Translations under genes and position numbers: made by a program | Shown: positions 1-64,000 of the stretch, in pieces | Position numbering within the stretch: the first letter of the stretch is position 1 | How the letters are laid out: each line of letters opens with the position of its first letter | The notes under the pieces: generated by a model | Seen by the model: the letters and a program-made list of their open reading frames with translations, nothing else | Told to the model about the DNA's origin: nothing | Databases searched by the model: none | Virus record (IMG/VR): IMGVR_UViG_3300017971_002536 | Coordinates: 1 to 64,000 of that record | Reading direction: 5' to 3' (one strand) | Source: a virus | DNA length: 64,000 nucleotides

Positions 1-1461
1 ATCATCGCCGTAATGGCGACCTACTATATCCCAGGTTTGACTCATAAGTTTTTTTCGTGTTTCGCCACGATCAGGAAATCCACTAAAAATCCATGCGTAA
101 AAATACTTGATAAAAAATGGAGTTGGATCGTCCTTTAACTGCCAGTTACTTCCTAATACATTCCACCTGTACATATGATTTACACCATACTTGAGCGGTA
201 AAAACTTTATTTCTTCATCATGTCCTTGTACAAAATAATTCAATACCGGTTGATCCGTTCCCCGCTTTACTACATTTGTTTGATAATCTACAAATACATC
301 ATGTTGAGCATAATAACGTTCTTTCATATGAAAAAGAATACCACTATGATTCTTATTGAGAATAACAAAACCACTATTGAAATACTTTTTCACATCAAAA
401 TCTACATCGTCAAATAATGGATGATAACCACGAGCACTTTCATATGTCCACTTCCAATTCTCCACAGATTTAAGAGCACAAAACTTGTGATCACTCATTT
501 CAAATATGTTCGGCATATCCCATTTAACCATAATCGACGCATCCGTTGAAAGTATTTGATCATACTTATCTTCGTCCAAAATATCTAAGATTTTCCACCA
601 ACGTTGCCAGTTTGGGCGGTGAGCCACTAAATCATCTTCAATCGGTTCTTCAAATGCGTAAAACTCAACTCCATTCTTTTCACACCAATATTCCCACGTC
701 CTCTTTGAGTAATCCATCCACGAATAATCACTGTGTCGCCCAACAAGAAATTTATCTTTACTCCGTAACCCAGTCCAAAATACTAAATTCTTTTTATTAT
801 CATCTTTTTTTAATTCTATTTTATCCATAATTGTATTCCATTTTTCAGATCCAACAAACAATTTTATATTCTTTTTTCGTAATTTATTTATTATTTTTGT
901 GTTTTTATCATCAAAATTCTTATCAATTCGGTGACCATGCAATTCCAAGTAAAGAACGTCAACATAATCAATAGAACCATCTTCAAACATCTTATCTAAT
1001 ACAAAATATTCGGCTCCCTCTATATCCATTTTAAGAACTATATAATCACCTTTATTAAATGTATTTATTATCCATTTACTAAAATCTATTCCATCTACTT
1101 CAAGTTTTTCTAATTTCCATTTTTTATTTAATGGAATTTCTCCGCGTTGAATCGCACCATCAAATTGTTTTTTCACACTATCCAATTTTTCTTTTATTAA
1201 TGAACTTCCAAAATGATCATGTGTATTACCATTTTTATCTTTTATATTACATCTCGGATCAAAATAAAATGCGTGTTTTTTGTCAGTAATTGACACTGCC
1301 ATTTCATAAAAAAATACATTCTTATTCTCAAGTTTCTTTTTAAATTCAGGATTTGGTTCAAAACTATATATTTCATATTTATCCGCGTCAGGATAATGTT
1401 TTCGAAATAAATCAATCGAACAACCATCATTAGCTCCAGCGTCAATAAAAACTTTTTTCAT
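1..1461 (-). CDS. FkbM-type methyltransferase fused to a glycosyltransferase-like domain, 3' end cut by window
   Basis: The minus frame is open from the ATG at 1461 to the window edge (487 codons, no stop seen). Residues 4-13 read VFIDAGANDG, the SAM-binding motif I of FkbM methyltransferases, and LKMDIEGAE follows around residue 140, also typical of FkbM. From about residue 215 the protein changes to a GT-A-like domain with YDQILSTDAS (a DxD-like stretch) and YFNSGFVILN. The likely role is methylation and glycosyl transfer on a glycan or virion sugar; this is inferred from the domains and neighbours. It overlaps the upstream gene by ATGA, so the two are translationally coupled. The true C-terminus lies outside the window. 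Confidence 0.8.
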   Translation of the reverse strand, partial: MKKVFIDAGANDGCSIDLFRKHYPDADKYEIYSFEPNPEFKKKLENKNVFFYEMAVSITDKKHAFYFDPRCNIKDKNGNTHDHFGSSLIKEKLDSVKKQFDGAIQRGEIPLNKKWKLEKLEVDGIDFSKWIINTFNKGDYIVLKMDIEGAEYFVLDKMFEDGSIDYVDVLYLELHGHRIDKNFDDKNTKIINKLRKKNIKLFVGSEKWNTIMDKIELKKDDNKKNLVFWTGLRSKDKFLVGRHSDYSWMDYSKRTWEYWCEKNGVEFYAFEEPIEDDLVAHRPNWQRWWKILDILDEDKYDQILSTDASIMVKWDMPNIFEMSDHKFCALKSVENWKWTYESARGYHPLFDDVDFDVKKYFNSGFVILNKNHSGILFHMKERYYAQHDVFVDYQTNVVKRGTDQPVLNYFVQGHDEEIKFLPLKYGVNHMYRWNVLGSNWQLKDDPTPFFIKYFYAWIFSGFPDRGETRKKLMSQTWDIVGRHYGDD

Positions 1462-2300
1462 ACTAATGATCTCCTATTATGTAATTTTTGTACACCATCT
1501 TCATAAATTTTTGTTATATCAAGAGGCAAACCACTCTTTGACAAAAAACCTCGTTCACCTTCAATACAATAATTGCTTACTCGATAAGTATTTGACAAAC
1601 AATAAACTCTATCAAACAAATCATTATGTACCAAATAACCAACAAAATCAACTACATGATTATTCCACTCCGATACACCTTTATGATCCTTTGGAGTATC
1701 AAATTGACCTTCTCTTGTCAAGTTAACTCTTGAAAGATCAAACTTTCCACCTATCATTTCCATCATTTCTTTTGAAAAGAAATCAAATGATCCTCTCAAA
1801 TGTGGACGACCCGTGATAAAAGCATTTGTGATAACTAACCAATCACTTTTCCACATCTTCGGACGAAAACTTTTACTCAAATAATCATTATGATATAAAC
1901 CATCTACCTTTCCCTCAAGAGCAACCTCAAATATATTATTACCTACAATAAAATTATCGTCGTGTGTAATCAATAACGCATCATATGGACGATGATTCTT
2001 TTCTAACCATTGATTAGCACATCCCCAATCTCCTATTGTATTCGGTTCTAATGTATATCTCCAACCAAGTTTTTCTATTTGTTGTTGTGTCGCCACTTGA
2101 CGGTATAAAATCCTATCCAAATCCTTGAGTAAACTACCACCATCTATATTACTCTTTTCTTCTATGGCGTATGACGGGTCACGGTGTGAAACACAAATGT
2201 ATTCAACATACCAATCCATAGGTATTCTTTGTTCCATCATTCTACGATAAAAATGTAATGAGAAATGCCACCCAGTAGCAATCACTACTAATTTTTTCAT
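1458..2300 (-). CDS. putative GT-A glycosyltransferase
   Basis: About 280 residues beginning MKKLVVIATGWHF. A THDDNFIVGN stretch near the middle gives a DDN (DxD-like) nucleotide-sugar/metal site. The acceptor is unknown. An upstream in-frame ATG at 2312 would add four residues (MGGE). I prefer 2300 because it creates an ATGA overlap with the upstream stop at 2297, the pattern used repeatedly in this cluster, and a G-rich stretch sits just before it. It lies among methyltransferases and glycosyltransferases, consistent with glycan assembly. The family assignment rests on short motifs only. Confidence 0.65.
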   Translation of the reverse strand: MKKLVVIATGWHFSLHFYRRMMEQRIPMDWYVEYICVSHRDPSYAIEEKSNIDGGSLLKDLDRILYRQVATQQQIEKLGWRYTLEPNTIGDWGCANQWLEKNHRPYDALLITHDDNFIVGNNIFEVALEGKVDGLYHNDYLSKSFRPKMWKSDWLVITNAFITGRPHLRGSFDFFSKEMMEMIGGKFDLSRVNLTREGQFDTPKDHKGVSEWNNHVVDFVGYLVHNDLFDRVYCLSNTYRVSNYCIEGERGFLSKSGLPLDITKIYEDGVQKLHNRRSLV

Positions 2301-2878
2301 TTCGCCCCCCATATCACAGATAATCCTGTTCTTCTATCAAATAAAATTTCATGTTTATGTTTCATTTCAGAAAATCTCTTTTGCATTCTTTGATCACATA
2401 CAAGTTCTCTTTGTCCATTTGCACCACCTTCAAAAAATAAAGGCATACCATTCTCCATTTGTTCTTTTATAAAATCATTCGCCATAAAAAAATCGATAAC
2501 TGAACCATCATTGTGTATGTCCAAATATAACATATCTATTCTTTCAAACGGTGGCTCAAGTAACCACATATAAGCATCTTGATTCTCTAAAGTTATCCAT
2601 TCATTCAATTCAAGTTCATCAACTTCTTTTTGAACAAAATTTATATCCGTTCCCCAATCTGGCTCATTGTAATAATCATAACTTGTTAAGTGACCAAACC
2701 TATTTTCTCTTAATGCTACTCCCATACACAATGTTGTAAACCCTCGACCCGTACCAAGTTCCACAACTACTTCAGGTTTCTTTTTTACAATATGATCGTA
2801 TAAAAAAGTTCCCATTTCATAAGGATATTTGCTTCTTGGAGTTACAACTTTTAATTTTTCCTCAACCCGATATTCCAT
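2297..2878 (-). CDS. class I SAM-dependent methyltransferase
   Basis: 193 residues. VVELGTGRGFTT around residue 38 is the glycine-rich SAM-binding motif I, and IDMLYLDIHND further on resembles the acidic motif of the Methyltransf_24 group. The substrate is not predictable; in this setting a sugar or a carbamoyl/aminosugar group is likely. It is coupled by ATGA to the next gene and overlaps the upstream aminotransferase end by 17 bases, so it is part of a continuous leftward operon. Confidence 0.75.
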   Translation of the reverse strand: MEYRVEEKLKVVTPRSKYPYEMGTFLYDHIVKKKPEVVVELGTGRGFTTLCMGVALRENRFGHLTSYDYYNEPDWGTDINFVQKEVDELELNEWITLENQDAYMWLLEPPFERIDMLYLDIHNDGSVIDFFMANDFIKEQMENGMPLFFEGGANGQRELVCDQRMQKRFSEMKHKHEILFDRRTGLSVIWGAK

Positions 2879-3782
2879 TCACTACCTCTACTATTTTTTC
2901 AATTTCTTCTTTTTTTAGTTTTTCATGAAATGGTATACTCAATGTTGTGTTTGATTCCATTATTGATTGTGGTAAAAACACATCTTCCTTACAATATACC
3001 GGATTCAAATGTTGAGCGGTATAATGAATTCCATACGCTATATTATTCTTTTTAAATTCTTTAATAGCTTTATCTCGATCAAATACATTTATTCTATATA
3101 AATGACTACTCGTATTTTCTTTACGAAAATAACAATTATATATTACTCGTATTGTATCTAACATAGAATCTTTATGACCTAAATTTATAAAGTTTTGTTT
3201 AATCACATAGGCTTGAGCTGAATTCATATACATTTTAAAACCCGGGAATTTTATCTCTCTTTCCCAATTATTATCGGCGTAACTCATTCCATTAAATGAT
3301 GCTTCTCTAAACCACTCTATTTTTTTATAGTCATTACTTACCACTAAACCACCGTCCATACCACTTATCGGCTTCGTCGGATAAAAACTAAATATCATTA
3401 AATCATCGTCATTTGCTTCTTTTTTAAATTGATCCTTTTCCAACTTTTGAGCAGAATCAATGATTTTGTACTGACCAAAATCATGTAAAACGTATGAACC
3501 ACCAACCCACTCAATATTGTCTACAAACTCTATTTTATTACCTGCCGTTAATATAGCATTCAATACAACAGGTGGAATGATTGATGGTACTTTTACGCGT
3601 ACTTGTTGACCTAACATTGAAAGAAATATAGCATTTGTAGCACTATTCATCGCACAACCATATTTAGCACCTACATAATCAGTAATAGATTCTTCCACTT
3701 CTTTTACGATGTCGCCATGTAAAAAATGGTTGAACTTCTTTGTGTTTATTTTGTGATTTGGAATGTTGAATAATTTTATCAT
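2862..3782 (-). CDS. DegT/DnrJ/EryC1-family aminotransferase (short form)
   Basis: 306 residues, shorter than the usual 370-400 for sugar aminotransferases. The PLP lysine is recognisable in FYPTKPISGMDGG, and the preceding IIDSAQ matches the Asp-containing cofactor motif. These enzymes transfer an amino group to a 3- or 4-keto sugar nucleotide. The sequence before the cofactor lysine looks compressed, so parts of the large domain are trimmed. Keto-sugar-producing dehydratases (Gmd, RmlB) are encoded in the same window. It overlaps the sulfotransferase gene by ATGA. Confidence 0.8.
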   Translation of the reverse strand: MIKLFNIPNHKINTKKFNHFLHGDIVKEVEESITDYVGAKYGCAMNSATNAIFLSMLGQQVRVKVPSIIPPVVLNAILTAGNKIEFVDNIEWVGGSYVLHDFGQYKIIDSAQKLEKDQFKKEANDDDLMIFSFYPTKPISGMDGGLVVSNDYKKIEWFREASFNGMSYADNNWEREIKFPGFKMYMNSAQAYVIKQNFINLGHKDSMLDTIRVIYNCYFRKENTSSHLYRINVFDRDKAIKEFKKNNIAYGIHYTAQHLNPVYCKEDVFLPQSIMESNTTLSIPFHEKLKKEEIEKIVEVVNGISG

Positions 3783-4558
3783 TGGCGAACCTCATATCCT
3801 AATTCGTCGATTACTTCTAAAAATTCCTCAGATAAATCAAAATCTAATTTTATGTTTTCATGAATGGATGCTCCACGAACACCACCGGGATCAACATCAT
3901 TATATGGAACATCTAAAAATCTATAAATTATTCCTAAATTTTTCTTTGGTTCTCTACATATGTTTTCATACTTCATTGTAATAACTCTATCCGGTATTTG
4001 TTTCTTCATTTCTATAACATTCTTTTGTGTCTTTGTCCAAAAATCTATTATCTCTTTATTCGTGTCGCCCCATAACTTGGCAGTCTTTCCAAATGTTGTT
4101 GTACTACCAAGAAAATCTTGTGGGTGGCGAATAAGATGAATGTACTTTGGTTCAGGTAAATTTTCTTCAGTCCATTTGAATATCTCAGGTTCGCTTTGTT
4201 GTGTTGGTTTCTTGTCACCTAAATAAATCGTGTCCTCTCTCGTTTCCCTCTGCCAATGTGTTCCATTTTTCATCAACTCTCGTTGACACATTTCATATAA
4301 TTCAAATGGTGTGTGTTCTTCAAAAGTTTCCAAAAATCTACGAGACTTTTTTATCGTGTCGCCCATCGCCTGCGGCGAATCAATCTCACATGGTTGTATT
4401 TCACCTAATGGAGTTTTTAACTTATATAAATTATACAATATCCAAATAATATCACTTTCATGTGTTATATAAACATTGTCATTGTTACTTGTTAACAATC
4501 TTCCAACAAAAGATGTCCCAGATCTAACTATTCCTAAAAAGAATACCGGTTTAATCAT
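3779..4558 (-). CDS. PAPS-dependent sulfotransferase
   Basis: 259 residues. GIVRSGTSFVGRLL at residues 9-22 is the 5'-phosphosulfate-binding loop and YIHLIRHPQDFLGS is the 3'-phosphate-binding motif, both hallmarks of the Sulfotransfer family. It would move sulfate from PAPS onto a hydroxyl, probably of a sugar given the surrounding glycosyltransferases. I see no PAPS synthesis genes, so donor supply would come from the host. The ATG has a GAGG-like ribosome site about 10 bases upstream. A 59-base gap separates it from the reductase gene upstream. Confidence 0.85.
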   Translation of the reverse strand: MIKPVFFLGIVRSGTSFVGRLLTSNNDNVYITHESDIIWILYNLYKLKTPLGEIQPCEIDSPQAMGDTIKKSRRFLETFEEHTPFELYEMCQRELMKNGTHWQRETREDTIYLGDKKPTQQSEPEIFKWTEENLPEPKYIHLIRHPQDFLGSTTTFGKTAKLWGDTNKEIIDFWTKTQKNVIEMKKQIPDRVITMKYENICREPKKNLGIIYRFLDVPYNDVDPGGVRGASIHENIKLDFDLSEEFLEVIDELGYEVRQ

Positions 4559-4617
4559 TCACCAACCTCATAAATTTCATCCATCATATGATTTGTCCTG
4601 CTAATCCGTCCCAATGA

Positions 4618-5343
4618 TTACCTGCTCGATTTACATCCATTTACTATCTCCTTCATCTTTTCAATATTCAATGTCGTATTCTTCGCCATTCCCACATCTT
4701 TTACCTCGTCATAATACATCTTACCAATATCAGGATTATCTTCCTTAGCAAATTCATATATCGATCTACCTATTCCACCAACATTTATTATTCCCTTTTC
4801 GTCCAACAATTCATGGGTTATTTCGGCAGCTTCATCGTCATAAATTAAACTCTTTTTTATATCAACAATCGCCTTTGGATGTGGAAATGGGCGATTGTTC
4901 ATACATATTCTTAATATCAATGAATTGTCATACATATGAACTGAACACTCTCCACCTAACTTTGACCAACCATATCTATTAAAAGGTTTCAATGGATCAT
5001 CTTCGTTGTAATCGCCTTTCGTTCCGGGATAAACATAATCCGTAGAAATGTAAACCAACTTTACATCATGTCTCATACACGCTATAACTACATTTCCTGT
5101 ACCAATGATATTTGATTCTATACTGATTATTGGATCACGTTCATGTTTCACCATCGGACGAGTAAACGCAGCAGCATGAAGAAATATATCAGGTTGAACA
5201 TCCTCAATAATTTTCTCGATTGACCAATAATCTCTCACGTCCAATGTAGCTTTATTTGGAGCATAAATTGTATGTCTACCATTATTTGCTCTCAGGAACG
5301 CTTGAGCAAACTTACCATGACCACCAGAAATTAATATTTTCAT
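4618..5343 (-). CDS. RmlD-like NAD(P)-dependent sugar-nucleotide reductase
   Basis: 241 residues of the short-chain dehydrogenase superfamily. GGHGKFAQ near residue 8 is the Rossmann glycine motif, ISTDYVYPGTKG is the RmlD-type active-site strand, and YGWSK provides the catalytic YxxxK. RmlD reduces dTDP-4-keto-rhamnose; at 241 residues this protein is shorter than the usual 290-300 and may act on another 4-keto sugar. It overlaps the upstream epimerase gene by ATGA (5340-5343). Confidence 0.75.
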   Translation of the reverse strand: MKILISGGHGKFAQAFLRANNGRHTIYAPNKATLDVRDYWSIEKIIEDVQPDIFLHAAAFTRPMVKHERDPIISIESNIIGTGNVVIACMRHDVKLVYISTDYVYPGTKGDYNEDDPLKPFNRYGWSKLGGECSVHMYDNSLILRICMNNRPFPHPKAIVDIKKSLIYDDEAAEITHELLDEKGIINVGGIGRSIYEFAKEDNPDIGKMYYDEVKDVGMAKNTTLNIEKMKEIVNGCKSSR

Positions 5344-6278
5344 TTTAAATTCCTCAATAAATTCATTGTGTCTTGTATATCTTCTCGTATGTCGCCAGTT
5401 GTCTTAAAACCTCTTTCCGTTATTTTTACTTGACTCACATAATAAGAATATTGATTCAATAATGGTGTATCAACCCAATCAATATTTACTTTATGTGGCG
5501 AATATAAAGAAATATAATTGATTATTTGTTCCAAACTATAATTTTTTGTCAATACATTAAATGTATCTCCATCTAAATTGGCCCACTCTATAGCCATTTT
5601 TATCGCTTCAACCGCATCTACTAAACTCAAATATGGACGAACCATTTTATAATTCTCCGTCCACACAGTTAAAGGAATTCCCAGTGACGCTTGATAACAA
5701 AACTTATTCACTGCGGTATGAAATCTCATTCCCGGACTCACACCATGTATAGTTCCAAAACGAAATATTACATGATTGTTTCTATTAAATTTTGATCTAA
5801 TATAATCCTCAATCTCAACTTTAGCTTCAGCATAAGGGCTTTGTGGATTTATATAATTACTATGTTCAATAACAACTTGATCTTTACTCGCGACTCCATA
5901 CACACTTGTAGACGATGGAAATATAAATTTTACTTTCGCATCTACACATTGATCTATAAAGATTTTTGTTTGTTCAATATTCACATCTTCAAGTTGTTTT
6001 TTATTCTTAAAACTACCTGCAGCATCGGTAATCGCAGCAGAATGATAAACAACATCAAATTGTTGTAAAAAATCAACTCCAACCGCATCAATCGATTTCT
6101 CTACAAATGTAATTGGTTGTTCCATACTAAATAATGAACAATAACGATTTGTCATAAAATTATCTAAAATCGTTATTACATATTTATCCTCTTTCATATT
6201 TAAGGCTCTCGCCAAATATGAACCGATGTGACCTAAACCACCGGTGATCAATATCCTCTTTATTTTTTCATTCATCAT
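5340..6278 (-). CDS. NAD-dependent epimerase/dehydratase (extended SDR)
   Basis: 312 residues. GGLGHIGSYLAR near the N-terminus is the NAD-binding motif; SSTSVYGV carries the catalytic Ser/Thr region and SPYAEAK the YxxxK pair. The fold is that of UDP/GDP-sugar epimerases; the exact sugar is unknown. Two adjacent ATG codons (6278 and 6275) could start it, and both overlap the end of the upstream cupin gene. It belongs to the nucleotide-sugar operon. Confidence 0.75.
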   Translation of the reverse strand: MMNEKIKRILITGGLGHIGSYLARALNMKEDKYVITILDNFMTNRYCSLFSMEQPITFVEKSIDAVGVDFLQQFDVVYHSAAITDAAGSFKNKKQLEDVNIEQTKIFIDQCVDAKVKFIFPSSTSVYGVASKDQVVIEHSNYINPQSPYAEAKVEIEDYIRSKFNRNNHVIFRFGTIHGVSPGMRFHTAVNKFCYQASLGIPLTVWTENYKMVRPYLSLVDAVEAIKMAIEWANLDGDTFNVLTKNYSLEQIINYISLYSPHKVNIDWVDTPLLNQYSYYVSQVKITERGFKTTGDIREDIQDTMNLLRNLK

Positions 6279-6678
6279 TCTTTAACTCCTTAAATCTCTC
6301 CATGTCAAATATGTAATCTTCCCTTGAATACTTTTGGTTGGCGAATACACATAAAATACTACCCTCGTGATATACTTGTTCATCCCAAATCATTTCCGGA
6401 ATAAATAACGCTTTCTTTGGTGAATCTAATACAAAATGTGACCAACTTTTACCATCACAACAAGATACCTCAACTACTCCACTCAAACAAACTAACACTT
6501 GTTCAGTTTTATAGTGTGCGTGTTGTCCACGAACATCATTATCCTTTACATCATATACATAAAATACTCTCTTTATGGGAAATGGAACGTCAATGTTGCT
6601 TTCAATCGGAACAAGATTTCCATTCTTCTCTGTAAAACATCTAAACTCATAAAAAAGAATGTCATTATTTGTTGTCAT
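6268..6678 (-). CDS. WxcM/FdtA/QdtA-type sugar 3,4-ketoisomerase (cupin)
   Basis: 136 residues, the usual size for FdtA/QdtA. The cupin core is visible as RGQHAHYKTEQVLVCLSG followed by ALFIPEMIWDE, matching the family's HAH metal/active-site motif and IPxxxWDE signature. FdtA and QdtA convert dTDP-4-keto-6-deoxyglucose to the 3-keto isomer, which a DegT aminotransferase then aminates. RmlA and RmlB, which make that substrate, are encoded at 37.7 and 21.3 kb, so a dTDP-3-amino-3,6-dideoxyhexose route is plausible. Confidence 0.8.
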   Translation of the reverse strand: MTTNNDILFYEFRCFTEKNGNLVPIESNIDVPFPIKRVFYVYDVKDNDVRGQHAHYKTEQVLVCLSGVVEVSCCDGKSWSHFVLDSPKKALFIPEMIWDEQVYHEGSILCVFANQKYSREDYIFDMERFKELKNDE

Positions 6679-7859
6679 TATATAACCCTTACATTTGGAA
6701 CATGACTTATAAACTTTCCACCACGATTAACATACTCTTGTTCTTTACCCATAATCTCTTTTTCATAATTCCACGCACCAAGAAACGCGTAATCGATCCC
6801 ATCTAATGCGTTTTCTTTATAAGGTATAACAGGAATATGAACACCAGGTAAAACTTTCCCTTGTTTCTCTGGCGTTGTATCTAAAATATAATAAATGAGA
6901 TTTTGATTTATCTCACAATAATTGAATACCGTAGTTGACTTTGAAGTTGCTCCATAACTAATAACCATCTTACCTTGATCTTTTAATGTTAATAAAAGTT
7001 GTCTAAGAGCATCTTTTGATTTTTTAACGTTGTCGCCAAACTTCTCGTATGTCTCAATGTAATTTACTCCACGTCTTTGTTCGTCAACTAAATGTTTGAT
7101 CACACTCTCATGATATGAATGTTGGCGACTATATTTCTTCTTTACCCATATCCTGTTCGATCCACCATGTACGCTCAACTCGTCCACTCTAAATATGTCT
7201 AATCCATGTTGTGATAATATGTTCTTTAACGCGGTTACAGAAAAAATGTGCGCATGTTCGTCATATATTTGATCATATGAAGTCCTATCTAACATTGAAA
7301 ATAATGACGGATCTTCAAATACAAAAATTCCATCGTCGTGTAATATTGTGTCTATTCCTGCAAATGTGTCGTGTAAATCTTGAATATGACACATACAATT
7401 AGCAGCAAATACAACATTCATTCTTCCTATTTCATTTACTAACTGTTTCGCTAAAACATTCGTCCAAAATTTGTTATATGTTTTGTAACCCATTTCATTT
7501 GTCATATCACAAAAATTTCCACATGGTTCAACAGCAAATGCTTTGTCAGTATCGAAGTGTTTCAAAAAAACTCCATCATCACTACCAATTTCTAAAATTT
7601 TATCAGGATCATGTCTTGTCTTTATTATACTCGCCACGTCCTTAAAATGTTCCCTCATTGTTAAAGAAAGTGAAGAACGATATGCGTAATGATCGTGAAA
7701 CATTAACTTTGGCGGAACAAAATCTACAAGTGATACAAGTTTATTTTCATCATTGAACTTTACTTTCAAATCGAAAAAGTATTCATCGTCAAATTGATCT
7801 GGCGTTAAAAAGTTATTGGCTATTGGTTGTTTACCTAAATCCAAAAATACGTGTTCCAT
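6678..7859 (-). CDS. sugar C-methyltransferase-like protein (NovU/TylCIII type)
   Basis: 393 residues. LDLGKQPIANNFL at the very N-terminus, a central SAM motif ILEIGSDDGVFLKHF, and a C-terminal SYGATSKSTTVFNYC region match the three-part sugar C-methyltransferase family (zinc-binding N-domain, methyltransferase core, C-terminal domain). The N-terminal zinc-binding cysteine pairs normally found in the family are missing: the protein starts inside that domain. It may still methylate a keto-sugar nucleotide. It ends one base into the next gene's start. Confidence 0.75.
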   Translation of the reverse strand: MEHVFLDLGKQPIANNFLTPDQFDDEYFFDLKVKFNDENKLVSLVDFVPPKLMFHDHYAYRSSLSLTMREHFKDVASIIKTRHDPDKILEIGSDDGVFLKHFDTDKAFAVEPCGNFCDMTNEMGYKTYNKFWTNVLAKQLVNEIGRMNVVFAANCMCHIQDLHDTFAGIDTILHDDGIFVFEDPSLFSMLDRTSYDQIYDEHAHIFSVTALKNILSQHGLDIFRVDELSVHGGSNRIWVKKKYSRQHSYHESVIKHLVDEQRRGVNYIETYEKFGDNVKKSKDALRQLLLTLKDQGKMVISYGATSKSTTVFNYCEINQNLIYYILDTTPEKQGKVLPGVHIPVIPYKENALDGIDYAFLGAWNYEKEIMGKEQEYVNRGGKFISHVPNVRVI

Positions 7860-7860
7860 A

Positions 7861-8574
7861 TTATTTCCTTTCTCTATCTACATTTCTTATCGTTCTATAT
7901 CCTTGTAACTTGTGATGGTGTAACCAACATTGACCTACTATAAAAAATCTCGCCCCATCTTCCTTCATTCTCCAAAACTCACCTTCTTGACCGCCCCACT
8001 TACCGTCTCCACCATCATATTTATGTTTCAACGCAAAAAGTTCTTCGTTTGAATGTCGATATGTCTCATAATATTTTGGTGTAAACGCAAAAAAGAATCC
8101 ATTTGGAATATCCTTACCGGCCCCACTCAACTCAAATGTTTCGTCTATTGGTTCATTTTGATTTTGTTTTGTTCCACTCCAAATACCATTTGATACAGGA
8201 CCAAATAATGACTCGTCTTTATGTGGATGTTCATTTATAATGTTAACAAAATTATTTATTGTTTCATTGAAATACATATCGTCCGCCATACCCATAATCA
8301 AATCACAACCATCTTCATAGGCTTGATGTATTCCAAGATTCCACGCACCGGTCACACCTTTTTCAAATTGATTTTCAATGTAAGTATATTCAATGTTTGT
8401 TGCGTTTAACCACCGTGAATAGTTATACTTTTCTACTGAACTATTGTCCACAAGATATATTTTATATGGAAATTTAGCAAAACTAACTAAACTATAAATA
8501 TACTCGTCTATAAATTCAAAACCATGTGGACGCATATCAGATTGATGTCCTATAATAACTGCTCCTACTTTCAT
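7861..8574 (-). CDS. family 2-like glycosyltransferase
   Basis: 237 residues. The N-terminal strand VGAVIIGHQSD, the IYLVDNSS loop and MGMADDMYF (DD in the DxD position) are typical of GT2 GT-A enzymes using NDP-sugars. The acceptor is unknown; an inverting transferase building a surface or virion glycan is the simplest reading. It overlaps gmd upstream by ATGA and is one base from the methyltransferase downstream. Confidence 0.75.
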   Translation of the reverse strand: MKVGAVIIGHQSDMRPHGFEFIDEYIYSLVSFAKFPYKIYLVDNSSVEKYNYSRWLNATNIEYTYIENQFEKGVTGAWNLGIHQAYEDGCDLIMGMADDMYFNETINNFVNIINEHPHKDESLFGPVSNGIWSGTKQNQNEPIDETFELSGAGKDIPNGFFFAFTPKYYETYRHSNEELFALKHKYDGGDGKWGGQEGEFWRMKEDGARFFIVGQCWLHHHKLQGYRTIRNVDRERK

Positions 8575-9575
8575 ATTACTACTCCACTTAACATTTTATA
8601 GTGATAATATTCATCCCAATATTCTATCATTTCATCTAACATACTTTCAAATGTATATTCAGGTTCCCAAGCTAATGTTGATTGTAATTTTACGGGATCA
8701 CCTTTCAATTCCCAAAGTTCTTCAGGTCTAAGATACTTTTCATCAGTCTTAATATATTTACGATCCAAATTAAGTTTATCAAAAACATAACGAACCAATT
8801 CACCAACCGAGTGTGAAACTCCGGTAGCACAAACAAAATCATCAGGAATATTATGTTGTAAAATTAACCACATTGCGTTTACATAATCTTTAGCATGACC
8901 CCAATCTCGTTTAGCCATAAGATTTCCTAAAACCAACTCTTTCTTCAATCCATATTTTATTTCAGTCGCCCCTTTTACAACCTTGTTCGTAACAAAATTC
9001 GTTCCACGTCTTGGCGACTCGTGATTGAATAAAATTCCATTCGCTGCAAACAATCCATAAGAGTTTCTATAATTTTTAACGATATTAAACCCAAAAAGTT
9101 TCGAACAACCATAAGGGCTTACAGGATTCATTGGTGTAGTCTCTCGTTGAAATCCATCTTTATCAACATTGTTACCAAACATTTCACTTGAACTCGCTTG
9201 ATAAAACTTGGCTTTTGGAACAACCAATCTCATTGACTCTAAAAGATTCAACGTTCCTATCGCATTCGTTTGTGTTGTGTATATTGGTTGATCAAAACTT
9301 ATCCTTACGTGTGATTGAGCAGCAAGATTGTAGATTTCATCAGGTTTTGATTTTTGTAATACACTAATCAATGAAGCCATATCATTCATGTCGCCATAGA
9401 CGAGCCTCAACTCTTTATCAATATGATCTTTATAAACATCTATTCGATCCGTTTGGTTTTCGCTTATACTATTTCTCTTGATAATTCCCCAAACTTCATA
9501 ACCCTTTTCAATAAGTAATCTGGCTAAATATGATCCATCTTGACCATTTATTCCAGTTATCAGTGCTCTTTTCAT
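8571..9575 (-). CDS. gmd: GDP-mannose 4,6-dehydratase
   Basis: 334 residues, the usual Gmd length. GINGQDGSYLARLL is the signature N-terminal NADP-binding motif of Gmd, YQASSSEMFG carries the active-site Ser/Glu region, PYGCSK the YxxxK, and NHESPRRG the sugar-binding loop. It converts GDP-mannose to GDP-4-keto-6-deoxymannose, the branch point for fucose, perosamine, rhamnose and colitose. Reductase-like and aminotransferase genes directly upstream could complete GDP-fucose or GDP-perosamine. Confidence 0.93.
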   Translation of the reverse strand: MKRALITGINGQDGSYLARLLIEKGYEVWGIIKRNSISENQTDRIDVYKDHIDKELRLVYGDMNDMASLISVLQKSKPDEIYNLAAQSHVRISFDQPIYTTQTNAIGTLNLLESMRLVVPKAKFYQASSSEMFGNNVDKDGFQRETTPMNPVSPYGCSKLFGFNIVKNYRNSYGLFAANGILFNHESPRRGTNFVTNKVVKGATEIKYGLKKELVLGNLMAKRDWGHAKDYVNAMWLILQHNIPDDFVCATGVSHSVGELVRYVFDKLNLDRKYIKTDEKYLRPEELWELKGDPVKLQSTLAWEPEYTFESMLDEMIEYWDEYYHYKMLSGVVI

Positions 9576-10357
9576 TTATAATCCCTCACAAATTTATCTA
9601 AATCATTAAAAACATCGTCTTTATTTTCCATATAAAAATCCGACCACGATCCCCAGAAATCAGCATATTTTGAACGAATATCATATTTTCTTGACGGCAA
9701 TAAATCATTCTTTGGTAAATCAACATCGAAAATTTCTTTAGCAATCTCACCCACTTTTATTGGCTCAGACACCAAATTAACTATATCTAATTCATGTTCT
9801 AAACAAGTTAATATATCATCCCAAAGATATTTTAAATTATATATAGGTAATTCGTTGTCAGGATTAATATCCTCTACTCTTTCATTATGGATTAAATCAT
9901 ATATGAAATTCTTTTTAAGTCCTTCGCCAAACAAAATTGGTAATCTAAGTATCAATGGATTACTATATTGAATAGAAATAAGATTCTCCAAAAATAAACG
10001 ATTTTTACCATAATCATCAAGTATACTTGGATGTATGTTTGAATCTTCATCTATTCTAACTTTGTTTGAATAAACTTCTACCGTAGAAACTAACACAACC
10101 TTTTTAACACCTTGAACTAAATTCAAGTGTGATAACAACGCACCAATCCCAACTCTATCTTCACCAGGAAATTTATTGGCGACAATCCTACTTCCACCGG
10201 GAGCAGCAATGATAACTAACTCGTATTCCTTTCCATATATTTCATGTATGTTCGATGTGTTGTATAAATGGATAGCATCATTTTGCTGAAGAAATATGTT
10301 GTGTCCTACAAATCCTGTGTGACCTATAAGAGCTGTTTTATGACCTATTATTTTCAT
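9572..10357 (-). CDS. NAD-dependent epimerase/reductase-like protein
   Basis: 261 residues with a GHTGFVGHN Rossmann motif and a VLVSTVEVYS strand as in extended SDR enzymes. The usual YxxxK is present only as DYGKNR, with arginine replacing the lysine, so catalysis may be altered. The C-terminal half is compact. It sits between Gmd and an aminotransferase with ATGA overlaps on both sides, which argues for a role on GDP-linked keto sugars. Confidence 0.65.
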   Translation of the reverse strand: MKIIGHKTALIGHTGFVGHNIFLQQNDAIHLYNTSNIHEIYGKEYELVIIAAPGGSRIVANKFPGEDRVGIGALLSHLNLVQGVKKVVLVSTVEVYSNKVRIDEDSNIHPSILDDYGKNRLFLENLISIQYSNPLILRLPILFGEGLKKNFIYDLIHNERVEDINPDNELPIYNLKYLWDDILTCLEHELDIVNLVSEPIKVGEIAKEIFDVDLPKNDLLPSRKYDIRSKYADFWGSWSDFYMENKDDVFNDLDKFVRDYK

Positions 10358-11490
10358 AATCTATCATACTCCTTTACTTTGTCTATAACTCTATTCATTT
10401 CACTATCAGTCAAATCATGATGTATTGGTAAAAGAATAACATCTTTATCAACTAATTCTAAATTAGGTAAATCATTTCGTTTTTCGCCAAAGATAGAATA
10501 CTTGTCATTACGTCTATTGTTTACAACGACTTGAATACCATTATCCCACATAAACTGGGCGAACTTCCTTCGTTTCTCAACGTGTATAGGAAATATTTGA
10601 TAGTTTGGCTCTCGATCCTTGTAATATGTCAATAACCTAATCTTCGATAATCCACCTAATTCTTTCCTATATTGTTCTCCAATATATGATCTCCAACCAA
10701 AAGGTTTATCAAAATTGTTGATAGCAGCTATTCCCAGGGACGCTATAATATCATTCATATTATATTTGAATCCTAACTCAGTAATATCATCAGGTAATGG
10801 ATCATAAAATAAATTTGATTGTTTATTATCTCTATCTATTCCATACCACGCTCGTTTTTTCAATTCACTATAATATTCTTCATTGTTCGTACAAATAAGT
10901 CCACCATCACCGGCCGTTACAATCTTTACAGCTTGTAATGAAAATGTAACCAATTCACCGGTCTGACCAATATATTTTCCTCTATACTTTGATCCAATAG
11001 CATGAGCAGAATCTTCAATCAATGGTAGATTATGTAAATCAGCCAATTCTCGTATTTCTTCTAAATCCACAGGATTTCCGGCATAATGGACAACAACAAT
11101 AGCTTTTGTTTTCTTTGTTATTTTCTTTTCAATCGTTTCGGCAGTAACATTCAAATCACCATATCGAACATCAGCAAATACAGGAGTAGCACCTTGTTCC
11201 AATATAGAAGTATTTGTTGCTATGAAAGTATATGGAGTTGAAACGACTTCATCACCAGGTCCTATTCCCAACATTGAATATGTCGCCCGTAAAGCAGCAG
11301 TTCCATTGTTCACTGCTACACAATGCTTCGCTCCAAATCGGTTACAAAATGTCTCCCTCAATAACTTCTCATTCTTTCCGGTATTCAACCAACCGGTCTT
11401 TAAAACTTCAGTAACTCTCTCTATCGCTTCGTCAGGTACGTAAACTCCCCACGTCCTTACATCACCTGGCATTTCATAATCTTTCGCCAT
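10354..11490 (-). CDS. DegT/DnrJ/EryC1 sugar aminotransferase (perosamine synthase-like)
   Basis: 378 residues, full length for the family. VNNGTAALRATY binds the PLP phosphate, EDSAHAIGS holds the cofactor Asp, and SLQAVKIVTAGDGG carries the Schiff-base lysine. The family transaminates 4- (or 3-) keto sugar nucleotides. Being two genes from Gmd, GDP-4-keto-6-deoxymannose would be a natural substrate, giving GDP-perosamine; this is inference from context. ArnB-like activity on another keto sugar is an alternative. Confidence 0.88.
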   Translation of the reverse strand: MAKDYEMPGDVRTWGVYVPDEAIERVTEVLKTGWLNTGKNEKLLRETFCNRFGAKHCVAVNNGTAALRATYSMLGIGPGDEVVSTPYTFIATNTSILEQGATPVFADVRYGDLNVTAETIEKKITKKTKAIVVVHYAGNPVDLEEIRELADLHNLPLIEDSAHAIGSKYRGKYIGQTGELVTFSLQAVKIVTAGDGGLICTNNEEYYSELKKRAWYGIDRDNKQSNLFYDPLPDDITELGFKYNMNDIIASLGIAAINNFDKPFGWRSYIGEQYRKELGGLSKIRLLTYYKDREPNYQIFPIHVEKRRKFAQFMWDNGIQVVVNNRRNDKYSIFGEKRNDLPNLELVDKDVILLPIHHDLTDSEMNRVIDKVKEYDRL

Positions 11491-11500
11491 TTCGCCTCCT

Positions 11501-12430
11501 TTAATACGGGTAAACTGATTCGTAAAATTTTATAGTTTCTTTTACACCACTATAAAAATCTGTGAATTCAAAATCAGGAAAATTCAAACTAAAATTTTTA
11601 TTATCCATAACCTTTTCCATAGCTCCATCTTGTTTTGATAAATCATGCGTCAACAATCCCTTATACTCAACAATAGGTGTAATAATATCTAACAATGTAT
11701 TTACACTGAAACCACGTTTCTGACCTATATTAACATTATATTTTATCTCTTTATTATTCAAAATGGTTAGTAAAATAACCCTACCAAAATCCCGAGCATA
11801 TAACCATTCACGAACCGGTTTACCTGTTCCCCAAACAACCAACTCCCCTTGTTTCTCATGTTTCGCTTTTACCACCTTTGATACAAGAGCGTTCAACGCA
11901 TGGGCTTTGTTTGGATCGGTTGAATCATACGGCCCATACATATTTGGAACATAAAAATTGATTGACTTTATACCATGTTCCATTTCATAACATTTCGCCA
12001 CTACCGTCAACAATCGTCGTGTCGTTCCATATGATACCACAGAATCATGTAACTCACCTTCCCAAAAATCACTCTCTCGATATAAACTTAAATGACCAGG
12101 AAATCCACAATTCGCTATTGGATTTATTACAACTGCTTTGGATTGTAACCTCGCTAACAAATAATACATATTTAATATCATCTTAGAATTTGTATCAATG
12201 ACCTCCGCAGCTTTATCGGTTACATAATTTAAACTTCCCACATTAGCAGCACAATTTACGATATAATCTGCGTCTCTTAACACTCTATCTTGGAAATCAT
12301 TTGTTCCTAAAAATCGTAAATCAAAACCATTAGACCTTGAAAGTGAACAAACATTTATTTCATTTTCTTGTAAAACATTAAATACATTTTGTCCTACAAA
12401 ACCATGTCCACCTAATATAACTACTTTCAT
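11501..12430 (-). CDS. GDP-fucose synthase-like epimerase/reductase
   Basis: 309 residues. LGGHGFVGQNV opens the protein; NMYGPYDSTDP, AHALNALVSKV and VVWGTGKPVREWLY match GDP-L-fucose synthase (WcaG/Fcl), as does QDGAMEKVMDN near the C-terminus. The catalytic YxxxK appears as SYGTTRR, so arginine replaces the usual lysine. With Gmd nearby it could complete GDP-L-fucose or a related 6-deoxyhexose. It overlaps the upstream gene by ATGA. Confidence 0.78.
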   Translation of the reverse strand: MKVVILGGHGFVGQNVFNVLQENEINVCSLSRSNGFDLRFLGTNDFQDRVLRDADYIVNCAANVGSLNYVTDKAAEVIDTNSKMILNMYYLLARLQSKAVVINPIANCGFPGHLSLYRESDFWEGELHDSVVSYGTTRRLLTVVAKCYEMEHGIKSINFYVPNMYGPYDSTDPNKAHALNALVSKVVKAKHEKQGELVVWGTGKPVREWLYARDFGRVILLTILNNKEIKYNVNIGQKRGFSVNTLLDIITPIVEYKGLLTHDLSKQDGAMEKVMDNKNFSLNFPDFEFTDFYSGVKETIKFYESVYPY

Positions 12431-13128
12431 ATTAAACCCTCTCTTTTCATATCCTCTATTATATTCTCGTCTAAAGAACGCGGATCGTTGATAAACTTGA
12501 ATCCTAAACTACCATCTAAATTTCCACGTCTTACACCTTGACAATGATGTAAACAATAATCTCCCACCGTTCCCAATATTTTGTAACCATCATTTTTAGC
12601 TTTATCTCCAGCGACAATCTCAAAATCATGTGGATCAAGTCCAGGTTCCAAATACCTCAACATATATTTTCGATTCCATATTCCCCATAATAAAGACAAT
12701 CTATATAATTGATCTTGTCGCCGTTCAATAATATCATACGTTCCACAATTCTCAATTATATCATATGTTTTGTTTGGCATATCATTTGTTAAACCTATTC
12801 TTCCTACATTATCATCTAATAAAGATACAAGTTTACTAAAAATTTCGAAGTTAACCGGCCACGTCAAAAAATGATCTTCAACGGTGTGAATAAAAAATTC
12901 ATCGTCAATCGACTCAAAAAACTTTCTCAAGTCCGTTGACCACATTTTTATTCCACCTTCTTGTTTTCCAAGTGAAATAAAGTTAAAATTATCAGGCAAA
13001 TCAAATGTTGGTTCATCATAACCCAAAATTGTTACTTGTTTTCCAGGACTCCAAAACTTATTAAACAAGTAATAAAAAGGTTTCATTAAATGTAAATATT
13101 GATTTGCTGTAGAAACATAAATTTTCAT
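12427..13128 (-). CDS. uncharacterised protein, glycosyltransferase-like context
   Basis: About 233 residues starting MKIYVSTANQYL. I do not recognise a named family. The layout (N-terminal nucleotide-binding-like strand, acidic FIHTVEDHFL segment, conserved-looking LLWGIWNRKYML) resembles small phage glycosyltransferase-like proteins. The start is set at 13128 rather than the upstream ATG at 13146 because 13128 overlaps the preceding stop as ATGA, the pattern of its neighbours. It lies between a fucose synthase-like gene and a methyltransferase. Confidence 0.6.
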   Translation of the reverse strand: MKIYVSTANQYLHLMKPFYYLFNKFWSPGKQVTILGYDEPTFDLPDNFNFISLGKQEGGIKMWSTDLRKFFESIDDEFFIHTVEDHFLTWPVNFEIFSKLVSLLDDNVGRIGLTNDMPNKTYDIIENCGTYDIIERRQDQLYRLSLLWGIWNRKYMLRYLEPGLDPHDFEIVAGDKAKNDGYKILGTVGDYCLHHCQGVRRGNLDGSLGFKFINDPRSLDENIIEDMKREGLI

Positions 13129-13901
13129 AACCTTTCTCCTATCCAAATTCCGGACCCCGTTTTTCTAAGTTCTGGTTCTTCTAATATTGTTATTTCAAAA
13201 CGTGATTTTAATTTTTTATAAAAAAACTCTCGTCTTTCTATATCAGTTTCAGGTATATTTGTCAATAAATAAAATCCTCCGGCACCTTTTATAATATTGT
13301 CAAAATAAAAATTAAATCCACTATGATCAAATTCAGTTAAAGAAAAATTACTAATAACTAAATCACTCTTTTTAGGTGTGACATTATTCGTATCTTCATG
13401 AATAACATTTTCAACATTTAATAATGAAAGATATTTTTTTGATAATTCTATTGATCCCGGAACATCTATTAAAGTATATGATTTGAATTTGTGTCGCCTT
13501 GATATTATGAAACATTGACCACCATAAGCCGAACCTATTTCTATAATATTTTTATTGTCAAATGACCCAAAATGTTTTTCTATTTCTCCCAATATAACCA
13601 TATATCTTAATGTGTTTGGTGAAAACTTTCCTATCTTTGTTTCAAAAGTTATTGGTGTACCATATTTGTCATTTTCTTGAAATTTTTTAACATCTTTTAA
13701 TAATTGTTCATGTTTTTCTTTTATTTCCTTAATTAAAATATTACACGCATCTTCGCCCATCGTATCACAACCAACAACCGATCTATATATTTCATTTTGT
13801 TTGAATGTTAAAAATAAATCTTTATTATTGACTATATTTTTTAATGTTTCTTGATATAATGGTTCATTAAATTTAGGCACCCAATTACCTTGATATTTCA
13901 T
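13125..13901 (-). CDS. putative sugar O-methyltransferase
   Basis: About 258 residues. IIEIGSAYGGQ is a SAM-binding motif I and DLVISNFSLTEF fits the post-motif region of putative sugar O-methyltransferases. The start at 13901 is chosen because AGGAGAG stands six bases upstream; the alternative ATG at 13919 lies upstream of that site. It probably methylates a hydroxyl of a glycan under assembly. Confidence 0.7.
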   Translation of the reverse strand: MKYQGNWVPKFNEPLYQETLKNIVNNKDLFLTFKQNEIYRSVVGCDTMGEDACNILIKEIKEKHEQLLKDVKKFQENDKYGTPITFETKIGKFSPNTLRYMVILGEIEKHFGSFDNKNIIEIGSAYGGQCFIISRRHKFKSYTLIDVPGSIELSKKYLSLLNVENVIHEDTNNVTPKKSDLVISNFSLTEFDHSGFNFYFDNIIKGAGGFYLLTNIPETDIERREFFYKKLKSRFEITILEEPELRKTGSGIWIGERL

Positions 13902-14850
13902 ATTCGTCTCTCCTAACAATATTGAATAAATACTTCATTCTGTTTGTCGATGTATGATATTTTAAACCATGTTCATAACCATTTTCACCAACTTGAATCG
14001 CATGATCTCTATGTGATATATAAAATCTTGCTTTTGCTTTAAATTGTTCTATTGTCCTAAAATTTACTATATTTGTTCCCTCTCTAAAATCATATGGAAT
14101 AATTATATTGTATTCTTCAGAGAATAAACAAGATTTACTCGCAAGAATTTCCCAACGACGAGCATTACAATCTCCACCACCAAGAGCATCAACAGAAATT
14201 AATGATCTTGTCATATACTCAAGATATGTGTCTCTCGCAAAAGCTTTTCCTACAACAACTTTATATCCCTCTTGTTCTCCCAATTCAATACACGCTTGTT
14301 CAACTTCAGCTCTCAATCCAGTATCTACTTGACCAAACGCACAAAATAAATCGATGTCTCTTTCATTGTCTTTATTTGTATAATAATTGTTAAGTATAGC
14401 AAAAGGGAAAGGTATACAACCAAATTCATCTATATCTTGTTGATAACACTCCCTCTTGAAATACCACTTAGCCTTTGTTAACATTTCTTCGTTGATCCAA
14501 GGCTCGCCCCGACGACGGGAATAATCATATTTCGCTTCTAAAGCTTGACCGGGTTTTGGATTCGGTTGTCCGGTATATGTCCACTCACTACCATCTATAT
14601 AAATCGTTTTTTTAGGTTGATTTATTTCATCTAATAAATGAAATCGACCCATATGTTTGCCCCAAATAGCAAAAATATAATCAGCCGTTTTAGCATGTTC
14701 AATAACCTCCGGTTCAGAATAAATAGAAACATTTACTCTATCCATTGGATCACTCGCAATTATTTCCACTCCAAGATTTTGTAAACCCTCTATTACTGCA
14801 TGAGCGGTATAATCATATTTACGATTCGGTGTTATTGCTATTACTTTCAT
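13885..14850 (-). CDS. GT-B glycosyltransferase-like protein
   Basis: 321 residues. An N-terminal MKVIAITPNRKYDY strand, a helical linker and a C-terminal half with SVDALGGGDCNARRWEILASK (the donor-binding region of group 1 transferases) suggest a GT-B fold. Donor and acceptor are unknown. It overlaps the methyltransferase genes on both sides (32 bases upstream, 17 downstream), so it is co-translated with them. Confidence 0.6.
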   Translation of the reverse strand: MKVIAITPNRKYDYTAHAVIEGLQNLGVEIIASDPMDRVNVSIYSEPEVIEHAKTADYIFAIWGKHMGRFHLLDEINQPKKTIYIDGSEWTYTGQPNPKPGQALEAKYDYSRRRGEPWINEEMLTKAKWYFKRECYQQDIDEFGCIPFPFAILNNYYTNKDNERDIDLFCAFGQVDTGLRAEVEQACIELGEQEGYKVVVGKAFARDTYLEYMTRSLISVDALGGGDCNARRWEILASKSCLFSEEYNIIIPYDFREGTNIVNFRTIEQFKAKARFYISHRDHAIQVGENGYEHGLKYHTSTNRMKYLFNIVRRDEYEISR

Positions 14851-15550
14851 CTTTTATTGTCCTTACTAAAATTTGTGACGCACTCAATCCCGTCTCACCG
14901 TCTAAATATTCTTTCCCTTGTTCCTTTAGAACATCCGTACAATTCATTATTGGTTTTCCCAACTTATTTTTTACAAAAAATTCTTTTACCGCTCGTGGCT
15001 CACCTTGTTTATCAGGTTCACCTTCATAAGTTTCTGGTGTATGATTACATGGAGCACCATTACTTTCATACATAGGCCAATCATGTACCCAAATTGGAAC
15101 ATTATTTTTTAACTTTGGTAATACATTTTCACTATACCATTGACCAAAACTATAAGTGTGTTCAGAATCAATAAACATAAAATCACAATTTTCTATATAA
15201 TGATCCTTTAATTGTTCTTCCGCACTACCTTCAATTAAAGTTCTCGTAACTTTTCCGGTTTCTACATCAAATCTTTTACTACCAGCATGTAAATCAAAAC
15301 TATATATCTCACATTTGTTTCGATTTTTATTACATGCCTTTAATATTATATTTGTTGTAAATCCTTTGTCAGGTGACATTTCAACAATAAATTTTGGTTT
15401 TACTAATCGTATCATTGAATACAATACTTCGCTTTCAAATACATTAAACGCATTACCAACCAACTCAATTTCTTCCTCTAACTTTTCCCTATCAAATTCC
15501 TTACTAAATTTTTCCCACGCTTCCAATATCGTTTCTTTTTCTATTATCAT
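14819..15550 (-). CDS. class I SAM-dependent methyltransferase
   Basis: 243 residues. FIVEMSPDKGFTTNI replaces the classic glycine-rich motif I, and DFMFIDSEHTYSFG matches the Asp-containing strand of Methyltransf_24/CmcI-like enzymes. The likely target is a sugar or small molecule rather than DNA, as no DNA-recognition region is visible. It overlaps both neighbours in the glycan operon. Confidence 0.68.
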   Translation of the reverse strand: MIIEKETILEAWEKFSKEFDREKLEEEIELVGNAFNVFESEVLYSMIRLVKPKFIVEMSPDKGFTTNIILKACNKNRNKCEIYSFDLHAGSKRFDVETGKVTRTLIEGSAEEQLKDHYIENCDFMFIDSEHTYSFGQWYSENVLPKLKNNVPIWVHDWPMYESNGAPCNHTPETYEGEPDKQGEPRAVKEFFVKNKLGKPIMNCTDVLKEQGKEYLDGETGLSASQILVRTIKDESNSNNTES

Positions 15551-16500
15551 TTTACTACCTCATAAAATAGTTTCCGTACCGCATCATATGAATATATTTC
15601 ATTTAAATTTTCCCACGCATTTTGCATCATTTGTATTCTATAATCATACTCATGTAAACATAATACAAATTCCTTCTCTAATATTGTCCAATCGTTTGTT
15701 GCTGTGTCCGACCACAAAAATTCGTGTGAATCATTCACACCACCAATATGTATTACACCTAACGCAGCACACTGCATTGCTTGTTGACCCGGATATTGTG
15801 GAGTTGGATCAAGATTAAAATGAAATGTACAAGGCGTCCATAATTTTAAAAAATCTTCCCATTGTTTCTTACTATCTTGTGTATGTGTCCTAACATATGG
15901 AACATTAAACTTCTTACTAATATACTCTGTAAATTTTTGTGTTTCGCCATGACGTGTGGCGTTGTGAACAGGAAAATACGAAAATATCTTTTCCTCTCGT
16001 TCCTCTTGATAAAAATTGTTGTATAAATAATTCGTGTCTACCGGTTGTGGTAAAAAATGAATAGGTTTCTTGACGTGCTCATTGATCCCAGGAAATAAGT
16101 TTGAATCACTTACCGGAACAATCACCGAATCACATTGATTATATACTTCAATTCTTTGTTGGTAAGTATGTGACCAATTCCACGTCTCTTTGAGAGCAGC
16201 ATATAACTTAGCATTTGGATATTTCTTTCTCAAATCACTAATCTTATATTTGAGAAAATCTCTCTCAATTATAATAAAAATAACATCCAAATCTAAATCA
16301 GGTAATTCTTCCCACTCACTCCAATTTATAAAACATCCATCAAATACAAATGGATAGCCCCAAAATCCAATGAACGACTCATTTTTCACTGAATGGTGAA
16401 ATGAATAAGGTACATCAGGATCTTTCATCCGGTACGCTTTGTTATCTCTTACTACATACGACTCTACTTTACATGAATCTACTATTAAGGCAAATTTCAT
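15547..16500 (-). CDS. GT-B glycosyltransferase-like protein
   Basis: 317 residues. The C-terminal half has HFNLDPTPQYPGQQAMQCAALG, resembling the acceptor-to-donor domain segment where GT-B enzymes bind the NDP-sugar, followed by a helix-rich tail. I infer a glycosyltransferase but cannot name the family with confidence. It overlaps the 3-dehydrase gene by ATGA. Confidence 0.55.
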   Translation of the reverse strand: MKFALIVDSCKVESYVVRDNKAYRMKDPDVPYSFHHSVKNESFIGFWGYPFVFDGCFINWSEWEELPDLDLDVIFIIIERDFLKYKISDLRKKYPNAKLYAALKETWNWSHTYQQRIEVYNQCDSVIVPVSDSNLFPGINEHVKKPIHFLPQPVDTNYLYNNFYQEEREEKIFSYFPVHNATRHGETQKFTEYISKKFNVPYVRTHTQDSKKQWEDFLKLWTPCTFHFNLDPTPQYPGQQAMQCAALGVIHIGGVNDSHEFLWSDTATNDWTILEKEFVLCLHEYDYRIQMMQNAWENLNEIYSYDAVRKLFYEVVK

Positions 16501-17795
16501 TGTTTAAATTCCTCTATAACTTTATTTATATAATTTATGACTTCATTTGTATAATGTGGCGAACATCCTACAAAAAATACCCTCTTTAATACTTCATTCG
16601 CCATAGGGTAATCTTCCCAATTATCTAAATCTTTGTACGCGGGATGAATTAAAATATTTCCTGCAAAATAATTCCTTGTTTGAATTCCATTTGTTTCAAG
16701 ATGTTTTACAAGTTTATCTTTCAACTCTCTTGTCTCACAAATAATTGGAACACCGAACCATGATACGTCAGCTGCGGGATCAACATATACTTTCTTTATC
16801 CCTTTGATCTTTGAAAATATTCTCTCTATTCTCTCTTTATGATCTTGACGTAATGTATGAATCTTATCAAACTTCTCAAGTTGAACAACTCCCATAGCAC
16901 CTTGAATATCTAATGGTTTCAAATTATATCCAAGATTTGTAAATACATATTTGTGATCAACTACACCGTCATACATTGGTTCTAACCACTTACAAAATCT
17001 ATTCTTACACGTTCCATTTGGTAAAAGATTCGCCATACCAACACAATAACAATCTCTACCCCACCAGGAAATACTACGAGCAATGTCTATGACTTCTTTT
17101 ATTTTTGAAGATACCATTCCACCCTCACCCGTTGTTATATGATGTGCGGGATAAAATGAACATGAAGATGCTACACAATGATCAGTCAAGTAATCATCTA
17201 ACCACTTTGACCCTAAACTATCGCAGTTATCAAGTATCAACTCTATATCATAATCCATTTTTATATCTTCAAGAACATCCATGTCGGGCGGATTAGCAAG
17301 AACAGGTGAAATGATAATAGCTTTCGTCTTACTTGTAATTTTTTCCTTTATCAAATCTACATCAAAATTTAAAGTGTCCATTTCAATATCAACAAATACG
17401 GGCTTCAATCCATTCATGATTATTGGCGATAATGTTGTAGGAAATCCTACTACCGATAAAATAATCTCGTCACCATCTTTCCAACCAAAATACTTTTTAA
17501 GAGCAGCAATCATAACTAAATTCGCTGAACTACCGGAATTAACCATCACTGAATGTCCAACACCAAACTTCTTTGAAAATTCATTCTCAAACTTATATAC
17601 GTTTTCGCCACTTGAAAACCACTTCCCAAATATTAAAGTTTCCATTATAGCGGATAACTCCTTTTCATCAAAAAATGGACCTGAATAAAATACCTTACCA
17701 TCAAACTTCTTATTATTATGAGCAAACTTTGGTACAATTCCAAATTCGTCAGTCAATTTATTTATAAATTCATCTATCTTTTGTTTCTTATCCAT
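16497..17795 (-). CDS. rfbH: RfbH/DdhC-type hexose-3-dehydrase (PMP and 2Fe-2S dependent)
   Basis: 432 residues, close to RfbH/E1 (about 437). It is a DegT-fold enzyme but the PLP lysine is replaced by histidine (HHITTGEGG, His219), the hallmark of E1 and ColD dehydrases. Cys191 is followed after exactly 57 residues by CYC (Cys249, Cys251) and further cysteines at about 263 and 268, close to E1's C-X57-C-X-C-X7-C iron-sulfur motif. E1 removes the 3-hydroxyl of CDP-4-keto-6-deoxyglucose, leading to 3,6-dideoxyhexoses. No CDP-glucose synthase or dehydratase is seen here, so the substrate could instead come from Gmd (GDP-colitose style) or from the host. Confidence 0.85.
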   Translation of the reverse strand: MDKKQKIDEFINKLTDEFGIVPKFAHNNKKFDGKVFYSGPFFDEKELSAIMETLIFGKWFSSGENVYKFENEFSKKFGVGHSVMVNSGSSANLVMIAALKKYFGWKDGDEIILSVVGFPTTLSPIIMNGLKPVFVDIEMDTLNFDVDLIKEKITSKTKAIIISPVLANPPDMDVLEDIKMDYDIELILDNCDSLGSKWLDDYLTDHCVASSCSFYPAHHITTGEGGMVSSKIKEVIDIARSISWWGRDCYCVGMANLLPNGTCKNRFCKWLEPMYDGVVDHKYVFTNLGYNLKPLDIQGAMGVVQLEKFDKIHTLRQDHKERIERIFSKIKGIKKVYVDPAADVSWFGVPIICETRELKDKLVKHLETNGIQTRNYFAGNILIHPAYKDLDNWEDYPMANEVLKRVFFVGCSPHYTNEVINYINKVIEEFKQ

Positions 17796-18843
17796 TATCT
17801 ACTCCCACTCCGTCTAAATCTTTCAATAAATTATATAAATGTAATATCCTATTTTTTACACTATTTCGATATGTATATACTTCTTGCATTTGTCCAGCTA
17901 AATGTTCCATCCAATATCGCCAGTTTGTTAAAACCTCGTCAAGTCTTTCCTCTAAATCACTCCAATCCCATTTGATAGCCATATAAGTTCCCTTGTCAAT
18001 GTAAATGTTTGGTATCGTATCGATATGACTCATATCATTTTTGAATAACACACTACCAAACATCGATGATTCTATGTCCCGGGGCGCCATTTCGCCGTAT
18101 CCCAATGGAGCTATGACAATTTTACTGTTCCTCATTTTTTCGTAATATTCTCCTTGTGGAATTCTTACACCATTTTTGATTCTCGCTACCCTGTGTTTGT
18201 CCTCTAATACTTCTAACTTATCTACCAATCCACGACGAAAATCATCATAATGCTTTGACTGTAACGCTCCATGTTCATATACCTCTTTACCCATCGGAAA
18301 TTGAAACATTGCAGAAATGTCATTGTATTTATCATCCCCACGACCAGGAATATCCCACCTCGGTTGTATCGTCGATAACCAATTAAAACCTGTCAACTTC
18401 ATCTTGTGTTTCATCTTATCTATATCAGGTACAGAATAAGTTCCCTCTCCCCAATACATTCTTCCAAGATTCCATTTTTCTTTATATAAATCAAAATCCT
18501 TGAGATATGAAGTTTTAAGAAATAATTTACATCTTTTATCTTTATAAACATGACGAAATACGTCAATAGTTCCTATCAATGTCGTGGCGTCCTGCCCATC
18601 AACTATAATGTAATCTCCATCTATCTTGTCTAATGTAGTCAAACCATAATGTACAGATTCTCGTAAAGGTAATTTTTTATCCGCAATAGATGCTTGAGCA
18701 ACCATCGTAAAATCATATGAAGTTGTATCATCTAATACTAATTGAATACCTACTTCACGAAGTTGATCCATTATAAATAACCATGGGCGAAATGTTGTTT
18801 CATTTCTATGTATGTCGTATTCGTGTAACTTTATTTTTATCAT
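17788..18843 (-). CDS. glycosyltransferase-like protein (GT-B/exostosin-like)
   Basis: 351 residues. KIVIAPLGYGEMAPRDIESS in the C-terminal third resembles the donor-binding segment of exostosin/GT-B transferases, where a Glu near the helix start contacts the sugar nucleotide. The rest is not recognised. It overlaps the 3-dehydrase gene by eight bases and the small upstream gene by ATGA, so it is part of the same operon. Confidence 0.55.
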   Translation of the reverse strand: MIKIKLHEYDIHRNETTFRPWLFIMDQLREVGIQLVLDDTTSYDFTMVAQASIADKKLPLRESVHYGLTTLDKIDGDYIIVDGQDATTLIGTIDVFRHVYKDKRCKLFLKTSYLKDFDLYKEKWNLGRMYWGEGTYSVPDIDKMKHKMKLTGFNWLSTIQPRWDIPGRGDDKYNDISAMFQFPMGKEVYEHGALQSKHYDDFRRGLVDKLEVLEDKHRVARIKNGVRIPQGEYYEKMRNSKIVIAPLGYGEMAPRDIESSMFGSVLFKNDMSHIDTIPNIYIDKGTYMAIKWDWSDLEERLDEVLTNWRYWMEHLAGQMQEVYTYRNSVKNRILHLYNLLKDLDGVGVDNG

Positions 18844-19067
18844 TTTTTCTCGACTTTTTTTGTTTCTTTTTCTGCAACTACAAAATAAACTTTCGTTATA
18901 TCAAATGATGCTACAACTTCAATATCAGAATATTCATCGGTTTGACCTTGATTTCTAACTACGTTTTTTGAAAAAACGGCAACAACTCCGTCAACATATA
19001 CGGAATCGGCTTCAACATTTACAGCGTATGTTGAATCATATGATACAACAGTATATCCTCTTTTCAT
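18840..19067 (-). CDS. small protein of unknown function
   Basis: 75 residues, beta-rich by composition (alternating Val and polar residues) with a Lys/Glu-rich tail. No family recognised. The ATG is preceded by a GGAGAA ribosome site about seven bases upstream, and its stop overlaps the next gene's start by ATGA, both supporting a real gene. Confidence 0.6.
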   Translation of the reverse strand: MKRGYTVVSYDSTYAVNVEADSVYVDGVVAVFSKNVVRNQGQTDEYSDIEVVASFDITKVYFVVAEKETKKVEKK

Positions 19068-19078
19068 AATCGTTCTCC

Positions 19079-19732
19079 TTATTTTCTACCATAACGCGGA
19101 TCAATCTCCGCATATTTTTGATTTTGTTTTACTTGTGTGTCTAATGTCTTTATATGTTTTATCGCCATGTGTTCGGCTAACTCCACATCAAAAGGTAATG
19201 GTGAATGTGTCTTATATCCAACTACCCTTTCATGTACAGGTTTCTCCCAATGAATACGGGGATAATCATTCAAATATATTCTATTTTGTGGATCAGGCCA
19301 GTTAATCCAACCCCTTTCGTCTAATCGTTGTCCAAATCGAGGCGCTAACTCAGCAGTCATTCCCTCGACTATATTGATACGCGGTAACCATATACATTCA
19401 GTATCACTTTGTTCTATTATCAAATGAATGTTCTCTAAAACGTACTCAGGAAATATCTCGTCGGCGTCAGGATTTATGATCCAATCACCGGTACATTGTT
19501 CCGTCATAAAGTTCTTTTGATCAGAGTAATGATTATTTAATGACCTTGTAAAAACTTTTATTAAATTACATGATTCTTCATACCTTTTCAATATGTTGGT
19601 TGTCGCCTCTTCCCCTACATCATGTACAATAATAATCTCATATTCATATTGTCTTGGAACAATCAATGAATCTAATAACTTTTCTAATGATTCTGTTTCA
19701 TTATGACAAAGTAACGCATAACTAATTTTCAT
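19079..19732 (-). CDS. family 2 glycosyltransferase
   Basis: About 217 residues starting MKISYALLCHNE. The order CHNETESLEKLLDSL, IIIVHDVGEE, then DWIINPDADEIFP gives the GT2 nucleotide-binding strand and a DAD (DxD) metal site. PVHERVVGY later in the chain is frequent in glycan-modifying GT2 proteins. The start at 19732 has GGGAGTGAAG directly upstream; the longer frame to 19804 would overlap the upstream gene by 83 bases and is not preferred. Confidence 0.78.
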   Translation of the reverse strand: MKISYALLCHNETESLEKLLDSLIVPRQYEYEIIIVHDVGEEATTNILKRYEESCNLIKVFTRSLNNHYSDQKNFMTEQCTGDWIINPDADEIFPEYVLENIHLIIEQSDTECIWLPRINIVEGMTAELAPRFGQRLDERGWINWPDPQNRIYLNDYPRIHWEKPVHERVVGYKTHSPLPFDVELAEHMAIKHIKTLDTQVKQNQKYAEIDPRYGRK

Positions 19733-20009
19733 CTTCACTCCCACTTCCAAATGTTCTATCCCACCATTCAGGTTTTTCTCCGGGATCAACTTCACCAATA
19801 ACATGAACTGTACTACAGGTCATTGGATACCACGCAACCAAATAAAATTTACCTTTTTCATGTTTAAATTTTTCTGGATAATGATAATTTCCGAAATCTT
19901 CCGCTAATTCATCCACAGTTACACAACGTAACTCTACCTTTCCTATATCCTTTTTTAGATCATCTGAATAAAATGTAAAATCTAATTCATCATAAAAATT
20001 AATTTTCAT
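19722..20009 (-). CDS. small acidic protein of unknown function
   Basis: 95 residues, acidic, with paired aromatics (WYPMTC, PEWWDR). No recognised domain. It has a GAGGAAAAG ribosome site just before the ATG and overlaps both neighbours by about 11 bases, fitting the compact operon. Confidence 0.6.
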   Translation of the reverse strand: MKINFYDELDFTFYSDDLKKDIGKVELRCVTVDELAEDFGNYHYPEKFKHEKGKFYLVAWYPMTCSTVHVIGEVDPGEKPEWWDRTFGSGSEDEN

Positions 20010-20319
20010 CTTTTCCTCTTTTCCATTCTTGAAATTCTTCCCACTCTTTTGAAAACATTGGAGTTAATATAAGTGATCCTAATTTTTCTCGTCTTTCATT
20101 ATCTACTCGCCTCCAATATTCAGTCGTTGTTAAAAACCTTTCTCTCTTTGGATCATATGTTTTGTGGGCGAAACATCCACCTTTACCATCTACCGGAGCC
20201 CAAACGTTAATTAATCCATCGTCACATTTTGTCGGTTTGAACCTCTCCGGGATTTCAAATGGATCGTCTGCCTCAAAAAAATAAAACTGTAACGCTTCTT
20301 CAAAAACCTTTTTAAACAT
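19999..20319 (-). CDS. small protein of unknown function
   Basis: 106 residues, mixed charged, with aromatic-rich ends (FYFFEADDPFE at the start, EWEEFQEWKRG at the end). No recognised family. Spacing of three bases to the upstream stop and an overlap with the downstream gene support co-expression. Confidence 0.6.
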   Translation of the reverse strand: MFKKVFEEALQFYFFEADDPFEIPERFKPTKCDDGLINVWAPVDGKGGCFAHKTYDPKRERFLTTTEYWRRVDNERREKLGSLILTPMFSKEWEEFQEWKRGKDEN

Positions 20320-20322
20320 AAC

Positions 20323-20838
20323 TTATCCTTTCTTCACTTTTCCTAATTCAATCGCTTCTTCAAGTCCTTCTGACGTTCCCATGTACATATCTTTAAATCT
20401 ATAATCGATTACTCTTACACTCGTCATTCCACTTCTTTCATATGTCCTATAAGGTGACTCTTTACCTTGATAATATGTATCAATAAATCGTTTCATTTGT
20501 TTTCCATAAAAGGCTTGTGGATTTCCAACATCAGCTTTAAGTAGTGGAAGTCTTAACCCGGTTAACTTTTGAATCTTTCCGGAAACCTTTTCTCTCACTA
20601 AATCATATAATTTTCTAAGTAATACATCACTAATATAATCCAATGTGATAGCGTGCATCTTACCTTTATAGTAAGGATTTAAAACCAATACTAAAGGACG
20701 GGATACCCTCGCATGTTTACCCTTGTAATTAAATCTTATTATTTGTCCCGGTCTAAGAGCAGTCAAATTCGTTGTAGCATCTTCACGAATAATGTTTCTC
20801 TCGTGAAATCTTAGCCAGGAACGCGGTTCTAAAGCCAT
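20323..20838 (-). CDS. conserved phage protein of unknown function
   Basis: 171 residues. The central part (LRPGQIIRFNYKG, then SRPLVLVLNPYYKGKMHAI) suggests a small beta-barrel, and the rest is basic and helical. I have the impression of similar proteins in other T4-like phages but cannot name one. It has a strong ribosome site (AGGAGAAATAAC) and sits beside a zinc-ribbon protein. Confidence 0.6.
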   Translation of the reverse strand: MALEPRSWLRFHERNIIREDATTNLTALRPGQIIRFNYKGKHARVSRPLVLVLNPYYKGKMHAITLDYISDVLLRKLYDLVREKVSGKIQKLTGLRLPLLKADVGNPQAFYGKQMKRFIDTYYQGKESPYRTYERSGMTSVRVIDYRFKDMYMGTSEGLEEAIELGKVKKG

Positions 20839-20848
20839 GTTATTTCTC

Positions 20849-21346
20849 CTAAATATTTATTGGATTTTCTAAATTTTCCATTTGAATGATGGCGCCCATT
20901 TCCTTGAGAGCATCGTAAAAGCGAGTAAACTTTTTCGCTTGTGTTGGATCAAGTTTTTGTGTATAATTCTTGTTCGAATTCGCAATAGGATAATTCTTTT
21001 GTTCTTTCTCAGGTATATCAACTATCGGAATATACGTCCAAATAATTTGTGATTTCGTTCCCTCAGGAAAGATCAAACCACGAGTCGGCATATTAATAAC
21101 TGTCGGTATCCAGTAGACAAATCTTTTTTTGTCAAATACTTTCATGTCATTAATAAGTTTTGGCGATGTACTAATCACTTTTCTTATTGTCATTGAATTC
21201 TTCTTATACATTGTGTTTGAAGTAAATCCACAATTTATACACATCCAAGAAGTTACTCCATTATCTACTTCCTCAAGTGCTGTATTATCACCACATACCG
21301 CACATTCTACAGTTCTACCAGAACTGGGATTAAACTTTTCATCCAT
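20849..21346 (-). CDS. zinc-ribbon protein of unknown function
   Basis: 165 residues. CAVCGD near residue 15 and CINCGF near residue 36 form a four-cysteine zinc ribbon; the remainder contains no known catalytic motif. Such ribbons in phage proteins often mediate nucleic-acid or protein contact. It overlaps the rfbB-like gene by eight bases. Confidence 0.65.
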   Translation of the reverse strand: MDEKFNPSSGRTVECAVCGDNTALEEVDNGVTSWMCINCGFTSNTMYKKNSMTIRKVISTSPKLINDMKVFDKKRFVYWIPTVINMPTRGLIFPEGTKSQIIWTYIPIVDIPEKEQKNYPIANSNKNYTQKLDPTQAKKFTRFYDALKEMGAIIQMENLENPINI

Positions 21347-22316
21347 GTTTATCTCCTTTATTTGTTTTTAATCTCCACCATTTTTCATTGTTTTCGTACC
21401 ATTCTATTGTTTGTAATAAATCATTATCAAAATTACTATGTGATTTCCAACCTAATAATTCAATCTTATTAGTATTTACAGAATATCTAAAATCGTGTCC
21501 AAGTCTATCAGTAACATATTTAATAAAAATTTCAGGTTTACCCATAAGTTTTAAAATTTTATGAGTAAGTTTAATGTTAGTAATTTCATTTCCATGACCT
21601 ATATTATATATTTCGCCAGATTCGCCTCTCAATAACGCAGTTCCTATACCACTACAATTATCTTGTACATGAATCCAATCTCTTATATTCTTTCCATCAC
21701 CGTAAACCGGTACTTGTTTATCGTCTATTAAATTCGTTATAAATAAAGGAATAATTTTTTCGGGCAACTGGTACGGCCCAAAATTGTTAGCACTTCTCGT
21801 TATTACTACATCTAATCCAAATGTCTTGTAATACGATAAAGCTAATAAATCTGCGGATGATTTGGTAGATGAATACGGTGACGCAGGATTTAACCTATCA
21901 TCTTCACTAAATGAACCATTCTTTATACTACCATATGTTTCATCCGTTGAAATTTGCACAAATCTTTCAATACCAAATTCCTTTGATAATTCTAAAAGAT
22001 TTTGAACACCTAACACATTTGTTTCAACAAATATATTTGGATTTAATATTGAATTATCGACGTGTGATTCAGCAGCAAAATTTACTACCACGTCAATGTT
22101 TTTCATAATCTTGTAACAATCATCATAATTACGTATGTCGCCTTCATAAAATGTGACATCATGCATAAAATCTTCAATAGTATCAAAATGACCTGCGTAT
22201 GTCAATGAATCCATAACTACAATGTGTGAAAACTCCGACACTTCATCTAATAAATATCGAACAAAATTACTTCCAATAAATCCAGCTCCACCCGTAACTA
22301 AAATAGATTTACTCAT
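21339..22316 (-). CDS. rmlB: dTDP-glucose 4,6-dehydratase
   Basis: About 325 residues. GGAGFIGSNFVR is the NAD motif, NFAAESHVDNSI and QISTDETYGS are RmlB signatures, and SPYSSTKSS gives the YxxxK. It converts dTDP-glucose to dTDP-4-keto-6-deoxyglucose; the RmlA that makes dTDP-glucose is at 37.7 kb. The start at 22316 is favoured over the ATG at 22334 because GAGGAAAAG stands just upstream. The C-terminus is rather short of that of cellular RmlB but all catalytic motifs are present. Confidence 0.92.
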   Translation of the reverse strand: MSKSILVTGGAGFIGSNFVRYLLDEVSEFSHIVVMDSLTYAGHFDTIEDFMHDVTFYEGDIRNYDDCYKIMKNIDVVVNFAAESHVDNSILNPNIFVETNVLGVQNLLELSKEFGIERFVQISTDETYGSIKNGSFSEDDRLNPASPYSSTKSSADLLALSYYKTFGLDVVITRSANNFGPYQLPEKIIPLFITNLIDDKQVPVYGDGKNIRDWIHVQDNCSGIGTALLRGESGEIYNIGHGNEITNIKLTHKILKLMGKPEIFIKYVTDRLGHDFRYSVNTNKIELLGWKSHSNFDNDLLQTIEWYENNEKWWRLKTNKGDKHG

Positions 22317-23814
22317 TCTTCTTTTCCTCACCATTTTCTTCAGATCCTACTAATTTCAATTTTGGTAACTTGACTTTTGGGATTTCTTCTTCTGGTTTAA
22401 TTCCACTTCCATGATCATGTTCTTCCGCGTCAAGTTGTTTCAATTTTGGTAATACAACCTTTTTAGGCATTCCATCTTTACCAGTTCCTGCTGTCGGCAA
22501 CTTTATATCCTCACCTTTCTTCGTCAACTGTGGTAAATTTGGTAAACTCACTTGAGTTTGTTTTGGAAATTCAGGTAAATGTTGATCCAATATTTTCTCA
22601 AACTCAGTCTGCATTTTCTTTCTCGTGAATTTCGATTTATTTATTTCAGCAAGTTTCTTAGCATTTGTCGAATACTTTTGGTAATTCTTCCTAACTTCTT
22701 TCATCATAGCAGAAGCATAGTTGTAATTTACCGTAAACCATTGTGATTCTTTCAAAATGACCTTATCCCACGCAGCAGATGGATGTACATTTTGAAGTTG
22801 ACCCGGTAACATTATCGCTAATTGTGGATTTAAGAAATCAACTTGTCCACTCCAATTACTGGCGATTACTGGCTTTCCACTCAGGGATGCTTCTAAAAGT
22901 GGACGACCAAAACCCTCTCCCTTTGTAAAAGAAATGTGAGCTTTTACTTTTGGATGATTGTAAAGAGCATTCATTTCTTCGTCAGTTAGCTCACCGTGTA
23001 ACAGATGAATAGGTGGCAAAGAATCCGCCGGAGTTGATTGTTTAATAATGTTTATTTTCTTGAGTATTTCTTCTCGATCCATAACACTAAATGTCGCACT
23101 ACTTGTTTTTAAAATAAGTCCAGGTGGATTTTTTTGATTTTTAAATGTATCAAGAAATACCTTTATTAACATTCCTACATCTTTTCTATCTTGACCCATG
23201 TCGCCTTTGAGCCAATGACCCACAAATAAAAAATTCCACGGCGTCTTGATCGTGTCTAACTCAACCTTGATTGACTTTGGTACTTCGTCACCTTGTTTTA
23301 GCCTGCGGTATACATTCATGTCCGCGCCTTCAAATAATACCTCAATCGGTGGTTGCAATCGAAGTTCCTTAACAGGATTCCCTTGTTGATCTCGTTGCGT
23401 CCATACTGTAGTTTTAAACATATTCGCTACATGATTTGATGGAACAATGTTCAAATGCATTCTATTCATCCCTAACAACCATTCTGGCGAACACATTGTT
23501 GTCTCAACACCTGCAGTAATACCAATATTATATTTCGCCATGTTTTGAAATTCATTTGGTACAGTCAAATGTATATGAATGTCAGGCTGTCTCGCTAACT
23601 TATTGTCCATCATTAATCTTTCAATAATAGGTTGATGATCAGGATTATCGGTTTTAAGAGCATTTCTTGGAGTTCCGCCCCACCGTAAATCCATAATCTT
23701 TATATCAAACCTATTCATGTCAATCAAAGTTCTTACCACGTCTCTCCCGTGATGTCCATAACCGCTTCGTGTTCCCACTGGCGCCGTAAATAATAATAGT
23801 GGTTTATCACTCAT
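22309..23814 (-). CDS. GT4-family glycosyltransferase with a repetitive C-terminal tail
   Basis: 501 residues. The GT-B C-domain is recognised by GEGFGRPLLEASLSGKPVIAS, the EX7E donor-sugar motif of GT4 enzymes, and FLFVGHWLKGD opens that domain. The last 85 or so residues are low complexity and contain three LP[NK]L repeats (SLPNLPQL, VLPKLKQL, KLPKLKLV), possibly a docking tail. The target may be a glycan, a virion protein or DNA; the sequence alone does not decide. It overlaps both neighbours by eight bases. Confidence 0.82.
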   Translation of the reverse strand: MSDKPLLLFTAPVGTRSGYGHHGRDVVRTLIDMNRFDIKIMDLRWGGTPRNALKTDNPDHQPIIERLMMDNKLARQPDIHIHLTVPNEFQNMAKYNIGITAGVETTMCSPEWLLGMNRMHLNIVPSNHVANMFKTTVWTQRDQQGNPVKELRLQPPIEVLFEGADMNVYRRLKQGDEVPKSIKVELDTIKTPWNFLFVGHWLKGDMGQDRKDVGMLIKVFLDTFKNQKNPPGLILKTSSATFSVMDREEILKKINIIKQSTPADSLPPIHLLHGELTDEEMNALYNHPKVKAHISFTKGEGFGRPLLEASLSGKPVIASNWSGQVDFLNPQLAIMLPGQLQNVHPSAAWDKVILKESQWFTVNYNYASAMMKEVRKNYQKYSTNAKKLAEINKSKFTRKKMQTEFEKILDQHLPEFPKQTQVSLPNLPQLTKKGEDIKLPTAGTGKDGMPKKVVLPKLKQLDAEEHDHGSGIKPEEEIPKVKLPKLKLVGSEENGEEKKNE

Positions 23815-24238
23815 ATCTATAACTCCTTATTCTTATTTCTAATTTTTGTGGTTTATCATTAGTATCAAAACCTTGTATTATAATTTTTTTATTGTTATAT
23901 AAATTTTGATTCAAACGTAATTTAATTACAAACCAAATATGTCCGAAAACTCTCTTTAATCCACCTTCCCGATATAAAAATTTCCAATCCGCTACACGTA
24001 AAGTTTTGAAAGCCCCTTTCCAACGGCGATCTTTAATTTTAACAACTTCCAATGTTACCGGTTTTGGAAACCAAGTTCCTGGTTCCCGCATAGCGGCTCG
24101 CCATCTTTCTATCGCATTTTGTATTTCTTTTTGATATTCTTCACTTTTTATCATGCGATAATATTCTAATGTATCTTCAGTAGATTTATTAAAATATTCC
24201 AACTCTTTTATGACCTTATCACTCATAATATAACTCAT
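23807..24238 (-). CDS. protein of unknown function
   Basis: 143 residues, basic C-terminal half rich in Arg/Tyr/Lys. No recognised family. The ATG at 24238 shares a base with the upstream stop (TAATG), and a second in-frame ATG at 24226 is possible. It lies between two glycosyltransferase genes. Confidence 0.55.
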   Translation of the reverse strand: MSYIMSDKVIKELEYFNKSTEDTLEYYRMIKSEEYQKEIQNAIERWRAAMREPGTWFPKPVTLEVVKIKDRRWKGAFKTLRVADWKFLYREGGLKRVFGHIWFVIKLRLNQNLYNNKKIIIQGFDTNDKPQKLEIRIRSYRYE

Positions 24239-24615
24239 TAATGTATTTTGTGATCAAGTAATTTTTTATTGCGTTTTCTAAATTTTCTAAACTCGATCTT
24301 TTTTATTAAAGAAACAAAAAATTGATTTATTCCACTTTCATCTTTTTTCTTTTTTACATTTTTCATTAATTGTTTCATTTCTTTTTTTGAAACCCACTCT
24401 TTCATTGTTTTCTTTTTAGGTTTTATACCCTCTTTGAAAGTTTTTAACAATCCACGAGATTCATTTACTTTTTCATCAAAAGTTTCCGCACCAAGTATCT
24501 CTTTTACTTTTGTTTTTATCGGATTTTTTCTCCGTTGTTTCTTCTTTTTTTCTACTTCTTCGGATAATTCTTCTAATTCCTCTACAATTTCGTCTACATT
24601 AGTTTTTTTCTTCAT
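24238..24615 (-). CDS. highly charged Lys/Glu-rich protein of unknown function
   Basis: 125 residues, about a third lysine, with an acidic N-terminal coiled-coil-like stretch (EELEELSEEVE) and a very basic remainder. No recognised domain. Basic phage proteins like this may bind nucleic acid, but this is only a composition argument. It has a GGAG ribosome site before the ATG. Confidence 0.55.
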   Translation of the reverse strand: MKKKTNVDEIVEELEELSEEVEKKKKQRRKNPIKTKVKEILGAETFDEKVNESRGLLKTFKEGIKPKKKTMKEWVSKKEMKQLMKNVKKKKDESGINQFFVSLIKKIEFRKFRKRNKKLLDHKIH

Positions 24616-24626
24616 CTTATTTCTCC

Positions 24627-26108
24627 TTACACACTATAAACACCAAATCGTTTTCTGGGCTCCCAAATATCAATAGATGTGTCAAGATATTCAACAAAAT
24701 TCAATCCCATTTGACGAGCACTCATTCCTACCTCAAATAAGTATTCTCGTCCTCTCGTTCCAGCTTTAACTCTTTCATCTTCATTCTTATCATACCAATA
24801 TCTCATAGCAACTGCTACATCCTCAAAACTACACCTATCATCAAAAATATATGGAGTTGGAGGCGAACCTACAAGTGACCTATTCGATGGAAATACCGGA
24901 TAAGCCCATTCACCACATTCCTTGTAACGTCCATCGTGATTACTTCCCCAATCCGCATTAAAATGTTTGTCAGGATCAAGGTATTCACCATTTTCATCAA
25001 CAAAACCCATTTGATCTTGTAAACCACCCGTTACATTATTAATCACAGGTGTACCACACATCAATGATTCTGCACATGAAAGTCCAAATCCCTCATTTGA
25101 CGCTATATTAATAGTTACATCAGCTATATTATACAAATACATCATATGTCTTTGTTCAAGTTTATTATTTGAAAAGATTACATGACAATTAGGAGCAACC
25201 GCTTGTTTAACAGCAGCTAAATCAGTACCATTTTGATCAACTACTGCGGTATGCATTATCAATACAACCTTTTCTCTATCTTCTTCTGGTAATGTTTTTA
25301 CAAACTCACTAAACGCAAGAATTACATCACCTGGCATCTTACGACGAATATTTCTATTATTATAAAGAATAGAAAATTCATAATCTTTACCACCAAACAA
25401 CTTTCTTTTGAAGTCCAACATTTCTTCAAATTCAGTCTTTGTATATTCTTTACCTTGTTTGTCTTTCTTTTGAAGATTTTCGCCAGGATTTTCTATACTC
25501 AATGGTTTAAATGAAAGTTCATCTATACCATGTGGAATATACCATAATTCCTTTTTCTTCATTGGTTTTCGTTGGCGAACATTCTTTATTATGTTGAATG
25601 TTTGTTTCGATATTCCTGCTAATGTGTCACACGATTCATAAAAATCTTGATTGTACATTGGAAATGGTAAATCATCCCATATCGCGTAAAATAATATCGG
25701 ACAATATTGTCGTATCTCGTGTTCCATTTGATACAACCAAATCCAAAACCGAGGATCTGTGAAATGCATTATCGCATCAGGTTTCTCCGTTTGCATTAAA
25801 AAACGAATCAAATCAGGATCGCCATATCCGTCAACAGGATAAATTCTCATATAACTTTGTTCAAGTCCTATCATTTTCTTTATCTCTTGTGACATATCAA
25901 CTATTTTACCCTTTTCAGGATGTTTAATCGCACCACCTACTTGAATCCAATTAAAATGATGTATCGTATGTAAAATAATATCTCGCGATACCGTACCTAC
26001 TCCACTTGGAAGGCGTAAATCATCACTTAACAATAAAATCTTTTTTCTATTTTCAAAAGGGATATAAGTATCCTTTCGCCATAGTTCAGACGCTTTCAAA
26101 TCTTCCAT
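24627..26108 (-). CDS. GT4-family glycosyltransferase
   Basis: 493 residues. LPSGVGTVSRD near the N-terminus is the acceptor/phosphate loop of GT-B enzymes, YIPHGID begins the C-domain, and SNEGFGLSCAESLMCGTPVI is a clear GT4 EX7E motif. No membrane segment. Comparable transferases occur in T4-like marine phages; the acceptor is unknown. Confidence 0.85.
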   Translation of the reverse strand: MEDLKASELWRKDTYIPFENRKKILLLSDDLRLPSGVGTVSRDIILHTIHHFNWIQVGGAIKHPEKGKIVDMSQEIKKMIGLEQSYMRIYPVDGYGDPDLIRFLMQTEKPDAIMHFTDPRFWIWLYQMEHEIRQYCPILFYAIWDDLPFPMYNQDFYESCDTLAGISKQTFNIIKNVRQRKPMKKKELWYIPHGIDELSFKPLSIENPGENLQKKDKQGKEYTKTEFEEMLDFKRKLFGGKDYEFSILYNNRNIRRKMPGDVILAFSEFVKTLPEEDREKVVLIMHTAVVDQNGTDLAAVKQAVAPNCHVIFSNNKLEQRHMMYLYNIADVTINIASNEGFGLSCAESLMCGTPVINNVTGGLQDQMGFVDENGEYLDPDKHFNADWGSNHDGRYKECGEWAYPVFPSNRSLVGSPPTPYIFDDRCSFEDVAVAMRYWYDKNEDERVKAGTRGREYLFEVGMSARQMGLNFVEYLDTSIDIWEPRKRFGVYSV

Positions 26109-26130
26109 ATTCGTAAACTCCTTTTGTCTT

Positions 26131-26685
26131 TTATTTCAATAACTCTAATATTTTGTAATGTAAAACATATACAAATGGATCAACCGCATCTTCTATCGTA
26201 TCACTCCAAAAACATTCCGCCATCTTCTCTAATTCACTACCATCACCATCGGCTTCTAATGTCTTTTCTTTTCCTGTTAAATCAACTGTATACAAATAAT
26301 ATTTCGTGTCACTCGATTTTATTCCATAAGATATGTCAAGAAACTTTATTTCATTTCGCTCGACTTCATAACCTGCTTCTTCCGCAATTTCATGTAACGC
26401 GGTTTCAATAGGATCATCGTTTTCTACTCCACCAGTAATAGAACTTATTTTTTGTTCCATTCCCCAACAAGGCGTTACTTCTTTCCTCAACAAAAATTCG
26501 ACTCCATATTTTTCATTTGGATTGTTTACGCCCATTCTTGTCTTATACCTATAAGGTAATATAGAAACTATTTTTCCATCACACCTAATTTCATGTGAAT
26601 AATCATAACCATGTACACCATTTTCCGGATCAATCATTCGACGTAATGATAACCATTTTGTCTTACATAATACCTCTATTTTCAT
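26131..26685 (-). CDS. Nudix hydrolase
   Basis: 184 residues. GGVENDDPIETALHEIAEEAGY is the Nudix box with histidine in place of the usual arginine (HE instead of RE); the EExG metal-binding core is intact. Nudix enzymes cleave nucleoside diphosphates linked to another group, such as ADP-ribose, NADH, nucleotide sugars or oxidised nucleotides. The macro-domain gene two positions upstream makes ADP-ribose a tempting substrate, but nucleotide sugars are equally possible. It overlaps the small upstream gene by ATGA. Confidence 0.85.
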   Translation of the reverse strand: MKIEVLCKTKWLSLRRMIDPENGVHGYDYSHEIRCDGKIVSILPYRYKTRMGVNNPNEKYGVEFLLRKEVTPCWGMEQKISSITGGVENDDPIETALHEIAEEAGYEVERNEIKFLDISYGIKSSDTKYYLYTVDLTGKEKTLEADGDGSELEKMAECFWSDTIEDAVDPFVYVLHYKILELLK

Positions 26686-26867
26686 ATTGAACTCCCTGAG
26701 ATAGCAGCATGGATCATATCATCAAAACCACCATTACCATTATATAACATTATTGTAGCATTCACTAATTGTTGTAGTGATATGTTTGTGTCCAAACATT
26801 TCATCTTGAACTTTTTGTATTCATCTGACATCACTTTAACCGACGTCAATTTTAAATCTTTACTCAT
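26682..26867 (-). CDS. small ribbon-helix-helix-like protein
   Basis: 61 residues. A short beta-like segment (LTSVKVMSDEYKKFK) followed by two amphipathic helices (ISLQQLVNATIMLYN) suggests a ribbon-helix-helix DNA-binding fold, as in small repressors. The evidence is pattern only. It starts with an AAGGAG ribosome site and is preceded by an A+T-rich 58-base gap. Confidence 0.5.
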   Translation of the reverse strand: MSKDLKLTSVKVMSDEYKKFKMKCLDTNISLQQLVNATIMLYNGNGGFDDMIHAAISGSSI

Positions 26868-26925
26868 TTTTATTTCTCCTTGTAAATTATTTATTTGTAT
26901 ATATAAATATATATAAATAAAATTT

Positions 26926-27384
26926 TTACAAATAATATATCCTTACCAACTCATTCTTTTTATATCCGGTAAATACGTCCTCTATTATTCCTTTGATTGT
27001 CGCCCAATCTCCACGTGCTAACCCGGCACCGATTCGAGGCATGGCGAAACTGGCCCCACGAAATACAAACTCTATCGCGTCCAATCCCTCTCGTATCGCA
27101 TCATAATCGGCATAAATCTTACGATGTCCATAATCATATTGTGAATAAAGATTTATTACCGTTATATCTTGATCATAATAATAATGTTTTCCACTCCAAA
27201 ATGTATAATGACCTAATTTATTCTTGTCGCCCCACAAAGTCTCTTGATCTACTTTCCACGCACCAGGATATATCTCTCGTATCGTCTTAGCAACACCAGA
27301 TCCCATATTGTTTTTACAATTACAACCATGTATCAATATTTGCTCTTTCGCTTTGAATACGTCACCTTGTATTTCCTCAATCAT
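26926..27384 (-). CDS. macro domain protein (ADP-ribose binding/hydrolysing)
   Basis: 152 residues, a single macro domain. IQGDVFKAKEQILIHGCNC and GSGVAKTIREIYPGA are the ADP-ribose-binding loops of the Appr-1''-p processing/ALC1-like group; FAMPRIGAGLARGDW forms the distal loop. Such enzymes remove or process ADP-ribose (ADP-ribose-1''-phosphate, O-acetyl-ADP-ribose or ADP-ribosyl groups on macromolecules). In a phage it may reverse host ADP-ribosylation, which is inference. Confidence 0.88.
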   Translation of the reverse strand: MIEEIQGDVFKAKEQILIHGCNCKNNMGSGVAKTIREIYPGAWKVDQETLWGDKNKLGHYTFWSGKHYYYDQDITVINLYSQYDYGHRKIYADYDAIREGLDAIEFVFRGASFAMPRIGAGLARGDWATIKGIIEDVFTGYKKNELVRIYYL

Positions 27385-27647
27385 TTCTTACCTTTCATAT
27401 AATAATATGCTAACCAGACCCATGCGACATTTCCAACCGCCATAATTAACCCAGCATAAAAACTTAACCATTGTTCTAAATGTGGATAATAATATAAATT
27501 CCAAAATCCCCAAAAGGCAAAAAATATAGATAACGGCCAATAAACACCTTTTACCTCTTTATCTATATAAATCTTGTATACATTTATCCATACAAATACA
27601 GAACCTATTAACTCAAATAACCCATTCGTTAAATCCTGATATGACAT
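27381..27647 (-). CDS. small integral membrane protein (three predicted helices)
   Basis: 88 residues with three hydrophobic stretches (about residues 10-28, 35-54 and 60-82), rich in Trp and Tyr. The SVFVWINVYKIYIDKEVKGVYWP segment is reminiscent of PQ-loop/SemiSWEET repeats, but I would not assign transport. It overlaps the macro-domain gene by ATGA. Confidence 0.65.
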   Translation of the reverse strand: MSYQDLTNGLFELIGSVFVWINVYKIYIDKEVKGVYWPLSIFFAFWGFWNLYYYPHLEQWLSFYAGLIMAVGNVAWVWLAYYYMKGKK

Positions 27648-27872
27648 TTATGGTAACACCCTTTCTATTACTAACTGAAACTCTTTTTCTATTTCTTTAT
27701 CCGTCATAAATTTGTGACCACATTCTTTTGATTGATACGCGTCTTCGTAAATTACACTATATACATTATTCCAACTTGTTTCTATAATTCTTACAACTTC
27801 ATCTTCGTTTTCGCCTATACTCAACACTACCATTGGAACGGTAAACTTTTTTACTAATGTGTTTCTTGACAT
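27648..27872 (-). CDS. small protein of unknown function
   Basis: 74 residues, no recognised domain; an EDAYQSKECGHKF segment contains one Cys and one His only. It directly abuts the membrane-protein gene and has an AGGAGAAT ribosome site, so it is likely real. Confidence 0.55.
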   Translation of the reverse strand: MSRNTLVKKFTVPMVVLSIGENEDEVVRIIETSWNNVYSVIYEDAYQSKECGHKFMTDKEIEKEFQLVIERVLP

Positions 27873-27883
27873 AAAAATTCTCC

Positions 27884-28309
27884 TTAATTTACGATTTTTA
27901 CCACTTTTCCTAACTTTTTCGCCTTTGTGTATGTATCGTTCGTTCCCCTACTTTGTGTTATATCCCAACCAGTAGGAAGAAAACATATCACGGCGTCACT
28001 ATATTCCGCTATTTGTGTGTTTCGTTGATTGTAATAATAAACTCGATATTCTTTTCCATAATGGTATGCTTCCATTATACAATGAGAATTCCACGGATAG
28101 TGGGCGGGAGGAAATTCGACATACTCTACTCCAAGTTCAAGGGCATATTTTTTCGCCATTCCATCGGCGCCTTTCTTTTGTCCACCGGAAACGATTTCAA
28201 TGTTTTCCTTACCTAAATTTTTTATTGAATCATGAATAAGTTTACGAATCTTACTCCCAGCAACAAACTCTCTACTTCCAACAATACCAATTCTAAAACG
28301 TCTTGACAT
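27884..28309 (-). CDS. SLOG-fold protein (DUF2493/YpsA-related)
   Basis: 141 residues. GIVGSREF at the N-terminus, IVSGGQKKGADGMAKKYA in the middle and RNTQIAEYSDAVICF followed by SRGTNDTYTKAKKLG are the nucleotide-binding elements of the SLOG superfamily (Rossmann-like, related to LOG and DprA). SLOG proteins bind nucleotides or NAD-derived ligands and occur in phages and conflict systems. It lies in a cluster with Nudix and macro-domain genes. Confidence 0.82.
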   Translation of the reverse strand: MSRRFRIGIVGSREFVAGSKIRKLIHDSIKNLGKENIEIVSGGQKKGADGMAKKYALELGVEYVEFPPAHYPWNSHCIMEAYHYGKEYRVYYYNQRNTQIAEYSDAVICFLPTGWDITQSRGTNDTYTKAKKLGKVVKIVN

Positions 28310-28311
28310 TA

Positions 28312-28731
28312 TTATTTTCCCTTATTTTTGTCATATAAAATTCTACGACTTTTAGGATGTGTCTCAATATAATTGTATACTTGATAAAAATAATGAATAC
28401 CTAATAACATTTGTGATTTCTGATCTAACGGATAAACGTGTGAATACCTATTGATACATACCATACTTTCATTTACTTTGTCACTTATAATATCAAACCA
28501 AGCAAAATGGGCATCAGGTAACCTATTTGTTACATAACATTTTAAAGATTTACCAAAAATTTCATCAAATCGTTTGGTAAAATCATCTATACTTTTAGCA
28601 TCAATCCCATTATGCCAGAAATATATTTTTTTGATGGGCGATTTATTGTGTGTCATACGTAATGATACTAAAATATCCTCAATAAGTTCCCCATTTATTA
28701 TATCATCTAAATTAAATCTTAACTCATTCAT
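28312..28731 (-). CDS. protein of unknown function
   Basis: 139 residues with several His and Trp/Tyr residues (IYFWHNGID, LPDAHFAWFD) but no recognised motif. It starts two bases from the next gene and lies between the SLOG protein and the Cas4-like nuclease. Confidence 0.55.
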   Translation of the reverse strand: MNELRFNLDDIINGELIEDILVSLRMTHNKSPIKKIYFWHNGIDAKSIDDFTKRFDEIFGKSLKCYVTNRLPDAHFAWFDIISDKVNESMVCINRYSHVYPLDQKSQMLLGIHYFYQVYNYIETHPKSRRILYDKNKGK

Positions 28732-28741
28732 TTATATTCCC

Positions 28742-29743
28742 CTAATTTTTTCTATCACAATACTCTGGCTTATCCTTGAAATCACACCAACGACAATTCG
28801 ACTGTGTCGCGATCTTTGGGTAAAATTGTTCTAAATTATAATTACCCTTTTCATCAAAACAAGTCTCTACAAACGCATCAAACTTCATCATAACCTTGTT
28901 TATCGTCGGCTTACCGGATGGCGGAATAAATTTTAAAATACGTTTTTGTGGATAAGGTATGTCCTCACTTAATTTTCGTTTCAATATGATAAACTCAACA
29001 TCTATTTTTTTAACGTCCATATTCAATTTGTCCGCATAAAAGTTTTTATAGATAACTAATTGTGACGTTGTATTCTCGTCATTCTTTTTATATGACGCCC
29101 AACCTCTTGTAGAAGTTTTCAAGTCAATTATTCTCAGTTTCCCTGTTTCCTTGTTTCTTACTAAAACATCTATAAAACCAATAAAATATAAATTCTCTTT
29201 CAACTCTTTATTCAACTCGTATTCAATACCAACCAATTCTTCAGTTTTATAGTTAAAAAATGTAGTTCTATTTTTCTTGAACCAATCATTTATTTTTACG
29301 CCGTCATAGTAAAATTCCATCATTGTCTCTTTGGAAATGTGACCCTCAAGTACCTCTTGGGCTTTGAACTTCGCAATATATTCCATGTTCTCTTGAACTA
29401 TAAGTTTCTTACCATCAATTTCTACTTCTATTGACTTATCTTCAAGATTGTTCATGATCTCCAAACCCTCTTTTGTGTATTTGTCTAAATGGGCTCGATA
29501 TTCCTTTCCCATTTCGTCACGCAGAATCTCATTTAAATCAAGTTGATCCGCATACTTAGGCCCGTTGGCGAAGAACGCCGTTAGATAAGATTGTAATGTG
29601 AAATGCATCGCTGATCCAAATATAAGATGTATCGATGGCTCGTCACCACGTATCTTATCTATGTAACTTAATTTCCAACGCCAAGGGCATTGATTCCACA
29701 AAGAAAACTGGGAATAACTGACTCGTAACTTCTTTTTTGTCAT
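28742..29743 (-). CDS. PD-(D/E)XK nuclease of RecB/Cas4 type with iron-sulfur cysteines
   Basis: 333 residues. GFIDVLVR followed by LRIIDLKTST is the D...(D/E)xK nuclease core. Cys19 (NQCPWRWKL) plus Cys317-X2-Cys320-X8-Cys329 at the C-terminus give the four-cysteine pattern that holds a 4Fe-4S cluster in AddB and Cas4. Such proteins are single-strand exonucleases acting in recombination or end processing. Its place beside replication genes suggests a DNA repair or recombination role. Confidence 0.85.
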   Translation of the reverse strand: MTKKKLRVSYSQFSLWNQCPWRWKLSYIDKIRGDEPSIHLIFGSAMHFTLQSYLTAFFANGPKYADQLDLNEILRDEMGKEYRAHLDKYTKEGLEIMNNLEDKSIEVEIDGKKLIVQENMEYIAKFKAQEVLEGHISKETMMEFYYDGVKINDWFKKNRTTFFNYKTEELVGIEYELNKELKENLYFIGFIDVLVRNKETGKLRIIDLKTSTRGWASYKKNDENTTSQLVIYKNFYADKLNMDVKKIDVEFIILKRKLSEDIPYPQKRILKFIPPSGKPTINKVMMKFDAFVETCFDEKGNYNLEQFYPKIATQSNCRWCDFKDKPEYCDRKN

Positions 29744-29746
29744 ATT

Positions 29747-30385
29747 TTATCCTACTATTTCGTCTACTAATCCAAACTCTAAACATTTTTCCGCATCAAA
29801 ATACAAATCATGTTTAAGTAGTTCTTCTAATTTTTCTTCCGTAAGTTTTGTGTGTTCAAGATATACTCTTTTAAGAGCACTCATAAGATTTTCGTTGTTC
29901 TCTTGTTGATCTTTCATTTGTTCATGGGTAAAAGTTCCCCAATAATCAGTTCTAAGTTGATGAATCAACATAAAAGCGTTTCGTTGAATGAAACGTTTCT
30001 TACCTGCAAGAATAAGAAGTGTAGCAGCAGAAGCAGCAACACCGTCAACATATGTATAAATGGGAATGTCTAATGTTCTAATGTGATCATATGCTGAAAA
30101 TCCTGCGTGAGCATATCCACCATATGATTGTATATGTAAATGTAACGTCGGAATCTCAGATAAGTTCCATACTTGTCTACGTGTAATCAACTCGTCCTCA
30201 AGATTCTTCAAGTTCTTTGTCAGAGCTAACGTCTTTTCCCTATCAATATCAGCATAGTAATACATTTGATTGTTTATGATTTCCACAAAACCTGGCTCTT
30301 TGTATTCTACAAATTGTGGCTCTTGATCCATTTCAGGTGGTGGCACGCTTCCCTCTTGTAATTTCCAATTATTTTTCGTAATCAT
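29747..30385 (-). CDS. clpP: ClpP-like serine protease
   Basis: 212 residues. The catalytic triad is readable: Ser119 in GVAASAATLL, His142 in FMLIHQ and Asp193 in KHDLYFDAEKC, with the SYGGYAHAG loop near residue 90 forming the oxyanion region. This is the ClpP/crotonase fold peptidase that works as a barrel with a ClpX-type unfoldase; no unfoldase gene is seen here, so it may act with the host's. Phage ClpP-like enzymes are reported in marine T4-like phages. Confidence 0.9.
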   Translation of the reverse strand: MITKNNWKLQEGSVPPPEMDQEPQFVEYKEPGFVEIINNQMYYYADIDREKTLALTKNLKNLEDELITRRQVWNLSEIPTLHLHIQSYGGYAHAGFSAYDHIRTLDIPIYTYVDGVAASAATLLILAGKKRFIQRNAFMLIHQLRTDYWGTFTHEQMKDQQENNENLMSALKRVYLEHTKLTEEKLEELLKHDLYFDAEKCLEFGLVDEIVG

Positions 30386-30396
30386 TTTGTATCTCC

Positions 30397-31827
30397 TTAT
30401 TCTAAATCAAAGAACTTGTTTGGTTCTTCTTTGTTTGTTATTGTTTTGTTTGGTACAAACGGACGAATAGATGTTTTCACGTCCTTACATAGTTCCTCAT
30501 ATTTCTTCGTGTCGCCATGAATGAAATACTTTGTGTACTTCGAATTTGGATCATCCTTGACCCCTTGTTGTATCAACCAACGACGGGCAAATTGATATGA
30601 AGAATTTTCACTCATAACTTGTGATGTCTGATCTAATATTTCCCTCTTTTCGCCTATACCATTGAGAATATAATAAATCCACTCACGACCATATTTTGAA
30701 TCTTGAATCTTCTTGGATAAAACCTCTTTCATCGCTCGATGTAAATTCTCTCTGAAAGTCCTTTCAAAATCTTTCAATTTCCAATCAAATGTTTTAGGTA
30801 ATTTCTTTAGTTTCTCTAAAAACTCGTCTTTTGTCTTAAAAAAGAATGGATAATCCTCTCCCAATATTCTCTCTAAAGTGGGATGACGGTAAACTAAGAC
30901 AGGTTTACCAAGATTAACTCCATCTTGTGCTGATAAGTTCCATGTTGCATAACCATTTACAAAACACATAGATGCTTCACTATTCTCTAATAAATATCTA
31001 TATTGTGTAAATTTCAAATTTTTGGCGACAAATTCCTTGTCAGCAGTTACATCTGTACACCAAACAATGTATTCTCCACTATCTACAAGTTCCTTTGTGT
31101 AATCCATCATCATATTGATTCCAGTTGACTTGTTCCAACGATGATTGAATACCAAAATCTTTTTGTCAGGAAGTTGAATAGGCTCAGCTTTCGGAAAATC
31201 CCCAGCAGCCAGAGGCATCAACTCCATCTTGTCTTTCAAATTTTTAAGATTTAAATCAACCGTCTTTCCCTTCTTGAAGTTCCTTTCAAAATAATCAGGA
31301 GCTTCGGGTATGTGAAAGAATGCTTTATCCGCCATATTGATTCCCTCAAGTTGTCTCATAAATCCATGTGGAACCTGAGTTGAGCCTCTCGATTGTGGAT
31401 TGTCTACCCAATGAAAGAATAAAAATCGATTCACTAATTCACCATATCGTTTTTCACTCAATCCTATCAATATGTTATACATTAATTCAGGTTGATGATT
31501 AAATACAAAATCAAAATCAGTCAACTTCATATCGATATTCTTACGAAAACCCATTGAATCAAAATGTGACCTATTTACAACGGCGTTTCTCGTATAATTC
31601 AATGGAATATATGAAACATTCTTTCTCTTATCAAATCCTACTAACTTGTTTTTCAGGGGAACTGTTACATAATGGTGACACATCGGTAAGTAATTGATTG
31701 TCATATTCAATACTTTATAGTTTGAATCACTTTCATGTAGAAATGTTCCAGCTTTATCCGTTCTAACAGGAGCATTATAATGTAATATCCTGAGACCGTA
31801 TAACGGATGATCTATATATTCGTTCAT
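30397..31827 (-). CDS. GT-B glycosyltransferase-like protein with C-terminal NKFFDLE tail
   Basis: 476 residues, paralogous to the protein at 38642-40147: shared motifs include CHHYV.VP, FFHWVD.P, LPDKKIL.FNHRWN, TWNLS.QDG and YPF.FKTKDEFL in the same order. The C-domain layout fits GT-B. The last residues, NKFFDLE (470-476), match the end of the phage DNA polymerase (NKFFEL), suggesting binding to the sliding clamp. This is a candidate DNA glycosyltransferase, an inference from the tail and the neighbourhood. Confidence 0.7.
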   Translation of the reverse strand: MNEYIDHPLYGLRILHYNAPVRTDKAGTFLHESDSNYKVLNMTINYLPMCHHYVTVPLKNKLVGFDKRKNVSYIPLNYTRNAVVNRSHFDSMGFRKNIDMKLTDFDFVFNHQPELMYNILIGLSEKRYGELVNRFLFFHWVDNPQSRGSTQVPHGFMRQLEGINMADKAFFHIPEAPDYFERNFKKGKTVDLNLKNLKDKMELMPLAAGDFPKAEPIQLPDKKILVFNHRWNKSTGINMMMDYTKELVDSGEYIVWCTDVTADKEFVAKNLKFTQYRYLLENSEASMCFVNGYATWNLSAQDGVNLGKPVLVYRHPTLERILGEDYPFFFKTKDEFLEKLKKLPKTFDWKLKDFERTFRENLHRAMKEVLSKKIQDSKYGREWIYYILNGIGEKREILDQTSQVMSENSSYQFARRWLIQQGVKDDPNSKYTKYFIHGDTKKYEELCKDVKTSIRPFVPNKTITNKEEPNKFFDLE

Positions 31828-31875
31828 AAATAATCCTTTGATTAAAAGATTTAGATGTGTAACCTTTGATAATTT

Positions 31876-32124
31876 TTAATATGTTAATTCTTCAACTACT
31901 ATTTTGTGTGGCTTTTTCTTGACGTATTTTTCTATCATTTCTTTCGCTTGTTCTTTTGTTCCGAATTCACGAACTACTTGCGAATCATAATCCCACACTT
32001 TCCAGTAACGCCATTTCCAATTTCCTAACCAATTCTTTTTCCATTCTTGAATATAGTATATAACTTTTTCATTAATTTCATGATCATAATAAATTTCTTC
32101 AATTATACGAAACCTTTTTTCCAT
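31876..32124 (-). CDS. small aromatic-rich protein of unknown function
   Basis: 82 residues with an unusual density of Trp and Tyr (IYYIQEWKKNWLGNWKWRYW) and a basic C-terminus. No recognised family. It is two bases from the upstream DUF1599-like gene. The 48-base gap downstream holds a repeated ATCAAAGG (copies about 20 bases apart), the second serving as ribosome site for the next gene. Confidence 0.55.
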   Translation of the reverse strand: MEKRFRIIEEIYYDHEINEKVIYYIQEWKKNWLGNWKWRYWKVWDYDSQVVREFGTKEQAKEMIEKYVKKKPHKIVVEELTY

Positions 32125-32125
32125 T

Positions 32126-32578
32126 TTATTTTCCCCACTTTTTTTCTTTCACTAATCGACAAATTTTACCATAAACAGATAAATCTTGCCAAGCATCTTC
32201 AACAGATTCATTAGCAGCATGGAGTGAATCACGAACAAGAATAATGTTGAATAAACGTTGAATTTTGTCGTTCATTCGAAACCAGAGTCCTTTCAAACTA
32301 ATCATAATTTCTTTATCGTCTTTTAGTTGTGTTCCAACAGCAATATTTCCAGGACCATAATCATATTGTTTACGACAAAATGTAACAAATTCTTCTATCA
32401 TATATTCTTTAAATCTGCCAACCGTTTCCGGATACATTTCAGTTAATTTATTTATAATATCAATAGTTTCAACATCTACTTCTTGTAACAATTTTAATTC
32501 AAACACTACTTTTTCATTTGTAACTTGTGTAGCAGCAAAACCTACATTCCCCTCTTTTTCTTCTTTCTTTTTCGCCAT
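32126..32578 (-). CDS. DUF1599/Nmad1-like protein
   Basis: 150 residues. YDYGPGNIAVGT, then LKGLWFRMNDKIQRLFN and ESVEDAWQDLSVYG match the 'nucleotide modification associated domain 1' (DUF1599), found in phages and often linked with unusual DNA bases. Its biochemical activity is not established. It lies directly beside the clamp loader genes, consistent with a role near replicating DNA. Confidence 0.72.
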   Translation of the reverse strand: MAKKKEEKEGNVGFAATQVTNEKVVFELKLLQEVDVETIDIINKLTEMYPETVGRFKEYMIEEFVTFCRKQYDYGPGNIAVGTQLKDDKEIMISLKGLWFRMNDKIQRLFNIILVRDSLHAANESVEDAWQDLSVYGKICRLVKEKKWGK

Positions 32579-32588
32579 AACATTTCTC

Positions 32589-33134
32589 CTATTTCAACAA
32601 TATTTTAATTTCTTCATCAGTATTACCATACATTCTACAAATTTCAACTAATCTCTCAGTCCACTCAGGTTTTGATAAAAAGATTGTTATGTAGTTTATC
32701 GCCTCTCGTTGAGGCACTTCATAATATAAACTAATCAACTCAATCAATTCTTTATTATACTTCTTTTCCTTTTTCCCCTTTACCCACTTGAGAAATGTCC
32801 TACCCTTTGGAATAAAGTTGGCATATACCTTGTAAAGAGCCTCACTCGTCATATCAAAACTATATTGTTGTACAATGTTAGTAATAAATAACCATTCAGG
32901 ATTCATCGACAAATAACGATTTATCATATAAGTTGAAAAGGTTTTTTTGTCCACTTCCGTCATATTGTCAAAATACTTTGGATCATAAGGCTCTAAATAA
33001 ATAGCCTTTAAATGATCAAATAAACCCTTTCCCTTTATCTTCTCTTTCTTCTTTGGTTTTATGAGAATTTCTTCCTTTTCAGGTTCCTCAAAATAACCCT
33101 CAGATTCAAAAAATTTGTTCGATAATTTACTCAA
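32589..33134 (-). CDS. 62: clamp loader small subunit, gp62-like
   Basis: 181 residues, close to T4 gp62 (187). The gene order 45-44-(zinc ribbon)-62 and the body (FDHLKAIYLEPYD, STYMINRYLSMNPEW, YEVPQREAINY) fit gp62, the divergent subunit that with gp44 loads the sliding clamp. It is not an ATPase. The N-terminus carries LSNKFFES, resembling the KFF clamp tail seen elsewhere in this phage. Confidence 0.75.
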   Translation of the reverse strand: MSKLSNKFFESEGYFEEPEKEEILIKPKKKEKIKGKGLFDHLKAIYLEPYDPKYFDNMTEVDKKTFSTYMINRYLSMNPEWLFITNIVQQYSFDMTSEALYKVYANFIPKGRTFLKWVKGKKEKKYNKELIELISLYYEVPQREAINYITIFLSKPEWTERLVEICRMYGNTDEEIKILLK

Positions 33135-33447
33135 CGGTTTCTTCCTTACCTAAATCGCCATCTTCAACATCTTCTTTTGGTACAGCTTTTCCACCAAATT
33201 CATCAGGTATATAACCACAATTCGTACAAGAAAGAACTTGCATCGGAGCAAACATTTCTTTCCCGCTCGTATTTACCGGATTCACTGCACTAATTCTTTT
33301 TACCACTACTAAATTTTGAAACAAATGATGTCCACATTCACTACATACAAATGTTTCTAATGTAGAAGCATCAATGTTTAATTGTTGTGGTTGACCCATT
33401 TGTTGACCGGGATTTGGCCCACCGGCGGCTCCTGGAGTGTATTCCAT
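33127..33447 (-). CDS. zinc-ribbon protein between clamp loader genes
   Basis: 106 residues. CSECGH and CTNCGY, about 37 residues apart, form a four-cysteine ribbon between a Gly/Pro/Gln-rich N-terminus and an acidic C-terminus. Function unknown; its fixed place between gp44 and gp62 genes suggests a replication or transcription accessory role. Confidence 0.65.
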   Translation of the reverse strand: MEYTPGAAGGPNPGQQMGQPQQLNIDASTLETFVCSECGHHLFQNLVVVKRISAVNPVNTSGKEMFAPMQVLSCTNCGYIPDEFGGKAVPKEDVEDGDLGKEETVE

Positions 33448-33460
33448 AATAATTCTCCTT

Positions 33461-34393
33461 TTAAGATTGATCTTTTATGTTTATTAACTTTATCATCATA
33501 TCCATGAAATTTATTTCCTTGTCAACTACAAATGGATCACTCTTTACTCCATCTGCAATCGTCAATAAAGAATTCGCCACATTTGTTGGCGCATATTCGT
33601 CAATGTGATCATATAAAAATCGATAAACGTCCGAAAACTCATTTACGTGATTGTCGTTAACTAATTGTCGTATATTAGTAAATACTGCCCGTTTATCTTT
33701 TTCCTTTAATATCTCTAATAACTTTAATCGAAAATCCGATTCAATAATCTTGTGTCGATCTACTGCTAACTTTCCATCTATTGAATTTAATTGTGCGGAA
33801 TTGATAAGTTGACGTATATCAGGATAAGTAGATTCAACTAATACCTTTACATCCTTTGGATCATATTCAACTTTTTCTTCGCCCAAAATCTCGGCGACCC
33901 GGATCGCTACGTCCGCCCGTGACGGTGGGATAATCTCAAATATCTGACATCGAGACTGTATCGGAGCAATAATCTTCTCGTGATAATTACACGTCAATAT
34001 AAATCTCGTTGTCTTACTAAACTGTTCCATAACATTACGCAGGTTCGCTTGAGCATTAGGTGTCATATAATCAAACTCGTCCAATATAACTAACTTTAAA
34101 GGTTTAAATGACACACTACCAGCAAAAGGTTTTATCTTCACTCGTACTACATCTACTCCAGTTTCATCGGACGCATTGATGTAAATCGTATCACTATCAG
34201 TATTCTCAGCAATTACCTTAGCTAATGTTGTTTTACCTGTTCCTGCCTTTCCATAAAATAAAAGATGTGGCGGATCATTCTCTTTAATGTATTGTGTTAC
34301 CTTTTGTCTTACATGATCATTACCAACATAATTTTCTAATTTATGTGGGCGGTATTTCTCCGCCCATAACGTGTTTTCTTTCTTTTTCGCCAT
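33461..34393 (-). CDS. 44: sliding clamp loader ATPase, gp44-like
   Basis: 310 residues (T4 gp44 is 319). FYGKAGTGKTTLAK around residue 49 is Walker A, KLVILDEFDYM is Walker B of the AAA+ clamp loader type (DEFD in place of DExD), and SRCQIFEIIP carries the SRC arginine finger. With gp62 it opens the gp45 ring on primed DNA at the cost of ATP. It is followed upstream by gp45 and gp43, as in T4-like phages. Confidence 0.95.
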   Translation of the reverse strand: MAKKKENTLWAEKYRPHKLENYVGNDHVRQKVTQYIKENDPPHLLFYGKAGTGKTTLAKVIAENTDSDTIYINASDETGVDVVRVKIKPFAGSVSFKPLKLVILDEFDYMTPNAQANLRNVMEQFSKTTRFILTCNYHEKIIAPIQSRCQIFEIIPPSRADVAIRVAEILGEEKVEYDPKDVKVLVESTYPDIRQLINSAQLNSIDGKLAVDRHKIIESDFRLKLLEILKEKDKRAVFTNIRQLVNDNHVNEFSDVYRFLYDHIDEYAPTNVANSLLTIADGVKSDPFVVDKEINFMDMMIKLINIKDQS

Positions 34394-34405
34394 ATGAGAC
34401 TCCTA

Positions 34406-35149
34406 TTAAGCGTCAGTTTCTGCTTCTACAAGATAATAATTTGCGGTGTAATCTCCATCCTCAATATGAATATACGCAAGTCCTTCATTACTTACTTGCA
34501 ATGTAGCGAGTTTAGCTCCCTTGTTCGCGGTAAGAATGTTTTTGAAGTACTCAGCATTAAAAGATATAGGCCTATCCATTGTAGTATCAGAAACACCCTC
34601 AATACCCATCGTAATTCTATTGGTATTTACTTGAGAATAACCTAATACAACTTTATGTGTTCCATCTTTATCTTTCAACATTGTAAAGATTTTTGTTTCA
34701 GATAACGCACCTTTAGCACGAATATATGTATCAACAAAATCTTTTGTCAAATTAAATGACCAATGAAACTCAGGAGTTTGTTTCAATCCTTTTGAACGTT
34801 GAACAACAGACAAATCAGATAACATATAAGTTACATCATTACTATTATCTACTAAATCAATCGAAACATATTTTGTTTCATCGTCCGCTTCAACTTTATT
34901 GAGATTTAAATTTATATCATCACTCAATACAGATAACATTCGAACTAATTGACTTGTAGTAAGAACACCGAGTTCAACTCCATCTTCAAAACCTACAAAA
35001 TTGTCCATTTTTACATCACCAATCATTGATTTGTCGCCAGTAATAAAACGAGTTAACAATGATCCTTCGGCAGTTTCCCATACGGTGGCTTCAATTTCTC
35101 CACCTAAATGATAACGACCAACAAAATCTAACAATCTTTCTTTTTCCAT
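34406..35149 (-). CDS. 45: sliding clamp, gp45-like
   Basis: 247 residues (T4 gp45 is 228). No catalytic motif is expected; identity follows from length, acidic beta-rich sequence (FNAEYFKNIL, YIHIEDGDYTANYYLVE at the end) and position between gp44 and the DNA polymerase. It forms the trimeric ring that tethers polymerase to DNA and, in T4, also activates late transcription. Proteins ending in NKFF in this window are candidate partners. Confidence 0.88.
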   Translation of the reverse strand: MEKERLLDFVGRYHLGGEIEATVWETAEGSLLTRFITGDKSMIGDVKMDNFVGFEDGVELGVLTTSQLVRMLSVLSDDINLNLNKVEADDETKYVSIDLVDNSNDVTYMLSDLSVVQRSKGLKQTPEFHWSFNLTKDFVDTYIRAKGALSETKIFTMLKDKDGTHKVVLGYSQVNTNRITMGIEGVSDTTMDRPISFNAEYFKNILTANKGAKLATLQVSNEGLAYIHIEDGDYTANYYLVEAETDA

Positions 35150-35163
35150 AACTTTCTCCTTGT

Positions 35164-37734
35164 TTATAGTTCAAAAAATTTATTTATTTTCTTTTGTTCA
35201 AATGAAGGCATTAACCATTCTAACGCAACATAAAAATCTTGTAATTTTGATTCTAATACCTTACTAAACATTTTATTCCTATCAACGTATGTTTCTATGA
35301 AGTTTACTATTTCAGGTGGATCATCATAACCTTTGAAAGCGATAGCATCCATCCCAAAACCATTTTCTTTCAAATATAACCATTTAACTTTTTCACTTGA
35401 CGCAATCGGTGGAAATTTTTTCTCTAACTTATAATATAATAGAAGTTCATTATAACATATAGCAGCTTTAACGTGTGCTGGAGTTCCTTTCACCCAATTA
35501 CCAAAAGGTTTATAACCATCTTTAATATTTAAACTACCGTTTGTTGATAAAGTTCCAAATTTATCTAAATTATGTACGGAAGTTGGCGTGGCTATATCTT
35601 CAGGCGTCACTGTCTTAACCATATTTTTAAACTCAACTATTTTACTATCTATACTTTCTTGTGTTTCGCCTTTTAAAATGTCTGTCAAAATCTCCTTGAG
35701 AAATGTCTTGAACGCAACAGGAAATGATGATCGTTTTACATCTAATCCCGTATACGCCATGTTGTCCTTTGGAACACCATTCTTATTTACAATCCAAAGC
35801 GCATAACGTTTTTTCGTTGTCCAAAATCCAGCTTGCGCAATCACTTCTTGTTTCAACTCAAACTTGTGTTCGTCTATATTTAAAAACTTCTTTCCATAAT
35901 AATCAAATGTTCCATTCATATAATCTTGAACTTCAGCAGTTATTCTTAAAATCGCTGACGACATTTGTTCAGGATCATTTATATCTACATCAGGATATTG
36001 TTTTTCAACTAATGGTTTGGCAGGAAAGAATACAGAATCAGTATCAATGTAAATACAATAATCTTTATCCTTTTCGCCAGTTATTTGATTGTAATAAAAA
36101 TTTCCTATCTTCTCAGTATATTGAATAAGATTAACTCCAGTAGTTGTTACCGCTTCCGCATTATCAATATCATAAAATCTAAATATTGGAAGTCCTAACA
36201 CTCCATATACTGAGTTTAACATAACCTTGGCTATTGTTCTACGTTGAGCATAATACTTTTCTTTTTCCTTGTTGCCTTTATTCCCATATTGAGTTTGTAA
36301 CTTATCAAAATTATCCTTGTCTTTGAACCATTCCTCTAAAATCTCAGGTATAATCCCTTTTTTGTCCACTCTATACATAACTCCATTCGCGGAAATGGCT
36401 AAACTATTCTCCCTCAAAATTTTGTCTAAATCATTACCATCCGCGTAAATATGATCACCTAAAAATTTTCCCTCATACTTTACATTCTTATCACTTATAT
36501 GTCTTTCAGCTTTCCAGCCTTCAATCTTACCAACTTTTGTTTCGGGTGAAATGTTCAAACTCATAACAATCGACGGATACAATGAAGTAAAATCTAAATC
36601 GTATATCCATTCATGACGACCTGTAAATGGTTCTTTTACATACGCACCACTAAACTTGTCCTCAGAATCCATGTGTTTTCTGTTTTCGGGATTCTTGTTT
36701 GGAGCAACTAAGTTCTTCCTTTTCATGTATGTCAACATCGCTCCCTCAATCCATCTACTTGAGAAAAATACATCTTCATATGGTACATGACCTTTATGAG
36801 CAATACCTTGTAACAAATCAATAAAGTTTAACTTTTGATCCAACTTTACAACCAACTTTGTATCAACTAAATTGTATTCAATAAACTTGTCTATATCGTC
36901 TCTCTTTAAATTATCTAAACTACCATCATATTTTATTTTTCCCTCGCCTAACTCATGACGAGAGACAGCGTCCAAGGCGTATGACGGTAACGCGGTGTAA
37001 GTGAACATCTTATACATAGCCAGATAATCTAATGAACTTACCCCAGCTATAAAATATCTCCCACGTCTCTCAAAATATTTTACTATGCCTAAAGGTGAAA
37101 GCCGTTTCGCCTCATAATCACCTAATACCCTTTTTAATCTCGCATATAAATAAGGAACGTCAAATCCATCTACATTCCATCCTGTAATAATTGTTGGATT
37201 TATCTCACTCCATTTATTTATGAACGCTGTTAGTAAATCTTCCTCTTTTGAAAATGGTATCGTTTCTTCATTTCCATGTCTCATTTGTTCCACAACTTTA
37301 TCTTCGTCTAAAACATATACATAATATTCATCAGTCTTTTGATCATAGAATGAAACAGATGTTATCTTATTATATGCTTTTTTGATGTCAGGTAACCCGT
37401 CCGTAACTTCAACTTCAATATCGAAGAACAATACCGTATGATCTTTTGAAATGTCGTCACTATCAGTATAAAGATCAACCAAAACCCTTGTTTCAACAGG
37501 AACATCAGATTCAAATATCTTACCACCGTCTACATCCCATTTAGCCCAACTTGTGACCTTACTAACCTTGTCGCCATAAATACTTCTTTTATCACCTTCT
37601 GAATCTAACCGGTACGCATAATTTTCAAAATCATATGTATCATAACCGCGTTTATCATCCCAAATGTGAACTATCGTTTTATTCCCGTCAAATACATCGC
37701 CTCGAATTCTTTCAATATACAAATTTTGATACAT
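35164..37734 (-). CDS. 43: replicative DNA polymerase, family B, gp43-like
   Basis: 856 residues (T4 gp43 is 898). The 3'-5' exonuclease begins at FFDIEVE (residues 103-109). Polymerase motifs are DLDFTSLYPSI (A), KVMLNSVYGVLG (B) and YIDTDSVF (C, catalytic DTD). The C-terminus ends QKKINKFFEL: residues 847-854 are a perfect QxxIxxFF PIP box, so it should dock on the gp45 clamp. It is the main replicase and is contiguous with gp45, gp44 and gp62. Confidence 0.97.
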   Translation of the reverse strand: MYQNLYIERIRGDVFDGNKTIVHIWDDKRGYDTYDFENYAYRLDSEGDKRSIYGDKVSKVTSWAKWDVDGGKIFESDVPVETRVLVDLYTDSDDISKDHTVLFFDIEVEVTDGLPDIKKAYNKITSVSFYDQKTDEYYVYVLDEDKVVEQMRHGNEETIPFSKEEDLLTAFINKWSEINPTIITGWNVDGFDVPYLYARLKRVLGDYEAKRLSPLGIVKYFERRGRYFIAGVSSLDYLAMYKMFTYTALPSYALDAVSRHELGEGKIKYDGSLDNLKRDDIDKFIEYNLVDTKLVVKLDQKLNFIDLLQGIAHKGHVPYEDVFFSSRWIEGAMLTYMKRKNLVAPNKNPENRKHMDSEDKFSGAYVKEPFTGRHEWIYDLDFTSLYPSIVMSLNISPETKVGKIEGWKAERHISDKNVKYEGKFLGDHIYADGNDLDKILRENSLAISANGVMYRVDKKGIIPEILEEWFKDKDNFDKLQTQYGNKGNKEKEKYYAQRRTIAKVMLNSVYGVLGLPIFRFYDIDNAEAVTTTGVNLIQYTEKIGNFYYNQITGEKDKDYCIYIDTDSVFFPAKPLVEKQYPDVDINDPEQMSSAILRITAEVQDYMNGTFDYYGKKFLNIDEHKFELKQEVIAQAGFWTTKKRYALWIVNKNGVPKDNMAYTGLDVKRSSFPVAFKTFLKEILTDILKGETQESIDSKIVEFKNMVKTVTPEDIATPTSVHNLDKFGTLSTNGSLNIKDGYKPFGNWVKGTPAHVKAAICYNELLLYYKLEKKFPPIASSEKVKWLYLKENGFGMDAIAFKGYDDPPEIVNFIETYVDRNKMFSKVLESKLQDFYVALEWLMPSFEQKKINKFFEL

Positions 37735-37744
37735 TCATTTTCTC

Positions 37745-38632
37745 CTAAAATCTTATCTCTTTTTTCTCTATTATATCTCTTAAATAAAGTCCATATTCAT
37801 TATTATATTGTAATGATAATTTACGTAATTGATCTTCATTAATATAACCCATTCGATAGGCGACTTCCTCAATACATCCTATTTTCAAACCTTGTCTTTC
37901 TTCCATCATTCTTATAAAATTACTTGAATCATTCAATGAATCTTGTGTACCAGTATCTAACCACGTAAAACCACGACCCATAACCTCAACATTTAATTTA
38001 TTCATTTGTAAATATATTTTGTTAATGTCCGTAATCTCAAGTTCCGCTCGACCAGACGGTCGAAGTCCTTTAGCATACTCAATAACATCATTATCATAAA
38101 AATATAATCCCGTCACCGCATAGTTGGATTTTGGTTCATTTGGTTTTTCTTCTAATGATTTCGCCTTTCCATATAAATCAAACTCAACTACTCCATATCT
38201 CTCAGGATCTTTTACATAATAACCAAATACTGTAGCTCCTTCGTTACGAGCATTCGCACGTGATAATAGAGCAACTAAATCATGACCATAAAATATGTTG
38301 TCGCCAAGTATCAAACAACAATCATCGTCACCTATAAATTCCTCTCCAATTATGAAGGCTTCGGCAATACCATTTGGTTTATCTTGTACTATATGTCTAA
38401 TGTATATTCCTAAATCATATCCATTCCATAATAAATCTTTGTATAAAGGAGCATCCCTCTCAGTTGTTATGAGTAATATTTCCTTGATTCCTGCTAACAT
38501 CAATGTAGATAATGGATAATACACCATCGGTTTATCATATACCGGTATGATTTGTTTACTTATTGATTTTGTCGCCGGATGGAGGCGAGTCCCAGCTCCA
38601 CCGGCTAAAATAATACCTTTTCTATTTATCAT
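37745..38632 (-). CDS. rmlA: glucose-1-phosphate thymidylyltransferase
   Basis: 295 residues, standard RmlA/RfbA length. [22 protein letters not shown] is the nucleotide-binding signature (GGxGTRLxPxTxxxxKQ), with [12 protein letters not shown] and EEKPNEPKS sugar-binding segments. It makes dTDP-glucose from dTTP and glucose-1-phosphate, feeding RmlB at 21.3 kb. Its position between DNA polymerase and a possible clamp-binding glycosyltransferase is unusual and suggests the sugar may be used on DNA. Confidence 0.95.
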
Positions 38633-38641
38633 AACTCTCTC

Positions 38642-40147
38642 CTAAAAAAATTTGTTCTTACTCACTTTAACAAATTTTGGATCACGTTTCGGCTCACTTG
38701 CGTGGCTTCGATCAATCCATTTTGAATCATTCAATAACAATTCTATTTTCTCTACCACTTCCTCAGGTATCGAAAGTTTGACATCGGGATCATTTGGATC
38801 ATCCATTGCTCCCATCATTAAACACCACTTTCTAAGATGTTCCCACGAATTTGACAAATGTAAATCTCGATGTGTATTATGTAAAATGTTCTTTTTATAT
38901 CCATTATCATTCATTATGTGCCATAACCATTCTCGACCATATAAACGTTGTCCATCTTGTGAATGCGGTTCTTGTTTACGGCGACCTTCATATTTATCAA
39001 TAGCTTCTAACATCGCACCATGTAAATTAAACATAAAATTATCTTCATGTGGTGGCAATCCCCACTCAAAAGATTCAGGTAATTCTTTCAACTTCTTTAA
39101 AAATTCATCTTTTGTTTTGAAATAAAATGGATAATCTTTTCCAACTACTTCATCCATCATTGGATGATAATACGTTAATGATGGGCGACTCAAGGCGATC
39201 CCGTCTTGAACCGATAAATTCCACGTTCCATATGAATCTACAAAACATAATGTAGCATATGACTTCTCAACAAGATATTGATATTCTGCTCCACTTGGAA
39301 GATTTTGTACACGCATCCACTTTGGAGCTGGTTGTCCGGCTCTCGGTTTCTTCGCATCTTCATCAGTTACCCAAACAAGATACTCGTCTCTATCTAAATC
39401 TTTTGTGTAATCGATTAATCTTTTGATACCAGTTGTCGTATTCCAACGATGATTAAACAATAAGATTTTCTTGTCAGGAAGTGGAACAGGTTTTGACTTC
39501 TTTGTTGTTCCTATAAATCCACCTGCAAGAGGCATATACGTGATCTTTTCCCTTATCTTTTCATCTATGATTTCGCCAGTGATTCTTGGACGTTTTGGCG
39601 ACCAATTTGACTTGATGTAATCCAATGACGCATTACAATGAAAAAATGTCTTAGCAGATAAATCTATCGCTTCTATCTGTCTCCAAAATCCATCGGTGTA
39701 CGTCTCACTCGGTTTTGAAGCTGGTGAATCTACCCAGTGAAAAAATAAAAACGTGTTTACTGACGTTCCCATTCGATCACTCAATAAACCACTTATTACA
39801 TTATAAAATAACTCAGGTTGATGTAAAAATACAAAATCTAAATCATGTTTTCGCCAATCAAAATACTTTCTCAAAGCTTTATAATCAAAAAATCCACGAT
39901 TTGCTAAAACAGAAATGGGATACGGGAAATGAATCCAAGTTATATTGTCTTGTTGTACCACATCTTCAACTGTATTATTCGGTGGTACTAATACATAATG
40001 GTGACAATCAGGTAAAAACTTGATCGTCTTATACATAACTTTCCAATTTGAATCTCCATGATGTAACCACTTTGTCGCATTCCATCTAACTGGCGACATC
40101 ACATGAAGTATCCGTCGTCCATATAATTTTTTTCCTACTTCATCCAT
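38642..40147 (-). CDS. GT-B glycosyltransferase-like protein with C-terminal NKFF tail
   Basis: 501 residues, paralogue of the 30397-31827 product (same ordered motifs, including LPDKKILLFNHRWN and YPFYFKTKDEFLKKL). The C-terminus VSKNKFF (residues 495-501) resembles the PIP-like end of the DNA polymerase encoded 0.9 kb away. GT-B fold is inferred from the two-half layout and the TWNLSVQDG segment in the donor domain. It is a candidate for glycosylating replicating DNA; a virion glycan target cannot be excluded. Confidence 0.7.
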   Translation of the reverse strand: MDEVGKKLYGRRILHVMSPVRWNATKWLHHGDSNWKVMYKTIKFLPDCHHYVLVPPNNTVEDVVQQDNITWIHFPYPISVLANRGFFDYKALRKYFDWRKHDLDFVFLHQPELFYNVISGLLSDRMGTSVNTFLFFHWVDSPASKPSETYTDGFWRQIEAIDLSAKTFFHCNASLDYIKSNWSPKRPRITGEIIDEKIREKITYMPLAGGFIGTTKKSKPVPLPDKKILLFNHRWNTTTGIKRLIDYTKDLDRDEYLVWVTDEDAKKPRAGQPAPKWMRVQNLPSGAEYQYLVEKSYATLCFVDSYGTWNLSVQDGIALSRPSLTYYHPMMDEVVGKDYPFYFKTKDEFLKKLKELPESFEWGLPPHEDNFMFNLHGAMLEAIDKYEGRRKQEPHSQDGQRLYGREWLWHIMNDNGYKKNILHNTHRDLHLSNSWEHLRKWCLMMGAMDDPNDPDVKLSIPEEVVEKIELLLNDSKWIDRSHASEPKRDPKFVKVSKNKFF

Positions 40148-41171
40148 TTAAATTCTCCATTAATTTTTCTAACCATATTTCAGGTGAATACATTTGTTTA
40201 ACTATTTTTTGTTGTTTTTCAACAATCTTTATCTTTTCATCTTCGTTTTCCATATAATAATTTAGTTTGTCGCCCAACTCGTCTAAATCATCATATAATA
40301 ACTCGTCAATCATATACTCTTGATAACAAGTTTTGTCGTTTCTTGGACACAAATAACATAATCCGGCGAAAATTCCCTCTATAACACCATATCCAAATGT
40401 ATCATGTTCTGCAAATGAAATCCCAAATCCACAATTTTTGAGATTTTGCTGATATAACGCTTCGTTGTTTTTTGTATCAACATATCTCGTTCCATATTTC
40501 ATAGGGAAATGACTTCCGTAACCTGATGGAAGTGTGAAAGGTAAACTCCATAAAATCTTTTGTCTCAATTCTTTTGGTAACTTATCCGCATACTCAGGAT
40601 TCTTTGACTTGTCTAATCGATGATTGTATATGATTGAATCACTTTTTCGAGGCGACCACATTTCTTGAAATACCGGAAGTCCTATCGTTTTTGTTGGATA
40701 TGGTAATACTTCGTCAAACCAAAATGTAGCTGAAAATATCTTTGTAAACTTCGTTGAATTTCGTACCTCAATTTCTTGATTTCTTTTTCGTTCTTCGTCG
40801 GTGATTCTTCTATTTCCGGGTTCGGTATCTAAAAATGATGATCCATGTATAAAACCATAAAACTCAACATAATCCGAAAATTGATCCATTACTTGAAATT
40901 CAAAATCGCCTACGTTTGTAAAAAATACTTTCGTAAACTTTCCTTCTCTAAGAAATTCTTCAAATTCTTTAATGTACATATCTTGTGAAACCCTTGACTT
41001 TTCCCACGATCCAAAAATAAAAGGTTTTTTACTTACGAATACCCTACTAAGAAAATTTGATAAATCTCTCGACCACTTTACTTCATAAAAATGTGGTATC
41101 AATAATACATCTTTTCTTACATAATCTTTTGTGAATTCATATGGATCATCTATATCAAAAAATTTACTCAT
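40140..41171 (-). CDS. putative glycosyltransferase (GT-B-like)
   Basis: 343 residues. KNCGFGISFAEHDTFGYGVIEGIFAGLCYLC resembles the donor-binding region of GT-B enzymes (Glu near the end of EGIFAG). The N-terminus reads MSKFFDIDD, echoing the KFF tails of the neighbouring transferase and polymerase. Donor and acceptor unknown. It overlaps the NKFF-tailed transferase by eight bases and the PLOD-like gene by ATGA. Confidence 0.6.
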   Translation of the reverse strand: MSKFFDIDDPYEFTKDYVRKDVLLIPHFYEVKWSRDLSNFLSRVFVSKKPFIFGSWEKSRVSQDMYIKEFEEFLREGKFTKVFFTNVGDFEFQVMDQFSDYVEFYGFIHGSSFLDTEPGNRRITDEERKRNQEIEVRNSTKFTKIFSATFWFDEVLPYPTKTIGLPVFQEMWSPRKSDSIIYNHRLDKSKNPEYADKLPKELRQKILWSLPFTLPSGYGSHFPMKYGTRYVDTKNNEALYQQNLKNCGFGISFAEHDTFGYGVIEGIFAGLCYLCPRNDKTCYQEYMIDELLYDDLDELGDKLNYYMENEDEKIKIVEKQQKIVKQMYSPEIWLEKLMENLNG

Positions 41172-41989
41172 AACATTTTCCCTAATTGACTTAAAAACCT
41201 CGGCCCACCTGGGCTGTGGAATATTGATGGTTGTGTATTATATAACTCATTTGTAACCTTTTTGTTCCTAAAATCAAAAATTAAATCGAATAATGTCGTG
41301 TGATGCTCAACAAACCTGCCAAACCGGGTTGCTAATTGTACGTTTTGGAATACTTTGTTTTCATAATCAATCTTTATTCCATACTTCCCACTCAAAAATA
41401 ATAAATGGAAAATAACTTGATCATGATACTCAGGTCGTTTTCCCGATAATAAGTTTCCATTTACTTTACTTGAAAATTTACCATCTTCATCTAAGTCTTT
41501 CGCCAGTTGGGCGAATAACTCGTTGTCCTTGTTCACTAACCTTTCTCTCATTTCTACCTGAGCATCAAACAATACATTCAAATCACTTACATAACCCATG
41601 TACATTCCACCATTTAAATAACGACCCTTGTAACCATGATCAGGAAATTTGTTGCCTAAACTATACCAAGCTGGAATACAAAAAATCTCGGAACTCCACA
41701 AAATACGTGTGTCATATTCTAAAAACTTTTTGATAATATTGTCAGGATAATCTAAAATGATCGTGTCACGAAAATCCATTATCACAACCAAATCACTATC
41801 ATCAAATCGCTGGAACGCTTTTCGGTACTCGTGTACTCGATTCCCAAAACTAAACTCGCCCATGTTTTGACCTAAAATATGTAAATCTAATCCAAACTTC
41901 TCACAACTTTCTAATAATGATCCACCAGCTAATTTTCCGACATATGTATGAATAGGCTCAGTTTCTACTGAACATACGTGTAACTTCAT
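41168..41989 (-). CDS. PLOD/procollagen-type glycosyltransferase
   Basis: 273 residues. VVIMDFRDTIIL contains the DxxD metal site, RYLNGGMYMGYVSDL and EYHDQVIFHLLF are the sugar-binding helices, and IFHSPGG is the C-terminal His-Gly motif, all typical of the glycosyltransferase domain of lysyl hydroxylases (PLOD). Related domains occur in large viruses. It may glycosylate protein, glycan or DNA; the target is unknown. Confidence 0.75.
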   Translation of the reverse strand: MKLHVCSVETEPIHTYVGKLAGGSLLESCEKFGLDLHILGQNMGEFSFGNRVHEYRKAFQRFDDSDLVVIMDFRDTIILDYPDNIIKKFLEYDTRILWSSEIFCIPAWYSLGNKFPDHGYKGRYLNGGMYMGYVSDLNVLFDAQVEMRERLVNKDNELFAQLAKDLDEDGKFSSKVNGNLLSGKRPEYHDQVIFHLLFLSGKYGIKIDYENKVFQNVQLATRFGRFVEHHTTLFDLIFDFRNKKVTNELYNTQPSIFHSPGGPRFLSQLGKML

Positions 41990-42330
41990 ATAATTTCCTT
42001 TGGAATTAATATAGATTTTTCCTTAGTCTTTACATAGATTTGTGAAACCACATTTAAAACTGATCTCATACCCATTTTGTTTGTCTCGTAAATCAAAACA
42101 TTTTCTTTCAGGGACGCTTCCTGAATGTCTTGTGGATAATCCTTCATACATGGTATAATGATAACAAGAGTTTTGTTGTATATTTTTAATAGATTAGCAA
42201 TATTCGTAAAGAAAGTGTCGCCCTTGTTTCCAAAGGCGACAAACCTCTCACAATCCTTGTTCTCTACAATAAACTTGTCTAACTCTCGATTCACATAACT
42301 TATTTCTTCATAATCAAAAAACTTTTTCAT
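41986..42330 (-). CDS. small protein of unknown function
   Basis: 114 residues, beginning MKKFFDYEEIS (another KFF-containing terminus). The middle (ERFVAFGNKGDTFFTNIA, TLVIIIPCMKDYP) looks like a Rossmann-type strand-loop arrangement but no family is recognised. It is coupled by ATGA to the PLOD-like transferase, hinting at a shared process. Confidence 0.55.
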   Translation of the reverse strand: MKKFFDYEEISYVNRELDKFIVENKDCERFVAFGNKGDTFFTNIANLLKIYNKTLVIIIPCMKDYPQDIQEASLKENVLIYETNKMGMRSVLNVVSQIYVKTKEKSILIPKEII

Positions 42331-42363
42331 ACATATTATACTCTCTCAATACAAATAAGTTCC

Positions 42364-42849
42364 CTAATTTCCTGTTGAACCAAATCCACCTGCACCTCTG
42401 TCAGTATCGTCTAATTCGTCAACTTCCACTATTGTTGGCGTCACAACAGGACAAATAACCATTTGCGCAATCCTATCACCTTTTTTAAATTTAAAATCTA
42501 TTGTTGATTCATTTCTAAGAATTACTTTTATCTCTCCACGATAATCATTGTCTACCGTTCCCGGTGTATTTACTATCGTTATTGATCGTTTAGCAGCTAA
42601 ACCACTTCTCGGGCGAATTTGTGCTTCCCACGTAATTTTTTGTCTAAAATCTACTCCAAGTTCATAAGGATATACATTTGTCTCTAAAGGTTTCGGTAAT
42701 TGAATAGCAATACCGGTTCTAACCATTGATTGATCATTTGGATATACAATTCCATCCTCAAGAGCATATAAATCCATTCCAGAATCAGTAGGATTTGATC
42801 TTGTTGGTATAATAGCATCTTCGTGTAACTTCTTAATTTTCAGTTTCAT
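42364..42849 (-). CDS. dut: dUTP diphosphatase
   Basis: 161 residues with all five trimeric dUTPase motifs: DSGMDLYA (1), RPRSGLA (2), NTPGTVDNDYRGEI (3), KGDRIAQMV (4) and RGAGGFGSTG (5). It hydrolyses dUTP to dUMP and pyrophosphate, keeping uracil out of DNA and supplying dTMP synthesis. It overlaps the ribonucleotide reductase gene by 17 bases, forming a nucleotide-supply pair. Confidence 0.96.
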   Translation of the reverse strand: MKLKIKKLHEDAIIPTRSNPTDSGMDLYALEDGIVYPNDQSMVRTGIAIQLPKPLETNVYPYELGVDFRQKITWEAQIRPRSGLAAKRSITIVNTPGTVDNDYRGEIKVILRNESTIDFKFKKGDRIAQMVICPVVTPTIVEVDELDDTDRGAGGFGSTGN

Positions 42850-44875
42850 TTTCCACTCCTACTTTTATTTCTTCAATTTCAGTTGTCAACTCACAAACAT
42901 CATTGTTACAAAATTTATCAACTACTGCTTCGTGTTGTTCTACATTTGTAAAATCAAGTTTCTTTACTTTCTTTAGTTTCTCCTTATAATCTTCCTCACT
43001 AATTTCTTCGTAAGGCATTTGTGGATATGAACCACCATTGATTTTAGGTAAAAATGATATACCCTTGAGTTGATATTGAAAAAAGTTCAACGCATTAGCT
43101 ATATTTTTTCCCTCTTTATCAGGATCAAATGTTATCGTACAACTTACTTGATTGTCTGCCCAATGTCTCTGCATAAAGGCAGCTAACGAAAGTTGTTCCC
43201 ACATTGAAACCTCATTTATAGTCCGTATTCCCTCTCCAACATCAACAGGAAAATCGACCACTAATGAACTTGGATCACCAAATGCTTCTTCTATGTTATA
43301 TTTTGCTCTTTTCAATGGTTTTACTAATTTTGAGTTTTTTGCCAATCTCATTCGACGAATATAAAATCTCGATTCCGGATAATGTACTCCAGGTGTCGCT
43401 CCAGCTAACAGGGAAACTGTACCACTCGGTTTTACACTCGTTGTTTTTACTGATTTAGGGATTGCTAACCATTCACTATAAATTGTATCATAATCTTGTA
43501 TTGTATTATATCCCGTTTCTAACCATTGGCGAAGTGTCTCAATACCATTCTTTGTAATAAATTGAGCAACTCCACTCACTGAACAACCAATACGACGATT
43601 CCTTAACATTACTCGATTTGTTTCCGGCCAATGTGTTTGTCCAAGTGTTACTGTTTTACTATAAAGGTAGGCGTATTTGAGTGTCTTGAGATAATCTTCG
43701 AGGCTTTCGTGTCTCATTGGAAATGTTTCTACTAAGTTACATAACTCATATGATTCTAATGATTGTTCTACACAAGGATTTACACCTTTGGCACGAAAAT
43801 CCTTGTTGTCCATTCCATTCTTTATTCGTGAATACCCTTGTATATTCTCTAACCATACATATCCAGGTTCTCCGTTATGCCAGGTTCTATCAGCTGCTTT
43901 CGTGTAATCCATTCCTAATGTAGCATAAATACTATTGTTCGATGTCCAACCATATTCCGCACGTTCAGGATTTATATCATAATTTTTTAGATTCAAGTAT
44001 TCTTCATCATCAGCTTCGCCAATCGCAATCTCAGCGGTTCGGCGTACATTTCCTGCTACTACCGCTTTTCCAATGAAGTTCATTATATCAACTATCGCTC
44101 GTACCGTTATCGGCTTACCGACGAGTGGTTCTAAAACTTCTCGTATATTGTAATGTAATTTTACTAATGGATCAGGTCCTGACGAAACTCCACCGAAGCC
44201 ACGAATAGGCTCCCCAGGTCCTCTAACTAATGAAAAATCAAACAAGATGTCAGGTTGTCCAGTAAAATAAGCGTCTATCAACTTCCCAACACTCTCTACC
44301 CAACCCTCTCTTGTATCAGGTATTACAAATGTCTCAAAATCCTTTTCTTTATTTATACCCTTTATAACAATTTCGCCAGAACCCTTAGTGTCAAATCCAA
44401 CTCCCACACCAAGCATACTGGCGTCCATCAAAAATGTAAATGGTTTCGATAAATCGTGTTTCAAATCCTCAGTTGAAACAAAAGCGCAGTTATTTAACGC
44501 AGCAAATAACCCTTTTTCTTCCGTGATAGGCGTTCCCATCGCCCATAAACCTCTACCCGGCGGTAGAAATTTCATGTTGTACATTCGATCAAACATTTCT
44601 TTTGCTGAAGCTTGTGCTTTCCACTCATTCCAATATAAACGATTTCCCATGATCCACTTTTTCTGCATATTGTATGCTCCATTGACCACTCGGGCAACAG
44701 TCTCCCACCATTGCTCGTTTGTTCCATCGTCTTTTATCCGGGAATAAGTGCGCATATATACAAGATAACCCAAACCATTGAAACCAAATGGCGGGATTTC
44801 ATCTTTATATTTTTCAAGGAAAGCTTCAGACAGTGAGAAAGGCTTAAAATCATCCAAATATCTGTCTGTAGGCAT
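42833..44875 (-). CDS. nrdJ: class II (adenosylcobalamin-dependent) ribonucleotide reductase
   Basis: 680 residues, similar to monomeric class II triphosphate reductases. NNCAFVS and VSCTITF supply the redox cysteines, NPCVEQSLESYELCNL is the active-site Cys/Glu loop, and KPSGTVSLLAG the phosphate-binding loop. The C-terminal CNNDVCEL is the swinging cysteine pair used for reduction. It needs no oxygen but requires vitamin B12 from the host. A 185-base leader with a middle-type promoter lies upstream. Confidence 0.93.
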   Translation of the reverse strand: MPTDRYLDDFKPFSLSEAFLEKYKDEIPPFGFNGLGYLVYMRTYSRIKDDGTNEQWWETVARVVNGAYNMQKKWIMGNRLYWNEWKAQASAKEMFDRMYNMKFLPPGRGLWAMGTPITEEKGLFAALNNCAFVSTEDLKHDLSKPFTFLMDASMLGVGVGFDTKGSGEIVIKGINKEKDFETFVIPDTREGWVESVGKLIDAYFTGQPDILFDFSLVRGPGEPIRGFGGVSSGPDPLVKLHYNIREVLEPLVGKPITVRAIVDIMNFIGKAVVAGNVRRTAEIAIGEADDEEYLNLKNYDINPERAEYGWTSNNSIYATLGMDYTKAADRTWHNGEPGYVWLENIQGYSRIKNGMDNKDFRAKGVNPCVEQSLESYELCNLVETFPMRHESLEDYLKTLKYAYLYSKTVTLGQTHWPETNRVMLRNRRIGCSVSGVAQFITKNGIETLRQWLETGYNTIQDYDTIYSEWLAIPKSVKTTSVKPSGTVSLLAGATPGVHYPESRFYIRRMRLAKNSKLVKPLKRAKYNIEEAFGDPSSLVVDFPVDVGEGIRTINEVSMWEQLSLAAFMQRHWADNQVSCTITFDPDKEGKNIANALNFFQYQLKGISFLPKINGGSYPQMPYEEISEEDYKEKLKKVKKLDFTNVEQHEAVVDKFCNNDVCELTTEIEEIKVGVENETEN

Positions 44876-45008
44876 ACGTAGTTCTCCTTTAACATTAACT
44901 TTTCCGTGTGAATTTCTGTAAACTGTTTGAGGCTTTTATGATGTGTAGTAAATTTTTCTCAACCTCGCTTATATAAATATAGACGAAATTAAAAAACACA
45001 TATAAAGA

Positions 45009-45037
45009 ATTATACTATTTTGCTAAAGGAAAGTTCC
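45009..45037 (-). promoter_or_regulatory. candidate middle-type promoter for nrdJ-dut
   Basis: On the minus strand GGAACTTT (45030-45037) is followed after exactly 15 bases by TATAAT (45009-45014). The same arrangement, same spacing, is found before the gp32 gene at 57258-57286. The shared upstream box without a TTGACA element suggests an activator-assisted (MotA-like) middle promoter. The rest of the 185-base gap (44876-45060) is A+T-rich leader. Confidence 0.5.
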
Positions 45038-45060
45038 CTAATCGGTAGGTATTTTATTAA

Positions 45061-45675
45061 TTATTTAAATAATTTTTCCCAATCTTTTTTTAACTCTAAC
45101 TTATATTTATCTAATAACTTAGATGAAATACTATTAATGCAATATCCCTTTCTTTGTGGATTTTCTAATTCATCAACAGGAATTAAAGAAAAATTCCAAT
45201 TATTTATATTTTTACGAACTTCTTTTTTATCTCGTCCTTTATAGTGAATTAACGTAACCAAAACCGCATCAAATTCATCAATACTATATGGAGTATAACC
45301 ATTAAGTGAATTATTTACATTTTTATCAGAATTTCTCCTTGTATTTTCAAAACAAATTTGTCTTGAGTACGGAGTTTTACCATCAACTTGTCTCAACTTA
45401 CTTTGGATTTTTTTATATTTGAGATTTGTATATATATCAAAACCTGCACCATTACCATCATCATTTATAACATCACTTACAACATTATTTCCTAAATAAT
45501 ATTTTATCAAATCACATTGAATATACTCATTTGCTTCTGCAACAGTTTTTCCCCATTCTCTAAGACATTTTCTCAATACAAATCCATTTTCAATAAAATC
45601 TCTAACATCCTTATCAGTTATAATACTATTATCTAACAAATTTCTCTCCAATCTTTTAATAAAAAACCCATTCAA
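45061..45675 (-). CDS. putative restriction endonuclease-like protein, PD-(D/E)XK type
   Basis: 204 residues if begun at the TTG at 45675. GAGFDIYTNLKYKKIQSKLR has the D...QxK form of a type II restriction enzyme catalytic core, followed by an Arg/Asn-rich loop (ENTRRNSDKN) as in DNA-recognition regions; no named enzyme is recognised. The first codon lies inside a terminator hairpin. A second TTG at 45639 has GGAGAG six bases upstream and may be the real start (192 residues). No methyltransferase partner adjoins it. Confidence 0.55.
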   Translation of the reverse strand: MNGFFIKRLERNLLDNSIITDKDVRDFIENGFVLRKCLREWGKTVAEANEYIQCDLIKYYLGNNVVSDVINDDGNGAGFDIYTNLKYKKIQSKLRQVDGKTPYSRQICFENTRRNSDKNVNNSLNGYTPYSIDEFDAVLVTLIHYKGRDKKEVRKNINNWNFSLIPVDELENPQRKGYCINSISSKLLDKYKLELKKDWEKLFK

Positions 45676-45686
45676 TATTGAATGGG
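45661..45686 (-). terminator. rho-independent terminator
   Basis: A perfect palindrome CCCATTCAATATTGAATGGG (45667-45686) is followed on the minus strand by six T residues. It lies directly after the 45702-46073 gene and would end that transcript, except that the next gene's candidate start codon sits inside the stem. A T-rich run on the other side could make it work in both directions. Confidence 0.75.
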
Positions 45687-45701
45687 CTTTTTAATTTTTT
45701 A

Positions 45702-46073
45702 TTAGAACCAACGCATCAACGAAATCCGGCGATTGGCAGATTCCTTGTGACCTACAAAACGAGTTGTATGACCACCATCAAAACGTCTCTTTAAAGACAT
45801 TTTTTCGAAACCACTAATCATAGCAGCAAGAGTGAATAACTTTTTTAGTGTCGCCTTACGTCTTTCAATACGACCGGGATCAAGAATGGAAACAATATCT
45901 TCCAACATCTTGACGTTGGCTTCGGCGTTCCGGCGACCACACTCAGGACAATTATATGCTTTCGCACGTCCTACCATTACACCTATTGCGAAATGTTCGC
46001 CCTTTTCTATGCTAAAGGGAACGGTCACTTTATGACCACATTTGTATTCTACATCAACCATTGTTTTTGACAT
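45702..46073 (-). CDS. zinc-ribbon protein, likely early gene
   Basis: 123 residues. CGHK near residue 12 and CPECGR near residue 42 form a ribbon of the type CxH...CxxC; the C-terminal half is basic with many Arg/Lys. No enzyme motif. It has its own strong promoter (46106-46134) and is followed by a terminator, so it is a single-gene early unit. A nucleic-acid-binding or host-takeover role is possible but unproven. Confidence 0.65.
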   Translation of the reverse strand: MSKTMVDVEYKCGHKVTVPFSIEKGEHFAIGVMVGRAKAYNCPECGRRNAEANVKMLEDIVSILDPGRIERRKATLKKLFTLAAMISGFEKMSLKRRFDGGHTTRFVGHKESANRRISLMRWF

Positions 46074-46105
46074 CTTATAACCTCTTTCTTTATTTACGTT
46101 ACTTA

Positions 46106-46134
46106 AATATACGAAATAAAAGCATTCTTGTCAA
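46106..46134 (-). promoter_or_regulatory. strong sigma-70 early promoter (copy 1 of 4)
   Basis: Minus strand: TTGACA (46129-46134), 17-base spacer ending in ATTTCG, then TATATT (46106-46111). The -35 is preceded by an A-rich run and CAG. Three other gaps nearby carry almost the same block, so this is a family of early promoters read by host RNA polymerase. Confidence 0.85.
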
Positions 46135-46151
46135 CTGTTTTTTTACTTTTT

Positions 46152-46355
46152 TTATCGCTGACCAAATCTTTTATCATCTATCCACATAACTAAAGTATCT
46201 TCCGTAGGATATAACATAACCTTTAATCCCGCATCCATCACTTTATCAATAATCGCTGTTCGTTTGCGTTTCGTGTATTCAAATTCTTCTTGATGTTTAT
46301 ATCCAAGAACGTGTTCCCAATTCGAATACCAATACGCTACCATAATTTTTTTCAT
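46152..46355 (-). CDS. small protein of unknown function
   Basis: 67 residues, Trp/Tyr-rich N-terminus (VAYWYSNWEHV) and basic middle. No family recognised. Its start overlaps the upstream stop by ATGA, and it is the last gene of a three-gene early unit driven from 46875-46903. Confidence 0.55.
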   Translation of the reverse strand: MKKIMVAYWYSNWEHVLGYKHQEEFEYTKRKRTAIIDKVMDAGLKVMLYPTEDTLVMWIDDKRFGQR

Positions 46356-46573
46356 GATTCTCTCCTATCAATATTCCATACCAAACCGGATAAAGTGTTC
46401 GAAGAATCCCAATAATGAAATCCACCACCTTTAACCGTCCACCAGGGATAAGTCATACCGGGTTGTTTATTGATCCAATATTTCTTACCATTTAGATTAT
46501 ACTCATAACGACCACCGCGGTGGCGAATAAGTTCACCTTTGTATTCATAGTCACGAATATATTTTTTCATCAA
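46352..46573 (-). CDS. small protein of unknown function
   Basis: 73 residues, rich in Gly, Tyr, Trp and Arg (LIRHRGGRYEYNLNGKKYW), predicted small beta-sheet protein. Not recognised. A second ATG follows directly (46570). It is coupled by ATGA to both neighbours in the early unit. Confidence 0.55.
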   Translation of the reverse strand: MMKKYIRDYEYKGELIRHRGGRYEYNLNGKKYWINKQPGMTYPWWTVKGGGFHYWDSSNTLSGLVWNIDRRES

Positions 46574-46836
46574 CTGTACCTCGCTACTAATTTACCATTG
46601 TAATAAACTTCGCGGGTAAAAAGAATCGGTGTCCAACCCAATTCTTTGCGACGCGCGTCAGCGTGAGCAATCTTCCACGCTTTTGTGAAAAGAGTATTAG
46701 TAACAACTTCAAAGCCACTATTATACTTGTGACCACCTGGTGCAAAAGTATCAGCTTCTGCCCATTGAATCTTGACAGTCCAAGTACCACGAACTGAAAA
46801 CTTTACATCTTTACTTTTGAAATCGTAACGAAACAT
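46570..46836 (-). CDS. small protein of unknown function
   Basis: 88 residues, first gene of an early unit. Mixed aromatic and charged residues, no recognised motif; the segment KAWKIAHADARRKELGW looks helical and the flanks beta. It has an AAAGGAG ribosome site and lies about 40 bases after a strong promoter. Confidence 0.55.
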   Translation of the reverse strand: MFRYDFKSKDVKFSVRGTWTVKIQWAEADTFAPGGHKYNSGFEVVTNTLFTKAWKIAHADARRKELGWTPILFTREVYYNGKLVARYS

Positions 46837-46874
46837 TTTTAACTCCTTTAGTTGTTATCTCAATTAACTACTAT

Positions 46875-46903
46875 AATATACGAAATTCAGATGTATTTGT
46901 CAA
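46875..46903 (-). promoter_or_regulatory. strong sigma-70 early promoter (copy 2 of 4)
   Basis: Minus strand: TTGACA (46898-46903), 17-base spacer ending in ATTTCG, TATATT (46875-46880). It shares CAGTTGACAAATACAT with copy 3 at 48475. It serves the genes at 46836 and leftward. Confidence 0.85.
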
Positions 46904-46931
46904 CTGTTTTCTGGTTTTTCTGGTAAATTTT

Positions 46932-47324
46932 TTATAGGGAAAATCGTAAACTTACGGTGTAACCGCTTCGTTGTAACGTGTTGATGTTTAATATGACGGG
47001 CGTCCATGATATGATGTTATATACAATTAAAGCTAATCTTCGTTGTCCTACCGATGATGTAAAATTCTTTATTACCATTATTCCGAATGCAGATATGATC
47101 ACTTTCGTGGCGAATAACTGTGTCATACTGGGATGCGAGCCGTATAAAGGATTTACCTCTTTCATCCCATATGTATTTATCGCATGATTTGTTAAGCCGT
47201 AATCTAATACCTGCGCTATTACAAAAGTGGACGCTAACGTATAATCTACGGGCGTCCACTCCAATGAATCTTGACCAAAAATACAAATTGGTATCAATAA
47301 GAATATTATTAAACGGTGTGCCAT
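46932..47324 (-). CDS. membrane protein of unknown function with signal-like N-terminus
   Basis: 130 residues. A hydrophobic N-terminus (LIIFLLIPICIFG) is followed by two or three more hydrophobic segments, with an EVNPLYGSHPS loop that resembles small DUF-type inner-membrane proteins. Topology suggests insertion in the host membrane. It overlaps the nucleotidyltransferase gene by 16 bases. Confidence 0.6.
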   Translation of the reverse strand: MAHRLIIFLLIPICIFGQDSLEWTPVDYTLASTFVIAQVLDYGLTNHAINTYGMKEVNPLYGSHPSMTQLFATKVIISAFGIMVIKNFTSSVGQRRLALIVYNIISWTPVILNINTLQRSGYTVSLRFSL

Positions 47325-48265
47325 TCTCTAATCATCCTCTTTACTAATTCTTGTACTTCATTGTATCTCGGACGTTTCGGTAACGCGGTATACTCAACAG
47401 CATCATGAATCTTAGCTTCAAGTTCCTCAGCGTAATCCAAAACGTATTTCATTTCCCACTTTCCTAACTTCACATCCAAAATAGTTTGACGATAACGTAA
47501 AGGAAATTCGAGGCGTCCGGTGGACAATAATTCTTTTCCCTCTAACATCAATCGAACTAAATGTGATGCAAATTTAGTGTCATATCCATGAGAAGTTAAC
47601 AAATCTTTCCTATTGGTAGCTTTAGACAATCTTTCATCAATCATCTTCTTTACTTTCCTCAACATGAAATGTCTTTGGAAATTTAAGTCACCAATAAGAA
47701 TGTTGTCGCCTTTAACACTCATAAATGGAAGTTTCTTGTCAAGAATCTCAACTAACAATTTCTTTCCATCTTCAGGAGATTTAATAAATCCATACAACCA
47801 ATCTTGAGCATTCTCAAGGGAATGATAATTGTCAGTGCGAATCACCATCTTGTGTTTTTGACTAAAAGCATATCCAAGAAATTTTTCCTTTAATCCACGA
47901 TGCGGGAACAAATGAGCGTTCCTCAAAAGTTCCTTTCCCCAAAAGTTACTGTAAACTAAGTTTGCTTCGTTAACAAACATTTGTTCCAAAATATTCGGGT
48001 TATTATCCATCGCCAGACGAACAAACTTTCTCAACTCATAAATCACCATATCAACGGCGTTTTCGTCGTTCTTTCCATCGTCCTTTTTAGACTTGATACT
48101 CAAATCAACTTCGTCGGCACGTTCGAATCCAAATACCATGTCCTCACTCGGCATGAAAACTCCACTGTAATCAGTGTCACTGGTTGGAGTTGCAGTTCCA
48201 TACAACCTTGACCCAACCATATATTCTAAAATCTTATTTTCTTTCGCAACTTCTCTCGCGTTCAT
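47309..48265 (-). CDS. RlaP/YcgL-type nucleotidyltransferase
   Basis: 318 residues. VGSRLYGTATPTSDTDYSGVF near residue 17 is the GS...DxD metal-binding motif of DNA polymerase beta-superfamily nucleotidyltransferases, and the helical rest (LEQMFVNEANLVY, QDWLYGFIKSP) matches the RlaP family seen in many phages. The substrate (RNA end, nucleotide or protein) is unknown. It is coupled to a small upstream gene by ATGA. Confidence 0.85.
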   Translation of the reverse strand: MNAREVAKENKILEYMVGSRLYGTATPTSDTDYSGVFMPSEDMVFGFERADEVDLSIKSKKDDGKNDENAVDMVIYELRKFVRLAMDNNPNILEQMFVNEANLVYSNFWGKELLRNAHLFPHRGLKEKFLGYAFSQKHKMVIRTDNYHSLENAQDWLYGFIKSPEDGKKLLVEILDKKLPFMSVKGDNILIGDLNFQRHFMLRKVKKMIDERLSKATNRKDLLTSHGYDTKFASHLVRLMLEGKELLSTGRLEFPLRYRQTILDVKLGKWEMKYVLDYAEELEAKIHDAVEYTALPKRPRYNEVQELVKRMIREWHTV

Positions 48266-48450
48266 TTCTTTTCCTTATTCTTAAACTGAAAATGATATTC
48301 ATCTTCACCTTTATCAATCGTATCTATAATCCTTGATAAAAATTGAATGGGAGCAGTAGTTCCACCGGCCCAAGCAAGATTATAAACCGTTACTTCACTA
48401 CGAATATGTTGATATACATCGTCGTCAATTAATAAAGTAATTTTTTTCAA
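48262..48450 (-). CDS. small protein, possible ribbon-helix-helix regulator
   Basis: 62 residues starting at TTG, which has a GGAG site six bases upstream. ITLLIDDDVYQHIRSEV resembles the strand-helix start of ribbon-helix-helix proteins, but the second helix is unclear. It heads a unit with the nucleotidyltransferase, driven by the promoter at 48475. Confidence 0.5.
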   Translation of the reverse strand: MKKITLLIDDDVYQHIRSEVTVYNLAWAGGTTAPIQFLSRIIDTIDKGEDEYHFQFKNKEKK

Positions 48451-48474
48451 TTAAAACTCCATTTCTTTGATATA

Positions 48475-48503
48475 AAGTTACGAAATAAAAATGTATTTGT
48501 CAA
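48475..48503 (-). promoter_or_regulatory. sigma-70 early promoter (copy 3 of 4)
   Basis: Minus strand: TTGACA (48498-48503), 17-base spacer ending in ATTTCG, then TAACTT (48475-48480), a weaker -10 than the TATATT of the other copies. The upstream block CAGAAAACAGTTGACAAATA is nearly identical to copy 2. Confidence 0.75.
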
Positions 48504-48518
48504 CTGTTTTCTGATAAA

Positions 48519-48812
48519 TTATGAAGATAATGACGTTTTTTCAAATACTCTCCAATTATCACCATCAAAGATTGTTATAACATAATGATAATGTGGCGTT
48601 TTCTTCATATTACAATAACATTCATCCTGCCACTCCCGACCACCATTAATCTTTTTATATTCTAATGATAAGATTGTGTGAACTAAACCAAACGCACTTA
48701 TTGGATTTAAATGTTCAATAATTTCTGGCTCAAGATTTGTCCTACTCCTTATTAATTCTTTCGCCTTTTCATACTTTCTTTTTTCTTTTCCTAATACTTT
48801 TCTCACTACCAT
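48519..48812 (-). CDS. small protein of unknown function
   Basis: 97 residues, basic N-terminus and an ECYCNMKKTPHYHYV segment with two Cys and two His that could bind metal. No family recognised. It starts with a GGAG-type site and points away from the plus-strand lipoprotein gene, so the two are divergent. Confidence 0.55.
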   Translation of the reverse strand: MVVRKVLGKEKRKYEKAKELIRSRTNLEPEIIEHLNPISAFGLVHTILSLEYKKINGGREWQDECYCNMKKTPHYHYVITIFDGDNWRVFEKTSLSS

Positions 48813-48827
48813 ATCCCCTCCGAAAAG

Positions 48828-48856
48828 TTGGTATGATTTTTGTACAATTATATGGT
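48828..48856 (+). promoter_or_regulatory. candidate promoter for the lipoprotein gene
   Basis: TTGGTA (48828-48833), 17-base spacer, TATGGT (48851-48856) fit a moderate sigma-70 promoter facing right. A TATAAATA (48872-48879), the T4 late promoter core, also lies on the plus strand but directly abuts the AGGAG ribosome site (48879-48883), so a transcript from it would lack most of that site. Confidence 0.45.
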
Positions 48857-48892
48857 ATAAAAACCATTCAATATAAATAGGAGAATAAAAAA

Positions 48893-49585
48893 ATGAGTAT
48901 CAAACTATTGTTTCTTATTGTGATAAGTCTACTCTTATCCTCTTGTTACACACACTTTCGTTACGTCTATACCGAAGAACCTGTAGACGAAGTTTACATT
49001 TATGATGTCAACTATGTTTACACTAATCTTTGGTATGACGATTTCTACTGGCGTTACGATGTCTCTAATTACTATTGTACATTTGGTTTATATTATTATT
49101 CGCCAGGGTACTATGGCTACCCTTACCACTATAAATATAAACCATACTATTATCATAAACGCCCGTATTATAAACGCCATTGGAAAAAACGCCGTCATAA
49201 TGTTGATAAAAACCCACGTTATAGACCAAAACGACACTTATTGATGGGAAAAACCAACATTAAAAAATCTCAAAAAAATGTCCTGCTAAACCGTAAAAAA
49301 TTCAAAAAAAGAAAGGTAATAGGACAAAAATCGAGACAGAATGTCCAGATAAAAAATCGTATCACGACAAAATCTCGTCAAAATGTCGAAATACGTAAAA
49401 AACGACAAAATAAACGTAATTATCACGACACACAAAAACGTGTCCACCGAACACCCTCGTTCAAAAAACAAGTCCAAAAAACGAGAAAAAATACCCACGT
49501 TCAAAAACGTAATAATTCGGCTTTCAAATCAAAAATTAATAAAAAATCTCAAAGAGCAAATGTTAAAAGAAAAGGGCGAAAATAA
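48893..49585 (+). CDS. lipoprotein with Tyr-rich and Lys/Arg-rich regions (only plus-strand gene)
   Basis: 230 residues. A hydrophobic signal ends in LLSSC (Cys18), a type II lipobox. Residues 19-95 are extremely rich in tyrosine (many YY pairs), then the rest is dominated by Lys, Arg, Asn and Gln with recurring SRQNV and RQNK-like motifs. It should be anchored in the host outer or inner membrane, perhaps blocking re-infection or binding surface polymer; this is inference. It has a strong AGGAG site and ends at a bidirectional terminator. Everything around it runs the other way. Confidence 0.75.
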   Translation: MSIKLLFLIVISLLLSSCYTHFRYVYTEEPVDEVYIYDVNYVYTNLWYDDFYWRYDVSNYYCTFGLYYYSPGYYGYPYHYKYKPYYYHKRPYYKRHWKKRRHNVDKNPRYRPKRHLLMGKTNIKKSQKNVLLNRKKFKKRKVIGQKSRQNVQIKNRITTKSRQNVEIRKKRQNKRNYHDTQKRVHRTPSFKKQVQKTRKNTHVQKRNNSAFKSKINKKSQRANVKRKGRK

Positions 49586-49597
49586 TCGCCCTTTTTT
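49570..49597. terminator. bidirectional rho-independent terminator
   Basis: AAAAGGGCGA (49570-49579), a six-base loop, TCGCCCTTTT (49586-49595) and two more T's. The stem is flanked by A's on one side and T's on the other, so it can end both the rightward lipoprotein transcript and the leftward 49600-50499 transcript, which converge here. Confidence 0.85.
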
Positions 49598-49599
49598 AC

Positions 49600-50499
49600 T
49601 TATTTTTCTTTATTTTTCGCTAAATATTTCGGCGAATATCTAAGATAACATTGTGTCGCAGGCAAATCTACACTATAACCCTCACTATCTACTTTTATAA
49701 GTGCTGGTGTTTCTCTCGATGGATTTTTTGTCAATAAATCATTTATACGAGTAGAAATATGTGTCCATGGCTCAGCATCTGGTTCATATTCCATATGTTT
49801 TCTGTTGACTTCACTCAATAAATCTTTGTAGTGAATTTGTCCATATTCTTCAATGGTTTCTTTGATAAGAGAAACTTGAGAATACTCAGATTTATATGTA
49901 CTCGATCTTAATTCAGTTAAATCATTACTCTCAAACCAATTAAAAATACTAGCATTATTATCTAAATGTTTCATGAAAATTTCATGTAATTCTGGAAATG
50001 TAAAATAAAATGTAGAATATTCTTTTGCAACCACTAAGGCTTTTTCTTTTATAAAAAGTGTTCCGAGTTCTCCAAAATCCAAACGCTCTTTATAAACTTC
50101 TTTATCAAGAATACTTTTATATATAACAAGTTGTTCTTTATATAGATCACTACCTATTTTTACTTCTATATAAAAAATTCCATTACCATATTTTTTTGAC
50201 TTTATACGTAAAACAATATCAAGACGCCTATCATGTATTTCCTCTCCATCAGACGCATAAATAACTTCTTTTTTAGGTTCTTCTCTACTTACACTATATT
50301 CTATTTCATCATCCGAAAAATCATATTTTTTAGTCTTTTCACCTATTAGTGTAATTATTTCATCAGCAACCTTTGGATTATTATTAATATACAAACAAAC
50401 TCCACCAGTCACTTTAACCTCTTGACCACCACCAACTATATCTATCCAATATTTTTCTTGATCTTCCATCAGTGGATTTCTATTACAACGAATTTTCAT
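49600..50499 (-). CDS. predicted PD-(D/E)XK nuclease
   Basis: 299 residues. RRLDIVLRI followed by FYIEVKIGSDLYKEQLVIYK gives the D...ExK core and trailing Gln/Tyr of PD-(D/E)XK nucleases. The C-terminal third (HYKDLLSEVNRKH, HISTRINDLL) looks like a winged-helix DNA-binding domain. A restriction-like or defence-like DNase is likely; no partner methylase adjoins. It has its own early promoter (copy 4) and terminator. Confidence 0.65.
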   Translation of the reverse strand: MKIRCNRNPLMEDQEKYWIDIVGGGQEVKVTGGVCLYINNNPKVADEIITLIGEKTKKYDFSDDEIEYSVSREEPKKEVIYASDGEEIHDRRLDIVLRIKSKKYGNGIFYIEVKIGSDLYKEQLVIYKSILDKEVYKERLDFGELGTLFIKEKALVVAKEYSTFYFTFPELHEIFMKHLDNNASIFNWFESNDLTELRSSTYKSEYSQVSLIKETIEEYGQIHYKDLLSEVNRKHMEYEPDAEPWTHISTRINDLLTKNPSRETPALIKVDSEGYSVDLPATQCYLRYSPKYLAKNKEK

Positions 50500-50529
50500 T
50501 ATATAACCTTTCTTTATTTGTCTATTACT

Positions 50530-50558
50530 AATATACGAAATTTCAGAGTAAATGTCAA
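50530..50558 (-). promoter_or_regulatory. strong sigma-70 early promoter (copy 4 of 4)
   Basis: Minus strand: TTGACA (50553-50558), 17-base spacer ending in ATTTCG, TATATT (50530-50535), preceded by an A-run and CAG as in the other copies. It drives the nuclease gene at 49600-50499. Confidence 0.85.
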
Positions 50559-50570
50559 CTGTTTTTTTAA

Positions 50571-51266
50571 TTATTTTGACTTTAGAATAACTATAACTCG
50601 TCCAGTAGAACTTTCAATTATAACTACTTCATGAGTTTTCTCAAATTTTTTCTTCCAATCAATTAATACTTCAGTATGTCCAGGATCTGCTGCAAATGTT
50701 TCGTGTTTTGGAGTTGGATATGTGAACACACAATTTTTACATACTCTCATAATTTCATTAGCTGCTTGATCTTTTAGAGCCGGTGGAATGTGTTCGATTG
50801 TTTCAGTACACCAGCCCCAATCCCATTGATGATCTTCAAAATCTTTCATATCAGTTACATCCATAACATAATCAATTTTTGGACCTGGACGTAAATCTAA
50901 TGATTTATATATTTTTGTTCGTTTTCGTAAATTTCCTTTATACGGTACACTTAATCCAGCTCCAATATCAAGTATAGATTTAGCTTTTGTTTCTTCCGTC
51001 AAATGTATAGTTCTTATATAATCACGATTAAATTTATAATTACCATCTTCGCCAAAATATACAGGTGGAACATACCACAAATAATGACGTATCACTTCCT
51101 CGCCATTACGGTGATGATCAACTGCAGTTTCAGGAAAAATATATTCAAATGTTTCTTCCTCTTTTTTCGGCACGTACTTTAAACGTTGTCTTTTTGGTTC
51201 ATCAGCTACGTCTTCCGCAGCTTGACTATCAAAAAAATCATTCTTTTTCATTTTCAATCTGCCCAT
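50571..51266 (-). CDS. class I SAM-dependent methyltransferase
   Basis: 231 residues. SILDIGAGLSVPY is motif I, LDLRPGPKIDYVMDVTD follows with the acidic residue that binds the SAM ribose, and GWCTETIEHIPP is the post-motif strand of Methyltransf_11-like enzymes. The N-terminus (MKKNDFFDSQAAEDV) is an unstructured leader. No DNA-methylase catalytic motif (DPPY or PCQ) is visible, so a small molecule, protein or RNA target is more likely. Start supported by AAAGGAG seven bases upstream. Confidence 0.75.
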   Translation of the reverse strand: MGRLKMKKNDFFDSQAAEDVADEPKRQRLKYVPKKEEETFEYIFPETAVDHHRNGEEVIRHYLWYVPPVYFGEDGNYKFNRDYIRTIHLTEETKAKSILDIGAGLSVPYKGNLRKRTKIYKSLDLRPGPKIDYVMDVTDMKDFEDHQWDWGWCTETIEHIPPALKDQAANEIMRVCKNCVFTYPTPKHETFAADPGHTEVLIDWKKKFEKTHEVVIIESSTGRVIVILKSK

Positions 51267-51300
51267 GTAACAACTCCTTTATTTATCTTTTTAAATTATT

Positions 51301-51624
51301 TCAACATCCACCCTCAGGATACCTCTTTCCCTCTTTTATTACTCGTATCTCAGAAAGTTCAGGTTTTGGCGGTGGACCTGGACGCGAAGTAGGTACATTC
51401 GCTTTCCTTCGTCGTTCCCACTCCATAAAACCTTGTATTCCGGTTAACTTACTATCTCCACCACATTCTCTACATAAATAAAAATGACGATTGTATATAA
51501 GCGCCCAGTGGCCGCGTTCTCGGCGAAATTCTTCACCACATAAACAACACTTGTGCCATATAAATAATGGGAATATACGACCAATACAAGTTATTATTTG
51601 TGGTTTTTCTACTTGTCTTTTCAT
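51301..51624 (-). CDS. zinc-finger protein of unknown function
   Basis: 107 residues. CCLCGEEF near residue 26 and CRECGG near residue 51 form a four-cysteine finger around a basic, aromatic core; a Pro-rich tail follows. No enzyme motif. It is located just downstream of the gp41 helicase gene in transcription order. Confidence 0.6.
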   Translation of the reverse strand: MKRQVEKPQIITCIGRIFPLFIWHKCCLCGEEFRRERGHWALIYNRHFYLCRECGGDSKLTGIQGFMEWERRRKANVPTSRPGPPPKPELSEIRVIKEGKRYPEGGC

Positions 51625-51627
51625 AAC

Positions 51628-53022
51628 TTACCCCAATCCATCTACTTTCATTTCGTTTATCTTCTCGGCGAGTAACATCTTTTGAACCTTTTCGCCACTC
51701 TCCATTGATTTCTTTGTTTTCTTTCCCTCATCGGTCTTTTCATCAAAAATTTGTACCTTTCCATTCGACGCATCCATCTTTGACGGAAATACAAATCCAT
51801 CCGGACCAAACCTATTCTTTATTACGTGAATACGACCTGTGTGAGCAATCTTGTCTTTCGTCTTTCTTTGAAGTGATATAACAAAGTCGGCGATCATTAT
51901 CTTTCCAAAACTCTCACTTATTCGTCCCGCTTCAATGTGATCATCTTCAAGAGCAGACCTGTTAGCCTGTGACGCTGTCCATAATGGACATTCCATTTCA
52001 CCTGCTAAACCTCTTAGATTTTCAAATATACTATCCAACTCAAATCGTTTTTCTGTTGTCTTATATCCACTACTTGTATCTTTTAGTAAGTCGCCGTAAT
52101 CAACCACAATCATGTCAGGCTTAAATCCAAATCCCTCACATCGATTTAAATGTGATCTTAATGTTTCTATTCCTGCCGTCTTTGTTGGAAAATACTTTAC
52201 AATCAAGTTACCACGTAACTTTTCTATTTGTTTGTATACATCGTCTTGATGAAATTTTATGTCTTGTGACCCAAATCCCGTAATATTAGCATCATATCTC
52301 AAACCAACATAATCTTCATTTAACTCTAATGTATAATGTACTACATTCTTTCCTTTCGATACTGCGTACGCACCAATGGCGACCAATAACCACGATTTAC
52401 CTAATCCTGCTGGAGCAACCACGATTCCCATTTCTCCATTTCCAATACCACCATCAGTTATCTCGTTTAATATATCCCACGGTAATGGAATAACACTTCT
52501 CAATGTGTCAGTTACTCGTCGTTGAAAATATTCTTCCTCTTTGTATATTACACCTATATCTCTCGTTGTTCCTGCTTTCAAGGCTTGATCTATTACATTT
52601 CTCGCCTCTTCATATTTTTTAATGTTAACCAAATCAACGGCGTCAAATAATGCCAGTTTCATTGTTTGATCTTTAGCAAAATTTAAAAAATTCTCTTGTA
52701 CATAATCTAAGTCGGGTGATTCGAAATTCAAATATACATTCTTTAAATTCTCTATTATGGTTTTTTTCATCACCTCTGATGTTACTCTTTTTTCTAACTC
52801 AGTCTTAAAAACTTCCATTGTTGGCGGTTTTTTGTATTCACCAAAATACTCTTTTATGACCTTTACTAACCATTTATTAGCGTCTGAATCATAATATTTT
52901 TCTTCCACAATATCATTTATTTGTTCTAAAAATTTGGGATTTTTAACTAATGTAGTTATGGTTTTTGTTTGAAATGAAGTTCCAAATTGAGTTAGAGTAT
53001 CAAAATCTTTGTCCATAGGCAA
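51628..53022 (-). CDS. 41: replicative DNA helicase, gp41/DnaB-like
   Basis: 464 residues (T4 gp41 is 475). APAGLGKSWLL is Walker A, MIVVDYGDLL Walker B, and WTASQANRSA plus HVIKNRFGPDG the sensor and arginine-finger regions of hexameric DnaB-type helicases. It unwinds DNA 5' to 3' on the lagging strand. No primase gene is seen in the window. The first codon is TTG (53022, GGAG six bases upstream); the ATG at 53016 is an alternative two residues shorter. Confidence 0.93.
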   Translation of the reverse strand: MPMDKDFDTLTQFGTSFQTKTITTLVKNPKFLEQINDIVEEKYYDSDANKWLVKVIKEYFGEYKKPPTMEVFKTELEKRVTSEVMKKTIIENLKNVYLNFESPDLDYVQENFLNFAKDQTMKLALFDAVDLVNIKKYEEARNVIDQALKAGTTRDIGVIYKEEEYFQRRVTDTLRSVIPLPWDILNEITDGGIGNGEMGIVVAPAGLGKSWLLVAIGAYAVSKGKNVVHYTLELNEDYVGLRYDANITGFGSQDIKFHQDDVYKQIEKLRGNLIVKYFPTKTAGIETLRSHLNRCEGFGFKPDMIVVDYGDLLKDTSSGYKTTEKRFELDSIFENLRGLAGEMECPLWTASQANRSALEDDHIEAGRISESFGKIMIADFVISLQRKTKDKIAHTGRIHVIKNRFGPDGFVFPSKMDASNGKVQIFDEKTDEGKKTKKSMESGEKVQKMLLAEKINEMKVDGLG

Positions 53023-53025
53023 TCA

Positions 53026-54069
53026 CTACTCCTTTGAAGTTTTAGCAAATGTATTTAGTTTATTAAAATTCAGGTTCAACCATGAATCAATGTTTGGGAT
53101 GGCACTATAAAGTTTATCTTCCAAGAACAATCTTTTAAGTTGATACCTATTGATTGTACTAACAGGTTCGTCTAAAAGTTCCCTGATTTTAACTTTTGTT
53201 GTACCACTAATTTCTACTTCGCCTAACTTCATTAACTTAAAATTCATCTTTAGTTGTTCTTCGTTTTCCATGATTAATCGGGCGGCTGTGTTCTTTCCGG
53301 GTTGACGATTCGCATACTCCAAAATACTCTCCAATGAAACCTTTTCTTCGTCTAATAATATAGGTAAATGTTTTTGTGCTGTCTTTAATCCTATTCCCTT
53401 TATTCCTGGTATATTATCACTTGAGTCGCCATCTAAAATACGAAAATATATGAGATTCTTTGGCGAAAAATGATAATCTTCCTTGACTGCCTTTTCGTCG
53501 TATAACTTCTTTTTTGTTGGATTCCATACCTTTATCCTATCATCGACAAGTTGTAAAAAATCCTTGTCCGTTGACATTATTACTACTTCCTCTTTCAATA
53601 ACTCCTTTGATACATACGAAATAACATCGTCAGCTTCTATGTTATCATAAATAAACATTTGTAAAGGTAAGTTGTCTAAATAATCTGCTGACCTACTTAT
53701 TTGTCTACTCGCTTCGTCAACTTCCTCATCGGGTGTGTGAAAATCGTATGTACGATTTAACCTTACTCGTAAACCTGTTCTATGTGCTTTGTAGTCGGGA
53801 TAAATTTTTCGACGGCGAGCTGATCCGCCTTTTCCATCAAATACCACGATACAACGTGTAGGATTTATCGTGCGGATACCAACTGCTATTGTGTTCAGGA
53901 AGCCGACAATACCACCTATATGTGTACCATCGTCATTCATTGCGGGATTTACCGAAAACGCTCTAATGAAATTATTTAAACCATCGATTAATAAAACTTT
54001 TGAGTTGAGTGATTTGGCGTTTTCGTTTTCTTGTTTAATTTCTTCTAATAGATTATCGATATTAACCAT
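53026..54069 (-). CDS. rnh: 5'-3' exonuclease, T4 RNase H/FEN-like
   Basis: 347 residues (T4 RNase H is 305). VLLIDGLNNFIRAF, VFDGKGGSARRR, NIEADDVI, STDKDFLQL and GDSSDNIPGIKGIG are the ordered acidic metal-binding motifs of flap endonucleases, the last being the helix-hairpin-helix DNA grip. It removes RNA primers and adjacent DNA from Okazaki fragments. It lies next to gp41 and gp32, its functional partners in T4. Confidence 0.93.
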   Translation of the reverse strand: MVNIDNLLEEIKQENENAKSLNSKVLLIDGLNNFIRAFSVNPAMNDDGTHIGGIVGFLNTIAVGIRTINPTRCIVVFDGKGGSARRRKIYPDYKAHRTGLRVRLNRTYDFHTPDEEVDEASRQISRSADYLDNLPLQMFIYDNIEADDVISYVSKELLKEEVVIMSTDKDFLQLVDDRIKVWNPTKKKLYDEKAVKEDYHFSPKNLIYFRILDGDSSDNIPGIKGIGLKTAQKHLPILLDEEKVSLESILEYANRQPGKNTAARLIMENEEQLKMNFKLMKLGEVEISGTTKVKIRELLDEPVSTINRYQLKRLFLEDKLYSAIPNIDSWLNLNFNKLNTFAKTSKE

Positions 54070-54085
54070 TTTATTATGTCCTTTA

Positions 54086-54685
54086 TTAGAGTAAAAGTTT
54101 TTTCAAATTTTTATTAAAATGATTGATCAACTTTAAAGAATTTGTCGTATCTCTCCACATAAAATAATGTTCTTCACATCCAGCATACCATTGTGTTATT
54201 TCTTTTACTCTACATGGATCACGGGTAATATTACCAATAAAAACTGTCCAAAATGGTAAAACATCATTTCCAAGATTACCCTCACTTTTTAATATTTTTA
54301 ATAATCCAGGTGTAAAATATTTACATGATCTTTCGTGAGCATTTCCACGACCATCTTGGCGTTTTCCGCCCTCAACCCAACCATCTTGTCGTTTTACTTC
54401 CACATAAATTGTTTTTTGAGTTTGAGTATTATCAATAGCGTAATCTGGCACGATTCCATGTGTCTCAATCTTTTCTTCTGGAATATAAATTTCTTCTAAT
54501 ACCTTTTTATCAAGTTCTACATCAACATAAATATTCGTGAATTCTTGCGGACTTTCTCGTATCACAAATTTTGTGTTTTTAAATTCTTGTAAAAAAACAT
54601 TATAAAAATCGTGTTCAGCTATTTTTGCTTTTTTTCCACTATTTTTTTGCCAAGTAGATCTGTTTTTTAATTCTTTTGAGCCCAC
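54086..54685 (-). CDS. MunI-like type II restriction endonuclease
   Basis: 199 residues (MunI is 202). From memory of MunI the resemblance is end to end: the MG.(S/K)EL start, the VPDYAI segment with catalytic Asp81, Glu96 and Lys98 in VEVKRQDGWVEG, then GRGNAHERSCK and FTPGLLK. The PD-X14-EXK spacing equals MunI's D83/E98/K100. MunI cuts C^AATTG. GTG start with AAGG five bases upstream. No MunI methylase is found nearby; it stands between RNase H and a Vsr-like gene. Confidence 0.88.
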   Translation of the reverse strand: MGSKELKNRSTWQKNSGKKAKIAEHDFYNVFLQEFKNTKFVIRESPQEFTNIYVDVELDKKVLEEIYIPEEKIETHGIVPDYAIDNTQTQKTIYVEVKRQDGWVEGGKRQDGRGNAHERSCKYFTPGLLKILKSEGNLGNDVLPFWTVFIGNITRDPCRVKEITQWYAGCEEHYFMWRDTTNSLKLINHFNKNLKKLLL

Positions 54686-54695
54686 AAAAACCTTT

Positions 54696-55100
54696 CTAAG
54701 TTGTTTTGTATTTACTCACTATCTTTTGTAAGAAACGAGTTCTGTCGGATAATCTTTTCCAATCATATTCCCAAATAACTTCAATATTGTAACCATTTTC
54801 TTCAGCAGATTTGATTTTCTCTTTATCCTTTTCCCATTTTTCCCAAGCATACCTTTTCTTTACCTTGTCATAAAAATCAGGTGGATAAATGTTTTTGTTG
54901 TAGTGCCACCGATCTCCATTATACTCAATGATTAAATTTAATTCCTTTATGAATATATCATATGGAACGCCATCAAGCATAAATTCATTACGAACCTTAC
55001 AGCCGAGTTTTCGAAGTGTCTTAAACACTTCACTGTGACCCTGACTCATTGTCGTTGACCGTCGAACTTTTCTCTTTTTACCACGTTTCTTCTTTTTCAA
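54696..55100 (-). CDS. Vsr-like (EDxHD) endonuclease, possible homing endonuclease
   Basis: 134 residues from a TTG at 55100, or 117 from the ATG at 55049. LDGVPYDIFI and IIEYNGDRWHYN match the catalytic region of Vsr-like nucleases, and GYNIEVIWEYDW the final strand. Vsr nicks T:G mismatches; related EDxHD homing endonucleases include I-Bth0305I, found in a phage recA gene. This gene lies directly downstream of uvsX, the phage recA, so a free-standing homing nuclease is plausible. The basic N-terminus (KKKKRGKKRKVRR) could bind DNA. Confidence 0.75.
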   Translation of the reverse strand: MKKKKRGKKRKVRRSTTMSQGHSEVFKTLRKLGCKVRNEFMLDGVPYDIFIKELNLIIEYNGDRWHYNKNIYPPDFYDKVKKRYAWEKWEKDKEKIKSAEENGYNIEVIWEYDWKRLSDRTRFLQKIVSKYKTT

Positions 55101-55102
55101 TA

Positions 55103-55161
55103 TGAATAATCCCGATATGAGTTCTACTATATATAAATAGTGTTCAAATCGGGATTATTCA
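55103..55161. repeat. 14-bp perfect inverted repeat between uvsX and the Vsr-like gene
   Basis: TGAATAATCCCGAT (55103-55116) and its exact complement ATCGGGATTATTCA (55148-55161) flank a 31-base loop. The loop itself holds a smaller hairpin (ACTAT...ATAGT) around TATAAATA (55132-55139). On the minus transcript it falls after the uvsX stop and just before the next start codon. No T-run follows, so it is not an ordinary terminator. Confidence 0.85.
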
Positions 55162-55173
55162 CGTTTCTGTTAA

Positions 55174-56316
55174 TTAATCGTCACCAATTATTTCATCAGT
55201 GACTATCATTTCATCCGTACTTAACCCTATGTCCGACTTATCTTTATACTTCATTATTTGAAAATCACAAATCTTGTTGTATAAAAATTCTTTGAATTCG
55301 GGCTCACTTTCAAGTAATTCGCCCCAATTCTTCGTCTCAAATCGTCTTTCCTCTCCCTTGTGATCAACTATTTTAAATCCAGGGTTGGAACGGGAAACTA
55401 AATCATTGTCTTTTAAAATCTCTAACCAATTTTCATAGTCATATATACCCCTGTCAAAATAAATGTCAAAGTCGGCGATCCGGTAGGACGGCCCCATTCG
55501 ATTCTTGATTACTTGAGCTCTCGCTTTGATGCCAATTACTTGTTCTTGTGTTCCTATCTTTTGTTTGATTTGACCCATCGCTTTTAACCGGACACGGATA
55601 GAAGCATGAAACGGCAAACCCTTTCCACCTGAAGTAGTCCAGGGATCACCAAACATTACGCCCATCTTCTGGCGTAACTGATTCGTAAAAATACACACAA
55701 CTCTCTCTTTACCTATCAATCGTGTAATCTTACGAAATGCTGCGGAAACAATTATCGCTTTAGTAGTATTCCAACCCTGCTTCTCATAATCGTTCTCCAT
55801 TTCTAATGAAGTTGAAGCAGCTGCTAATGAATCAACTACAATCACTACAAGTTTGTCCTTGTCGGATTCCCTAATAGTTGTAATTATTTGTTCAATAGTT
55901 TGAAATATTTGTTCCACAGTATCAAGTTGGACATATAACATCTTTTCAACATCTACACCAATCGCTTCTAAAAAATCTTTACTTAAAGCATTTTCAGTGT
56001 CAATATAAACACCTACTCCACCTTTCGCCTGAGCACTCGCTATTGAGTGAGCAGCAAGTAATGACTTTCCACTCGATTCTAAACCATTAAATTCTATTAT
56101 ACGTCCTGTGGGAAGTCCACCATGCGGGCGGTTAGATATTGCTAAATCTAACATCGAACTTCCGGTTGAAATCCAATCAATCACATCAGTTGGTGTATCA
56201 TCACCAATAAAATGGGCTACCTTTCCATCACTTTTGAATTGTTTGTTCAACACATCCGCTAATGAGTGTACAAGATCGCCCTTTAATTCTTCCTTTTCAG
56301 CTTTCTTTTTCGCCAT
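55174..56316 (-). CDS. uvsX: UvsX recombinase (RecA-like)
   Basis: 380 residues (T4 UvsX is 391). GLESSGKS (residues 78-85) is Walker A, VVIVVDSLAA Walker B, and TNQLRQKMGV with TSGGKGLPFHASI form the DNA-binding loop regions. It coats single-stranded DNA and drives strand exchange for recombination-dependent replication. It is downstream of gp32, with a terminator and a GGAGAGG ribosome site in the 48-base gap. Confidence 0.95.
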   Translation of the reverse strand: MAKKKAEKEELKGDLVHSLADVLNKQFKSDGKVAHFIGDDTPTDVIDWISTGSSMLDLAISNRPHGGLPTGRIIEFNGLESSGKSLLAAHSIASAQAKGGVGVYIDTENALSKDFLEAIGVDVEKMLYVQLDTVEQIFQTIEQIITTIRESDKDKLVVIVVDSLAAASTSLEMENDYEKQGWNTTKAIIVSAAFRKITRLIGKERVVCIFTNQLRQKMGVMFGDPWTTSGGKGLPFHASIRVRLKAMGQIKQKIGTQEQVIGIKARAQVIKNRMGPSYRIADFDIYFDRGIYDYENWLEILKDNDLVSRSNPGFKIVDHKGEERRFETKNWGELLESEPEFKEFLYNKICDFQIMKYKDKSDIGLSTDEMIVTDEIIGDD

Positions 56317-56332
56317 TTATCCTCTCCAAAAT

Positions 56333-56358
56333 AAAAAATCGGGGAATAAATCCCCGAT
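56333..56358 (-). terminator. rho-independent terminator after gene 32
   Basis: Minus strand: ATCGGGG (56352-56358 complement), seven-base loop, CCCCGAT (56338-56344) and a run of T's to 56333. It lies seven bases after the gp32 stop and would end or attenuate the gp32 transcript before uvsX, as expected for a single-gene high-level gp32 message. Confidence 0.85.
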
Positions 56359-56364
56359 CATATA

Positions 56365-57165
56365 TTAATTTTCGAACATCTTTTTGAATGCGTCTGCAGG
56401 ATTTGCAGCAGGTTTTTCAGCAGTTACTTCCTCTTTTGTTTCCGCAACAGGAGCATCTTGAGTTGTCGTTTCAGTTGTCGTTTCAGTTGTAGTTTCCTTT
56501 TGTTCTTCCGCTGCTTCTTCAGGATTCAAATGTAGTTTCAACGCTTCTTCAAGTTCTTCATATGATTTAAGTTCATACAATTCCTTGATGTCAGGTTGTT
56601 CTTCCGTGATTTTCTTCAATACATCAGGATCTTCCGTGACAGTACTTGGATTTGGTTTAATCCGAACTTTCGGCGTGGCGAATTGTTTACCTTCCTCTTT
56701 CACCGTCCATACAACAATATCACGTCCATTTACAGGATCAGTAATATCACCGTAATCAGGATCAGAGATATGGGAAAGTAAATCTTCATACACAGTTTTA
56801 CCGAATCCCCAAAACTTTACACCTTCATGTTCCTTATCACGAACAATAACAGGAGCAAATGTACGAAGTTTAGGCTCTAAAGAACGTCCAAGTTTCCAAC
56901 TTTCTTTACTACCCTCTTGTTTAAGTTTTTGGGCGATTTCCATAATCGGATCGCGTTCACCAAATGAAGCTGGAGATAAATAAGTTTTATTATTTAACTC
57001 GTAATGAAAATACAATTCGATGAAAGGATTTTCAGGATTGAATTTGTAAGGTACGATACGAACCGTTGTTTCTTTCTCAGAAGGTTTCCAAGTAAGATTT
57101 GATTTTTTGTTGGTTTTCTTTAAGGATTCCAACCGTCCTTTGATTTGTGCTAAGTCTAATGCCAT
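56365..57165 (-). CDS. 32: single-stranded DNA-binding protein, gp32-like
   Basis: 266 residues (T4 gp32 is 301). The basic N-terminus, VRIVPYKFNPENPFIELYFHY and the conserved FGERDPI segment fit the marine T4-like gp32 group; the zinc-binding cysteines of T4 gp32 are absent. The C-terminus is acidic with three ETTT repeats and ends DAFKKMFEN, the protein-interaction tail. It coats replication intermediates and recruits partners. A leader hairpin, middle promoter and strong terminator surround it. Confidence 0.92.
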   Translation of the reverse strand: MALDLAQIKGRLESLKKTNKKSNLTWKPSEKETTVRIVPYKFNPENPFIELYFHYELNNKTYLSPASFGERDPIMEIAQKLKQEGSKESWKLGRSLEPKLRTFAPVIVRDKEHEGVKFWGFGKTVYEDLLSHISDPDYGDITDPVNGRDIVVWTVKEEGKQFATPKVRIKPNPSTVTEDPDVLKKITEEQPDIKELYELKSYEELEEALKLHLNPEEAAEEQKETTTETTTETTTQDAPVAETKEEVTAEKPAANPADAFKKMFEN

Positions 57166-57211
57166 GATTCATTCTCCTTCTTTAATCATTGATGTTTAAA
57201 AGTTTAAATTA

Positions 57212-57231
57212 CTCAAGCTACACCGCTTGAG
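57212..57231 (-). promoter_or_regulatory. hairpin in the gp32 mRNA leader, possible autoregulatory operator
   Basis: CTCAAGC (57212-57218) pairs perfectly with GCTTGAG (57225-57231) around a six-base loop, about 50 bases before the gp32 start codon; the sequence between hairpin and ribosome site is almost purely A+T. In T4 and relatives gp32 represses its own translation by binding a structured leader followed by an unstructured A/U stretch. The arrangement here fits, although I did not find a pseudoknot partner. Confidence 0.5.
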
Positions 57232-57257
57232 ATAACCATTTGTTAAGTTGTATAAAT

Positions 57258-57286
57258 ATTATACTCTTATAAATATGTAAAGTTCC
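57258..57286 (-). promoter_or_regulatory. candidate middle-type promoter for gene 32
   Basis: Minus strand: GGAACTTT (57279-57286), 15 bases, then TATAAT (57258-57263), identical in box and spacing to the element upstream of nrdJ. Placed about 95 bases before the gp32 start, giving a leader that contains the hairpin at 57212-57231. Confidence 0.5.
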
Positions 57287-57333
57287 ATTATTTTTGAACT
57301 TTTTTCTTGACTTTTTCACTTTTTTTTCGTAAA

Positions 57334-57630
57334 TTACGGCCAATCAATCCTCATTTCGTTGACCTTTGTATTTACTTCGCCAATAGGTTTTTCCTTTGGT
57401 ACTAAATCATAATGTTTTAACATGATCCTCAATACCATCATAGCTATCTCTCTGTCCTTGTCCTTTTCTTCCTCGTCTAACTCACCATAAGGCTTAAACA
57501 TATCCTCTTTCCATCGTTTTAACCTCTCAGGATTTATTGTCTCAGTTTTCGCTATGTCTTTCGCCCATGACATCCATTGCGCATGTTCTAAATCAGATAA
57601 TTCCTCTAATACTTTTTTCTTAATCTTCAT
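57334..57630 (-). CDS. conserved phage protein, unknown function
   Basis: 98 residues. LEHAQWMSWAKDIA followed by PERLKRWKEDMFKPYGEL and KDKDREIAMMVLRI forms a recurrent small helical domain that I associate with many phage and bacterial proteins of unknown function. It overlaps the next gene by one base. Confidence 0.65.
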   Translation of the reverse strand: MKIKKKVLEELSDLEHAQWMSWAKDIAKTETINPERLKRWKEDMFKPYGELDEEEKDKDREIAMMVLRIMLKHYDLVPKEKPIGEVNTKVNEMRIDWP

Positions 57631-58022
57631 TATACGTCTCTTATATCAAAAATTTTAGTTTGTATTTTCTTTAATCCATTTTCATCAGTTACTAATAATG
57701 TGTTTCTAAACTTTGACCAATCTACCTCAAATCTCGGATCAACCTTTCCATCATTTAATAAACTTACTACATGATTTAACGCATTTATAGTGTATAATGT
57801 GTTTGTTTGTTTCTTACGATGTATTGAAATTGTACTTCTTAGGGCTTCGCCAGATGGATCAAACTCTACATTATATGTACATATCAACTCTCGTTTGTTA
57901 TCCAAGTTTTCTAATACATATATCCTACCAAAGGCGATTGTATATGTGTCCAAAATTTCTTCAATCGTTTCTTCTAATTTGTTCTTCCGTGTAAACGTAC
58001 ACAACAGTTGTGTTTTACTCAT
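57630..58022 (-). CDS. protein of unknown function
   Basis: 130 residues, alternating strands and helices, beginning TQLLCTFTRKNKLEE and containing IYVLENLDNKRELICTYNVE. No recognised family. It is two bases from the large upstream gene and one base overlapped by the downstream gene, so it belongs to the same operon. Confidence 0.6.
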   Translation of the reverse strand: MSKTQLLCTFTRKNKLEETIEEILDTYTIAFGRIYVLENLDNKRELICTYNVEFDPSGEALRSTISIHRKKQTNTLYTINALNHVVSLLNDGKVDPRFEVDWSKFRNTLLVTDENGLKKIQTKIFDIRDV

Positions 58023-58024
58023 AA

Positions 58025-59863
58025 CTATTTCTCCTTGTTTTTCCGTACTCGATGTCTAAATAATAATTTAGGTGTACTTTTCGTCTCCGTTTTTAAATCT
58101 ATTTGTATATATTGATTCTTTTGACCATCGATTTCAATAATTAACTTTGTACCATCAACATTTACTTTTAATGGTTGTTGTGGTTCACAATAATGTTCAG
58201 GTGGATATAAATCTACTTGAGCTGTCTTTTTATTTATTACACTTGTATGTACATCGTTACCACAACCGTGTACTTCTTTCCAAATGTTTTCAAGTTGATC
58301 TTGACCCTCAGGTGTCTTGGCGAGTTGTTCTAATGATTCTCCCATTTTTTTGGTATACCAAGTTTTTAACTTAGCTTTCCTTTTCATAATCTCTTGAGCA
58401 TCCATCGTGTCTACATCCCACTTGTTTTCTTTCCATACTTTCGCCCAATCTTCGTCAAGTTTCTTTCCTGCTTCACCACCAATATAATGTGACCCTGCAT
58501 TTCCCGTTCCCGAATTTTTCATTGTTATATTCGATGGATCGGTATAAATCTTAGCAGATATTTTCATCATTTTATCTTTTCCATCTTTATCTTTATACAT
58601 AACAACTAAATCCGTCGGATCAACTTTTTCATCAATACCGTATAAATCCATAAGTTTTTTTGCACCAATACCACCAGTATTTCTAGCATCAGTTATTGTA
58701 GCTCCTTCAGGAAGTGATCCACGAATTTTATCGGCTAACTCTTTGTTTGTCTCATTTGACGCTTTAAGATTTCCACCAAGTTTTTTATATTCTTCAGTAT
58801 TATGATCATGTAATTCTTTAGCTTCTTTATAGTTTTGTGAATCTTCAGGTATCAAATCCAACACTACTCCAGATTCATTATATTTTCCGGACATATCAGC
58901 TAATGCTCTATCTGCAGACGAACCACGAATCGGCACCGATATTCCCTCTTTTTTTATCATTTCGTTCATTAATCTTGTTACTACAGTTCCACTATCTCCG
59001 GTCATAGCTTTATAATGAACACCATATTCAGGACCCGCTTGTGGAGTTAAATAAATCTTTTTACCACCAGCATGACCTTCAATAATAATGTAATCGGCTA
59101 ATCTATTAAGATTTTCTACTCTTTCTTCGTATGTCTTAGCATTTATAAATCCATCCCATGAGTTAGAAAGAATGTCTATCCTTTTCTTTGTTTCCGGGTC
59201 AGCATCTTTTGTTTTGTCTCTTATCTTATCGAGTTTCGCCTTTTCTTTTTCATAAGCCTTACCCTTGATCACGGGCTCAACTGGAGTTCCCTTTGGTTCT
59301 TCCTCTTTTTCTACGGGCTCGCCCTTTTCGGCTTTGGCGATGTCCTCCGGTGACGCGTCCTTTTTGACTAAAACCTGACCGCGTTTTGGATCGTGTGACT
59401 TAACCGTGTAAATGTTTCCTGTCTCTTTCTTCTTTACTATGTCATCCTCGTTTATCTCGTCCTCGTCCTCGGTGTCCACATCTAAATAATCTAACTCTAA
59501 CATTATTTCTTCGGTGTAAGGTGTGTCTCGTTCTTCCTCGTCTCTATCATCCATTGGTAACTTGTCTTGATCCGCATGATCTTGTGGTTGTATTGGATTG
59601 ATATAAGGTTGCGGTTCTGCTTGATCGGAATGAACGCCATCAAAATCTGTATAAATACCAACTTGATCTATTTTATTTGGATTCTTTTTCACAGGGATTC
59701 TGAGATTGTTCATTGTCTTTTCTATTAATTCATATGACATCCCTTTTTCTTCAAAAATCTCTCGTAATATTATTAAATGATCGTTGTTTTTCAAATCAGG
59801 CAAACCATTTGATACTCGATATGATAATTCTTTAATAACTTCCTCTATAAACTCTTTGTTCAT
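58025..59863 (-). CDS. large conserved phage protein of unknown function
   Basis: 612 residues: a helical N-terminus, an acidic linker (residues 80-150 rich in Asp/Glu), a charged coiled segment, then a folded C-terminal half with LADYIIIEGHAGGKKIYLTP, GISVPIRGSSADRALADMSG and VHGCGNDVHTSVINK. No named enzyme family is recognised. Its position beside tail genes and its ATGGAGAAAAC ribosome site suggest a late-expressed protein, perhaps virion-associated. A nuclease-like function cannot be excluded. Confidence 0.65.
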   Translation of the reverse strand: MNKEFIEEVIKELSYRVSNGLPDLKNNDHLIILREIFEEKGMSYELIEKTMNNLRIPVKKNPNKIDQVGIYTDFDGVHSDQAEPQPYINPIQPQDHADQDKLPMDDRDEEERDTPYTEEIMLELDYLDVDTEDEDEINEDDIVKKKETGNIYTVKSHDPKRGQVLVKKDASPEDIAKAEKGEPVEKEEEPKGTPVEPVIKGKAYEKEKAKLDKIRDKTKDADPETKKRIDILSNSWDGFINAKTYEERVENLNRLADYIIIEGHAGGKKIYLTPQAGPEYGVHYKAMTGDSGTVVTRLMNEMIKKEGISVPIRGSSADRALADMSGKYNESGVVLDLIPEDSQNYKEAKELHDHNTEEYKKLGGNLKASNETNKELADKIRGSLPEGATITDARNTGGIGAKKLMDLYGIDEKVDPTDLVVMYKDKDGKDKMMKISAKIYTDPSNITMKNSGTGNAGSHYIGGEAGKKLDEDWAKVWKENKWDVDTMDAQEIMKRKAKLKTWYTKKMGESLEQLAKTPEGQDQLENIWKEVHGCGNDVHTSVINKKTAQVDLYPPEHYCEPQQPLKVNVDGTKLIIEIDGQKNQYIQIDLKTETKSTPKLLFRHRVRKNKEK

Positions 59864-59882
59864 ATGTTTTCTCCATTACATT

Positions 59883-59912
59883 ATTATCCATATATAAATA
59901 TAAGTATGTCTA
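59883..59912 (-). promoter_or_regulatory. weak candidate promoter before the 612-residue gene
   Basis: Minus strand: TAGACA (59907-59912), 18-base spacer, GATAAT (59883-59888). It fits sigma-70 loosely. A plus-strand TATAAATA (59893-59900) lies inside the spacer, so an alternative late element may be used instead. Confidence 0.3.
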
Positions 59913-59918
59913 ATATTT

Positions 59919-61268
59919 CTATTCCGAATTGAATGTTTTTGTTATATCTTGTAAGTCTTGATAATCATATCCAAAATAAGCTTTTGTTGGAAATACTTTT
60001 AATATATCTCGTAATCCATTTATCATTTCTTTTCCATCTTCTTGACTTATGTCAAATAAAAAAGAATCATATACATACATCACTAACTTTGATTTATAGT
60101 TTTTCAAATACTCATTTATCTTTTGAATTAAAATCATATTGGCTTCCGTTTCCATACATTGAATAAAATAGTTGAATATTTTTGTGGGGCTCGGATCAAC
60201 AATATGTTTCAAATATATTCTTCTTTGAGATAATGGAGTTTCATAATATCCATCTTTTTTTATTTGTCGCCAAATACCAAAATAAAAATCCTGTACCTTG
60301 GCGAAAAATGGAACAGCTTCCCTGACTTCCTTTGGTACTCCACCATATAAAAGTTGAAAATTCATCGTCTTAGAATCATTGTATTCTTCCTCAGTTAATT
60401 CCTCTTTTCCAAAATAATATCGACCTAAATATGTGTGTATATTCTTTTCGCCAAACTCGTAGCCGATTAACCTGGCGATAAGATTCAAATGATATGAATC
60501 AAAATCAAATAATAAAAAGGCGTCATTGGTTGGAATGAATGACTTTCTATGTCCTTTATCCTTGTCTATGGCAGCAAAATTCAACCCACCATACTTATTC
60601 GATGGGCGACCGGTAGATGTGTAAAAGTTGTACTCACTATATATCTTGTTGTCACTCGATATGTACTTTTTTATTTTTTCGCCGTAATACTTCTCTAATG
60701 TGTCCACATTTACACCTATTCCATTCCTCTCTACATCATACATCGTTTCTAAATTCTTCGTGTAAAAATCATATCCACTTGGAATTAAATGATTCATTCT
60801 TATAGAAATAATTTTTCCGGCATTATCTTGATGTAATTCAACGTGTTTTGGTAATGGAATGTAACTATTTATATTTTGTTCGTGACTATATTTTCTGTTG
60901 TAATAAAGGTGTGTCTGAGTGTCCAGATTCCACACGGGCGTATTGTTATGATACAGATAGTAAAACATATCCATATCTTTTATGTCCTTGTTTTTTATAA
61001 AACTTAGAAGTCGTTTTTGGTTGATAGTCCATATTATGCTTGGTTGAATCTCGTCTAATATCGATATATCCATATTAACGGTGTCGGTGTGATTAAATCC
61101 AATAACATATTCGTCGCCAGAATCAACTACCCTAACATAAATCAATGATAATTCATTGTCACAATAATGTTTTGTTGGATTTACTAAAGTAGGTAAAATA
61201 ACTATTTCTTTGTTCTCGATTACCGATAAAAATACCTTGTAATCGTCCATTGTTTCTATAATATTCAT
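59919..61268 (-). CDS. family A-like DNA polymerase (second polymerase)
   Basis: 449 residues with a PolA-type palm: TSTGRPSNKYGGLN, motif A LLFDFDSYHLNLIARL (Asp255), motif B SKTMNFQLLYGG (Lys300, Tyr308) and motif C MYVYDSFLFD (Asp401). Compared with E. coli Pol I the two metal-binding aspartates and the motif B lysine are kept, but His260 replaces Glu710, Tyr296 replaces Arg754 and YDS replaces HDE. No 5' nuclease motif and no clear proofreading DxE motif are seen. It may be a repair, gap-filling or specialised polymerase beside the main gp43 replicase. Confidence 0.8.
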   Translation of the reverse strand: MNIIETMDDYKVFLSVIENKEIVILPTLVNPTKHYCDNELSLIYVRVVDSGDEYVIGFNHTDTVNMDISILDEIQPSIIWTINQKRLLSFIKNKDIKDMDMFYYLYHNNTPVWNLDTQTHLYYNRKYSHEQNINSYIPLPKHVELHQDNAGKIISIRMNHLIPSGYDFYTKNLETMYDVERNGIGVNVDTLEKYYGEKIKKYISSDNKIYSEYNFYTSTGRPSNKYGGLNFAAIDKDKGHRKSFIPTNDAFLLFDFDSYHLNLIARLIGYEFGEKNIHTYLGRYYFGKEELTEEEYNDSKTMNFQLLYGGVPKEVREAVPFFAKVQDFYFGIWRQIKKDGYYETPLSQRRIYLKHIVDPSPTKIFNYFIQCMETEANMILIQKINEYLKNYKSKLVMYVYDSFLFDISQEDGKEMINGLRDILKVFPTKAYFGYDYQDLQDITKTFNSE

Positions 61269-61288
61269 TCATAACCTTTGGTAAGATG

Positions 61289-61663
61289 TTAACCTTGCCA
61301 GAATTGTAATAAATTTCCCAAATACAACGAAATTCCTGGCATATTTTTTTCTTGAAAAATAAGTGTATTACTATTTTTACGCTGTATTTCGTCAAAAGTT
61401 CCATTAATTACCCAGCGTAACCGAATCGCTGAGTAATAACTTGACGCGGATGTAGGAAATATACCTGTTAACTTCAAATACTCGTCCTTGTCTATCTCTA
61501 TAATTTGAGCTTTTTCATTTACTCGTGGCTTGGCGAAATATCGTTCAATATATCCAATACGATAATCTTCAGCATCAGGTTGTGGAAGATGTTGTTTTGG
61601 ATATTTGCGTATTGTCGCTGATTCGCCGGACGCTCTACTATATTCTTTACGTAATTGGTTCAT
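61289..61663 (-). CDS. putative baseplate/tail-associated structural protein
   Basis: About 124 residues starting MNQLRKEYSRASG. IGYIERYFAKPRVNEKAQIIEI followed by YYSAIRLRWVINGTF and MPGISLYLGNLLQFW is a pattern I associate with small virion proteins of marine T4-like phages; identity is tentative. The start at 61663 is preferred (GAGG 12 bases upstream); a longer frame to 61750 would read through 30 more residues inside the upstream gene. It overlaps that gene by 17 bases. Confidence 0.6.
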   Translation of the reverse strand: MNQLRKEYSRASGESATIRKYPKQHLPQPDAEDYRIGYIERYFAKPRVNEKAQIIEIDKDEYLKLTGIFPTSASSYYSAIRLRWVINGTFDEIQRKNSNTLIFQEKNMPGISLYLGNLLQFWQG

Positions 61664-63875
61664 TTTCAGTAAATCCCTCGTCACTTGTTGAATCTTCGTT
61701 TTCTTGTGCAGGTGTAATAGGTGTAGATGATTTTTCTCCACTATTATCATAAGTATTAACAGGTCTAAAGAACGCTCTTAATGTCGTTGTCCAATCATCA
61801 GAAGTAATTTCATGAGCAATTTCCACTACTTGAAATACACCAGAATCTTTATACATTTTTGGTAAATTATCTAATGTAAATACATTTCCAGGTAATATAC
61901 CACTTATACCATCTATTGTTACACTTATTTCTAATGGATAAATGGGAATAAGTTTTTGTTCATTTTTCTTTGTTCTTTGTCGTAAATATTCATCGACCAA
62001 CTTTATATCATTTTCATTTCTATAAAAATATCTTTCATCTTTATTTGGTTTTTTACCATCACGCCAAAATACGCCACCAGCATCATCAGATTCCAAATCT
62101 CTACCCCTAACATTTGATTCTTCCTCAGCCGCTTCATCCGTCTTTTCCTCTAAAGCAACATCAGGTTCAAATCTCAAGTTTCTCAACACTCTATCTACAG
62201 TATTACCATATACTGATGTAACACCACTATCCGAATCGGCACTATATACCATATTTTGTGATTTTTCTTTATCTTTATTTTTTCCAAAAAAGTAAGTTAA
62301 TGCTACTTGATTTGTCATTTTTGATGTAAATCCCACATTTCGTAAAATACTCTCACCACTATAACCACCAAAATTAAAAATCTCATTATTCTTGGCTTCG
62401 TCGTCTTTATTACTCATTAACATTCCTACGTCGGCTAATGATTTTCTACTTACATACTTTTGATCTATAATATGAGACTTACTTTCGCCAAGGGCGTTCG
62501 TTTGTATCTTTAAATCCCATAAATCAAATAATGAATTCCTAACCTTGTTCATCATTTTCATTACTGCTTCTTCAAGAGTCTCACTCGTGTTAAATGAATC
62601 AACTACTAAACTTCTTTTCAAATATACATTCTTTAAAAATCCATCTTTTAACGGATCAATTTCACCAAACAAATCTTTATTATAATCGTCAGGTGGAGTA
62701 GGAAATGGTATCATAGTAGCATTATTATTGTTATTAATAAGTACATCCGAACTACGAGAATATAAAAAATCTCCATCATTCGACACTTTTGTTTGTGAAC
62801 TATCCATTTCAAAAGCGAAAAACTTTGGATCACCATTAACTATCGGACAACCATGTTTATTTATTATTTTCTTTTCTATAAATTCCCACGACATAAAAAC
62901 ATCGCCTTCAGTATCAGGTATATGTGTTATTGTAGGTGAAAGTAAACTACCAAAAAAACTTACACTTGTAGTTCCTTCAACATCTTCTACTTTTACAAGA
63001 TGTCTTTTATCGTCAAGACTATCTATTTGTTTTCCTAAATTTTCTTGACTAAATGCTTTTTCAGTAAATTCTCGTATACCATATACTTTCTTATCATCTT
63101 TTTTCGTCGTTCCTTGATTTTTTACATCCTTGTTTAAATTCAAGGCTAACATAGTCTCACCAAATGTAGTTAACTCGGTCGTACAAGTAAAACTACCATC
63201 TTCATTCATATTCCATGTCCAATTCGTGATAATACCAATAAAGAAATCTTGATTTCCGGCGTAGGCTCTATTGTCACCTTTCAAAACAACTTTTTTCATA
63301 ACTTCAGCAGGATAACGATATAATTCAGCCATTGCTACATCGTCCTCAAAATTTACACCAACCGGAATTTGACCTATATTCGACCAACCCCATTCTACCA
63401 TTACACTTATTCCTGGCGTCAACCAATAAGGCATCAAAATGTCCAAATCCTCTACACTTGGACAAACCCAATTTATTGTGATCTTCCTCAATGATCCATA
63501 TTCACCTTTACTGGCTACTGAAATCGATTCTATACCTGGCATCGGTCTATCTAACAACTCTCGTCCTTTCGCCACTCGTTGATAAACGGGCTCAAAACCA
63601 CCACGCGTGGCGCCTGACGGACGAAGTAAACCACCTACCATTATGTTGATGTCCTTTCGTATTTCCTCAGGAAAATGACCTGTCTCGGTCACTCCACTGT
63701 TGCCAACTTTTCTCGTTTGGGATGTTACTCGTACAGCATTTGACACTGCTCGTACCCAAACGGCACGCGGTTTGTTGTCCTCGCCGAATGTTTGGTTTTT
63801 TCGTCTCAATAACTCTTTCTTGATGTTTGGATGAAAATCACCTAATACCGGCCATGTCCTAAATTCATTCGCCAT
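61647..63875 (-). CDS. large baseplate/tail hub-like structural protein
   Basis: 742 residues, acidic, no transmembrane segment. PYWLTPGISVMVEWGWSNIG, DFFIGIITNWTWNMNEDGSF and a C-terminal PLEISVTIDGISGILPGN ... GVFQVVEIAHEI segment resemble baseplate hub/gp27-like or phage late-control-type proteins, which form beta-barrel rings at the tail tip. The middle is low complexity (NNNNN). It starts three bases from the LysM-ending upstream gene. Confidence 0.65.
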   Translation of the reverse strand: MANEFRTWPVLGDFHPNIKKELLRRKNQTFGEDNKPRAVWVRAVSNAVRVTSQTRKVGNSGVTETGHFPEEIRKDINIMVGGLLRPSGATRGGFEPVYQRVAKGRELLDRPMPGIESISVASKGEYGSLRKITINWVCPSVEDLDILMPYWLTPGISVMVEWGWSNIGQIPVGVNFEDDVAMAELYRYPAEVMKKVVLKGDNRAYAGNQDFFIGIITNWTWNMNEDGSFTCTTELTTFGETMLALNLNKDVKNQGTTKKDDKKVYGIREFTEKAFSQENLGKQIDSLDDKRHLVKVEDVEGTTSVSFFGSLLSPTITHIPDTEGDVFMSWEFIEKKIINKHGCPIVNGDPKFFAFEMDSSQTKVSNDGDFLYSRSSDVLINNNNNATMIPFPTPPDDYNKDLFGEIDPLKDGFLKNVYLKRSLVVDSFNTSETLEEAVMKMMNKVRNSLFDLWDLKIQTNALGESKSHIIDQKYVSRKSLADVGMLMSNKDDEAKNNEIFNFGGYSGESILRNVGFTSKMTNQVALTYFFGKNKDKEKSQNMVYSADSDSGVTSVYGNTVDRVLRNLRFEPDVALEEKTDEAAEEESNVRGRDLESDDAGGVFWRDGKKPNKDERYFYRNENDIKLVDEYLRQRTKKNEQKLIPIYPLEISVTIDGISGILPGNVFTLDNLPKMYKDSGVFQVVEIAHEITSDDWTTTLRAFFRPVNTYDNSGEKSSTPITPAQENEDSTSDEGFTENEPIT

Positions 63876-63878
63876 TTA

Positions 63879-64000
63879 TTACCTCGTTTGATTTATTATT
63901 TCTAAATCAGAAAATATTTTTGATAGATTTTGTGGAATTCTAAGCTGTGTGCCAGGAATAACATTTAATGTTCCTTTTCCAACATGATTTGCTTGAGCAA
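63879..64000 (-). CDS. C-terminal end of a LysM-type protein, cut by window edge
   Basis: 39 residues and a stop are visible. VGKGTLNVIPGTQLRIPQNL matches the end of a LysM peptidoglycan-binding repeat (GxxLxIP). LysM domains occur in phage baseplate proteins such as T4 gp53, where they help hold the wedge or touch the cell wall. The gene continues beyond the window and precedes the baseplate hub-like gene by three bases. Confidence 0.6.
   Translation of the reverse strand, partial: AQANHVGKGTLNVIPGTQLRIPQNLSKIFSDLEIINQTR

Follow-up and report, generated by a model that had tools for sequence, protein, structure and literature searches.

A MunI-family restriction endonuclease gene without a companion methylase in a large phage record devoid of CAATTG

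Results

The endonuclease gene and its neighbours

The DNA analysed here, called the window, is a stretch of 64,000 nucleotides within a virus record of 168,383 bp (G000). It carries an endonuclease gene of the MunI family and lacks the sequence CAATTG of the MunI restriction-modification system. The features on which the analysis rests are the following:

53026..54069, minus strand: 5'-3' exonuclease/RNase H-like gene, the downstream neighbour (Pfam 5_3_exonuc_N, 1.7e-35)
54086..54685, minus strand: MunI-family Type II restriction endonuclease, 199 aa, intact, GTG start, methylase not adjacent
54696..55100, minus strand: Vsr-like/MTES_1575 small nuclease, the upstream neighbour (MTES_1575 4.8e-6; Vsr 7e-4; homing-endonuclease PHROG 1.1e-9)
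55174..56316, minus strand: UvsX (RecA-like), the first conserved gene upstream of the Vsr-like gene
1..64000, no strand: absence of CAATTG, with none in the window and none in the whole 168,383-bp record

The terminase and the major head protein of the record match phage families, and inspection by eye or homology picked out sheath, portal, polymerase, helicase and UvsX; from its sequence we read the phage as T4-like. The record has no end repeats and is not certified complete. Terminase comparison places Microcystis phage Mel-JY01 (52%) closest among cultured phages, together with the Flavobacterium immuto phages (48.6%), and a guess at the host phylum, based on the latter phages and on the relatives of the MunI protein, would be Bacteroidota. 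Contigs G001 and G003 were at first taken for a second strain (98.4%), a reading rejected when no mismatch was found over 161,378 aligned bases. They represent a repeat assembly of one phage: the sequence is thereby confirmed, but no independent observation is gained, and, being identical, the contigs provide no test of ongoing selection.

The first-pass annotation of this DNA had proposed, from the letters alone, a MunI-like enzyme with a PD...ExK triad at Asp81, Glu96 and Lys98, and this is confirmed. The protein matches the Pfam family RestrictionMunI (PF11407) with E 2.1e-71 over profile positions 6-191 of 193, the MunI chain of PDB entry 1d02 with E 7e-62 over its full length (residues 1-198), and the PADLOC REase_II model for Type II enzymes at 2.4e-64. 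In the alignment it is about 51% identical to MunI over the full length, its GTG start lines up with Met1 of MunI, and Asp81, Glu96 and Lys98 correspond to MunI positions 83, 98 and 100 with the same PD...ExK spacing. These three residues are also invariant across seven relatives. The 1d02 chain has alanine at position 83, where the phage protein has the catalytic Asp81; we take this chain to be the crystallised inactive MunI mutant D83A. Furthermore, the segment GRGNAHERSCK, presumably the one that reads the recognition site, is identical in the two proteins, and a ribosome-binding-like stretch, AGAAAGG, lies upstream of the open reading frame. A Foldseek search with the predicted structure also returned 1d02 as the top match (2.8e-18), which would add little to the sequence evidence given the low confidence of the model (pLDDT 57). 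On these resemblances the phage protein would be expected to cleave DNA at CAATTG.

Besides the RestrictionMunI and Type II REase models, the protein matched no homing-endonuclease family and no PHROG, and MunI is absent among the 38,880 PHROG phage families. The third-position GC content (GC3) of the gene is 0.17, against 0.26-0.33 in its neighbours; two other accessory ORFs are likewise low.

Search for a methylase and survey of MunI homologues

The first-pass annotation saw no adenine methylase for CAATTG in the window, an observation that can now be extended to the rest of the record. A tblastn search of the 168,383 bp with ten cognate methylases found no MT-A70 methylase (the best alignment covered 42 residues, E 0.011), and the adenine-methylase motif [DNS]PP[YFW] occurs in none of the predicted proteins. 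The sole methyltransferase nearby (50571-51266) matches Methyltransf_11 weakly and does not contain the motif. The 16-bp gap between the MunI gene and the 5'-3' exonuclease/RNase H-like gene holds neither a methylase nor a remnant of one.

Elsewhere the two genes are usually neighbours: an MT-A70-type methylase adjoins the MunI gene in 11 of the 12 distinct bacterial homologues and in three viral ones (L008, L208 and L209). The only bacterial copy with no methylase (L231/L233) was set aside as a pseudogene, with in-frame stops and the catalytic Glu lost. We also discarded MT836404.1 (H1/L232), a sequence labelled as phage that carries a partial MunI, since by our own reading its other ORFs look bacterial (one is butyrate-kinase-like). 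Homologues paired with a methylase were found in Bacteroidota in 4 of 396 sampled genomes, the seed genome included. The bacterial genomes that carry MunI homologues contain 39-817 CAATTG each, so that in a host without methylation the chromosome would suffer many cuts.

Phages that carry both MunI and the methylase keep the site, with 7 CAATTG in 30 kb (13.2 expected) in G025, 7 in 15 kb (7.8 expected) in G036 and 14 in 26 kb (12.5 expected) in G037. A 20,618-bp fragment, G035 (L223-L224), which looks like a T4-like phage, has a MunI homologue with no methylase within the fragment and 2 CAATTG where 6.5 are expected; it is possibly an exception to site absence, or else its methylase lies elsewhere or the fragment is incomplete. 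The tree of MunI copies may be reconciled with a single origin or with separate origins of the viral copies.

A second large phage with MunI and no methylase, G038 (IMGVR_UViG_3300050821_001527, L212-L222; 202,882 bp, 49% GC), is unrelated to the focal phage. It encodes a terminase, DnaB, the alpha subunit of DNA polymerase III, RNR, ligase and thymidylate synthase, and its intact MunI copy (Pfam 2.6e-61) adjoins the thymidylate synthase gene and a DHFR-like ORF. CAATTG is absent from this genome as well (47 expected), but the palindromic hexamers missing from it number 45 out of 64, many words of the CCWGG and GGWCC types are missing too, GATC does not occur and GTAC occurs once. This is an extreme and very broad purging of restriction sites, and for that reason the lack of CAATTG in G038 says little for an effect specific to the enzyme.

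CAATTG in the focal record and in its relatives

The window had been described, by eye, as lacking CAATTG where about nine would be expected; an exact count gives none, and the Markov expectation, 11.1, is close to that estimate. Two further comparisons proposed in the first-pass annotation, a count over the larger genome against a Markov expectation and a count in related phages without the gene, both came out in favour of avoidance. The whole record contains no CAATTG where maximal-order Markov statistics predict 30.3, a first-order expectation is 84, and shuffling of synonymous codons in 155 ORFs gives 66 +/- 7; under all three null models (30-84 expected) the absence is beyond chance. Related phages, which were found through the UvsX gene, keep the site. 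Five sister contigs (66 kb, 82-85% protein identity) hold 15 CAATTG against 18.6 expected, about one per 4 kb, and the sister L020 (UvsX 85%), which has no MunI gene, has 4 in an 11.4-kb contig. Nine occur in the 6.4 kb of the related contig L103/G007 (terminase 67%), which shares its metagenome number with G001 and G003. In 154 more distant loci (1.53 Mb) there is no avoidance, with 900 CAATTG and 811 expected.

Among the 64 palindromic hexamers, the loss with the highest significance in comparison with the relatives is that of CAATTG; GATATC and ACATGT come next. None of eight sister CAATTG positions is kept in the focal phage, where palindromes overall are conserved at 21%; taken alone, this is a weak sign of CAATTG loss. 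Only a single lineage within this phage group carries MunI, and the correlation between gene and missing site thus rests on one event.

CAATTG is not the only word missing from the record, a point that the first-pass annotation had overlooked. GATATC (46 expected), ACATGT (33), GGTACC (22) and GTCGAC (8) are all absent, and GGATCC (4 against 37) and CTAG (9 against 234) nearly so. Some of the other absent palindromes are scarce in the relatives too, and the median palindrome stands at 0.41 of its codon-shuffle expectation. No enzyme that would explain the loss of GATATC, ACATGT, GGTACC, GTCGAC, GGATCC or CTAG was identified in the focal phage. Strong depletion on both strands also affects the non-palindromic words GAGGAG, GATGAG, GAGATG and GAAGAG.

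The ORF at 45061-45675 on the minus strand was considered as a second restriction enzyme, for GATATC or ACATGT, and was not retained: it gave no convincing family match, and its structural model (pLDDT 35) was unusable. It is an ORFan with very low GC3 and a D...QxK-like nuclease pattern (GFDIYTNLKYKKIQSK), and no homologue was found beyond the focal phage. From that pattern it is a possible candidate for a second solitary restriction enzyme.

Probable gain of the gene

In the sister L020 the gene order SSB-UvsX-Vsr-RNaseH-DnaB is the focal order minus MunI, and the Vsr-like ORF runs into the RNase H gene. By this synteny the Vsr-like gene and the 5'-3' exonuclease/RNase H-like gene mark the two edges of the MunI insertion. 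The arrangement fits the entry of MunI by itself between the Vsr-like and RNase H genes; a loss of MunI from L020 would be the less economical alternative. At the UvsX locus of more distant relatives MunI is missing, and no Vsr-like gene can be detected either. The Vsr-like nuclease, present in L020 and undetected in those relatives, is probably itself mobile. Another probable recent acquisition is the gene at 49600-50499 (minus strand), which has low GC3 and encodes a weakly PDDEXK_4 nuclease-like protein.

Discussion

The accepted view of Type II restriction enzymes is that they defend bacteria and depend on a partner methylase. The gene described here belongs to the same endonuclease family as MunI, with about half of the residues identical and the same catalytic and recognition segments, but it is encoded by a phage, lacks the MT-A70 methylase of nearly all homologues, and its genome is apparently protected by the absence of the site. 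This self-protection is well supported by an intact member of the family, no methylase, no site in 168 kb, and sites in the control genomes.

The mechanism that we propose is that the solitary endonuclease cuts CAATTG and that a methylase is needless in a genome free of this sequence. The enzyme, made from the replication gene cluster, would attack any DNA with unmethylated CAATTG in the cell, be it the chromosome of the host or the DNA of a related phage that co-infects it. As to history, CAATTG would have been lost, probably at least in part under host restriction, before or together with the gain of the endonuclease gene without its partner, since at the site density of the sisters a gene arriving alone would have meant about 40 cuts in the phage's own genome. 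We think it fairly likely that the solitary MunI enzyme is aimed as a weapon at the DNA of host and competitors, and is tolerated in a genome purged of its site; its expression and its targets, host DNA and rival phages, are here inferred.

The strongest competing explanation is that host pressure alone, from hosts with MunI-type systems, purged CAATTG, and that the gene is a passenger from such a host which contributes little. At least four other palindromes are missing with no matching enzyme identified, some of them scarce in the relatives as well, which means that host restriction may also have purged CAATTG. MunI homologues with their methylase do exist in Bacteroidota (the 4 genomes of 396 mentioned above), and depletion of restriction sites is a known means of evasion in virulent phages (PMC12707154). 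On the other hand, the sole recognisable Type II enzyme of known specificity in this phage matches the most lineage-specifically lost palindrome of 64, a match that would be accidental unless the gene derives from the same host system; moreover, the sisters retain CAATTG and the MunI ORF is intact. We regard host pressure alone as the less likely account, but as a serious rival. The first-pass annotation had attributed the missing sites to avoidance that protects the phage from its own enzyme, and had itself named pressure from a host MunI-type system as an alternative. The protection stands, since the site is kept both in sisters and in methylase-paired phages; the enzyme is only a possible cause of the loss, given the four other absent palindromes. 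The two accounts can be combined: host pressure would strip the sites, and the purged phage could then afford the enzyme.

It is improbable that the phage protein is inactive or has another specificity and that the missing CAATTG is unrelated to it. Its identity to MunI is only about 51%, and the bacterial copy with no methylase has decayed; against this, the triad and GRGNAHERSCK are as in MunI (bar Ala83 of 1d02), the ORF is intact, and it is preceded by a ribosome-binding-like stretch. Even less probable is that the enzyme belongs to an ordinary restriction-modification system of which we see one half, the methylase being encoded in missing phage DNA or supplied by the host. The record, having no end repeats, may be incomplete, and 14 homologous loci have an adjacent methylase. 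However, the methylase is adjacent wherever it is present, and the MunI gene of the focal phage is flanked by other phage genes on either side; methylation would also make the total loss of sites needless, and methylase-paired phages keep them. Chance or base composition, in an AT-rich genome that avoids palindromes generally, has a negligible probability, being contradicted by the counts (none where 30-84 are expected) and by the lack of avoidance in relatives of similar composition (900 against 811).

Our reading of the solitary enzyme as a weapon has partial parallels. T4 degrades host DNA with EndoII and EndoIV and spares its own DNA by base modification. The likeness lies in nucleases of a T4-like phage acting on host DNA while the phage DNA is spared; unlike T4, the focal phage would be spared by an absent recognition sequence. 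Chloroviruses (PBCV-1, NY-2A) also encode Type II enzymes, for which a role in breaking down host DNA at an early stage of infection is proposed (PMC7019647); their companion methylases lie in adjacent genes, their DNA is protected by methylation and their hosts are algae, in all of which they differ from the focal phage. The homing endonuclease gp210 of phage PhiPA3 damages the co-infecting relative PhiKZ, while its own genome lacks the target, and gives an advantage in co-infection (PMC11620839). The proposed role of the phage MunI is similar in that a nuclease spares its own target-less genome, but gp210 is an HNH intron endonuclease with one long target instead of many short sites. In the open-licence papers searched, no earlier case came up of a phage Type II enzyme that has no methylase and sits in a genome lacking its site.

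If correct, this would be a restriction enzyme turned viral weapon, in a virulent phage with the cutter and with neither methylase nor sites, and it would link phage site avoidance to gene acquisition. Only tentatively do we extend it to a general proposal, from at least two unrelated large phages, that methylase-free Type II enzymes serve phages as weapons against host or competitor DNA, with the purged genome as immunity and host pressure as pre-adaptation. A solitary endonuclease with zero sites is a simple genomic signature by which all phage genomes can be surveyed.

Other genes of the window

Two further observations concern genes away from the MunI locus. The ORF at 47309-48265 (minus strand) encodes an RlaP-type nucleotidyltransferase of an RNA repair pathway (Pfam 5e-21). 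By eye, positions 1458-26000 (minus strand) hold a long run of nucleotide-sugar and glycosyltransferase-like genes, which perhaps serve to modify the host surface or the glycans of the virion.
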